From Flavobacteriales bacterium (GTDB lineage: Bacteria > Bacteroidota > Bacteroidia > JACJYZ01), in NCBI GenBank assembly GCA_020435415.1, contig JAGQZQ010000026.1, positions 1 to 37,923 of the forward strand: DNA of 37,923 nt, written 5' to 3'. This document shows positions 1-37,923 of the stretch, in pieces. Made by a program: the position numbers and the translations under genes. The notes under the pieces were generated by a model, which was not told the DNA's origin, did no database searches, and saw only the letters and a list, made by a program, of their open reading frames with translations. The first letter of the stretch is position 1. Each line of letters starts with the position of its first letter.

Positions 1-1682
1 TAACAATCAGCGATGCGCAGGTATGCATCATTCAGCTTGGAACTGTTTTTAGGACGGGTATCATCCGCATACCTTCTGAACCAGCTGATAGCGTTTGCAT
101 AATCTTCCTTCTTATAGTATGCATAGGCAATACCGTAATAACTCAGTGGAAAGATCTTCAGATTAAAAGATGATGGGACAAGGGCAAATTCGCCGTATGC
201 ACTGATGGCATCATCGTATTTCCGGAGATGGTAAAATGCTTCTGCCGACCAATACCTCGCCAGCGCTTCGGTCTCATGGTCCTTGTTGTTCTGTATGGAC
301 TTCTCAAACATCTTAATGGCATCCTCAAAACGCCGTGATGTAAAATATTCAAGACCGCTATAATAGGTTACCAGCTGGTAAGCCTTTTGCTGTTTATCAT
401 CCCAATACTTCATACTCTCCAGAACATCCACGGCACCTGCGTAGTTATGGGTGGTCAGAAAAATGTTCATCATGTACTGGTAAATCTCATCCTTCTTGGG
501 AGAGTTCGGATATTTTTCCAGGTAATCACGGAACGCATATACCGCCCGGTTGAATGGATTATACGAAAGCTCATAGCTTAACTTCGCATAGATATAAAGA
601 CTATTCTCCGTGATCTGCGGATCAAACTCCATTCTGGATGCCGCAGAAAAAGCATTCTGGGCATGGGTTTTCTCATTGCCTTTATAGTAAGCATCTCCCA
701 TATGGTAATAGGCATACTGGGTCAGCGAATCATTCACGGACACGATTTTCTTCAGGGCTTCCACCGACTTTTCCCAATCACCGTTCTGGTAATATGCATA
801 GCCTAATTGATAGAGATCATCCCTGTTTGCATAGTACGACGCCTCGTGATATTTCTCAAGGTACGGTATGGCTTCCTTGAATCTGTTGGTATGATAATAG
901 GCCTCTCCAAGTAATCTGGCAATTTCAGGTGCCCTCTTGGGTACCGCATTTTCCAGAAGTGGGGTAGCAAAGGCGATCAGTTCTTCATTGCGTCCCTGCA
1001 GATAATAGATCTGGCTGATATAATAAGGGACAATCGGTGCAAAGTTCTCATCATTCACGAGAGACAAGAATCCCTGAAGAGCGGTTTCGTTATTGCCCTG
1101 GGTATACGCGATGTGCGCATGATAATATGCTGCCAGCGATGCATACCTTGAATCTGAATTCTTGATTTGAAAAAACTGCTGTGAAGCTTCATCAAATTTC
1201 TCCAGGGCAAATAAGCTATAGCCATACTTAAAATAGTACTCCGGAATTTCATCACCTGCCAGGTCATACACATCCACCTGAACGAAATTCTCGGCGGCGC
1301 TGCGGTATGATTTGGTTTGAAAATGGTAACGTCCCAACTGAAAGGGTACCTTAACAGCCTTGGGATGTTCTGAGTGATCGTATGCGAACCTGGTGATCCG
1401 GCTTTCGGCATCTTCGTGGAACAGCTCAATCGCACAAAGCGCATAGTAGTACTCCGCTTCCGTTACGGTTTCATCGAACATATCGCGTGATGCCGCAATC
1501 GCACGGGTAAAAGCTTCCTGTGCCGCACCATACTTTTCCTTGCCGTATAGCGCCAGGCCTTCATTGAAATGCCGGCGATCGTCACGAAGTTCTTCAGGCT
1601 GCTGGGCATTGATACGCCCGACACAGCCAAACAAAAACAGCACTATCCAAAGTACACCCGCTCTGTTCAAGCCATTGTTCAT
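1..1682 (-). CDS. Secreted tetratricopeptide-repeat (TPR) protein, C-terminal end missing
   Basis: Reading the minus strand from an ATG at 1682 gives one open frame with no stop to the window edge, about 560 residues. Residues 1-26 look like a signal peptide (hydrophobic LWIVLFLFGCVG, then NAQQPEE), so the protein is probably periplasmic or outer-membrane associated; the Cys in the hydrophobic stretch could be a lipobox but the fit is poor. The rest is a run of helical TPR-like units rich in Tyr and Ala (for example AYYHAHIAYTQGNNETALQGF and YQLGYAYYQNGDWEKSVEAL). TPR units scaffold protein complexes, but the partner is unknown. Long TPR proteins of this style are common in Bacteroidota, including cell-envelope and gliding components; I cannot assign it to a named one. 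It is divergent from the 1861 gene. Confidence 0.85.
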   Translation of the reverse strand, partial: MNNGLNRAGVLWIVLFLFGCVGRINAQQPEELRDDRRHFNEGLALYGKEKYGAAQEAFTRAIAASRDMFDETVTEAEYYYALCAIELFHEDAESRITRFAYDHSEHPKAVKVPFQLGRYHFQTKSYRSAAENFVQVDVYDLAGDEIPEYYFKYGYSLFALEKFDEASQQFFQIKNSDSRYASLAAYYHAHIAYTQGNNETALQGFLSLVNDENFAPIVPYYISQIYYLQGRNEELIAFATPLLENAVPKRAPEIARLLGEAYYHTNRFKEAIPYLEKYHEASYYANRDDLYQLGYAYYQNGDWEKSVEALKKIVSVNDSLTQYAYYHMGDAYYKGNEKTHAQNAFSAASRMEFDPQITENSLYIYAKLSYELSYNPFNRAVYAFRDYLEKYPNSPKKDEIYQYMMNIFLTTHNYAGAVDVLESMKYWDDKQQKAYQLVTYYSGLEYFTSRRFEDAIKMFEKSIQNNKDHETEALARYWSAEAFYHLRKYDDAISAYGEFALVPSSFNLKIFPLSYYGIAYAYYKKEDYANAISWFRRYADDTRPKNSSKLNDAYLRIADC

Positions 1683-1797
1683 TAGCCTATAAAGATAATT
1701 GAGGTATACCCCTTCCCATTGAAAAGCAAACGGAAGTTTTCAACGAGGTATTGTTATTTAGTGACGTGAGCGATGTTCGTCCAGGAAAATTCTACCC

Positions 1798-1819
1798 ACC
1801 CCATCGCGGGGTATTACCC
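1798..1819. promoter_or_regulatory. Nested inverted repeats in the 1683-1860 divergent intergenic region
   Basis: ACCCC (1798-1802) pairs with GGGGT (1808-1812) across a 5-base loop. The overlapping 11-base palindrome GGGTATTACCC (1809-1819) can form a competing hairpin. The pair lies about 30-40 bases upstream of the -7-like box at 1849, so an operator is the simplest reading. Function is inferred only from position. Confidence 0.3.
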
Positions 1820-1848
1820 GTCCTGCTAACAGTTAATCACCTAATCAC

Positions 1849-1856
1849 TACATTTG
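1849..1856 (+). promoter_or_regulatory. Bacteroidota-type -7 box (TACATTTG) directly before the 1861 start
   Basis: The sequence matches the TAnnTTTG element used by the Bacteroidota primary sigma factor. It ends 4 bases before the ATG at 1861, so transcription would begin at or next to the start codon. I see no TTG at the expected -33 position, which lowers confidence. Confidence 0.4.
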
Positions 1857-1860
1857 CAAA

Positions 1861-2070
1861 ATGTATATCCTGAAGATCAAAGGCAAAGCCCGCATCCCTG
1901 ATTATGTTCAGATCCGGGACAATGATTTTACGCTTAAAGCGTATTTCAGGGTAGACCGTCCGGAGAAGGCGCTTGAAAAATGTGGATTGGATCACCTGGA
2001 AAAAGAAATCCTGGAGATCATCCAGGCCCTCCCCTTCGGCAAGATCCGGAAACTGGATTTCATCACCTGA
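1861..2070 (+). CDS. Small conserved protein upstream of ftsE, function unknown
   Basis: A 69-residue soluble protein starting MYILKIKGKARIPDYVQIRD, with no signal peptide or membrane segment and a mix of Lys, Arg, Asp and Glu. From memory, short proteins of this sequence type sit next to ftsE in many Bacteroidota genomes, sometimes under a fructose-6-phosphate aldolase label; at 69 residues it cannot be that roughly 220-residue TIM-barrel enzyme, so I give no function. It precedes ftsE by 14 bases and is probably co-transcribed with it. The ATG immediately follows a -7-like promoter box. Confidence 0.7.
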   Translation: MYILKIKGKARIPDYVQIRDNDFTLKAYFRVDRPEKALEKCGLDHLEKEILEIIQALPFGKIRKLDFIT

Positions 2071-2084
2071 AAAATCTATTTGTC

Positions 2085-2774
2085 ATGTCCCTTGACACCA
2101 TCATATCTATCAAAGAAGGCCTGGTCTATCAACATAACCACCTGGTGTTGTCCAATGTGAACCTTACGGTGGAGAAGGGTGAATTCGTATACCTGATCGG
2201 AAAAACCGGAAGCGGAAAAAGCAGTTTGTTGCGCACACTGTATTGTGACCTGCCTCTGGAAGAGGGAGAGGCAGAGATAGCGGGCTTTCAACTTCGCAAA
2301 ATCAAACGCAGGAAAATACCATTCCTGAGAAGGAAGCTGGGCATCATCTTTCAGGATTTTCAACTGCTATCAGACCGTTCTGTAACAGACAATCTTTTGT
2401 TCGTGCTTAAAGCCACCGGCTGGAAGAACAAGCAGGAAATGAATCAGCGCAGTGAGGATGTATTGAATAAAGTTGGAATGGGCACAAAAGGATTTAAATT
2501 CCCCCATCAGCTTTCAGGAGGCGAGCAACAACGCATATCCATTGCACGTGCCTTGCTCAATGATCCGGATATGATCCTCGCCGATGAGCCCACAGGAAAC
2601 CTGGACCCTGCCACTTCAGAGGAGATCCTGCAACTGCTGCTGGAAATCAGTCATTCGGGCAGGGCTGTCCTGATGGCCACCCACGACTACTCCCTGATGG
2701 AAAAGTTTCCTTCCAGAACATTGCTTTGTGAGAACGGACAGATCATAGAAAAGACGGTTGGCCAACCCGCATGA
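2085..2774 (+). CDS. ftsE: Cell-division ABC transporter ATP-binding protein FtsE
   Basis: A 229-residue ABC ATPase with Walker [10 protein letters not shown] (about residues 39-47), the Q-loop stretch [11 protein letters not shown], signature [10 protein letters not shown], Walker [13 protein letters not shown] and H-loop ATHDYS. Size and the short MacB/LolD/FtsE-like architecture fit FtsE, which with the membrane protein FtsX regulates peptidoglycan hydrolases at the division site. I chose the ATG at 2085 (MSLDTIISI) because an earlier in-frame start at 1980 would lie inside the previous gene. FtsX is not adjacent; the two are often separated in Bacteroidota, so this does not exclude FtsE, but LolD-like activity cannot be ruled out from sequence alone. 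Confidence 0.82.
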
Positions 2775-2784
2775 AGCGACCGTC

Positions 2785-3675
2785 ATGCTATCCATCCTGA
2801 TACCCATATTCAATGAGGATTCCCGTGACCTTGTTCACGCCTTGATCAAACAATGCAGCGATGCTGGGATTGCATTCGAGATTCTTTGTTTTGATGATGG
2901 TTCTGATGAAATGACCCGTAGTACCAACAGGGAATTAATGACCACCAATAATGTCCGTTATGAAGAAATGCCTGAAAACCTTGGGCGCGCTGCTATACGA
3001 AACCAAATGGTCCGGGCATCAACGTACAACCATTTACTGCTTATAGACGGAGATTCCGCCATGGAGGATGACCGCTACATCACAAGATACCTTCCCTGGA
3101 TCGGCCAGTTTAAGGTGGTCTATGGCGGAAGAACTTATCAACGCGCGCTCCCGGATGATCCCTCATTGCATCTTCACTGGATTTATGGTAGTCAGCGTGA
3201 AGCGTTACCCGCCAACCAGCGAAAAGGATATGCACGATTCATGACCAACAACGTGCTGATCCCCAAAAAGGCATTGTTTGAACATCCATTGAATGAAACG
3301 CTGAAAGGCTACGGCCATGAAGACACTTTACTGGGCCAGTCACTGGAAGCGGCAGGCATCCCCATCATCCATATAGACAATCCACTTCGCCATGCAGGCC
3401 TGGAAAACCGGGATCATTTTCTGCAAAAAACGCGTACCGGAATCCACAATCTTTTGAAGATTCGTAAACTGGGAGCGGATGACCGGGAGATCACACTGTT
3501 AATGACGTACCGCAGACTGAAAACCTGGAAAATGGCAGGAGTTGCGAGGTTTATTCTCCGCAGGCTAAAGCCCACCATTCAGCAACGACTTAGCACCAAC
3601 CAACCCAACCTGTTCTGGTTTGATATGTTTAAACTGCAATACCTTCTGGATATCGTTGGCAAACAAAAGGTTTAA
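2785..3675 (+). CDS. Family 2 (GT-A) glycosyltransferase
   Basis: About 296 residues beginning MLSILIPIFNED, the classic GT2 N-terminus. The nucleotide/metal-binding stretches are FDDGSDE (near residue 40) and LLIDGDSAM (near residue 90), with a catalytic-base candidate in GYGHEDTLLGQ (near residue 180). No membrane segment is evident; the protein probably transfers a sugar to a lipid or glycan at the cytoplasmic face. The ATG at 2785 is preferred over an in-frame TTG at 2758 that would overlap ftsE. It follows ftsE by 10 bases. The acceptor is unknown, but five other glycosyl- or sugar-phosphate transferases lie in the window. Confidence 0.85.
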   Translation: MLSILIPIFNEDSRDLVHALIKQCSDAGIAFEILCFDDGSDEMTRSTNRELMTTNNVRYEEMPENLGRAAIRNQMVRASTYNHLLLIDGDSAMEDDRYITRYLPWIGQFKVVYGGRTYQRALPDDPSLHLHWIYGSQREALPANQRKGYARFMTNNVLIPKKALFEHPLNETLKGYGHEDTLLGQSLEAAGIPIIHIDNPLRHAGLENRDHFLQKTRTGIHNLLKIRKLGADDREITLLMTYRRLKTWKMAGVARFILRRLKPTIQQRLSTNQPNLFWFDMFKLQYLLDIVGKQKV

Positions 3676-4799
3676 TCACCCTTGAGGGCATGGGCGATCA
3701 CTTCTTTCCATGTATTTTTTTCGTGATCCCATCTCAGTTCCGCTGACGCTTTAACTAAGCCCTGCTTCCATTTGATCTGCTGTTTACGGTCAAAGATCAT
3801 AGCACGGATCTGACCGGCTAACCTCTCCGGTTCCAGGTCATATGCTAATTCTCCGATTTGATAAGTCTCAACAATGTTCTTCACTTCCACCATAGGAGTA
3901 GCCAACACGGGTACACCACATTGAATATAGTCGAAGAGTTTATTGGGCAAGCTGTACCTGTAGTTAAGATTGGTATCCTTGTCCAGGCTGAGCCCCAGGG
4001 AAGCATGACAAGTGTAATGCACCAAATCGTTAGCCGGCATCATGTCCAGTATGCGCACATTTTTCTGCAAGGACGGATCATTCCTGACTTTCTCTTTTAA
4101 CAGGGGAAACACATCTCCACCGCCAATCACTAGCAGAAGGGCATCCGGAATAAATCTGAATGCCTCCACCGCCTCTTCCGCCCCCCGATCCACATTCATC
4201 CATGCCCCCTGCAATATAACAATGGGCACATTTTCCGGAAGCCCAAGTTCTGCCCTGCTACGTGGCTTCGAAGGTATCCGGGTATTGGAAACGTTCCTTA
4301 CAACCGAAAAATCGTAACCATACGTGCGCTTCAATAAGTCTGCGATTGATCCGTTCACCGTGACCCGCGCATGGACTTTGGGTATTGCCTTTCTCTCTAT
4401 TGCACACCAAACACGTCTTACCATAGGCTTTGCGTGAAGTTCAGGTACACCTGTGAAGAATTCATGGCTATCATATACCCACCGGAACTTTTTCCATTTG
4501 GATGCATAGTAGCATGCAAGCAAGGTATCCGCATCATTGGCAATGACAAGGTCAAAATCAGATCGCAGCAGAAAAAAGAACAACCTGATATTATATGTTG
4601 CATAAAACAACGGACCCCGTTCGAAAGGCAAACGAAAACGCCGAACGCTAAACAAATCCGCTGACAGTTTTTGACTCTGTTTCTTCATGCGACCGACGAT
4701 GGTTACCCGCATATCCCTTTCCACCAGAGCAGTTGCATGCCTCTTCACACGCTGGTCGGTCAGCACATCGTTGGTCACACAAAAACAAACTGTGGTCAT
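3672..4799 (-). CDS. GT-B fold glycosyltransferase (GT4-like)
   Basis: A 375-residue protein starting MTTVCFCVTNDVLTDQRVKR. The N-terminal half carries the acceptor-side Rossmann domain (DLVIANDADTLL, WVYDSHEFFTG), and the C-terminal half the donor-binding domain (VILQGAWMNVDRGAEE, LLVIGGGDVF, and SLPNKLFDYIQCGVPVLAT with the family's small-residue loop). ATG at 4799 is chosen over an upstream TTG at 4820. Its stop codon overlaps that of the convergent GT2 gene in the shared tetranucleotide TTAA (3672-3675). It is divergent from murB with 69 bases between. Substrate not predictable; likely envelope glycan synthesis. Confidence 0.85.
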   Translation of the reverse strand: MTTVCFCVTNDVLTDQRVKRHATALVERDMRVTIVGRMKKQSQKLSADLFSVRRFRLPFERGPLFYATYNIRLFFFLLRSDFDLVIANDADTLLACYYASKWKKFRWVYDSHEFFTGVPELHAKPMVRRVWCAIERKAIPKVHARVTVNGSIADLLKRTYGYDFSVVRNVSNTRIPSKPRSRAELGLPENVPIVILQGAWMNVDRGAEEAVEAFRFIPDALLLVIGGGDVFPLLKEKVRNDPSLQKNVRILDMMPANDLVHYTCHASLGLSLDKDTNLNYRYSLPNKLFDYIQCGVPVLATPMVEVKNIVETYQIGELAYDLEPERLAGQIRAMIFDRKQQIKWKQGLVKASAELRWDHEKNTWKEVIAHALKGD

Positions 4800-4833
4800 T
4801 TCGTATCGGTTCCGGTTCAATCCTATAAAGAAA

Positions 4834-4841
4834 CAAAGTTA
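4834..4841 (-). promoter_or_regulatory. -7 box (TAACTTTG on the minus strand) for the 3672-4799 glycosyltransferase
   Basis: Plus-strand CAAAGTTA reads TAACTTTG on the minus strand, an exact TAnnTTTG match 34 bases upstream of the ATG at 4799. A -33 TTG at standard spacing is not visible. Confidence 0.4.
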
Positions 4842-4846
4842 TCCGT

Positions 4847-4854
4847 TATTTTTG
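4847..4854 (+). promoter_or_regulatory. -7 box (TATTTTTG) for murB
   Basis: Exact TAnnTTTG match ending 14 bases before the murB ATG. It lies only 5 bases from the opposing minus-strand box at 4834-4841, so the two promoters would overlap and could compete. No clear -33 TTG is present. Confidence 0.4.
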
Positions 4855-4868
4855 CCCATCTTCACCTT

Positions 4869-5888
4869 ATGACCATCGAAGAAAACATAACGCTCAGATC
4901 CTACCACACATTTCATTGCGAAAGCAGTGCAAGGTATCTGGCTCGTTGTGCAACAACGGATGATCTGCAATTGGTGCTGGCAGACCAAAAATTCCGGGAG
5001 ATGCCCATGCTTATACTGGGTGGGGGAAGCAACGTATTGTTCACGTCGGATTTCAATGGGCTTGTTCTGCGCAATGAGCTGAAAGGCATACGGGTAATCC
5101 AGGAGGATGATACACACGTCTGGTTGCAAGCCAATGGTGGCGAAGTTTGGAATGATGTCGTAAACCATGCCATTGCCAATGGATGGGGAGGTCTGGAAAA
5201 TCTTTCCCTGATTCCGGGCAATATAGGCGCCGCCCCCATGCAGAACATCGGAGCATACGGCGTAGAACTGAAGGATGTGTTTCACTCCCTTGAGGCGATT
5301 AACCGGGAAGATGGCAGCGTCCAAACATTCAGCCATGCGGATTGTGCCTTTGGTTACAGGGAAAGCGTTTTTAAGAACACCCTGAAAGACTGCTTCATCA
5401 TCACATCGGTGACATTGAGGCTAACCAAACATCCTGTTGTAAATACTTCGTACGGAGCCATTGAAAAAGAATTGGAAGTCATGGGTATCAATAGCCCAGG
5501 CATACGCGAGGTTGGTGAGGCCGTGTGCAGGATACGCCAAAGCAAACTACCGGACCCCGAACACCTTGGAAATGCGGGAAGTTTTTTCAAAAATCCTGTA
5601 ATTGATAAGAACGAAGCCATTAAACTCGCCGCTGAATTTCCGGAGATGCCTGCTTATCCGCAGGAAGATGGCACCGTAAAACTGGCGGCCGGCTGGCTGA
5701 TTGAACAATGCGGACTTAAAGGCATTCGGAACGGTGATGCGGGAGTACATGAGAAACAGGCCCTGGTGCTGGTGAACTACGGCCATGCAAAGGGGAAAGA
5801 GATTTATCAGCTTTCGGAACACATTCAACAGGTGGTCTCTAGCCGGTTCGGTATTATGCTAAACCGGGAAGTCAACATCATTGGATGA
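4869..5888 (+). CDS. murB: UDP-N-acetylenolpyruvoylglucosamine reductase MurB
   Basis: A 339-residue FAD enzyme that reduces UDP-GlcNAc-enolpyruvate to UDP-MurNAc with NADPH, the second committed step of peptidoglycan synthesis in the cytoplasm. The FAD-binding stretch MLILGGGSNVLF and NLSLIPGNIGAAPMQNIGAYG are diagnostic. Catalytic residues of the family are present: Arg in FGYRESVFK, Ser in NAGSFFKNP and Glu in NREVNIIG at the C-terminus. Length and the YREsvFK insertion fit the longer E. coli-like type I class. The ATG at 4869 (MTIEENITLRSYHTF) is chosen because sequence upstream of it in the same frame lacks family similarity and overlaps the divergent gene. It is followed one base later by a glycosyltransferase. 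Confidence 0.95.
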   Translation: MTIEENITLRSYHTFHCESSARYLARCATTDDLQLVLADQKFREMPMLILGGGSNVLFTSDFNGLVLRNELKGIRVIQEDDTHVWLQANGGEVWNDVVNHAIANGWGGLENLSLIPGNIGAAPMQNIGAYGVELKDVFHSLEAINREDGSVQTFSHADCAFGYRESVFKNTLKDCFIITSVTLRLTKHPVVNTSYGAIEKELEVMGINSPGIREVGEAVCRIRQSKLPDPEHLGNAGSFFKNPVIDKNEAIKLAAEFPEMPAYPQEDGTVKLAAGWLIEQCGLKGIRNGDAGVHEKQALVLVNYGHAKGKEIYQLSEHIQQVVSSRFGIMLNREVNIIG

Positions 5889-5889
5889 C

Positions 5890-7080
5890 ATGAAAAAACG
5901 CATGTTGTTTCTGACACATGAGGTTCCCTATCCCGCCGTAAGCGGTGGTACGATAAAGACGTGGAAGTTACTTGAGTATTTTGCATCCAGGTATATCCTT
6001 ACACTTGTTTGCCTGAACAAGGGCACGAACAAAGACACCGAACAGGAGATGGTGGAGAAGTTACAACCCCATGACTACCTTTCCATCAACCATCAACGAT
6101 CCCGAAACCTTTTTGCATTGGCAGGAAGTTATTTGACCGGAAGCCCCATGGCCGTTTACCGCAACCACAACAACCGGCTTATGGTTAAGACGCGCGCACT
6201 TTGTAAAAATACCGATCTGATATTTGTGGACCACTATGAAATGTTCCAATACGTGGCAAAAGATTGCGCTGCCCCCGTGGTACTTCATGAACATAATGCA
6301 GAATTCCTGCTTTGGCAACGCTATGCAGAAAAACAATCAAACCCATTAAAGTCATGGGTATTACAGCGGGAATCTCGCAGGGTGATTGGGGTTGAAAAAA
6401 CCTATGCACAAAGGGCAGATATGATCCTTGCCGCACCAAATGACACGGATTCTCTCACCACCCAGGGCGTTCCTCATGATAAATTCCGGCCAACTTATCA
6501 CCTGGGAGACGATACCTTGCTGGAGCAACCACCTGTTGTGTTTCATAACAACGAGAAAGTGGTGCTTTACATCGGCTCATTATGGTGGGAGCCAAATATT
6601 GACGGACTGTGCTGGTTTATAGAAAACATTTGGCCGCAAATTGTATCAAAAGACCCGGAGGTTACCCTATGGGTCATCGGAAAAACAAAAGATCAGCGTC
6701 TTAAGGAGGTGGTTGCAGGAAAAAAAGGAGTGGTCATCAAGGGCTTCGTGGATGATCTGACCCCTGTATATGCAGCGGCCCGACTGGCCATTGTGCCATT
6801 GCGCTTTGGAAGTGGAATGAAAGTAAAAGTGTTGAATTTCCTTTACCGCGGTCTGCCGGTTGTAACAACAACTATAGGCACCGAAGGCATAGAACTACAG
6901 AACAACAAAGACGTTATCATTCCCGAAGGAGATGAAGACTGGAGCAGGCAGATATTAAAGCTGGTCAATGATCCCGAGCTCTGCAGCCGGATCGGGCAGG
7001 CAGGCAGGGAACTGGCTGAACGGAAGTACACCTGGAAAAAACATCTGCATGATCTGCAAAGTTTTCTTGGTCAACTATAG
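5890..7080 (+). CDS. GT-B glycosyltransferase (GT4-like), co-transcribed with murB
   Basis: A 396-residue protein starting MKKRMLFLTHEVPYPAVSGG, a typical N-terminal donor-domain loop of GT4 enzymes. The C-terminal domain shows VVLYIGSLWWEPNIDGL, VIKGFVDDLTPVYAAA and IVPLRFGSGMKVKVLNFL followed by GLPVVTT, the usual nucleotide-sugar site. The ATG at 5890 is preferred; a TTG at 5881 in frame would overlap the murB stop. Its 3' end lies 7 bases from the convergent acyltransferase gene of the polysaccharide operon, with no hairpin between. It probably builds the same or a related surface glycan. Confidence 0.85.
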   Translation: MKKRMLFLTHEVPYPAVSGGTIKTWKLLEYFASRYILTLVCLNKGTNKDTEQEMVEKLQPHDYLSINHQRSRNLFALAGSYLTGSPMAVYRNHNNRLMVKTRALCKNTDLIFVDHYEMFQYVAKDCAAPVVLHEHNAEFLLWQRYAEKQSNPLKSWVLQRESRRVIGVEKTYAQRADMILAAPNDTDSLTTQGVPHDKFRPTYHLGDDTLLEQPPVVFHNNEKVVLYIGSLWWEPNIDGLCWFIENIWPQIVSKDPEVTLWVIGKTKDQRLKEVVAGKKGVVIKGFVDDLTPVYAAARLAIVPLRFGSGMKVKVLNFLYRGLPVVTTTIGTEGIELQNNKDVIIPEGDEDWSRQILKLVNDPELCSRIGQAGRELAERKYTWKKHLHDLQSFLGQL

Positions 7081-7087
7081 CAAATTG

Positions 7088-7561
7088 TTACCGTTTTATA
7101 CGCGCCGGATTACCGGCAACAACAGCTCCTGCGGGAACATCTTTTGTCACTACCGCTCCTGCACCTATCATCGCATTTTCTCCTATCGTCACACCGCACA
7201 ATATCGTAACTCCTGACCCTATAGACACCCGATCTTTAACAATGGTCTCGATAACGGCCCAGTCCTCTTCTGTTTGCAGAGAACCATCTTCATTGACCGC
7301 TCTGGGATAGCGGTCATTAATGAAGATCACACCATGACCAACGAAAACATCATCTCCAATATGAACCCCTTCACAAATGAAGGAATGTGAAGATACTTTA
7401 CAATTCTTCCCTACAGATGCATTTTTCTGAATCTCGACGAACGCTCCTATTTTTGTGTTGTCCCCAATACGACAACCATAAAGATTCACAAAACGAAATA
7501 TCCGGACATCCTTACCCAGTTGAACATCATCGGCAATAGCCTGAAACATATTCTCATTCAT
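7088..7561 (-). CDS. Left-handed beta-helix (hexapeptide) sugar N-acyltransferase, WbpD/WlbB-like
   Basis: A 157-residue protein built of hexapeptide turns (IGDNTKIGAFVEI, VSIGSGVTILCGVTIGENAMIGAGAVVTKDVPAGAVVAGNPA). The insertion FINDRYPRA resembles the loop FTNxYNPRA of WlbB/WbpD enzymes, which acetylate the 3-amino group of UDP-2-acetamido-3-amino-uronic acid with acetyl-CoA. It starts at the ATG at 7561, overlapping the upstream dehydrogenase by 4 bases (ATGA), which supports the pairing dehydrogenase plus acyltransferase; a GTG at 7597 is less likely. It is the last gene of the polysaccharide operon. The acyl group and exact sugar are inferred, not shown. Confidence 0.82.
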   Translation of the reverse strand: MNENMFQAIADDVQLGKDVRIFRFVNLYGCRIGDNTKIGAFVEIQKNASVGKNCKVSSHSFICEGVHIGDDVFVGHGVIFINDRYPRAVNEDGSLQTEEDWAVIETIVKDRVSIGSGVTILCGVTIGENAMIGAGAVVTKDVPAGAVVAGNPARIKR

Positions 7562-8559
7562 ATCTCTACAACGGTTCCTCTGTTTTTTATTGACCACTGG
7601 GTCGCTTCCAGTATCTTCACTACATTCAGCCCATCACGCCCACTGGTGATCGGGTTTCGTTTGCCATCCACGGCATCCACAAATTCCTGCAACATAGCCT
7701 GCAAGGCCTCTACATTATCCAGTGCTGGTGAGTACATATCTCCCCAACGATACTTAATCAACATCTTGTATTCATCCTCTTTGGTCTTAACATCAATGCC
7801 TTTATTGTATACTTTGATCTTTTCCGAATTCTCCATATCATCGTACACGACCATTTTCTTAGAGCCTGCAAGTAGTGTTTTTCTCAGTTTCAGAGGAGAT
7901 AGCCAATTCAAGTGGAAATGTGCGGTGAGGTTATCACCGAAATCAATATGCACATAAGCTACGTCTTCCAGCCCCTTACCTACGTGATCACCTCCCATGG
8001 CCTGAACCGTTTTAGGCTCTCTGCCAATCAGGTAATTCATGATTGAAAAGTCATGGGGAGCCAGATCCCATATAACGTTCACGTCCCTTTGAAACAGACC
8101 GAGGTTTACCCTAACCGAATCGTAATAATACAATTCACCTAATTCACCTGAATCTATAAGTTCCTTAATCTTCCTGACTGCGGATGTATAAATAAAAGTA
8201 TGATCCACCATCGTGATGAGTCCCTTCCTATCAGCCAACTCCAGGATCTCTTCCGCCTCAGCCACTGAAGACATAAAGGGTTTTTCCACCAGGATATTCT
8301 TCCCATGATTGAGCGCCTCTTTGGCCAGGCCATAGTGTGTTTCCACTGGGGTTACAATAGCAACCGAATCAATCTCATCAGCACCAAGAATATCTTCAAG
8401 TTTATTGCAACATATGACGGAGTCAAATGTCTTCTTCATTTTTTGAAGGCGTGACTCATCCCGATCAAAACAGTACACCTTGTGAATGTGATCATTCATG
8501 ATCGCATTTCTCACAAGGTTGGGGCCCCAATAACCCAAGCCAATAATTCCGATATTCAT
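7558..8559 (-). CDS. Gfo/Idh/MocA-family sugar-nucleotide dehydrogenase (distal copy)
   Basis: A 333-residue NAD(P)-dependent oxidoreductase. The N-terminal Rossmann motif is GIIGLGYWGPNLVRN (residues 4-18), followed by the family's catalytic-lysine motif NILVEKPF (near residue 95) and the C-terminal sheet domain with VIWDLAPHDFSIMNYL. In operons with a DegT aminotransferase and hexapeptide acyltransferase, enzymes of this family (WbpB/WlbA) oxidise C3 of UDP-GlcNAc uronate before transamination. It is coupled to the acyltransferase by a 4-base overlap and lies 14 bases after the sugar-phosphate transferase. It differs clearly from the second family member at 13259-14287, so the two are not a recent duplication. 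Confidence 0.85.
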   Translation of the reverse strand: MNIGIIGLGYWGPNLVRNAIMNDHIHKVYCFDRDESRLQKMKKTFDSVICCNKLEDILGADEIDSVAIVTPVETHYGLAKEALNHGKNILVEKPFMSSVAEAEEILELADRKGLITMVDHTFIYTSAVRKIKELIDSGELGELYYYDSVRVNLGLFQRDVNVIWDLAPHDFSIMNYLIGREPKTVQAMGGDHVGKGLEDVAYVHIDFGDNLTAHFHLNWLSPLKLRKTLLAGSKKMVVYDDMENSEKIKVYNKGIDVKTKEDEYKMLIKYRWGDMYSPALDNVEALQAMLQEFVDAVDGKRNPITSGRDGLNVVKILEATQWSIKNRGTVVEI

Positions 8560-8573
8560 TATTCTAATGTAAG

Positions 8574-10016
8574 TTATTCACCACCCTTACCCAGAACCAT
8601 AACGGGGATTGTACGCAAGATTAACTTAAGGTCAACCCAGGGCGTGAAGTTTTGATTATAATATATATCCATCAGGACAGAATCCTCAAAATCTACCTTA
8701 CTGCGACCGGAGACCTGCCAGATTCCGGTACATCCCGGAATTGATTTCAGTCGCAGTTTCTGCCAGTCCTCATAAATTTTCCATTCACCAGGGACACATG
8801 GGCGAGGTCCGACCAAGCTCATATTACCCAACAGTACATTCACTAACTGAGGAAGTTCATCAAGACTGAATTTTCTTATGATTGCACCAACCGGTGTAAT
8901 ATTACTTTTATTTACCACCTTGGTAGATCCTGTTTCCGGACTATAATCGCCCTTGATGAAATCAGCTACCTTCTGACTACGCAGCGGATCTTTGTCACTA
9001 TTTACATACATGGACCGGAACTTATAGAAATAGAAGGGTTTACCATCCTTTCCGATTCTAACCTGCTTATAAATAATGGGGCCTTTGGACGTAAGCAATA
9101 CAGCCATGCCGATCACCAGAAAGAGCGGTGAAAAAAGGAAGATGGCTACAAGTGCGAAAGCGATATCAAACAATCTCTTTGTATAGTGCAGGAACCGGTT
9201 ATCATCATGAGATGCAAAGCGAACCAATCCCAACTCATCATAGTAATCTATTTCCAGATGGTCATATAGAACCTGCAGGTATTGTGAATTAACGTGGATA
9301 GGAATGTTACTATCCTGAAACCTTCCAAATATCTCAAAAAAGCGGCTCCTGCTTAGATTATCAATTGCAAGAATAAAATAATCCACTTTGTGTTCCTTTC
9401 TGACAGCTTCAATATCCTCAATAGATCCGAGATAGTCCAATCCATTAAAGCTTTCCGTGTTCCCATTGTCATCCACATATCCCACAACGTTCTTAAATCT
9501 GATATTCTTATCAAACAAATCCACCAGCTTTCTTGCAATGGCACCGGAACCTATGACAACTACCCTATCGGACAACCTCACATTTCCTTTAAGAACATCC
9601 ACCAACGGTATTCTAATAAGGAACAGCAAAATGTTCATGACGAGAAATAGCACCAGATAAAATAACCGTGAACTGATCTGAATGTCCTTCAATAGAAATT
9701 GTAACAAAATATAACCTACTATAAGGAAAATCGATGTTTTGAAAAGCAGGAAATAATGCCTTCCCTGATTAACAATATTCTGAATCTTATACAAGTTCGC
9801 GTACTGATAATATAATACGACCCCAAGTGAATATAGAGCAAATAGCTTCCATTCGGGTACAGGAGTGATATATCTCGCGTACGCTTCAAACTCAGTTCCT
9901 TTGAAAAAGGATATTAAATAAACGGAAAGAAAGAATGCGGTGTTAAGAACCAACAAATCCACAAGTGCCAGGAACCACTTGTACTTGGGGTATGATTTAA
10001 ATATATTGTGAACCAT
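8574..10016 (-). CDS. Polyprenyl-phosphate glycosyl-1-phosphate transferase (initiating sugar transferase)
   Basis: A 480-residue membrane enzyme that moves a sugar-1-phosphate to undecaprenyl phosphate and so starts repeat-unit assembly. The N-terminal third has four hydrophobic helices (for example WFLALVDLLVLNTAFFLSVY), then a Rossmann-like domain with VVVIGSGAIARKLVDLF, one further helix (IAFALVAIFLFSPLFLVIGM), and the PF02397-type catalytic domain: YKQVRIGKDGKPFYFYKFRS, DELPQLVNVLLGNMSLVGPRP, GIWQVSGRS. That is the WbaP/WcaJ five-helix layout. The ATG at 10016 is used because the upstream alternative at 10067 is TTG. A 75-base gap separates it from the preceding aminotransferase, the longest in the operon. 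Confidence 0.92.
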   Translation of the reverse strand: MVHNIFKSYPKYKWFLALVDLLVLNTAFFLSVYLISFFKGTEFEAYARYITPVPEWKLFALYSLGVVLYYQYANLYKIQNIVNQGRHYFLLFKTSIFLIVGYILLQFLLKDIQISSRLFYLVLFLVMNILLFLIRIPLVDVLKGNVRLSDRVVVIGSGAIARKLVDLFDKNIRFKNVVGYVDDNGNTESFNGLDYLGSIEDIEAVRKEHKVDYFILAIDNLSRSRFFEIFGRFQDSNIPIHVNSQYLQVLYDHLEIDYYDELGLVRFASHDDNRFLHYTKRLFDIAFALVAIFLFSPLFLVIGMAVLLTSKGPIIYKQVRIGKDGKPFYFYKFRSMYVNSDKDPLRSQKVADFIKGDYSPETGSTKVVNKSNITPVGAIIRKFSLDELPQLVNVLLGNMSLVGPRPCVPGEWKIYEDWQKLRLKSIPGCTGIWQVSGRSKVDFEDSVLMDIYYNQNFTPWVDLKLILRTIPVMVLGKGGE

Positions 10017-10091
10017 ACGTGAATGATTATCTGGGCTTATACAAACATTAAGCCAAAAAGTTACCAATCTTAAAGAAAGAGAAGCTAAAAT

Positions 10092-11210
10092 TTAGATTGT
10101 GGCCTTTTGTGTAGCAAATAATCGTACATTTTCTGAAACATATTGTACCTGTTCCGTGGTCATTTCCGGAAACATAGGCAATGACAGACAACGGTCGGCC
10201 AATTGCTCGGTAACGGGGAAGTCACCTTTTCTATAGCCCAAAGATTGAAAACATTTTTGCATATGAATGGGTATAGGATAATGTAATCCACTGACAATCC
10301 CCTTTCCATCCAGATAATTTTTCATACCGTCCCTATCCTCGGTCTGGATGACATACAAATGATAAACGTGTCTGCCACCTGCCGTTTCGGTAGGGAGAAA
10401 TATCCCATCCAGATTGTTAAGGTTCTCATTATACTTGTCTGCAATCATTCTCCGCATTCTGGTCCATTCCTCCAGATACTTCAATTTTACTCCCAAAACC
10501 GCACCCTGAATGGCTTCCATTCTATAATTATGTCCATAGGAATGATGATGATACTTCTTGGCCTGTCCCTGATCTCTGATCATCTTCACCTTAACCGCCA
10601 ACTCATCATTGTTTGTAAGCACCGCACCACCTTCCCCATATGCACCCAAATTTTTTCCGGGGTAAAAACTAAAGGACGATATTTCCCCCAGCCCACCAAC
10701 CATCTGCCCCTTAAACTGTGCCAGATGAGCCTGTGCAGCATCTTCAATAAGAAAAATATTATTCGCAACAGCCAGGTCTCTTAAGCCATCCATATTTGCC
10801 GGATTACCGTACAAGTGTACTGCTATAATGGCCCGGGTTTTCGTGGTAATGGCCTTTTCTACCATTGCAGGGTCTATGTTATATGTAAGGGGATCGCAAT
10901 CCACAAAAACCGGTGTAGCACCGGTCAGTGTAATTCCCCATGCCGTTGCAATAAAAGTATTTGCCGGCATGATCACTTCATCACCAGGTCCAACTCCCAG
11001 AGCCCAAAGCGCAAGATGGTTGCCATCTGTGCCCGAACTCACACCAATGGCATGCTTGGCTTGATGTGCTTCCGCAAACCGTGCTTCAAACGCTTCTACT
11101 TTTGGGCCCAGAATATATCCGGCTGTATCCAGCACTTCCTGGATCTCTTTATTAATTTCTTCTTTTACGGATTGATAATTCAGTCGAAGGTCTAAAAAAG
11201 GTACTTTCAT
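10092..11210 (-). CDS. DegT/DnrJ/EryC1/StrS-family PLP aminotransferase (copy A)
   Basis: A 372-residue enzyme that transaminates a keto-sugar nucleotide, using glutamate as usual donor. The PLP lysine is K186 in SFYPGKNLGAYG; the PLP-binding Asp lies in FLIEDAAQAH and substrate contacts in HLYGNPANM. The usual AQAHGA stretch reads AQAHLA, replacing a normally conserved Gly by Leu beside the cofactor site; the protein otherwise looks intact. It overlaps the related gene upstream by 4 bases. A WbpE-like role making the 3-amino group of a UDP-2,3-diamino uronic acid is plausible, given a dehydrogenase and acyltransferase downstream. Confidence 0.88.
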   Translation of the reverse strand: MKVPFLDLRLNYQSVKEEINKEIQEVLDTAGYILGPKVEAFEARFAEAHQAKHAIGVSSGTDGNHLALWALGVGPGDEVIMPANTFIATAWGITLTGATPVFVDCDPLTYNIDPAMVEKAITTKTRAIIAVHLYGNPANMDGLRDLAVANNIFLIEDAAQAHLAQFKGQMVGGLGEISSFSFYPGKNLGAYGEGGAVLTNNDELAVKVKMIRDQGQAKKYHHHSYGHNYRMEAIQGAVLGVKLKYLEEWTRMRRMIADKYNENLNNLDGIFLPTETAGGRHVYHLYVIQTEDRDGMKNYLDGKGIVSGLHYPIPIHMQKCFQSLGYRKGDFPVTEQLADRCLSLPMFPEMTTEQVQYVSENVRLFATQKATI

Positions 11211-12334
11211 GGGGCTTCTTTTGTGAGGGGTTTAACAGCGGCGTTGAGGTGTGTAGCAACATATTCTACCTGCATCTGGGTAAGCTCAGGATAGATTGGT
11301 AAGGATAGTATTTCATCAGCAAGTTTGTGTGCTACGGGAAAATCAGCTGATATATGATTCAAGTGTTTGTAGGCATTTAAAAATGGGAGAGCAATCGGAT
11401 AGTGAATCCCTGCCTGAATACCCTTATGCGCAAGCTCTTTCAGAATATCCGCACGTCTGTGCACACGTACTACAAATAGGTGATATACATGACGAACATT
11501 TTCTAAAGGAAGGGTATAACGATATTGCTTGGCATCCAGCAGTTCCCGGTATTTTGCTGCTATAGCAATTCTTTTCTCCAGCCAACTATCTAGGTATTTT
11601 AGCTTCACATTCAAAACGGCCGCTTGTAGACCATCCATTCTGCTGTTGACACCTTCCATATCATGATCGTACTTGGCGGACCGGCCATGATTCGCATACT
11701 TGGCAATAAATTCTGCCAGATTCTTGCGGTTCGTAACAACAGCACCTGCATCTCCGTATGCTCCCAGGTTCTTTCCGGGATAGAAGCTGAAAGTAGCCAC
11801 ATCACTCATGGTTCCTACACTTCGCTCTCCCAATTTAGCGCCATGTGCCTGCGAGGCATCTTCTATCAAAAAAAGACCATGCTTCTCTGCAATTGCAGCC
11901 AACTCTTTCATGGGACCAGGCATTCCGTACAAGTGAACGGCAATGATGGCTTTGGTATTTGACGTGACAGCCGCCTCAACAAGGGTGCTGTCAAGATTAT
12001 AGGTAGCTTCATCACAATCTACAAATACAGGACGCCCACCCACACAAGTAACGGCTTCCGAGGTAGCGATAAAGGAATTCGCCGGTACAATCACTTCATG
12101 CCCGGGACCTATTCCCAGCCCTTTCAGAGCAAGAACAAGGGCATCTGTTCCATTTCCGCAGCTTATACAATGATTGACCCCAACATACTTTGCAAAACCT
12201 TCTTCAAATATCCTTACCTGTTCTCCTCCAATGAAAGCGGTATTGGAGAGTACATTATCGATGGCAGACCTCACTTCCGTGCGAACCTGATCATACTGCG
12301 CTTTCAAATCCACCAAAGGAATATTCATGGTCAT
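11207..12334 (-). CDS. DegT/DnrJ/EryC1/StrS-family PLP aminotransferase (copy B)
   Basis: A 375-residue sugar aminotransferase, starting MTMNIPLVDLKAQYDQV. PLP lysine is K188 in SFYPGKNLGAYG, and the standard EDASQAHGA motif is intact. It is clearly related to copy A over its whole length but diverged (many differences in the substrate-facing loops such as HLYGMPGPMKE and the C-terminal third), so the two probably act on different keto-sugars. It follows the N-formyltransferase by one base, which suggests that this enzyme makes the amino group that is then formylated. A start three codons later (ATG 12328) is equally possible. Confidence 0.88.
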   Translation of the reverse strand: MTMNIPLVDLKAQYDQVRTEVRSAIDNVLSNTAFIGGEQVRIFEEGFAKYVGVNHCISCGNGTDALVLALKGLGIGPGHEVIVPANSFIATSEAVTCVGGRPVFVDCDEATYNLDSTLVEAAVTSNTKAIIAVHLYGMPGPMKELAAIAEKHGLFLIEDASQAHGAKLGERSVGTMSDVATFSFYPGKNLGAYGDAGAVVTNRKNLAEFIAKYANHGRSAKYDHDMEGVNSRMDGLQAAVLNVKLKYLDSWLEKRIAIAAKYRELLDAKQYRYTLPLENVRHVYHLFVVRVHRRADILKELAHKGIQAGIHYPIALPFLNAYKHLNHISADFPVAHKLADEILSLPIYPELTQMQVEYVATHLNAAVKPLTKEAP

Positions 12335-12335
12335 C

Positions 12336-13262
12336 TTATCTTCCGAAAATTGTATCCTGACTTACCTTATAATCATCAATTAATTGGGCGACACTCACCT
12401 GCTGTGCTTTTTCATCACTGCATGTGATCAGTTTCACCCATCCGTCGCGGACTTTCACTTCTATTTCATTATCGCGTATATTGCAAAGACCACATGTACC
12501 GTAAATATCTCTATTCGCAGATGACACTACCTTATCTACGTACAATTTCTTCCCATTCACAAACGTGAATGGTCCCCTGAATGGTGGGAAGTAGAGTGCC
12601 CTCACATAATTACATACCTCTTTGACAGACCAGCTAAAATTTACAACACCACCATATGGGTAGTCCCGGTTATGATACAATTTACGCGATTCATCCTGTG
12701 GTATTCTTCCTGCTGTACCTGCAAGCAATGCCGGCCAGGTTTCTTTAAGCAATTGAATACCATACTCCTCACATCTATTATAAAGATCTTGCCCTGAGTC
12801 ATTTTCTTCAATAGGCACAGTAATCTGACCAATAATCTCTCCATTATCCACACCTGGTTTCATGTAGTGCATGGTTACACCATGACTGGTTTCGCCGTTA
12901 ATGATCGCCCAGGCACCTGGGTAGGAACCCCGGTATCGCGGAAGGGGGGCAAAATGCATATTCACGGAACCCAGAGGTGGTATTGATAACAAATCTTTCT
13001 TGTATATTTTGGGATAGAAGGCCGTCAGCATGATATCGGGCTGCAGGGCAGCTATCTGACCAACCACCTCGGCATCATTTATTTGCTCTGGCATCATCAG
13101 CGGAAGGTTCAGTTCGCGTGCCAGTGAAGCTACGGAAGGATACCATTGCTTATCCAGGTCATCCCATCTGGCAACAACACCACAGATATCAGCACCCTGC
13201 TCATGTAGAAGGCGCAGTGCTCTATACCCAAGGCCCTTACTACCAACAAACAGTATTCTCAT
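12336..13262 (-). CDS. Sugar-nucleotide N-formyltransferase (methionyl-tRNA formyltransferase-like)
   Basis: A 308-residue enzyme with the formyl-THF transferase fold. The catalytic triad of the family is visible: N101 and H103 in NMHFAPLPRYRG and D139 in PGVDNGEIIGQ. A C-terminal OB-like region (WSVKEVCNYVRALYFPPFRG) follows, as in ArnA, VioF and QdtF. It would transfer a formyl group from N10-formyltetrahydrofolate to an amino sugar. Housekeeping Fmt is unlikely: the usual HxSLLP is HFAPLP, and the gene sits between a sugar dehydrogenase and an aminotransferase with a 4-base overlap and a 1-base gap. The nucleotide and the amino position (C3 or C4) cannot be told from sequence. Confidence 0.85.
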   Translation of the reverse strand: MRILFVGSKGLGYRALRLLHEQGADICGVVARWDDLDKQWYPSVASLARELNLPLMMPEQINDAEVVGQIAALQPDIMLTAFYPKIYKKDLLSIPPLGSVNMHFAPLPRYRGSYPGAWAIINGETSHGVTMHYMKPGVDNGEIIGQITVPIEENDSGQDLYNRCEEYGIQLLKETWPALLAGTAGRIPQDESRKLYHNRDYPYGGVVNFSWSVKEVCNYVRALYFPPFRGPFTFVNGKKLYVDKVVSSANRDIYGTCGLCNIRDNEIEVKVRDGWVKLITCSDEKAQQVSVAQLIDDYKVSQDTIFGR

Positions 13263-14287
13263 AACATCCCTACTTTTACTCTTTTGCCAGCACCTTCGTA
13301 AATCTTTTCAATGATCTGCACTGTCTTAAGCCCTTCGAGATGACTGGTAGTGACAGATGCATTTCCCTGCAATACATCAACTACGTTTTCAATCACTTTA
13401 TCGTGATTAGACATTGAACCCTGATAGCTACCATAGTCATTTGCCTTTGCTGAAGTCTCCGCAACTTGTAAATCGCTGCTTTCCATATTCTGATATTCCA
13501 ACACATTCAGGTATTGCCCACCCACTTTTACCGTGCCTTTCTCTGCAAAAATAGTAATGGAACCTTCCATGTTTTTACGGTAGCTGTTCACTGTATAGTG
13601 TATGGTTCCCAGTGCACCATTGGAAAACTCAAATGCAACCACGCCGGTATCCTCAAACTCAACGAAATCCTCATGTGCGAAATTTTCAATCATCGCAAAA
13701 ACTTTTCGGACATCTCCGATCAACCAATAGAGCAGATCAATGAAGTGGCTGAACTGGGTAAACAATGTTCCTCCATCAAGGTCCTTTTTTCCCTTCCAGT
13801 CGGAGGATTTATAATAATCTTCATTTCTATTCCAAAAGCAGTTGAGTTGCACACTGTATATCTTCCCGAGTTTACCGCTCTGAATAGCTTCCTTCAGCGC
13901 AACAATAGGTGGATTATACCTATTCTGCTTTACAACAAACAACCGTTTGTTCGCCTTTTCCGCCTCCTGTATCATCCACTCACAATCCTCCACTGAAATA
14001 GCCATAGGTTTTTCACACAATACATTGACACCGGACTGCAAAGCTGCTACCGAATGTGAGGCGTGTAAACCATTGGGTGTGCAGATTGATACAATATCCA
14101 ATCCTGGCTGAGACAACATCTCGTCTATATTCTGATATACCTTACAGCCATGCTGCAGGCCGATCTCCTGTGCCTTAGCGATATTGGCATCACACACTGC
14201 AACCAACTCCGCATAGTGAGCTATATGCTCGGCATGCCTTAATCCTATCCTGCCACAACCAACAATTCCGAATTTTATTTTTTTCAT
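13259..14287 (-). CDS. Gfo/Idh/MocA-family sugar-nucleotide dehydrogenase (proximal copy)
   Basis: A 342-residue NAD(P)-dependent oxidoreductase with GIVGCGRIGLRHAEH at the N-terminus, the catalytic-lysine motif NVLCEKPMA (near residue 95) and a C-terminal domain containing QNRYNPP and DLDGGTLFTQFSHFIDLLYW. WlbA/WbpB and related amino-sugar dehydrogenases carry similar stretches. It overlaps both neighbours by 4 bases (a glycosyltransferase upstream, the N-formyltransferase downstream). Together with copy B aminotransferase and the formyltransferase it can be read as oxidise, transaminate, N-formylate. The substrate is inferred. Confidence 0.84.
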   Translation of the reverse strand: MKKIKFGIVGCGRIGLRHAEHIAHYAELVAVCDANIAKAQEIGLQHGCKVYQNIDEMLSQPGLDIVSICTPNGLHASHSVAALQSGVNVLCEKPMAISVEDCEWMIQEAEKANKRLFVVKQNRYNPPIVALKEAIQSGKLGKIYSVQLNCFWNRNEDYYKSSDWKGKKDLDGGTLFTQFSHFIDLLYWLIGDVRKVFAMIENFAHEDFVEFEDTGVVAFEFSNGALGTIHYTVNSYRKNMEGSITIFAEKGTVKVGGQYLNVLEYQNMESSDLQVAETSAKANDYGSYQGSMSNHDKVIENVVDVLQGNASVTTSHLEGLKTVQIIEKIYEGAGKRVKVGML

Positions 14288-15462
14288 TCGTTATTTATCA
14301 AATTTTCCAGTAGTGTGATGTACTTCCGCTTTTCGTTATTCCACAGAAAGCGATTTCTTATGGTTAATACATGATTCCGCCCATGATCCAGCAAATCCTT
14401 ATCCTCAATAAAGGCATTAAACCAATGATTCAGCGTTTCCGGTTTTTCCGGATCATAATAGAAGCAATCTTCCTCTGTAAAATAATATCCGATCGGGCTA
14501 TTACGAATAGTCAACACAGGTAATCCCACTGATATATATTCCATCATTTTCAACGGCAACATGTGTTGTGTTCCAGAAGAGAGGATATAACTTACAAGTC
14601 CCACATCAAATCCCCCGATAATAACGGAAAGTTTATCAACACTATAAAACCGATTCTCGAAATCAACTACGTCCCCTGCATTATTCACAGCAATAAACTC
14701 CTTCAAACTGTCACTATAATCTCCTTCACCTATTATCTTCAACGTATATCTTGATCTATATTTATTTTGCATTAAAGTTTTGATAACATTCTGTAAACCA
14801 AACCTTTCAGCAATTGTACCGTGAAAAAGTATTTTTATTTTGTCTCCTTCGGGCTTATAATTCTCGCGAAGGGGGAATTTTTTTTCGTCTGCAAAGTTAG
14901 CAATAACTGTGATTTTTTGCTCAGGAATACCATGTGCCACAAGAATTTCATCCTTCATGGGCTGGTGAACGGTAATCACCTTATTTGCAAAGCTGGCACT
15001 CAAACGTTCCTGCCATAAAAGCAAACGGTACTTCCATCCCTTTCCCTCCTCAAATTTGGATTCGAACGTTGTAGGCATCGGATCATGAATATCCAATACC
15101 AGTTTCGCACCGAATATTTTGGGGAAGAAGCCCACAAAAATCATGAAATCCGGCATATTATTCACATGAATCACCTTGTATCTTCGAGGTCTGACAGAAA
15201 ACAGTATCAAACAACGAAAAAGAAACTCAAGATACGAAAGCATGTAACGTACATTGCTGTTCCCCCGGTATCGTTTCATATTCAAGTGGATTACCCGCAC
15301 ACCATTAATGCTTTCTACTTTTGGATCTCCTTCTCTTTTGAGTGCGTAAAAATCAATCGGGTAGCCCGCAGACACCATTGCTTCTGCTTCTCTTATCACC
15401 CTCGGATCTGTGGCATAGTTGGTATATGCCACCATCGCTATGCTTGCTTTCCTATCATTCAT
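14284..15462 (-). CDS. GT4-family glycosyltransferase
   Basis: A 392-residue GT-B enzyme. N-terminal domain: MVAYTNYATDPRVIREAEAM and KVIHVNNMPDFMIF; linker region with VLDIHDPMPTTFES. C-terminal domain: KILFHGTIAERFGLQNVI, LKIIGEGDYSDSL and a donor site around MLPLKMMEYISVGLPVLT with the conserved Glu of the family. No membrane anchor. It is part of the polysaccharide operon, 15 bases after the sulfotransferase and 4-base overlapping the next gene, and probably adds one sugar of the repeat unit on the cytoplasmic face. Confidence 0.88.
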   Translation of the reverse strand: MNDRKASIAMVAYTNYATDPRVIREAEAMVSAGYPIDFYALKREGDPKVESINGVRVIHLNMKRYRGNSNVRYMLSYLEFLFRCLILFSVRPRRYKVIHVNNMPDFMIFVGFFPKIFGAKLVLDIHDPMPTTFESKFEEGKGWKYRLLLWQERLSASFANKVITVHQPMKDEILVAHGIPEQKITVIANFADEKKFPLRENYKPEGDKIKILFHGTIAERFGLQNVIKTLMQNKYRSRYTLKIIGEGDYSDSLKEFIAVNNAGDVVDFENRFYSVDKLSVIIGGFDVGLVSYILSSGTQHMLPLKMMEYISVGLPVLTIRNSPIGYYFTEEDCFYYDPEKPETLNHWFNAFIEDKDLLDHGRNHVLTIRNRFLWNNEKRKYITLLENLINNE

Positions 15463-15477
15463 GACTTAAATCGTTCA

Positions 15478-16464
15478 TCATAATTCATCCTCTTCAAAAT
15501 AACGAGCAATATCTTGAGGCACAGTTGAACGAAGTGATTCTCGATGATTTTCATCCAGTACCGATTTCCACCTGCCGATATTGTGTCGCGAAAGATCAAG
15601 ATTTAGCATGGTCGGATCATATTCCACTCCTACAAAATCAACAATTTTTCTCAGGGTTCCCTCTGTGTCTCCAATCAAGTCTTCAAAACGTACTTCCATA
15701 AATGACGACGCGGGTATCTTTTCACGAACCTGCGTCCATCTTCCAAGAATATCACATATCCAACGAAAATTAACCTCAATTGAACTTGCACCCCAGTCGC
15801 GACCACCATATGACACCAGTACATCCCAGGGATTTCTGTAGACATGAATGAACCTGGCTTCCGGAAGGATACCTTGAAGTACATCGGCATGTATTATGCT
15901 ACTGGGCGTATGCTCAACTACACATTCCCCCTGGTTCAAGGTTCCAAATTGTTGAAAAAAACGGTTGACATAATGCCGGTTTACTTGCTCATATTCCGAC
16001 AAGCTCATAGGTATTGCATAATAACATAAATCCAGAAATGAACGCCGTAATGATAGAGGAATGGGTAAACGGGTCAACGCTTTTTTAAATACATTGGATC
16101 GCGCAGCCCAATCTCCCCTATATGTATAGGCAGCCAGGGCATCAACATAATCACGTTTCCAGTCATGGTAGAAATCACGTCCAACCAGTCGAGCCAAATA
16201 GGTATTGGGATATCTTCCGATATACCGCGTAGAAACGGAATTCAGGAGTTTATCAAATCGCCGTATGGCTATATCAGCTTGATAAAACGACCAGTAATCC
16301 ACCAAAGGCCCTTTAAGGGATACTACACCATCAGGGTCGGTAAGAAAACGAAGTTCGATAGGAAAACGCGATATTCTGGGGTGCAAGTCTAATACCCTTG
16401 ACAAAATTGTGGTTCCAGACCGCCCCGTACCTCCAACAAATATTGGCCTTACATCATCCATCAT
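15478..16464 (-). CDS. Sulfotransferase-family protein inside the polysaccharide operon
   Basis: A 328-residue protein with both PAPS-binding elements of the sulfotransferase fold: the 5'-phosphosulfate loop FVGGTGRSGTTILSRVL (residues 9-25) and the 3'-phosphate motif RFIHVYRNPWDVLVSY in the middle. A catalytic His/Ser arrangement is likely in VVEHTPSSIIHADVL. Proteins of this family move sulfate from PAPS to hydroxyls or amines of sugars, lipids or proteins. In this operon the obvious acceptor is the glycan repeat unit or a sugar-lipid. Start codons at 16464 and 16461 are adjacent ATGs; the first overlaps the upstream stop. No PAPS-synthesis gene is in the window. Confidence 0.8.
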   Translation of the reverse strand: MMDDVRPIFVGGTGRSGTTILSRVLDLHPRISRFPIELRFLTDPDGVVSLKGPLVDYWSFYQADIAIRRFDKLLNSVSTRYIGRYPNTYLARLVGRDFYHDWKRDYVDALAAYTYRGDWAARSNVFKKALTRLPIPLSLRRSFLDLCYYAIPMSLSEYEQVNRHYVNRFFQQFGTLNQGECVVEHTPSSIIHADVLQGILPEARFIHVYRNPWDVLVSYGGRDWGASSIEVNFRWICDILGRWTQVREKIPASSFMEVRFEDLIGDTEGTLRKIVDFVGVEYDPTMLNLDLSRHNIGRWKSVLDENHRESLRSTVPQDIARYFEEDEL

Positions 16465-17507
16465 TGCGTCTGGTTACTGAGTACTTGATACACCTTCATC
16501 ACCTCAATACATACATGCTGCAATGCGTATTGACGGTTAGACTTGAGGGCATTTTCAGCCATATGACTATATTCATTGGGTGCCATTTCCACAGCCTTCT
16601 TTAAGCATTTTTCAATACCCTCCACGGTTCGGTCGCCGATGAAAAAACCGTTGAAGCCATCTTTTATCTGCCCGGCAATCCCTCCTACCCTTGTAGCTAT
16701 CACAGGTGTACCACAAAACATTGCCTCTGAAACCACCAGACCGAACCCTTCTTTCTCAGCAGGTAGCACCAGAAACCTGCTTGCAGAATAAAGCTTTCTT
16801 AGGCCATCCTGATCAACAGCTCCGAAGTATGTAACATTCTGCTTTTCTGCCATCTGTTCAACCTGTTCTTTAAACTTTCCCACACCCACAAAACCAAAAC
16901 TAACCGACGGATCATTCATTCTAGAAATTATCTCGAGCAACAAATGCACACCCTTATTTTCGACGAATTTTCCGACAAAAAGAAAATCAATTGTCTTGTC
17001 GCGTCCCTCATCATAAAACTTCCTTTCATCCACGCCGGCACAAAGCACCATATCCGTAGCTCTGTTAAGGTTCTTGCGAATCAACGGAGGCAAGGCATCT
17101 CCCACAGCAATTACATAATCCATCATTCCGGCCACCCTGGAAAACAACCATCTTTTCATTTTTGAATTCAGGTTGACCGATACATCAGACCCATGAACGG
17201 TCAAAACAATGCGGCACCCGGGATGAATCATTTTGTAAGCATATGCCAGGAGACCGATGGGATAAATGTAATGTACATGCAGGATATGATACTTTTTAAA
17301 GAACCTGGGAACAAACCTAAGAAAAGCATTCAAGTACTTCCATGCACTTCCGGTTGGACCGGTCAGCTTCCGTTTCATATAGAACAGTTCAATAACATCA
17401 GCGGGGGCTTTCAGTTCCTGTAAACGTTCATATTGATTCTTAACAAAAATGCCGCTGTATGGAACTTGTTGAGAAGGGTACATATTTGATAGGATCAACA
17501 CCTTCAT
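16461..17507 (-). CDS. GT4-family glycosyltransferase
   Basis: A 348-residue GT-B enzyme starting MKVLILSNMYPSQQVPYSG. Features: HILHVHYIYPIGLLAYAYK and VLTVHGSDVSVN in the acceptor domain, DFLFVGKFVENKGVHLLLE at the domain border, and FLVLPAEKEGFGLVVSEAM with GTPVIATRVGGI, the EX7E donor motif typical of GT4. It overlaps the flippase by 4 bases and the sulfotransferase by 4. Likely adds a sugar to the lipid-linked repeat unit. The specific donor is unknown. Confidence 0.9.
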   Translation of the reverse strand: MKVLILSNMYPSQQVPYSGIFVKNQYERLQELKAPADVIELFYMKRKLTGPTGSAWKYLNAFLRFVPRFFKKYHILHVHYIYPIGLLAYAYKMIHPGCRIVLTVHGSDVSVNLNSKMKRWLFSRVAGMMDYVIAVGDALPPLIRKNLNRATDMVLCAGVDERKFYDEGRDKTIDFLFVGKFVENKGVHLLLEIISRMNDPSVSFGFVGVGKFKEQVEQMAEKQNVTYFGAVDQDGLRKLYSASRFLVLPAEKEGFGLVVSEAMFCGTPVIATRVGGIAGQIKDGFNGFFIGDRTVEGIEKCLKKAVEMAPNEYSHMAENALKSNRQYALQHVCIEVMKVYQVLSNQTQ

Positions 17508-18814
17508 CTGCGATCCGATCTTAAAAAGAACTGATTCACATACAATACGGAAATCACATTTCTTGAGCTCATACTAACCGTGGTAGCAAGGGCTGCACCC
17601 GTAATGCCATACTCAGGAATCCATATGTAATTTAATACAACATTCAATACAACACTGACGAACAGAATATTCCTTGCGACCTTCTCCTGATTGGTCATTT
17701 CTAAAAGCAAACCGTTAACCCCAGCAAGGGCATGAACCAGCTGATTGATAGTTAAAATAATAAGCGGCGTAGTTCCATGCACAAAATCATCTCCTACCCA
17801 CCCCAGCAAATAGCCGGGAACCAAAAAAATTATGATGGCAGCTGGTAGTGACGTAAAAAAGGAAAGACCTGAGACCTTCCACATAAACCTCTTCAATTGC
17901 AACCGATCATTGCTGTAAAACATTTCTGAAAATTTAGGGCCTGTAATGCTTGTCACTGCCACGAGGGTAATACTTACAATATTGGATATTTTTAATGCGG
18001 CATTATAAACGCCAACATCCGTTTCTGTTTTGAAAATACCCAGCATGATAGAATCAGTCCACCACAACAGGAATGTAAAGGAGGTTGTAAGCAGCAGTGC
18101 AGAAGATACCCCGACTACCTCCCGAAAAGGGGGATCTTCTGTTTTAGCAGTACCGGGTAATTCACTTTTCTGATATCTCAGGTGTCTTAATACCATTCGC
18201 GTACTAATGGTGGCTGCAGTGAGTAATCCAAGCACATAAGCATAGATGGGTGCCCCTACAGCCGAAACAAGGTAAATCAATGGAAAAATATACAGCATCG
18301 GAAACAGAAATCTGGCAAAATTCTGAAAAAACGAATGCTGTGCAGCTTTCTTCAATCCTCGCAGAAAGCCTCCGTTTATCGCCACAATCACAAATGCAAA
18401 TAGTCCTGCCGGAAGTATTCGATAGTACCAGGTCAGTTCGGAAACGTGAAACACCTCCTCTGCCATCCACCTTGCACATACCATCATGATCACTGAGATT
18501 GCAAGGGTCAGAAGAAGCGAAAACCTCATGCTCTTCTTATATATCTTGCGTATGGATTCAGTGTTCCTTTGCTGCATCAGATTAGCCACATATCTGGCAA
18601 TGGATGCATCAAAACCATATTTTCCTATCATACCTGCAATGGAGAGCACCGAAAGAAAAAGTGTAAATACGCCCAATGAGCCAGCACCCAGGTAGCGTCC
18701 AACCACAAAAGTGAAAGCATAGCCAGCAACCATTCCCAGAAACTTATAAATGAAAGCCCCTGAAGCACCCTTCACTACCTCCCTAAAATGGCGATCCTCA
18801 AAAAACGCCTTCAT
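17504..18814 (-). CDS. Wzx-like lipid-linked oligosaccharide flippase
   Basis: A 436-residue inner-membrane protein of the MATE/MOP polysaccharide exporter superfamily. About 12 hydrophobic helices can be counted, starting with FIYKFLGMVAGYAFTFVVGRY and ending with YIWIPEYGITGAALATTVSM, with the characteristic GYGITGAA-type stretch near the C-terminus. It would flip the undecaprenyl-linked repeat unit to the periplasm. Position between the Wzy-like protein and the glycosyltransferases, with 4-base overlaps on both sides, supports a Wzx/Wzy-dependent pathway. Confidence 0.9.
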   Translation of the reverse strand: MKAFFEDRHFREVVKGASGAFIYKFLGMVAGYAFTFVVGRYLGAGSLGVFTLFLSVLSIAGMIGKYGFDASIARYVANLMQQRNTESIRKIYKKSMRFSLLLTLAISVIMMVCARWMAEEVFHVSELTWYYRILPAGLFAFVIVAINGGFLRGLKKAAQHSFFQNFARFLFPMLYIFPLIYLVSAVGAPIYAYVLGLLTAATISTRMVLRHLRYQKSELPGTAKTEDPPFREVVGVSSALLLTTSFTFLLWWTDSIMLGIFKTETDVGVYNAALKISNIVSITLVAVTSITGPKFSEMFYSNDRLQLKRFMWKVSGLSFFTSLPAAIIIFLVPGYLLGWVGDDFVHGTTPLIILTINQLVHALAGVNGLLLEMTNQEKVARNILFVSVVLNVVLNYIWIPEYGITGAALATTVSMSSRNVISVLYVNQFFLRSDRR

Positions 18815-20160
18815 ACAGACGGGTCTTGTGAAGTTTGACGATGTGAATCCGTAAAGAACCGATATTGGTATATATAGAGGTATACCAGCGCAACAACACT
18901 AGCAACAGTGGGACTATTCAGGGCATGGCCGGCAAAAACAGAATGTCCTAAAAAAAGAGTAATTGCGACCAGGAAGGTGAAGTTAAGGAATGTTCTTTTT
19001 TGCAGAAAAGAAAAGACCATCTTCACCCAAAACAAAACCGGAAGGAGTAACAACAACATACCGAGAATAATTCCATAAGCGCCGACGAAATCATAAAAAT
19101 CCCTTTCTACATGTTTTCCCACCCCGGCAAAGGCCTTTGGGTACGTTTTGATTACCTCAAAGTTAATATGCTGCAAGAAATAGTAATTGCTTTCCCCGAA
19201 TATATTAAGCAACCACGCCCTGTCTGCAATGCGGTTTTTGGCTGCTTGTACCATCAATTCTCTGGGAGAATGCGCAATGAGGCTCTCGAATTTGGTCACC
19301 AAAAAACTATATTGGGTAATAATATCAATCAATACGGTGATACCCCAGACCAAGAGCCCAACGCCAACCCCAATCAGCATCAGGCGAGAAAAACGGCGCA
19401 TGGGTATATCCTTTTTTTTGAAAAATATAGCAGATAAAACAAACACAAATGTAATCAACAGTGATCCAGCCAAAGCCGTTCTTGTGGTCAGCAGTATCAG
19501 TCCTGCCAAGGTGGTCATTACCATAATAATGTTACCAAGTGTCATTTTTGTGAACACCCGATATAAACTCATCACTAAACTGATGAGTACAGCAATACTG
19601 ATGTCATTCTGGGCAATAAAATATGACTTCATACCAAACCCACCATCCCACTCCTGACCATCATAATAGGTCATCATTCCAAATCCGGTCACAAATGAGA
19701 AAATAATCGCACCACCCGCAATAAAACCAAACCATGAAATGTGACGAATCATATCCTCAATTCCAATATCAAACTTTACCGCCAATTCCCATAGAAGCAC
19801 CACCATTATAAAAGGCATAATGATCCTTGATATTTCTCTTACCTCCCATTGAAGCATTGAGAATATATGATCCTCACTGGAAAAGGTCCACACTATGGCA
19901 GATATCCCCCATAACAGCAAAATCATCAAAACATAAAGCTTGAACCGATTTTGGCCTGATGTAAAAAAGAAAGGAGTGCTGATAATCAGAATGCCTGTTC
20001 GGTAAATGATGCCCACGGAAACATCCACCCGAAGCTCCATTTTCAAAAATCCATTCATCAGATCTACAATCACCGGAACCACTAAGACCAAGGCTATCAA
20101 AAACAGACCAAGTTGCCGGTGGGTCAAAATACGTCCAGTCCAGATAGGAGTTGCTAACAT
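18811..20160 (-). CDS. Wzy-like O-antigen polymerase/ligase family membrane protein
   Basis: A 449-residue protein with about 10-12 hydrophobic helices and a large periplasmic loop in the second half (about residues 270-350), the usual layout of Wzy polymerases and WaaL ligases. The stretch LILLTTRTALAGSLLITF matches the core of the Wzy_C domain. First gene of the operon, starting at the ATG at 20160 and overlapping the flippase gene by 4 bases. Because it lies next to a flippase and an initiating transferase, polymerase is more likely than ligase. Sequence alone does not settle this. Confidence 0.85.
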   Translation of the reverse strand: MLATPIWTGRILTHRQLGLFLIALVLVVPVIVDLMNGFLKMELRVDVSVGIIYRTGILIISTPFFFTSGQNRFKLYVLMILLLWGISAIVWTFSSEDHIFSMLQWEVREISRIIMPFIMVVLLWELAVKFDIGIEDMIRHISWFGFIAGGAIIFSFVTGFGMMTYYDGQEWDGGFGMKSYFIAQNDISIAVLISLVMSLYRVFTKMTLGNIIMVMTTLAGLILLTTRTALAGSLLITFVFVLSAIFFKKKDIPMRRFSRLMLIGVGVGLLVWGITVLIDIITQYSFLVTKFESLIAHSPRELMVQAAKNRIADRAWLLNIFGESNYYFLQHINFEVIKTYPKAFAGVGKHVERDFYDFVGAYGIILGMLLLLLPVLFWVKMVFSFLQKRTFLNFTFLVAITLFLGHSVFAGHALNSPTVASVVALVYLYIYQYRFFTDSHRQTSQDPSV

Positions 20161-20163
20161 GAT

Positions 20164-20246
20164 GGGCTTTTGCAGCTGATGGAAAGAAGGCGTTTCAAGT
20201 TAACCAAGCTATCGTCAAACGATACGATGGGTCTGATGAAAAGCCC
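20164..20246 (-). promoter_or_regulatory. Structured leader of the polysaccharide operon
   Basis: GGGCTTTT (20164-20171) is the exact reverse complement of AAAAGCCC (20239-20246), giving an 8-base stem that would end just before the start codon at 20160. A second perfect dyad TATCGT-caa-ACGATA (20210-20224) sits inside the loop. Both fall in the putative 5' leader, so attenuation or an operator is possible. Function is inference. Confidence 0.35.
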
Positions 20247-20257
20247 TTTTATTGGCT

Positions 20258-20265
20258 CAAAAGTA
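20258..20265 (-). promoter_or_regulatory. -7 box (TACTTTTG on the minus strand) for the polysaccharide operon
   Basis: Plus-strand CAAAAGTA reads TACTTTTG, an exact TAnnTTTG match, about 97 bases before the ATG at 20160. Twenty bases further upstream is TTC where consensus has TTG, so spacing fits the Bacteroidota promoter with one mismatch in the -33 element. This would give a leader of about 90 nucleotides. Confidence 0.45.
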
Positions 20266-20303
20266 CATAAAATAGAGATAGGTCTGAACCTGCATCAAAA
20301 GAG

Positions 20304-21272
20304 TTAGTTCACCCTCACCTTGTTCAGCTTGTACCGTTTTTTCAACGGTCCTTCACCGGTCTTATAGGCCAACTGATAACCCACCGTGATCTCGTGGGAG
20401 CCTGTGTTTGAAGTTTTGAGACCGGAAAGCAAAAGGTCATAAGAATACGCCACCATGAATGCCTCTGCAAAACGGCACCCCACAAGCAGTACCATGGCAT
20501 CCCCGGTCCTGTAACCTGCACCCGCTATGACTTTATCATCATAAGACATATTCAGGTTGATGTGTAATTGTGTCGGATTGGCCTGTACCATCTGCACAAG
20601 TGCTGCCGGCTCCAGGGTGAACTTCGGATTTATTTCTGCCTTATAACCACCCATAAAGTAATAGTGATTTTCCAGCGGCACATAACTTGCATTGCCACCG
20701 GACTCAAAGAAATCCAGTTTCCCTTTCAAAAGGTGAAGGGCTGAAAACCCAACATATAAATCCTCATTATACATTAACATACCAAAATTCGCATCGGGTG
20801 TCATCGAACGGTCCCTGGTGGTGAGGTCTACCGTTTGATCTGTGGGATCGTACAAATTTATTTCGCGGCCATCGACCGAGTATTGCAACAATCCGCCCGA
20901 AAGACCCAATGACAGATTCATGGAGCCCAACTGCAAATGGTGCGCATAAGCCAGGTTTAAACCGATACGGCGGAAAGGCCCGGCAGCATCGTTAAACAGA
21001 TATCCTCCGACCCCCATCTTTCCATTGGGCAATATGGCATGACCGCTCAACACCTGTGTTACCGGTGCACCGTCAAATCCCACCCACTGGCTGCGGTGAT
21101 TTAATTTGAAATCTATGAATCGCTCGGATCCCGCAACGGCTGGATTTAGCGCAAACTTATTGAACATGTGATGGCTGAATACCGGCAGCTGTTGCGCCAT
21201 GGTCATATTCCAGGATAGTCCCAGAAACATTACCGCCGTGACAATTCTATGATATCTCCGTTTCATCATCAT
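20304..21272 (-). CDS. PorP/SprF-family type IX secretion outer-membrane protein
   Basis: A 322-residue protein with a signal peptide (TAVMFLGLSWNMTMAQ), followed by the family hallmark FNKFALNPAVAG and beta-rich repeats with aromatic residues near the ends, typical of a small outer-membrane barrel. PorP/SprF proteins work with the type IX secretion machinery and are often paired with one large cargo carrying a type B C-terminal domain, for whose secretion or surface attachment they are needed. Here the first of three adjacent ATGs (21272) overlaps the stop of the cargo gene by 4 bases, so the two are translationally coupled. The overlap makes this cargo the likely client. Confidence 0.9.
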   Translation of the reverse strand: MMMKRRYHRIVTAVMFLGLSWNMTMAQQLPVFSHHMFNKFALNPAVAGSERFIDFKLNHRSQWVGFDGAPVTQVLSGHAILPNGKMGVGGYLFNDAAGPFRRIGLNLAYAHHLQLGSMNLSLGLSGGLLQYSVDGREINLYDPTDQTVDLTTRDRSMTPDANFGMLMYNEDLYVGFSALHLLKGKLDFFESGGNASYVPLENHYYFMGGYKAEINPKFTLEPAALVQMVQANPTQLHINLNMSYDDKVIAGAGYRTGDAMVLLVGCRFAEAFMVAYSYDLLLSGLKTSNTGSHEITVGYQLAYKTGEGPLKKRYKLNKVRVN

Positions 21273-24200
21273 CTGATAATGGTTAGAATACCCTTGATCA
21301 TCTCATTTCCATCACCAAGGTCCAATGTATAGTAATATGGCGCCGCGGGCAACGGATCGCCATTGATGGTGCCATCAAACAGTTGGTTGTAATCCGTGAA
21401 CGTTTGAAGCAAGTTACCATTTCTGTTATACAAAGAGATCACGTGTTCCGGGTACTTCTCAATGTTTGTAATGATCCACGTATCATTGGCCCCGTCATTA
21501 TTTGGAGTGATCATATTCGGGATGTCCAGGGTTAAATCATCGATCACACAAACCTGCTGCAATGTGGTGTCCGTACAACCCTGCGTAGACTTAACAACCA
21601 GCACTACGCTAAAACAACCGGTATCCGAATAGACATGCGTCGGGTTGATTGCATTGGAAGTGGCGCCATCACCGAAGAACCAGTATAAATCGTTTCCTCC
21701 GGTAGATGAATTGGTAAATTCCACTTGCGGATCATCCAGGGTGGTATTGGTTGAATTCGCAGTAAAACCAGCCGTTGGTGCACCATATACCGTGATCATA
21801 TTGTTAAAGGTCAGCGAATCCGAACACCCGCTGGTTCCATTGGTAACGATCAGTTTTACATTGTAGGAACCGGGTGTGATATAAGCATGGGTTGGCGCAA
21901 ACTGATCGGAGGTCGAACCATCGCCAAGATCCCAGTTATATATGGTACCGCCATTCGAAAGGTTATCAAAGAAAACAACAATGGGTGCGCAGCCTGATGC
22001 GGTATCCCTGAAGTTTACATTTGGGCGGCTGCTTACGGTGACCGGTTTTGTGATCGAATCAGTGCAACCCAAAGAATCCGAAACGATCAGTTTGGTGAGA
22101 AAGCTGCCATTACCACCATAAAGGTGACCGGGATTGTTTGTTCCGGTAACGGTGACACCATCACCGAAGGACCAGGTCCAAACCGTGATCGGACCGCCAG
22201 TGCTTGCTGATATGTCTGTAAAGAAAATCGAATCGCCCAGGCATGCTCCTGTATTGCTGAAGTTAACAACAGGTGGCGGGCTGATACCCACCGCAACACT
22301 ATCAGATGCAGAACAGCCATTGACATCCGTCACCGTAACATAATAGGTTGTATTCGCAGATGGTCCCGCTTTGGGGTTGACAATTCCGGGGTTACTCAAT
22401 GTTCCGACCGGCGACCAAACATAGTTTGTGCCTCCGCTTGCAGCTAACTGCACGGAATCCCCTTCACAAATAAGAACATCCGAACCGGCATCCGCATTGG
22501 GTGGCGCATATACATTTACCTGAATGGAATCTATGCCCGTACACCCGGTGGTGTCACTCACCTGCACAACATAAGTTGTAGTCGCCACAGGAGAAGCAAC
22601 CGGATCCGGAATTGTATCATTACTCAGGGTAGAAGCCGGTGTCCATTGGTAAGAGTTCCCGCCTAATGCGGAAAGCTGAACGGTATCTCCAGGACAAATG
22701 GATGTGTCTCCGGACGTGGCCACAGAGAGGCTTGAGCCGATGGTTACCACCACGGTATCCTTATCTGTACAACCGAATCCGTTCGTAACAAGAAGCTCAT
22801 ATGCAGTTGTCACATTGGGCGAAGCAACAGGTGTCCCCACGCTGGGGTCATTGAGACCCGTGGCCGGCGTCCATTGATAACTGCCACCGCCGGATCCGTT
22901 CAATGTGGTGGAGCTACCCATGCAAATGGTCACATCACCGCCAGCACCAGCTACAGGAACAGGATTAACCGTTACCTGTACGGAATCCTCAGATGAACAC
23001 CCCCCGGAACTTACCGTGAGATGATAAACGGTGGTTGTCAACGGTGACGCCTTGGGGTCAGAAATATTCGGATCATCAAGCGAACCGGATGGTGTCCACA
23101 AATAGGTTCCGCCACCGCTTGCCATCAACTGCAGGCTGTCTCCAAGACAAACAGAATCCGGTATTCCGGCATCCGCCACGGGAATGGCATTGACGTTAAC
23201 CAATACCGAATCATTGCTATTGCATCCCCCGAGGGTATCTTCCACCACTACATAATATTTGGTGGTAGCAACCGGAAAGGCAATTGGATTGGCCGAACCA
23301 GGATTTATCAATGTTGCGGACGGTGTCCATGTAAATTTGTTACCTCCACCGCTAACCTGCAACTGAATGCTATCTCCTTCACAGATGGAGGTATCCGGAG
23401 TAACAGTCACTGACAGATTACTCCCCACACTTACCGTTACCGAATCCACACCGGAACATCCGCCGACATCGGTAATGGTCACATAATAGGTCATTGTTGA
23501 AACGGGTGTTGCCACCGGGTTGGCCACGCCCGGATTTGATAGGGTACCTCCCGGACTCCACAGATAATTTGTGCCGCCGGTTGCATTGAGCTGAACACTT
23601 CCACCGGAACATATGGAGACATCGTTTCCTGCATCAAAGGCACTGGGATTTCCCACCGTGATCATTACGGGTATGCGGAAGGTTCCGGGGCAAGTCCCCA
23701 CGTAAATGATGGTATCGTTGCTAATTGGACCAAATGTAAAAGGGCTTCCGGTAAAGATCATACTGCCACCAGCGGGAGAGTCCCACCACACCACGGTTGT
23801 ACCGGAAGGTGGTGCGCCTGTGATCAGTGCAGACAGGTCTACAGTACCACCCGGACACACAACGGTATCCCTGGCGGTGATTGAATGCCATGAAGTCCAT
23901 ATACCTGTATTTCCCACATTACCAGATGTAGCACCATTGCATGTAAACTCCGTCAGGGAACTTGAATTTGTGGTACCATATGCTCCACCCAAAACTGTTT
24001 GGGTAATGGTTTGAGAAGAAAGAGCGATGTGTCCGCCGCCGCCGCCACCACCGGTACCGTCTGCTTCGGTAACCGTGCCATTGGTAGGCTTGTTATATTG
24101 TGACCCGCCATTTCCACCATTGGCTGTAGCCGAAATACCGGTAAGGGTTCCTGAACCAACCACGGTGATGAAAATCGTTCCACCAGCACCGCCACCACCG

Positions 24201-25462
24201 GCACCATCATTTCCATGCGTTTGAAAATTATCTGCACAGCAGGCATTTCCACCGTTCTCACCGTTGGATATTACCTCTCCGGCGCCGCTCACATTTCCAT
24301 AACACATGATGTAAACGAGTCCGCCTCCACGACCACCGGTACCACCATCGCCATCGTTGTTATCTCCTGCTCCGCCGCCGCCGCCAAAAAACACAAGGTC
24401 ATCTATGTAGTCCACCGGGCGACCACCCAAACCACCATATGGCTTGCGACTATCGCCGGACCAGGCAGGTTTATCCGGACCCAGGATGGTTGCATCCTGA
24501 TTGGAATTTGACCAGGCATAACCACCACGACCACCGCCGGGTGAATTTACCCCGGACATCCCCGGGTATTCCAATTCCCACGCCGCAGCCCAACCGGGAG
24601 GTGTCGAATCCGCCACACCCAGGCCATACCAACCCGGAGCCCAACCGCCATTTGCACCGCCGCCGCCGCCACAATTATGTGCGTTGCCGCCGCCGCCGCC
24701 ATTTCCGGGTGCCCCACGACCATATCTACCGTTATACCAATTGTCATAATCCTGCTGGTAACCACCGATACCTTCCCCCTTTTCTCCACCCTCTTCCGGG
24801 TCCGTGCTTCGCATGATCGGGTTACCCCATTTGGTTTGACTGTCCAGTTGTCCGCCCCGAAATCCCAAACCGCTCATATCCATACTTCCACCCGCATTGA
24901 TGGTCGTGTTTCCTTCCACCTCCACCGCGAGGATACCTCCGGTTTGACCGTTCCAGGCTTCTCCGGTCATGACACCGCTGCTTGTTACGGTCAAACTTTC
25001 ATACCTGGGAACGCGGACTACCTGCACATGACCGGAGTCCGTATAGTCATACTTCAAACCACAATCTATGATGATGGTGTTGGCATCGGGAATATCCAAC
25101 ACCTGAGCAAATTCATTGTTTCCGCAATTGTTATAACTGGTGATCGCACCATAGGAGTTGTTATCGGGCACGCCATCCAGTGTGGCGCCTTTCATTTGAA
25201 TGATATAGACCAAATCACCTTTTTCAAGCGGCATCGAAAAGCGTCCGTTTGAATTCAAGACGCTGTTATTTACCGAGAGAGTCGTTGCACCGGCCGGTGC
25301 ATCAGCGGTGAGGTAGGTATATTCATTAACGATATTTCCGGCTGTGCTGATGGTCACATTGCCTGCTTTACCCATCTGCGACATGCCCTTCTGCGACATC
25401 AGGATCAGGAAAAGGCACAGACAAGAAATCGTCCGAAACCCCCGACTTGAAAGATTCATCAT
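21269..25462 (-). CDS. Giant T9SS-secreted surface protein with Gly-rich region, Ig-like and PKD repeats and type B sorting domain
   Basis: A 1397-residue protein. Order: signal peptide (residues 1-29, ISCLCLFLILMSQKGMSQ); a beta-rich stretch (30-155); a Gly-rich region (about 157-487) with several runs of five or more Gly and many Asn, Trp and Tyr; a short linker domain; six Ig-like repeats of about 75 residues (607-1067); three PKD domains (about 1070-1307, motifs WSFGDG, WDLGDG, WFFGDG); and a C-terminal domain from ITPNNDGANDTW to KGILTIIR that matches the gliding-motility-associated (type B) T9SS sorting signal. The start used is ATG 25462; a GTG at 25477 precedes it. No enzymatic motif is evident, so adhesin or cell-surface scaffold is most likely. 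Coupled to the PorP/SprF gene. Confidence 0.9.
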   Translation of the reverse strand: MMNLSSRGFRTISCLCLFLILMSQKGMSQMGKAGNVTISTAGNIVNEYTYLTADAPAGATTLSVNNSVLNSNGRFSMPLEKGDLVYIIQMKGATLDGVPDNNSYGAITSYNNCGNNEFAQVLDIPDANTIIIDCGLKYDYTDSGHVQVVRVPRYESLTVTSSGVMTGEAWNGQTGGILAVEVEGNTTINAGGSMDMSGLGFRGGQLDSQTKWGNPIMRSTDPEEGGEKGEGIGGYQQDYDNWYNGRYGRGAPGNGGGGGNAHNCGGGGGANGGWAPGWYGLGVADSTPPGWAAAWELEYPGMSGVNSPGGGRGGYAWSNSNQDATILGPDKPAWSGDSRKPYGGLGGRPVDYIDDLVFFGGGGGAGDNNDGDGGTGGRGGGLVYIMCYGNVSGAGEVISNGENGGNACCADNFQTHGNDGAGGGGAGGTIFITVVGSGTLTGISATANGGNGGSQYNKPTNGTVTEADGTGGGGGGGHIALSSQTITQTVLGGAYGTTNSSSLTEFTCNGATSGNVGNTGIWTSWHSITARDTVVCPGGTVDLSALITGAPPSGTTVVWWDSPAGGSMIFTGSPFTFGPISNDTIIYVGTCPGTFRIPVMITVGNPSAFDAGNDVSICSGGSVQLNATGGTNYLWSPGGTLSNPGVANPVATPVSTMTYYVTITDVGGCSGVDSVTVSVGSNLSVTVTPDTSICEGDSIQLQVSGGGNKFTWTPSATLINPGSANPIAFPVATTKYYVVVEDTLGGCNSNDSVLVNVNAIPVADAGIPDSVCLGDSLQLMASGGGTYLWTPSGSLDDPNISDPKASPLTTTVYHLTVSSGGCSSEDSVQVTVNPVPVAGAGGDVTICMGSSTTLNGSGGGSYQWTPATGLNDPSVGTPVASPNVTTAYELLVTNGFGCTDKDTVVVTIGSSLSVATSGDTSICPGDTVQLSALGGNSYQWTPASTLSNDTIPDPVASPVATTTYVVQVSDTTGCTGIDSIQVNVYAPPNADAGSDVLICEGDSVQLAASGGTNYVWSPVGTLSNPGIVNPKAGPSANTTYYVTVTDVNGCSASDSVAVGISPPPVVNFSNTGACLGDSIFFTDISASTGGPITVWTWSFGDGVTVTGTNNPGHLYGGNGSFLTKLIVSDSLGCTDSITKPVTVSSRPNVNFRDTASGCAPIVVFFDNLSNGGTIYNWDLGDGSTSDQFAPTHAYITPGSYNVKLIVTNGTSGCSDSLTFNNMITVYGAPTAGFTANSTNTTLDDPQVEFTNSSTGGNDLYWFFGDGATSNAINPTHVYSDTGCFSVVLVVKSTQGCTDTTLQQVCVIDDLTLDIPNMITPNNDGANDTWIITNIEKYPEHVISLYNRNGNLLQTFTDYNQLFDGTINGDPLPAAPYYYTLDLGDGNEMIKGILTIIR
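22265..23645 (-). repeat. Six tandem Ig-like coding repeats, about 225-235 bases each
   Basis: Within the T9SS cargo, units start near 23640, 23405, 23180, 22950, 22722 and 22492. Each contains a DxxIC-G-S/T-QL core, a SYQWTP or NYLWSP turn, DPVASP or NPVATP, and TTYYVTVTD..GC..xDSV. Units differ at many sites, so this is an old domain array rather than a fresh DNA duplication; the paired Cys of each unit suggest a disulfide. Confidence 0.88.
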
Positions 25463-25624
25463 GCTTGTGTTATCCACTCGTTAGCCCACCTCAAGTAACT
25501 AAAAATGCAGGAGATTTCAAAATCACATCAGAAATTACCCTTAGAAATCTGCATTCCATTTACTTATGACAGGAATATCTATAATTCAGTTCGAAAATAT
25601 AACAGGCTGGGAGAACCTCAACAA

Positions 25625-25646
25625 AGAACCCATGCCGGAAGGTTCT
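25625..25646. other. Inverted repeat in the 25463-25705 intergenic region
   Basis: AGAACC (25625-25630) pairs with GGTTCT (25641-25646) over a 10-base loop, between the divergent cargo and helicase genes. No T-tract follows. A weak -7-like TACTTTTA lies downstream near 25668, but nothing else was recognised in this 243-base stretch. Confidence 0.25.
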
Positions 25647-25705
25647 TCGGGTGCAAGATAAATCATACTTTTATAAAATGTTAAGAATCCCTCCAGGTAA
25701 TCACC

Positions 25706-28700
25706 ATGTCTGAACATCTCACTGATAAGGCGGTGGGTCATCCGCAAGGAACAGAGGCATTTGAGCGGGCACTTGCCAGACTCAATCCATTTCAAAAGGA
25801 GGCTGTATCAGCTGTGGATGGCCCCGTATTGGTGATTGCAGGTCCCGGAACAGGGAAGACACAGGTACTGGCAGCACGCATCGCCCATCTACTCCTCCAC
25901 CCCGACCTCCAGCTGCAACCGGAAAACATCCTGGCACTGACCTACACGGAAGCAGGCACTGTTGCCATGCGTCAGCGCCTGATCAGCTTTGCAGGTCCGG
26001 TTGCCCATCGCGTGGCCATTCATACATTCCATGGTTACTGCAATGAATTGCTGATGACATATCCGGACGTATTCAACACCAGGGACTTTGAGGCCATCAG
26101 TGACCTGGACCGAATGCTGTGGATGCGAAAGATGCTGGATGACTTACCTAACGATCATCAACTGAAACGTTACCGGGGAGATCTGTATACCGACGTTCCC
26201 CGCCTCCAACACCTCTTCCACACCATGAAATCGGAAGACTGGTCGCCCGATATCATCCACAAAAACATTGACAGCTACCTTGCCGATCTTCCACAACGTG
26301 ACGAATACATCTATAAACGAGGGAATGCAAAAAAGGGCATTGCAGCGGGTGACCCGAACACGAATAAAATCAAACTGGAAGAGGAAAAAATGAACAAACT
26401 GAGGGCCGCCGCCGACCTCTTCCCGGTTTATGAAAAAATGATGCAGGATGGCCGGCGGTATGATTATGCGGATATGATCCTCTGGACATTGCGGGCATTC
26501 AAAGACAACCCTTCATTTCTGCAGTCACAGCAGGAACGCTTTCCCTATTTTCTGGTAGATGAATACCAGGATACAAATGGCGCTCAGAATGATGTACTAC
26601 AAATACTCACCAGTTTCTGGGACAAGCCGGATGTGTTTGTAGTAGGTGATGATGATCAGTCCATCTACCGTTTCCAGGGAGCCAATGTAAAAAACATCCT
26701 GGCCTTTCATCAACAATATGAAAGCGATATCCGCACCATCGTACTCACCGAGAACTACCGTTCCTCCCAACCCATCCTGGACACCGCCATGCACCTGATC
26801 GGGAAGAACCACGAACGTTTGATCAGGATACTTCCCGGACTAGAGAAGAACCTTCAGGCAGCATTGTCCCATGAACGGGAGTTCCCCCGGGTCATCGAAT
26901 GCCATAACCCACAAGAAGAAATTGCAGCACTGGTGGCAAAAATTGAACAACTGCATGCCAGCGGCGAACAACTGAATGACATAGCGGTGATTTACCGGAA
27001 GCACCGCTCATCGGAAGATTTGGTGCGCATCCTCGATCATCGCGGAATTCCATACAACACCTCGAGAAAGATCAATGTGCTTCAGTTGCCTATCATCAGA
27101 CAACTGATTACCATCATCGACTACGTTACCAGGGAAAACAACAAAGTGCTGAGCGGAGAATCACTACTTTATGAAATACTGCATTACCGCTTCATCGGTT
27201 TACCACAAAAGGATGTCTTCCGTCTGTCGGTGGAAATGGCCTCTAAGAACAAACCACGCTCATCCTGGCGGGCACTTCTGAACGATCACCTCTGGCTGGC
27301 TGGAATAGATCTTGAACATGTTGAAGCATGGATCGAATTTGACAGGAACCTGGAAACCTGGATCACCTCCCGGCATGACCTTCCCCTCACACAATGGGTT
27401 GAACAGATCGTTAAAGAAAGTGGATTGATGAATACTTTGCTGACCTCACCATACCGTGTGTGGATGCTGGAGGCGCTGAATACATTCTTCGGATTCATCC
27501 GTTCCGAATCCGAGAAAAACAGAGGTCTTCGCCCCGAAGAACTGTTGGAAATCATTTCACTGATGGTGGATCACAGGCTGGATCTATCTCTTGAAAAAAC
27601 AATCCATCATGCATCGGGTGTGAACCTGCTAACTGCACACGGATCAAAAGGACTGGAGTTCAAACATGTATTTGTGATTGGTTCCACCAAAGACCATTGG
27701 GAGTCTGGCAAGGGAAGTGCCATGTATCAGTTTTCCTTTCCTGACACGCTTACCCTTTCTTCAGGAGAATCTGACATGGAGGAAAACCGCCGCTTGTTCT
27801 ATGTGGCCATGACCCGTGCAAAAGAACGTCTGACCCTATCGTACTCCACACACAATGGAAACCGGGAAACGGAACGCTGCCGCTTTCTTGATGAGATCCT
27901 GGAAATTCCCGAAGTGAATGTTCAGCCACCTGAGATCACGGACGAAGAAAAAGTTCGTTACCATGCTGAACTGCTCACACCGCCTCCCGGTAATCCGGGA
28001 GACTCCGAACAGGCGCACATTGCCGGACTGGTTGAGAACTATGTCATGAACGTAACGCACCTCAACCGTTACATCGAATGCCCGGTCGCCTTTTTTTATG
28101 AATATATCCTGCGAGTGCCAAGGGCGGAAAATGAGAACATGGCATTCGGCACCGTGATACATAATGCACTCAGACGTCTGTTTGATAAAATTGAAAAAGA
28201 AGGCAAAGGCGCATTCCCCCCGGAGGATATCCTGATATCCGCATTCCGGGATGAGATGCAAAAGAAGCAAACGTCCTTCACCTCAAAACAGTTCGACAAC
28301 CGTATGCACTATGGCGAGGAATGTTTGAAGGAATATTATAGCACTTACGCCACACATTGGAACAAAACAGTCGTTACCGAATACCACATCCGCAATGTGG
28401 AAATATCAGGGGTTCCGGTAAACGGCACGTTGGATAAAATCGAATTTCAGGGCAACAACATTCATGTGGTGGATTACAAAACCGGGAGATATGAAAACGC
28501 CCGGACGAAACTGAAACCACCGGACGACAAAGACCCCAGGGGAGGAAACTACTGGCGGCAGTTGGTTTTCTACAAACTATTGGTGGATGCAGACAAACGA
28601 ACATCCTGGGTCATGCGCAGCGGAGAAATTGACTTCATCGAAAAAGACAGCAAGGATCAGTTCCGTAAAGTGCGTTTCGATATCTCGCATGATGATGAAC

Positions 28701-28825
28701 AGATGGTTCTGGAACAAATCCATGACACCTACGAGAAAATCCGGAACCAGGAATTCTCCAGGGGTTGTGATTCGGAAGATTGCAACTGGTGCCGGCTGGA
28801 AAGGGAGAAAAACCTGTTTGAATAA
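25706..28825 (+). CDS. UvrD/Rep-type DNA helicase fused to a PD-(D/E)XK nuclease with probable Fe-S cluster
   Basis: A 1039-residue protein. Superfamily 1A helicase motifs in order: Walker A GPGTGKT (46-52), TYTEAGTVAMR, motif II VDEYQDT (near 285), motif III VVGDDDQSIYRFQG (near 315), LTAHGSKGLEF (near 645) and LFYVAMTRAKERL (near 697). The C-terminal 250 residues are a RecB-like nuclease: GTVIHNALRRLF and VVDYKTGRY (near 922), the DYK being the metal/catalytic motif. C792 (YIECPVAFFYEY) with C1021, C1026 and C1029 look like the four ligands of an AddB/Cas4-like [4Fe-4S] staple. It likely processes or unwinds broken DNA. ATG 25706 gives the full N-terminal motif. Divergent from the T9SS cargo gene. 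Confidence 0.9.
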   Translation: MSEHLTDKAVGHPQGTEAFERALARLNPFQKEAVSAVDGPVLVIAGPGTGKTQVLAARIAHLLLHPDLQLQPENILALTYTEAGTVAMRQRLISFAGPVAHRVAIHTFHGYCNELLMTYPDVFNTRDFEAISDLDRMLWMRKMLDDLPNDHQLKRYRGDLYTDVPRLQHLFHTMKSEDWSPDIIHKNIDSYLADLPQRDEYIYKRGNAKKGIAAGDPNTNKIKLEEEKMNKLRAAADLFPVYEKMMQDGRRYDYADMILWTLRAFKDNPSFLQSQQERFPYFLVDEYQDTNGAQNDVLQILTSFWDKPDVFVVGDDDQSIYRFQGANVKNILAFHQQYESDIRTIVLTENYRSSQPILDTAMHLIGKNHERLIRILPGLEKNLQAALSHEREFPRVIECHNPQEEIAALVAKIEQLHASGEQLNDIAVIYRKHRSSEDLVRILDHRGIPYNTSRKINVLQLPIIRQLITIIDYVTRENNKVLSGESLLYEILHYRFIGLPQKDVFRLSVEMASKNKPRSSWRALLNDHLWLAGIDLEHVEAWIEFDRNLETWITSRHDLPLTQWVEQIVKESGLMNTLLTSPYRVWMLEALNTFFGFIRSESEKNRGLRPEELLEIISLMVDHRLDLSLEKTIHHASGVNLLTAHGSKGLEFKHVFVIGSTKDHWESGKGSAMYQFSFPDTLTLSSGESDMEENRRLFYVAMTRAKERLTLSYSTHNGNRETERCRFLDEILEIPEVNVQPPEITDEEKVRYHAELLTPPPGNPGDSEQAHIAGLVENYVMNVTHLNRYIECPVAFFYEYILRVPRAENENMAFGTVIHNALRRLFDKIEKEGKGAFPPEDILISAFRDEMQKKQTSFTSKQFDNRMHYGEECLKEYYSTYATHWNKTVVTEYHIRNVEISGVPVNGTLDKIEFQGNNIHVVDYKTGRYENARTKLKPPDDKDPRGGNYWRQLVFYKLLVDADKRTSWVMRSGEIDFIEKDSKDQFRKVRFDISHDDEQMVLEQIHDTYEKIRNQEFSRGCDSEDCNWCRLEREKNLFE

Positions 28826-28927
28826 TTCTTTATAAGATATGTGTATTCCGTTGATCCGGACAACACATTAGCATTAATTAACATCCAATATTCGGCCGGT
28901 AACCTCTTTTTTACCAGATTTGCCCCC

Positions 28928-29818
28928 ATGCAATCCGTACTCAGCATAAAAGGCCTGACCAAACAATTTGGTCGCATCAGGGCGGTGGACAACCTCAACC
29001 TTGAGATCCAGCCCGGAACGGTGTTTGGTCTACTGGGGCCTAACGGGAGTGGAAAGACCACGACCCTGGGCATGATCACCAGCGTCATCCATCCGACCTC
29101 AGGTGAATTTCTCTGGTTTGGGAAAAAACCGGAAGATGAAGACCGGAAGAAGGTGGGTGCCATTATTGAAGCACCGCTCTTCGTACCTTATCTGACCGGC
29201 ATCCAGAATTTAAAAAATGTTGCGGACATCAAAGGTGTGGATCACAGTGTTATTGATGACATGCTGGCATTCGCAGGCCTGGAAGGCAGAGGCGTTGATA
29301 AATTCAAGACCTATTCATTAGGAATGAAGCAAAGGCTGGCCATTGCGGCAGCCATGATCAGCAGTCCGGAAGTACTTATCCTTGACGAACCTACCAACGG
29401 ACTTGACCCCCAGGGCATCGCAGATATCCGTGAACTGATCCGCCGGGTTGCCGCACAGGGAACAACCATCATCCTTGCCAGCCACTTGCTGGATGAAGTA
29501 CAACGGGTATGTTCGCATGTGGCTATACTGAGAAAAGGCAAGACGGTTTTTTCCGGAATGGTAGACGAACTCACCGGAAAGCGGATCGTGGAAGTGGCAG
29601 CTGCCGACATGAATACGCTAAAGGATGTTCTGGGTAAATTCCACAATGTGGCGGATATTAAAATGGAGGACGGCCATTGGGTATTCTCAACTACACAAAG
29701 TCTGGATGCCGCCGCCCTGAACAAACACCTTGCCGGCGAAGGCATATACGTGACCCATCTGGTCCAGCGATCCTTAAGCCTGGAACAGGGCTTCCTTGAA
29801 AAACTGAATGAGGCATAA
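28928..29818 (+). CDS. ABC-2 type exporter, ATP-binding subunit
   Basis: A 296-residue ABC ATPase with Walker A LLGPNGSGKTTT (about residues 37-48), signature YSLGMKQRLAIAAAM, Walker B VLILDEPTNGLDP and H-loop LASHLLDEV, plus a C-terminal domain of about 80 residues usual in the CcmA/NatA-like class. The ATG at 28928 (MQSVLSIKGLTKQFG) begins at the normal N-terminus; a GTG at 28841 would add 29 unrelated residues. A one-mismatch -7 box (CAGATTTG, 28915-28922) ends five bases before this ATG. It is coupled to the permease by the overlap TAATG. Substrate unknown. Confidence 0.88.
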   Translation: MQSVLSIKGLTKQFGRIRAVDNLNLEIQPGTVFGLLGPNGSGKTTTLGMITSVIHPTSGEFLWFGKKPEDEDRKKVGAIIEAPLFVPYLTGIQNLKNVADIKGVDHSVIDDMLAFAGLEGRGVDKFKTYSLGMKQRLAIAAAMISSPEVLILDEPTNGLDPQGIADIRELIRRVAAQGTTIILASHLLDEVQRVCSHVAILRKGKTVFSGMVDELTGKRIVEVAAADMNTLKDVLGKFHNVADIKMEDGHWVFSTTQSLDAAALNKHLAGEGIYVTHLVQRSLSLEQGFLEKLNEA

Positions 29819-30627
29819 TGAGTTTGCTGCGCATAGAGTTCAGAAAAATGCTCCACGCCAGATCCTTCTGGGTACTTTCTGCACTGTACCTGCTGTCTAT
29901 GGCCGTGGTTTTTTATTTCCTGCAGGAATATGTGATCCGGAAAGTTCAGCTGAACGGAGACCTGGATAAAATGGTCTTCTCACATTTTCACATTTACAAT
30001 TTCCCGGATATATGGAACAACCTCGCGTATGTGTGCAGCTTCTTTTTTGTTTTCCCTTCCATTATGGTCATCATTTTTACGACCAATGAGTTCAGCTACC
30101 GGACCATCAGGCAGCACATCATCGATGGAATGAGCCGCGATGCCTTCATTCTCTCAAAAGCGATGACGGTCACCATCTTTTCCGTCGTATCTACATTTTT
30201 TCTTTTCGTGCTGGGCCTGGTGATCGGCTTCGCCAATACGCCGGATGCGGTACTAGTAGACTGCTTCGAAGGCATGCACTACCTCGGTCTCTATTTGATA
30301 CAGATGCTTATCTATCTCATGTTCGCCCTGGCGTGTAGTCTGCTATTGAAGCGTTCCGGCCTCACCATAGGCCTGTTCCTGATCTATTCGTGGTTCGGTG
30401 AACGCATTCTTGAGGCCATACTTCCAGGGAGCATCGGAAAGTATCTTCCGTTGAATTCAGCAGACAACCTGGTACCTTTTCCTTTTACAAAATACTTTGA
30501 AGTTTTACTGGAGGATGGCAAAACATTACCAACGCCAACCGGAGGAGTTGATCTGGTGGTTGCCATGTTGTGGTTGGCAGTGCTGGGAGCGGGTGCATGG
30601 CTGTGGGTACGTAAACAGGATCTTTAA
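29818..30627 (+). CDS. ABC-2 type exporter, membrane subunit
   Basis: A 269-residue protein with six predicted helices (starting FWVLSALYLLSMAVVFYF; ending VVAMLWLAVLGAGAWLWV). N-terminal LLRIEFRKMLHARSFW is typical of ABC-2 permeases with an amphipathic coupling helix. The ATG overlaps the stop of the ATPase gene by one base, so the two form one transporter. Such pairs export lipids, peptides or drugs, and nothing in the sequence decides which. Confidence 0.85.
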   Translation: MSLLRIEFRKMLHARSFWVLSALYLLSMAVVFYFLQEYVIRKVQLNGDLDKMVFSHFHIYNFPDIWNNLAYVCSFFFVFPSIMVIIFTTNEFSYRTIRQHIIDGMSRDAFILSKAMTVTIFSVVSTFFLFVLGLVIGFANTPDAVLVDCFEGMHYLGLYLIQMLIYLMFALACSLLLKRSGLTIGLFLIYSWFGERILEAILPGSIGKYLPLNSADNLVPFPFTKYFEVLLEDGKTLPTPTGGVDLVVAMLWLAVLGAGAWLWVRKQDL

Positions 30628-30660
30628 TCTGCCCGGGTGGCACTTGTGTCAATTTAACCT

Positions 30661-30668
30661 TAACTTTG
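30661..30668 (+). promoter_or_regulatory. -7 box (TAACTTTG) directly before the NqrM-like gene
   Basis: Exact TAnnTTTG match ending 4 bases before the ATG at 30673, as at 1849-1856. A TTG lies at 30644-30646, but the 14-base spacing is shorter than the usual 19-21. A very short or absent leader is predicted. Confidence 0.4.
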
Positions 30669-30672
30669 GGGT

Positions 30673-30870
30673 ATGGAAATCATTCTCATATCCATTGTGA
30701 TGATGGCCCTTGCCTTTGCGGGTATTGCCATCAAAATCCTGGTCAAAAAGAACGGCCAGTTTGCCGGTACTTGCTCCAGCAACAATCCGCTTCTTCAGAA
30801 AGAGGGTGCGGTCTGCGGCCTGTGTGGTGCTAAGCCGGAAGAGCAGTGCAAAAACTCCGACGCCTCCTGA
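30673..30870 (+). CDS. NqrM-like small membrane protein with four cysteines (candidate Na+-NQR maturation factor)
   Basis: A 65-residue protein: one N-terminal helix (residues 2-24, ILISIVMMALAFAGIAIKIL), then a short cytoplasmic or periplasmic tail with C34 in QFAGTC, C48 and C51 in VCGLCG, and C59 in EEQCK. NqrM of Vibrio has the same plan (one helix, AGSCGG, then further Cys) and is needed to supply iron to the NqrD/NqrE centre. The four Cys, the AGTC motif and the position next to apbE and near nqrBCDEF support that role. Spacing of the last three Cys differs from Vibrio NqrM, so I leave the symbol blank. It ends 3 bases from the convergent apbE. Confidence 0.72.
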   Translation: MEIILISIVMMALAFAGIAIKILVKKNGQFAGTCSSNNPLLQKEGAVCGLCGAKPEEQCKNSDAS

Positions 30871-30873
30871 TTC

Positions 30874-31917
30874 TCAAGATTCCTTTGGGGCTTCTGTTTT
30901 CTTCTCTTCGATGATCCGTGCTTTGAATGTGTCAGTCATCCACGTATTGAACCGACCATCATCGTCACCGAAGATCAGGAACGCCTCCAGTTCCGGGTGA
31001 TCTTTCAGGAACACTTTCGCACTGTCGGTCCCCATCACCATAAGGGCAGTGGCATAAGCGTCCGCATCCATACAATAATCTGCCACAATGGTAGCACTTA
31101 GCAAAGTGTGCCGGGCGGGGTATCCTGTTTTCGGGTCGATGGTATGGGCGTATTTCACGCCGTCATACTCAAAGAACTTCCTGTAGTTACCGGATGTGGC
31201 CACGCTTTTATCACTGACATGGATGATGACCTGGGCAACATGAACAACATCTTCCATAGGAAAATCAATGCCTATGACCCAGGCTTCTCCCGCCCCGTTC
31301 TTCCCGGCGGTCCTGAGTTCCCCACCTACTTCCACCAGATAATTGCTGATATTCTTTTCTTCCAGAAATTCTGCGAGAACATCAACAGTGTAGCCTTGAG
31401 CTATGGCGTTGAAATCAATCTGTGTTTCTTTATGCTTTCTTACATATTTTCCATCGGGAAGGATGCTCACATTCTGATAACCGGTGAACCTTGAGATACT
31501 ATCAATCACCGTACTATCAATACTTATGGGCGTTCCCGGGCTAAACCCCCAGGTACGTACAAGCGCACCCACCGTCATGTCAAAAGCTCCGGATGTGGTT
31601 TCCGATATTTTCTGTCCGGTGTTAAACACTTTCAGAAAATGAAGATCGGTAACAACCGAATCCATACCTTTATTTAACCTGGATATCAGCGAACTATCTA
31701 CCCAGAGGGACATCGATTGGTCGATGAGCCTCAGCAGACTGTCCACCTCGTTCACGAATTCTCTTTCTTCATCATCCAGATACGTGATAGCAAAAGTGGT
31801 TCCCTGGGCAGAACCCGAAATTTTTACCGTTTTCGGGGCTTCAGATTTGTTTTGGATACACGCATTGAGGACGAGTAATGGGATATAAAAAAACCTGATC
31901 ATAAACGGTGAACTCAT
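30874..31917 (-). CDS. apbE: FAD:protein FMN transferase ApbE, lipoprotein
   Basis: A 347-residue protein. The N-terminus (FFYIPLLVLNACIQ) ends in the lipobox LNAC, so it is a lipoprotein facing the periplasm. Family motifs: GAFDMTVGALVRTWGF, DFNAIAQGYTVDVLAEFL, LVEVGGELRTAG, VATSGNYRKFF, HTIDPKTGYPA and CMDADAYATALMVMG (metal-binding Asp residues). ApbE cleaves FAD and links FMN to Thr in D-x-x-S/T-G-x-T sites; NqrB and NqrC in this window carry such sites. A second ATG at 31902 is possible. It is convergent with the NqrM-like gene and divergent from 32056. Confidence 0.94.
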   Translation of the reverse strand: MSSPFMIRFFYIPLLVLNACIQNKSEAPKTVKISGSAQGTTFAITYLDDEEREFVNEVDSLLRLIDQSMSLWVDSSLISRLNKGMDSVVTDLHFLKVFNTGQKISETTSGAFDMTVGALVRTWGFSPGTPISIDSTVIDSISRFTGYQNVSILPDGKYVRKHKETQIDFNAIAQGYTVDVLAEFLEEKNISNYLVEVGGELRTAGKNGAGEAWVIGIDFPMEDVVHVAQVIIHVSDKSVATSGNYRKFFEYDGVKYAHTIDPKTGYPARHTLLSATIVADYCMDADAYATALMVMGTDSAKVFLKDHPELEAFLIFGDDDGRFNTWMTDTFKARIIEEKKTEAPKES

Positions 31918-31976
31918 ATCGGAAGGTCGTTTAAATTTTGTTTTGAATAGAAGTGTGCAAGTTATGTGGTAATTGG

Positions 31977-31984
31977 CAAATATA
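31977..31984 (-). promoter_or_regulatory. -7 box (TATATTTG on the minus strand) for apbE
   Basis: Plus-strand CAAATATA reads TATATTTG, an exact TAnnTTTG match 60 bases before the apbE ATG. The -33 TTG is not visible at standard spacing. Confidence 0.35.
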
Positions 31985-32007
31985 CACGTGTCCTATCTTC
32001 TTCCTGT

Positions 32008-32015
32008 TATATTTG
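32008..32015 (+). promoter_or_regulatory. -7 box (TATATTTG) for the two small genes 32056 and 32423
   Basis: Same octamer as the divergent minus-strand box at 31977-31984, 40 bases before the ATG at 32056. The two face away from each other in the 138-base apbE/32056 spacer; -33 elements are not clear. Confidence 0.35.
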
Positions 32016-32055
32016 AAGTATATCCATGTGAACGTCTAACACTAAACATCATCTC

Positions 32056-32403
32056 ATGAAACAAAAGGTCATCTTATTCTTGATCGGTATTGTCTTAGGA
32101 GGGTTGGTAGCGGGTTGGTTGGTTTCATCAAGCTGGAAGAAGCAATTTGAAATAGACTATTGTACCGATTTATTAGGGCTGGTAAATACAGCTTCTGAAA
32201 TCAGGTTTTCCAGACATGCGGATCTGGGCACATACATCGAGAGCAAGTTACCGATGTATGTAACGGTTGTGGACAGGGAGTTCGGACAAAGTGAAGCTGC
32301 TGTATCAGCGTTAACCGGCGTTAAGAATTTTTACATGATGCACAGTCTGCCCGTACCTGTAGAAATCAAACCGATCCTCGACGCACTTCCTGCACAACCC
32401 TGA
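32056..32403 (+). CDS. Small membrane-anchored protein, unknown function
   Basis: A 115-residue protein with one N-terminal helix (residues 5-25, VILFLIGIVLGGLVAGWLV) and a soluble, probably periplasmic domain of about 85 residues, with a single Cys (DYCTDLLGLV). The soluble part is mostly helical and mixed in charge (ASEIRFSRHADLGTYIESKL). I recognise no family. It lies 19 bases upstream of the Cys-rich gene and is probably co-transcribed with it from the promoter near 32008. Confidence 0.65.
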   Translation: MKQKVILFLIGIVLGGLVAGWLVSSSWKKQFEIDYCTDLLGLVNTASEIRFSRHADLGTYIESKLPMYVTVVDREFGQSEAAVSALTGVKNFYMMHSLPVPVEIKPILDALPAQP

Positions 32404-32422
32404 TCATCTAAAACAAAACGTC

Positions 32423-32707
32423 ATGAAAAAAGCAAGACATTATATATTCATCCTCGGATCAGTGTTGTTCCTATGTGCATTCTTTACCACATTCGCATCC
32501 GTAGGGCAACAAGAATGCTACGATCCGCAATCGCTATGTTCCACCAACCCCAAATGTATCCCGGCTGTCACCAGCTTAAGACCGTGTAAAAGCACGGCAA
32601 GTCCTAACGGTCTCTTTACATGTTCGGGAGCCTGTGGCGCCAAACGCTGCTGGATATTCTTTGTATGTAAATGCGGGCAACCGCTCACCACCGGAGTTTG
32701 TTTTTAA
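32423..32707 (+). CDS. Small secreted cysteine-rich protein (ten Cys in the mature part)
   Basis: A 94-residue protein with signal peptide MKKARHYIFILGSVLFLCAF and a mature part of about 65 residues containing ten cysteines (ECYDPQSLCSTNPKC, RPCK, FTCSGACGAKRCW, VCKCGQ, VCF), enough for five disulfides. There is no lipobox of good fit at C18. Stable disulfide-rich peptides of this kind serve as toxins, inhibitors or structural parts, but I recognise no family and infer no function. Its gene ends 14 bases before a strong terminator. ATG 32423 gives a clean signal peptide. Confidence 0.7.
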   Translation: MKKARHYIFILGSVLFLCAFFTTFASVGQQECYDPQSLCSTNPKCIPAVTSLRPCKSTASPNGLFTCSGACGAKRCWIFFVCKCGQPLTTGVCF

Positions 32708-32720
32708 CTGGAGGAGGCGC

Positions 32721-32755
32721 AAAAAAAAGGCCGGTATTCGTACCGGCTTTTTTTT
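32721..32755. terminator. Bidirectional rho-independent terminator
   Basis: An A8 tract (32721-32728) is followed by a 7-base stem GCCGGTA/TACCGGC (32730-32736 with 32741-32747), loop TTCG, and a T8 tract (32748-32755). It lies between the convergent genes 32707 (plus) and 32766 (minus) and reads as a stem plus U-tract in both directions. Confidence 0.85.
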
Positions 32756-32765
32756 GTAATAATGT

Positions 32766-33512
32766 CTATGGTTTTTTCTGGACTGCATATTCATATATAG
32801 TGACCAGCCCCCCGGTCGCCGTCAACTTCAACCAACCCAAACGACCGTCAATCCGAAATACCACATATGATTTACTTTCATAATCAACTCTCCCGCAATG
32901 GCTATAATCGCGAACAGTTCTCCATGTTGGACGGATTATGCCAATACCACCAAGGTCTCCACCCTGAGTTTCGCTAATGTTATTATCTATCGGACTTATT
33001 TGTATTCTCTCTGATTCGAGGTCAAATGCATCGTTCATGCGAACGGAACTACCCGGTTCAAACCTATAGCGTCTTTCTTCTGTAGTAGACAAATATTGAT
33101 AGCCCGGCAAATTTTCACAGGTGTATTCGGTCACATCCAATTCTGAATCTGATCCCATAAATTTAATGGTATCCTTGTACTCTTTTGTGTATTGATCAAC
33201 TTTATAAGGGATATATGCAAACCCTAATTGTTCATTTATTGAGCGCAGATATGCGCTTCCGGTAACCCCCATTCCGGGGGACCCTGTAAAAGCAGCACTG
33301 ATGCGGATGTCATTCACACCATCTTTATCCACATCTACATCAATGAATTCCCCATGATTATATCCTCCCGAAACAACCAGTGAATCATCGGTGATCAGGA
33401 CCTCGTCCGGATCACCTACCACAAGCACATTGGGATATTCCGATACAATCGGATCCTTTTGGCACGCCACAAACACGCACGCGGTAAGAAATGTCAAAAT
33501 TGTATTTCGCAT
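32766..33512 (-). CDS. Lipoprotein of unknown function with one calcium-loop-like motif
   Basis: A 248-residue protein starting MRNTILTFLTACVFVACQKD; the Cys at about residue 17 followed by QKDP fits a Bacteroidota lipoprotein signal. The mature part is mostly beta-like and contains FIDVDVDKDGVNDIRISA, a DxDxDGxxD loop as in EF-hand or thrombospondin-type-3 calcium sites (near residue 60). There are Cys pairs (TCENLPGY, DYSHCGRVDY). An ATG at 33518 could add two residues. It is flanked by two similar terminator hairpins and is transcribed alone. I recognise no family. Confidence 0.75.
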   Translation of the reverse strand: MRNTILTFLTACVFVACQKDPIVSEYPNVLVVGDPDEVLITDDSLVVSGGYNHGEFIDVDVDKDGVNDIRISAAFTGSPGMGVTGSAYLRSINEQLGFAYIPYKVDQYTKEYKDTIKFMGSDSELDVTEYTCENLPGYQYLSTTEERRYRFEPGSSVRMNDAFDLESERIQISPIDNNISETQGGDLGGIGIIRPTWRTVRDYSHCGRVDYESKSYVVFRIDGRLGWLKLTATGGLVTIYEYAVQKKP

Positions 33513-33604
33513 GACCATTTGAATTATAGAACTGCAATATAAGGTCGGATATTTTAATCAGTAATACAAATGACCCTCATCATCCAATACGCTCAGTCCT
33601 GCAA

Positions 33605-33634
33605 TAAAAAAGGCCGGTCATGTACACCGGCCCT
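33605..33634 (-). terminator. Rho-independent terminator of the nqr operon
   Basis: Stem GGCCGGT (33612-33618) with ACCGGCC (33626-33632), 7-base loop; on the minus strand it ends in a run of six or more T (33606-33611). It lies 25 bases after the nqrF stop. Its core resembles the 32721-32755 terminator. Confidence 0.8.
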
Positions 33635-33659
33635 TTGTCATATAAAATAAGAATCTTGC

Positions 33660-34973
33660 TTATCCTCCGAAATCGTCGAATGACACATTCTCCGGAGGCA
33701 CGCCGAAATCATCGCACATTTTCAATACGGCCTGGTTCATCATCGGAGGGCCGCAGAAATAAAACTCGATATCTTCCGGCGCATCGTGTTTGCTCAGGTA
33801 GTTATCAATCAGGGACTGGTGTACGAATCCCGTGAAACCATCCCCTTCTCCATCCAACGTTTCCTTTACCTTCCAGTTATCTTCAGGTGTAGGTTCTGAA
33901 AGAACAAGGTAAAACTTAAAGTTAGGGAACTCCTTTTCGATCTGCTGGAAATCATCCAGGTAGAACAATTCGCGTTTGGATCTGCCTCCGTACCAATAAG
34001 ACACTTTCCTTCCGGTCTTCAAGGTATGGAACAGGTGGAAGAGATGAGAACGCATCGGCGCCATACCGGCACCACCACCTACATAGATCATTTCTGCCTG
34101 GGTATCCTTGATGAAGAATTCACCATAAGGTCCTGAAATGGTCACCTTGTCTCCCGGTTTTCTGCTAAATACATAGCTAGAGCAAATACCCGGATTCACG
34201 CCCATCCAACCGTTCTTCGCACGATCCCATGGCGGGGTGGCAATACGGATATTCAACATAATGATGTTTCCTTCAGCGGGATGGTTGGCCATGGAATATG
34301 CCCGGAAAATCGGTTCCGGATTTTTCATTTTCAAATCCCACAACTTGAACTTATCCCACTCAGGGCGGAACTCATCGGGTTGCTTGCCCATACGAGGATG
34401 CGCTGTGATGTCCATGTCCTTGAAGTCCACATCTATCGCCGGCACATCAATCTGAATATATCCACCTGCCTGAAAGTCGAGTGTTTCTCCCTCCGGCAAT
34501 TTCACCACAAACTCTTTGATGAATGATGCTACGTTGTAATTGGAAACCACTTCACATTCCCATTTCTTGATACCGAAGATCTCATCGGGTATTTTGATCT
34601 CCATGTCATTCTTGATCTTCACCTGACACCCCAAACGGTAGTGGTCCTGTATCTGTGATCTGGAGAAATATGGCTTTTCCGTTGGCAGGATCTCACCGCC
34701 ACCCTCCAGCACCTGACACTTGCACATGGCGCAGGTTCCACCGCCTCCGCATGCAGAAGGCAGAAAAATCTTGTTATTTCCAAGGGTTCCGAGGATTGTT
34801 CCGCCGGCTTCCACTTCAATGGTCTTTTCTCCATTGATTACCAGTTTAACCAACCCGGAAGGCATGAGCTTGGCCTTGGCAAATAGAATGATACCGATAA
34901 GCATCATCAGGAATACCAGGAAAACAACTACACTGGTGACAACCGTTGTTGTGTCAAATAGAAAAAATATCAT
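33660..34973 (-). CDS. nqrF: Na+-translocating NADH:quinone reductase subunit F
   Basis: A 437-residue entry subunit that takes electrons from NADH through FAD to a [2Fe-2S] centre. Order: one N-terminal helix (residues 11-31), a ferredoxin domain with C75, C81 and C84 ([10 protein letters not shown]) and C116, an FAD domain with RAYSMANHP (FAD binding) and an NADH domain with [14 protein letters not shown] and [13 protein letters not shown]. Length is close to the usual 405-430 residues. It is the last gene of the operon, 13 bases after nqrE, followed by a terminator. Confidence 0.97.
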
Positions 34974-34986
34974 AACAAAATAATCA

Positions 34987-35604
34987 TTAGAGTTTGATAC
35001 CCATAAAGCTCATGAAGGCAATGCCCATCAGTCCGGTAAGGATAAAGGTAATGCCCAGTCCACGCAATGGTGCAGGGACATTGGAATATCTGATCTTTTC
35101 ACGGATCGCTGCAATGGCGACGATGGCAAGGAACCAACCTACACCAGAGCCCAGTCCGAATGATGTTGCCTCTGCAATGCTGGCGTATTGTCTTTCCTGC
35201 ATAAAGAGTGCGCCTCCCAGGATGGAGCAGTTCACCGCAATAAGCGGCAGGAAAATCCCCAACGCACCATAAAGTGCCGGAGCGAATTTCTCCACGATCA
35301 TTTCAACGAGTTGCACCATAGCTGCGATGATGGCGATGAACATGATGAAACTAAGGAAACCAAGGTCCACATCCGCCATAGCAGGCGACAACCACGACAT
35401 AGCTCCCTCTTTCAGAATATAGTTTTCCAGGAGGTAGTTCACCGGAACAGTGAATCCGAGAACAAAGATCACCGCTGCGCCCAAGCCAACACCGGTTTTC
35501 ACGGTCTTGGAAACGGCCAGGTAGGAACACATACCCAGGAAGTAGGCGAAGATCATGTTCTCAATGAAAACGCCTTTTATAAATATATTTACGAGATTTT
35601 CCAT
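34987..35604 (-). CDS. nqrE: Na+-translocating NADH:quinone reductase subunit E
   Basis: A 205-residue protein with six membrane helices, starting [21 protein letters not shown]26 ([10 protein letters not shown]) and C125 ([11 protein letters not shown]) are the conserved ligands that, with the matching Cys of NqrD, hold the intramembrane iron centre. It is 21 bases after nqrD and 13 bases before nqrF. Length and topology are typical; RnfA is excluded by the neighbouring nqrC and nqrF. Confidence 0.96.
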
Positions 35605-35625
35605 CTGGGGAATCTTTCTGTTTAT

Positions 35626-36315
35626 TTATTCTTCGATGAGTTTGGTATTGCGTGACCGCTGAACCCAAATGATAATACCTACAATAATCAAGGCCATCGG
35701 AGGGAGGATCATCAGGTTGTTGTTCATATAGCCATGTGCCAGCGCCCATTGAACACCGGGAACTTCATAACCGAATAGCTTACCTGATCCCAGCAACTCG
35801 CGGAAGAAGGCCACAATCACAAGTATGACCGCGTACCCTAGTCCGTTTCCGATGCCATCCAGAAACGATGGCCAGGGTTTATTTCCGAGTGCAAATGCCT
35901 CAAGGCGTCCCATGATAATACAGTTGGTGATGATCAGACCGACAAATACGGAGAGTTGTTTGCTGACATCATACATAAAAGCCTTCAGTACCTGATCCAC
36001 CAGGATAACCAGTGAAGCGACTACCACGAGTTGCACGATGATCCGGATACGGCTGGGAATAAGATTTCGCATCATGGAAATGATCACATTACCACATGCT
36101 GTTACCACCATTACTGAAATCCCCATCACCAGCGCCTGTTTCATTTGCACGGTAATCGCAAGGGCTGAACATATACCAAGCACCTGAACGGTGATCGGAT
36201 TCTCATCGTTCATAGGGTTGGACAATAACTTCCGGTTCTTCTTGGAGAAAAGCGGTTCTTTCGGTTCCGCGGCCGGACTGGCGGTTTTTGTTTCTACTGC
36301 TGTTTCTGCTGCCAT
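35626..36315 (-). CDS. nqrD: Na+-translocating NADH:quinone reductase subunit D
   Basis: A 229-residue protein with six membrane helices. C49 (GICSALAIT) and C132 (TNCIIMGRLEAFA) are the conserved iron ligands shared with NqrE. It has an N-terminal hydrophilic extension of about 20 residues rich in Ala, Glu and Lys (AAETAVETKTASPAAEPKE) before the usual start region FSKKNRKLLSNP. The ATG at 36315 is 2 bases after the nqrC stop. The extension may be real or reflect a later start, but no other ATG precedes the conserved part. Confidence 0.95.
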   Translation of the reverse strand: MAAETAVETKTASPAAEPKEPLFSKKNRKLLSNPMNDENPITVQVLGICSALAITVQMKQALVMGISVMVVTACGNVIISMMRNLIPSRIRIIVQLVVVASLVILVDQVLKAFMYDVSKQLSVFVGLIITNCIIMGRLEAFALGNKPWPSFLDGIGNGLGYAVILVIVAFFRELLGSGKLFGYEVPGVQWALAHGYMNNNLMILPPMALIIVGIIIWVQRSRNTKLIEE

Positions 36316-36317
36316 GA

Positions 36318-37055
36318 CTATTGTTTGTTATTTTTCAAATACGTTTCATAGACCTTCAGCGTGCGGGAGATCATCTCATCGACCCCTGTGCTTGTAACGG
36401 TTCCGCCGGTGATGGCATCTACACCATGCACGTCACCTTCCTTTGCACCGCCTTTCACCACATGGATAGAAGCAAGCTCATTTCCTTCAAAAATTTTCTT
36501 GTCTACAAATTGAGCCTGGAACGCCGGGGTTTTGATTTCCGCACCGAGTCCGGGGGTCTCACCATGATGGTCAAAACTGGTACCGTAAACCGTACTGAGG
36601 TCCTCTTTCAAGGCTACAAAGCCCCAGATAGGCCCCCAAAGGCCGGTTCCCACCATAGGAATAACCGTAAAGCTGCCTTTGTCTGTTTCACAAATGAACA
36701 GGGGATAGTTCCTTTGATCCTCGGACAAACTTTTATATTCCTTTCTGACATCTATATTGAATCCGTCCTTTTTATCTTTTGCGTCGATGTTGCCCACATT
36801 TTCAGAAACCGGTTGTCCGCTTCCGCTGTGGTCAAGGACTACGCGTTTCTTCACATACTTATCAAACAGCGCCGGCGCCTCGTCCATGGTAGCTTCAATT
36901 CCAATCGTCTGAAGGATGTTTTGCATTTTCTCATGCATCTGGTTCCTTTCCTGGAATGGTTTCAGGCTGATGGCCGCAACGGACAGAATAGTGGCCACCA
37001 CCACCACCATGATGCCGGCAAACATAAACGTATAAGTGCTTCCTTCTTTGTTCAT
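36318..37055 (-). CDS. nqrC: Na+-translocating NADH:quinone reductase subunit C
   Basis: A 245-residue protein with one N-terminal helix (about residues 9-31) and a periplasmic flavin domain. The FMN attachment motif is DAITGGTVTSTGV, with T219 the expected phosphoester-linked residue. Vibrio NqrC has SGAT here, whereas this protein has TGGT. Other conserved stretches are PMVGTGLWGPIWGFVAL and HHGETPGLGAEI. ApbE at 30874-31917 would load the FMN. It overlaps no neighbour, with 11 bases to nqrB and 2 to nqrD. Confidence 0.96.
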   Translation of the reverse strand: MNKEGSTYTFMFAGIMVVVVATILSVAAISLKPFQERNQMHEKMQNILQTIGIEATMDEAPALFDKYVKKRVVLDHSGSGQPVSENVGNIDAKDKKDGFNIDVRKEYKSLSEDQRNYPLFICETDKGSFTVIPMVGTGLWGPIWGFVALKEDLSTVYGTSFDHHGETPGLGAEIKTPAFQAQFVDKKIFEGNELASIHVVKGGAKEGDVHGVDAITGGTVTSTGVDEMISRTLKVYETYLKNNKQ

Positions 37056-37066
37056 CGGAAGTTGTA

Positions 37067-37923
37067 TTAAGCGGTTTTAAGTCTTTTGAGTCGTTGTTTG
37101 ATGTTGGCTTCCACCACATAGTGGTCGATCAGGGGTGCCATCACGTTCATAAACAGAATGGCCATCATTACCCCTTCCGGAAAGGCCGGATTGAAAATAC
37201 GTATCAATATGGCAAGCACACCAGCCAGGAAACCGTAAATGATCTTGCCCTTATTGGTTTGTGCGGCCGTTACCGGATCGGTGGCCATAAATACCATTCC
37301 GAACATAAAGCCTCCGAGCATCAGTTGGTGCAGCGGATTCACTTCCATGAACATGTTCGCTCCCCAGGCCTGAAGCAAGGTAGACATGAGGTATCCTCCT
37401 GCAAACATGGAAGCCATGATGCGCAGGCTGCCAATACCCGTGATGATCAAAATGGCTGCGCCGATCAGACACGCCAGTGCTGAAGTCTCTCCGATCGATC
37501 CTGGGATAAAGCCCATGAATGAATTATACATGCTGAAGGTACCACCGTCGGCCAGGGTTGCCTGGATCGCTGTTGCCTTCGCATCACCCGGGGTAAGAGA
37601 TACCAATTGTGCCAGGTCGCCGAGGGCAGTGGCTCCGCTGAAACCATCGACAACGGTTTGTCCGTCAACGGTGTCTGTATTGATCCATACCTCAGTACCT
37701 GAAATCTTTGTGGGGTAAGCAAAAAACAGAAATGCCCGTGCGGTCAATGCAGGATTCAGAACGTTCATACCTGTTCCACCGAATACCTCTTTACCGATGA
37801 CCACTGCAAAAATGGTTGCAACAGCGACCATCCAGAGAGGGATATCTACCGGCATAACGAGAGGGATTAACATACCGCTCACCAGAAAACCTTCGTTGAT
37901 CGGGTGTTTTTTAATGACACAGA
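37067..37923 (-). CDS. nqrB: Na+-translocating NADH:quinone reductase subunit B, N-terminal part outside the window
   Basis: The frame is open to the window end, beyond the GTG at 37882; the upstream residues read CVIKKHPINEGFLVSGMLIPL, matching the NqrB pattern, so this GTG is not the real start. About 285 residues are visible, with several membrane helices and the ApbE FMN site DGFSGATALG (Thr of SGAT). NqrB carries one covalent FMN and riboflavin and forms part of the Na+ channel. The stop is 11 bases before nqrC. Confidence 0.96.
   Translation of the reverse strand, partial: CVIKKHPINEGFLVSGMLIPLVMPVDIPLWMVAVATIFAVVIGKEVFGGTGMNVLNPALTARAFLFFAYPTKISGTEVWINTDTVDGQTVVDGFSGATALGDLAQLVSLTPGDAKATAIQATLADGGTFSMYNSFMGFIPGSIGETSALACLIGAAILIITGIGSLRIMASMFAGGYLMSTLLQAWGANMFMEVNPLHQLMLGGFMFGMVFMATDPVTAAQTNKGKIIYGFLAGVLAILIRIFNPAFPEGVMMAILFMNVMAPLIDHYVVEANIKQRLKRLKTA

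Follow-up and report, generated by a model that had tools for sequence, protein, structure and literature searches.

The stretch of DNA analyzed here (the window; 37,923 nucleotides, the entire contig C26 of a Bacteroidota genome) carries, beside an apbE gene and close to the nqr operon, a short open reading frame for a 65-aa protein, and the locus thus raises the question of whether this protein serves the maturation of Na+-NQR. A maturation factor of NQR encoded beside apbE is, as a kind, already known: NqrM was reportedly put forward by Kostyrko et al. in 2016 as the Na+-NQR maturation factor of Proteobacteria. In two further sources, NqrM (DUF539, PF04400) likewise figures as the factor that serves this purpose in Proteobacteria (PMC12174285, PMC6209661).

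The small gene spans positions 30673..30870 (+), from an ATG start to a TGA codon at 30868-30870, and encodes MEIILISIVMMALAFAGIAIKILVKKNGQFAGTCSSNNPLLQKEGAVCGLCGAKPEEQCKNSDAS. Its product is composed of a transmembrane (TM) helix at residues 2-25, a KK pair and a tail of the form C34-x13-C48-x2-C51-x7-C59, in which the four Cys residues belong to the segments AGTC, VCGLCG and EEQC. The ORF position, the single helix, the four-Cys motifs and the gene distances described by a sequence-only reading of the window are all borne out by the sequence and by helix prediction. The AlphaFold model also presents a single helix at residues 2-25, with pLDDT above 90 at residues 1-20, a mean pLDDT of 67 and values of about 50 in the tail, so that confidence is limited to the TM helix. 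In an alignment of 41 members of the family defined by this protein (hereafter the window family), C34, C48, C51 and C59 are all invariant, and at least 588 stretches encoding the family, mostly from Flavobacteriales/Crocinitomicaceae, were identified in the genome contig database. These invariant Cys residues and the number of encoding stretches, together with the presence of orthologs in 21 of 60 related genomes, indicate that the ORF is a real gene. Searches of NCBIfam and PHROGs with the protein returned nothing above cut-off, and those of PDB sequences only chance matches to the Cys motifs.

The gene immediately downstream, apbE (30874..31917, -), is convergent with the small gene; its stop codon lies at 30874-30876 (-), and only 3 bp separate the two stop codons. 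It encodes an ordinary FAD:protein FMN transferase (Pfam PF02424, E=2.4e-80; 270 bits against a cut-off of 25.6) with a lipoprotein-type N terminus (LLVLNAC). The nqr operon follows on the same strand as apbE, with the 3' end of nqrF (33660..34973, -; TIGR01941, E=1.4e-181) at 33660, 2.8 kb from the small gene. Beyond it lie nqrE (34987..35604, -; TIGR01940), nqrD (35626..36315, -; TIGR01939), nqrC (36318..37055, -; TIGR01938) and nqrB (37067..37882, -; TIGR01937), the last truncated at its 5' end by the contig end, and the nqrA gene of this genome resides on a separate contig (C45). The motifs recognized in ApbE clients are found in the window as SGAT in NqrB and as ITGGTVTS in NqrC, both flavinylation motifs. 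In the NQR of V. cholerae, the intramembrane 2Fe-2S cluster receives two Cys residues each from NqrD (Cys29/Cys112) and NqrE (Cys26/Cys120) (PMC9325719). The window NqrD and NqrE keep, at the sequence level, four Cys residues matching these ligands (Cys49 and Cys132 of NqrD; Cys26 and Cys126 of NqrE), which are their probable cluster ligands, and the two subunits are the presumed clients of the small protein.

Upstream of the small gene, TAACTTTG (30661..30668, +) fits the Bacteroidota -7 promoter element TAnnTTTG and constitutes a putative promoter element placed only 4 nt before the ATG, suggesting that the mRNA of the small gene may be leaderless. The TAnnTTTG element was detected upstream of 92 of 133 family members, compared to 239 of 1416 background ORFs; its spacing to the ATG is 4 nt in 16 of the 133 members and 14-19 nt in another group. 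These data are consistent with the small gene having its own promoter. No Rfam RNA was found in the window. Two of the unassigned ORFs between apbE and nqrF adjoin each other, encoding a 115-aa protein (32056-32403) and a secreted-looking, Cys-rich protein of 94 aa (32423-32707, +). Elsewhere in the window, positions 2785-20160 have the appearance of a polysaccharide-type cluster (glycosyltransferases, aminotransferases, and flippase- and ligase-like membrane proteins). The segment at 20304-25477 (-) holds what we take to be a 1402-aa repeat protein whose end resembles a gliding-motility/T9SS type-B tail; the gene after it looks like PorP/SprF.

Among 80 named loci of the genome contig database, apbE lies convergent at the 3' end of the small gene in 38, mostly 3-82 bp away and including Flavobacterium gillisiae (L188), and nqr genes are also present in 24. 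Likewise, roughly half of the loci of the family in the phylum genomes described below have a convergent apbE. Copies of the small gene detached from these partners show no steady functional neighbor, just lineage synteny, as far as neighbor names judged by eye can tell. The proposal that the small gene and apbE form a pair detached from the nqr operon holds on this contig, where three ORFs (32056-33518) intervene, and does not extend to the many relatives in which the pair adjoins nqrF directly.

We then compared the distribution of the small protein with that of Na+-NQR in a set of 60 related genomes, using a phmmer-type search for the protein and calling nqrA by TIGR01936 above its cut-off. 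The protein is present in 21 of the 60, nqrA is present in the identical 21 (G000, 4, 7, 9, 13, 16, 22, 23, 27, 29, 30, 31, 32, 33, 35, 37, 45, 50, 53, 55 and 59), and none of the remaining 39 carries either one. The naive probability of such a coincidence is ~1e-16 (1e-15.9), a figure that ignores the kinship of the genomes and serves as a guide only. The association persists in a draw of 296 genomes from the phylum searched with profile A1 of the window family, which was found in 45 of 54 nqrA-positive genomes and in 0 of 242 nqrA-negative ones. Furthermore, the genus g56 is split along the same line, with both genes in G137, G207 and G341 and neither in G077, G081, G111, G122 and G195. Physical linkage is not the explanation for this co-occurrence, because in many genomes the small gene lies far from nqr (390 kb in G059, 289 kb in G341) or on another contig (G013, G031, G137).

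The same distribution bears on two other assignments. Weak Pfam matches, all under the curated cut-offs (FeoB_associated at 9.1 bits and IFT122 zinc ribbon at 19.4 bits for the 65-aa protein; FixS at 13.5 bits for a diverged form found in Bacteroidales), could suggest that the protein serves another iron or metal system (FeoB-associated, CcoS/FixS or a zinc ribbon) and that its linkage to NQR is incidental. This reading is highly improbable, since the gene follows nqrA and is found in none of the 242 nqrA-negative genomes. Genes for FeoB and cbb3 oxidases are generally common among genomes of this kind. Both the scores and the phyletic pattern lead us to reject an identity as a FeoB-associated or CcoS/FixS protein. 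Alternatively, the protein might mature Rnf, or both Rnf and NQR, given that the two complexes share a membrane core in which RnfA and RnfE are homologous to NqrE and NqrD, and that many Bacteroidales have both, as seen in weak second nqrA matches. However, some 20 genomes with weak nqrA matches only, probably to RnfC, are all without the window family (G058, G063, G071, G084, G110, G143 and others). The small gene therefore tracks NQR and not Rnf, and we find a role in Rnf maturation scarcely credible.

A small accessory or structural subunit of the Bacteroidota NQR, or a modulator of its activity, would co-occur with NQR equally well, and the promoter-like element and frequent lack of linkage of the small gene also suit such a role. 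Nonetheless, the gene recurrently pairs with apbE, itself encoding a maturation enzyme, and not with a structural gene; its product bears four invariant Cys residues on a single-TM anchor, as NqrM does; and six subunits, NqrA-F, are described for the V. cholerae complex (PMC9325719). We thus consider a subunit or regulator unlikely. The suggestion that the protein is the partner of ApbE in NQR maturation, in turn, receives strong, if indirect, support from the phyletic co-occurrence and from the recurrent adjacency to apbE.

To relate the window family to NqrM, we searched for PF04400 (cut-off, 22 bits), the test named in the sequence-only reading. The model yields no match to the 65-aa protein at E-values up to 10, nor any match in its own genome, in the 60 relatives, in the 296 phylum genomes or among 22 diverse family members. 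This negative result is meaningful because the identical search finds NqrM in all four gammaproteobacterial records used as positive controls. Using real gammaproteobacterial NqrM sequences, hhalign comparisons of full profiles gave a score of 41.0 (P=1e-7) between the window family and NqrM, compared to at most 23.3 for 13 unrelated families with an N-terminal TM helix. After removal of the TM helix, the score dropped to 11.2, within the range of shuffled profiles (median 9.0, maximum 18.7). When single sequences served as the null, 26.4 was attained by one of 162 unrelated TM N-termini, a score within the span covered by individual NqrM sequences (23.7-31.3). Common ancestry of the window family and NqrM is hence plausible from profile similarity, and we do not claim NqrM membership, since the similarity of the Cys tails is not significant. 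The description of the protein as a divergent NqrM is thereby left with a profile score above the TM nulls in its favor, and with a missing PF04400 match and a non-significant post-TM similarity against it.

Nine nqrA-positive genomes of the phylum draw are devoid of the window family: eight from the family f59, which appears to be Ignavibacteria-like, and G320. All eight f59 genomes encode instead a protein of 67-75 aa that combines a single TM helix with four invariant Cys residues in the pattern CCGGG[HNS]C...C (L083:3536-3739, -; L077:15830-16054, +; L078:3359-3574, -; L079:3651-3860, -; L080:16562-16774, +; L081:15683-15889, +; L082:3343-3543, -; L084:17029-17229, +). The gene immediately follows apbE within the nqr operon except in L080, where apbE went undetected with the window ApbE as query and the gene lies ~1.1 kb behind nqrF. 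A profile of this CCGGGxC protein (alignment A3) matches exactly 8 of the 296 phylum genomes, which are the nqrA-positive f59 set. The protein matches no Pfam model above cut-off, PF04400 included, and is unmatched by the profile of the window family; its hhalign score with NqrM is 38.6, compared to at most 17.8 for unrelated N-terminal-TM families. It resembles the window protein in its single TM helix, four-Cys tail, position beside apbE and strict linkage to NQR, and differs from it in the pattern of the Cys residues. In G320 (G320:C25, L085), a genome listed with 3% contamination, the nqr operon has neither apbE nor an NqrM-like ORF nearby. One of the two forms is thus present in 53 of the 54 nqrA-positive genomes of the draw.

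A diverged form of the window family was identified in G031 and G290 (GHVSGNK...G[IV]xCAQSQD), with the general motif FPxTH[IV]G.NK..(K/R)KGI.CA..QD (alignment A4), in genomes of an order that their sequences suggest to be Bacteroidales. Profile comparison establishes its homology to the window protein (P=5e-11). The Bacteroidales form is present in 68 of 119 genomes of the order: 65 with nqrA above cut-off, two with nqrA fragments and one, G424, in which neither nqrA nor nqrF was detected. A model built from the two rows of A4 recovers it in 67 of about 101 NQR-positive genomes, probably missing the others because these members have diverged. It is sometimes convergent with apbE. In this form C34 has given way to H, S, E, K or R, and most members have lost the C51/C59 pair (alignment A6), even though a few loci of the set (L125, L126 and L129) retain CAKC...C. 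Only F30 and C48 are invariant across the whole set of A6, and C48 is the sole invariant Cys in Bacteroidales; these homologs thus do not display the four Cys residues that characterize NqrM. This argues for the C48 thiol as the part that cannot be dispensed with, natural variation within the family pointing to which Cys can be least spared. Tandem duplicates of the Bacteroidales-form gene occur in G385 (L127) and G426 (L128, 5315-5584 and 5554-5814, -), the latter pair combining a Cys-rich copy (GSCSSSP...SCGCGGGSC) with one of the KFPETEVGHNK form.

Taken together, these data make it likely that Bacteroidota have in the 65-aa protein their counterpart of NqrM, a dedicated maturation factor of Na+-NQR. 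The evidence for this is its co-occurrence with NQR also when unlinked, its pairing with apbE, the absence of a PF04400 NqrM from the genomes searched and the presence of the client Cys residues. The most economical reading would be that it does the work of NqrM in Bacteroidota, as a lineage-specific equivalent that may deliver metal or Fe-S to NqrD/E. The protein would be anchored in the membrane by its one TM helix, with the Cys tail probably facing the cytoplasm, an orientation suggested by the KK pair after the helix. By analogy with the NqrM proteins of Vibrio and Klebsiella, it would most likely bind iron or an Fe-S precursor and pass it to NqrD/NqrE for the intramembrane 2Fe-2S cluster, while the neighboring ApbE would attach FMN to NqrB and NqrC.

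Several observations weigh against parts of this proposal. A four-Cys iron carrier sits badly with the Bacteroidales members, which keep C48 alone. A maturation role is also less easily squared with G320, which has NQR without a recognized version of the protein, and with G424, whose contig C19 encodes the Bacteroidales form (L142:6561-6767, -) in a genome (95% complete, 110 contigs) in which neither nqrA nor nqrF was found, reflecting either an assembly gap or a true exception to the NQR linkage. More tentatively, we entertain a broader possibility, which is itself rather doubtful: that Na+-NQR depends on at least three sequence-distinct factors replacing each other by lineage (PF04400, the Bacteroidota family and the CCGGGxC form), and that, with C48 alone in Bacteroidales, the common step is single-thiol transfer or scaffolding at NqrD/E and not four-Cys iron binding.

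NQR is thought to have originated in the Chlorobi/Bacteroidetes group (PMC4014512), and the sole factor known to act on its intramembrane cluster is represented by a model that matches none of the 296 Bacteroidota genomes, a gap that the window family would fill. The proposal provides a predicted function for an uncharacterized small protein that occurs in Flavobacteriia, in Rhodothermia-like lineages and, in diverged form, in Bacteroidales, and makes it a candidate co-expression partner for producing Bacteroidota NQR in heterologous hosts. Our literature survey, whose scope excluded the primary NqrM papers, where an earlier remark is possible, revealed no description of the window family, of a replacement for PF04400 or of the CCGGG form.

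Compared to classical NqrM, the window protein shares a length of 65-75 aa, a single N-terminal TM helix, basic residues, the G[ST]C motif, four Cys residues in the same order, a gene beside apbE/nqrF and occurrence with NQR. In contrast, the Cys residues are spaced as C-x13-C-x2-C-x7-C in the window protein and as C-x11-C-x-C-x3-C in NqrM, GTCASNNP takes the place of GSCGG, and the basic C-terminal RKK tail of NqrM is missing. The genetic arrangement also differs: the gammaproteobacterial order is nqrF-apbE-nqrM in Providencia, with apbE upstream of nqrM, and nqrF-nqrM in Klebsiella, whereas apbE is convergent with the small gene in the window and genes of the window family are, unlike nqrM, often convergent or unlinked.
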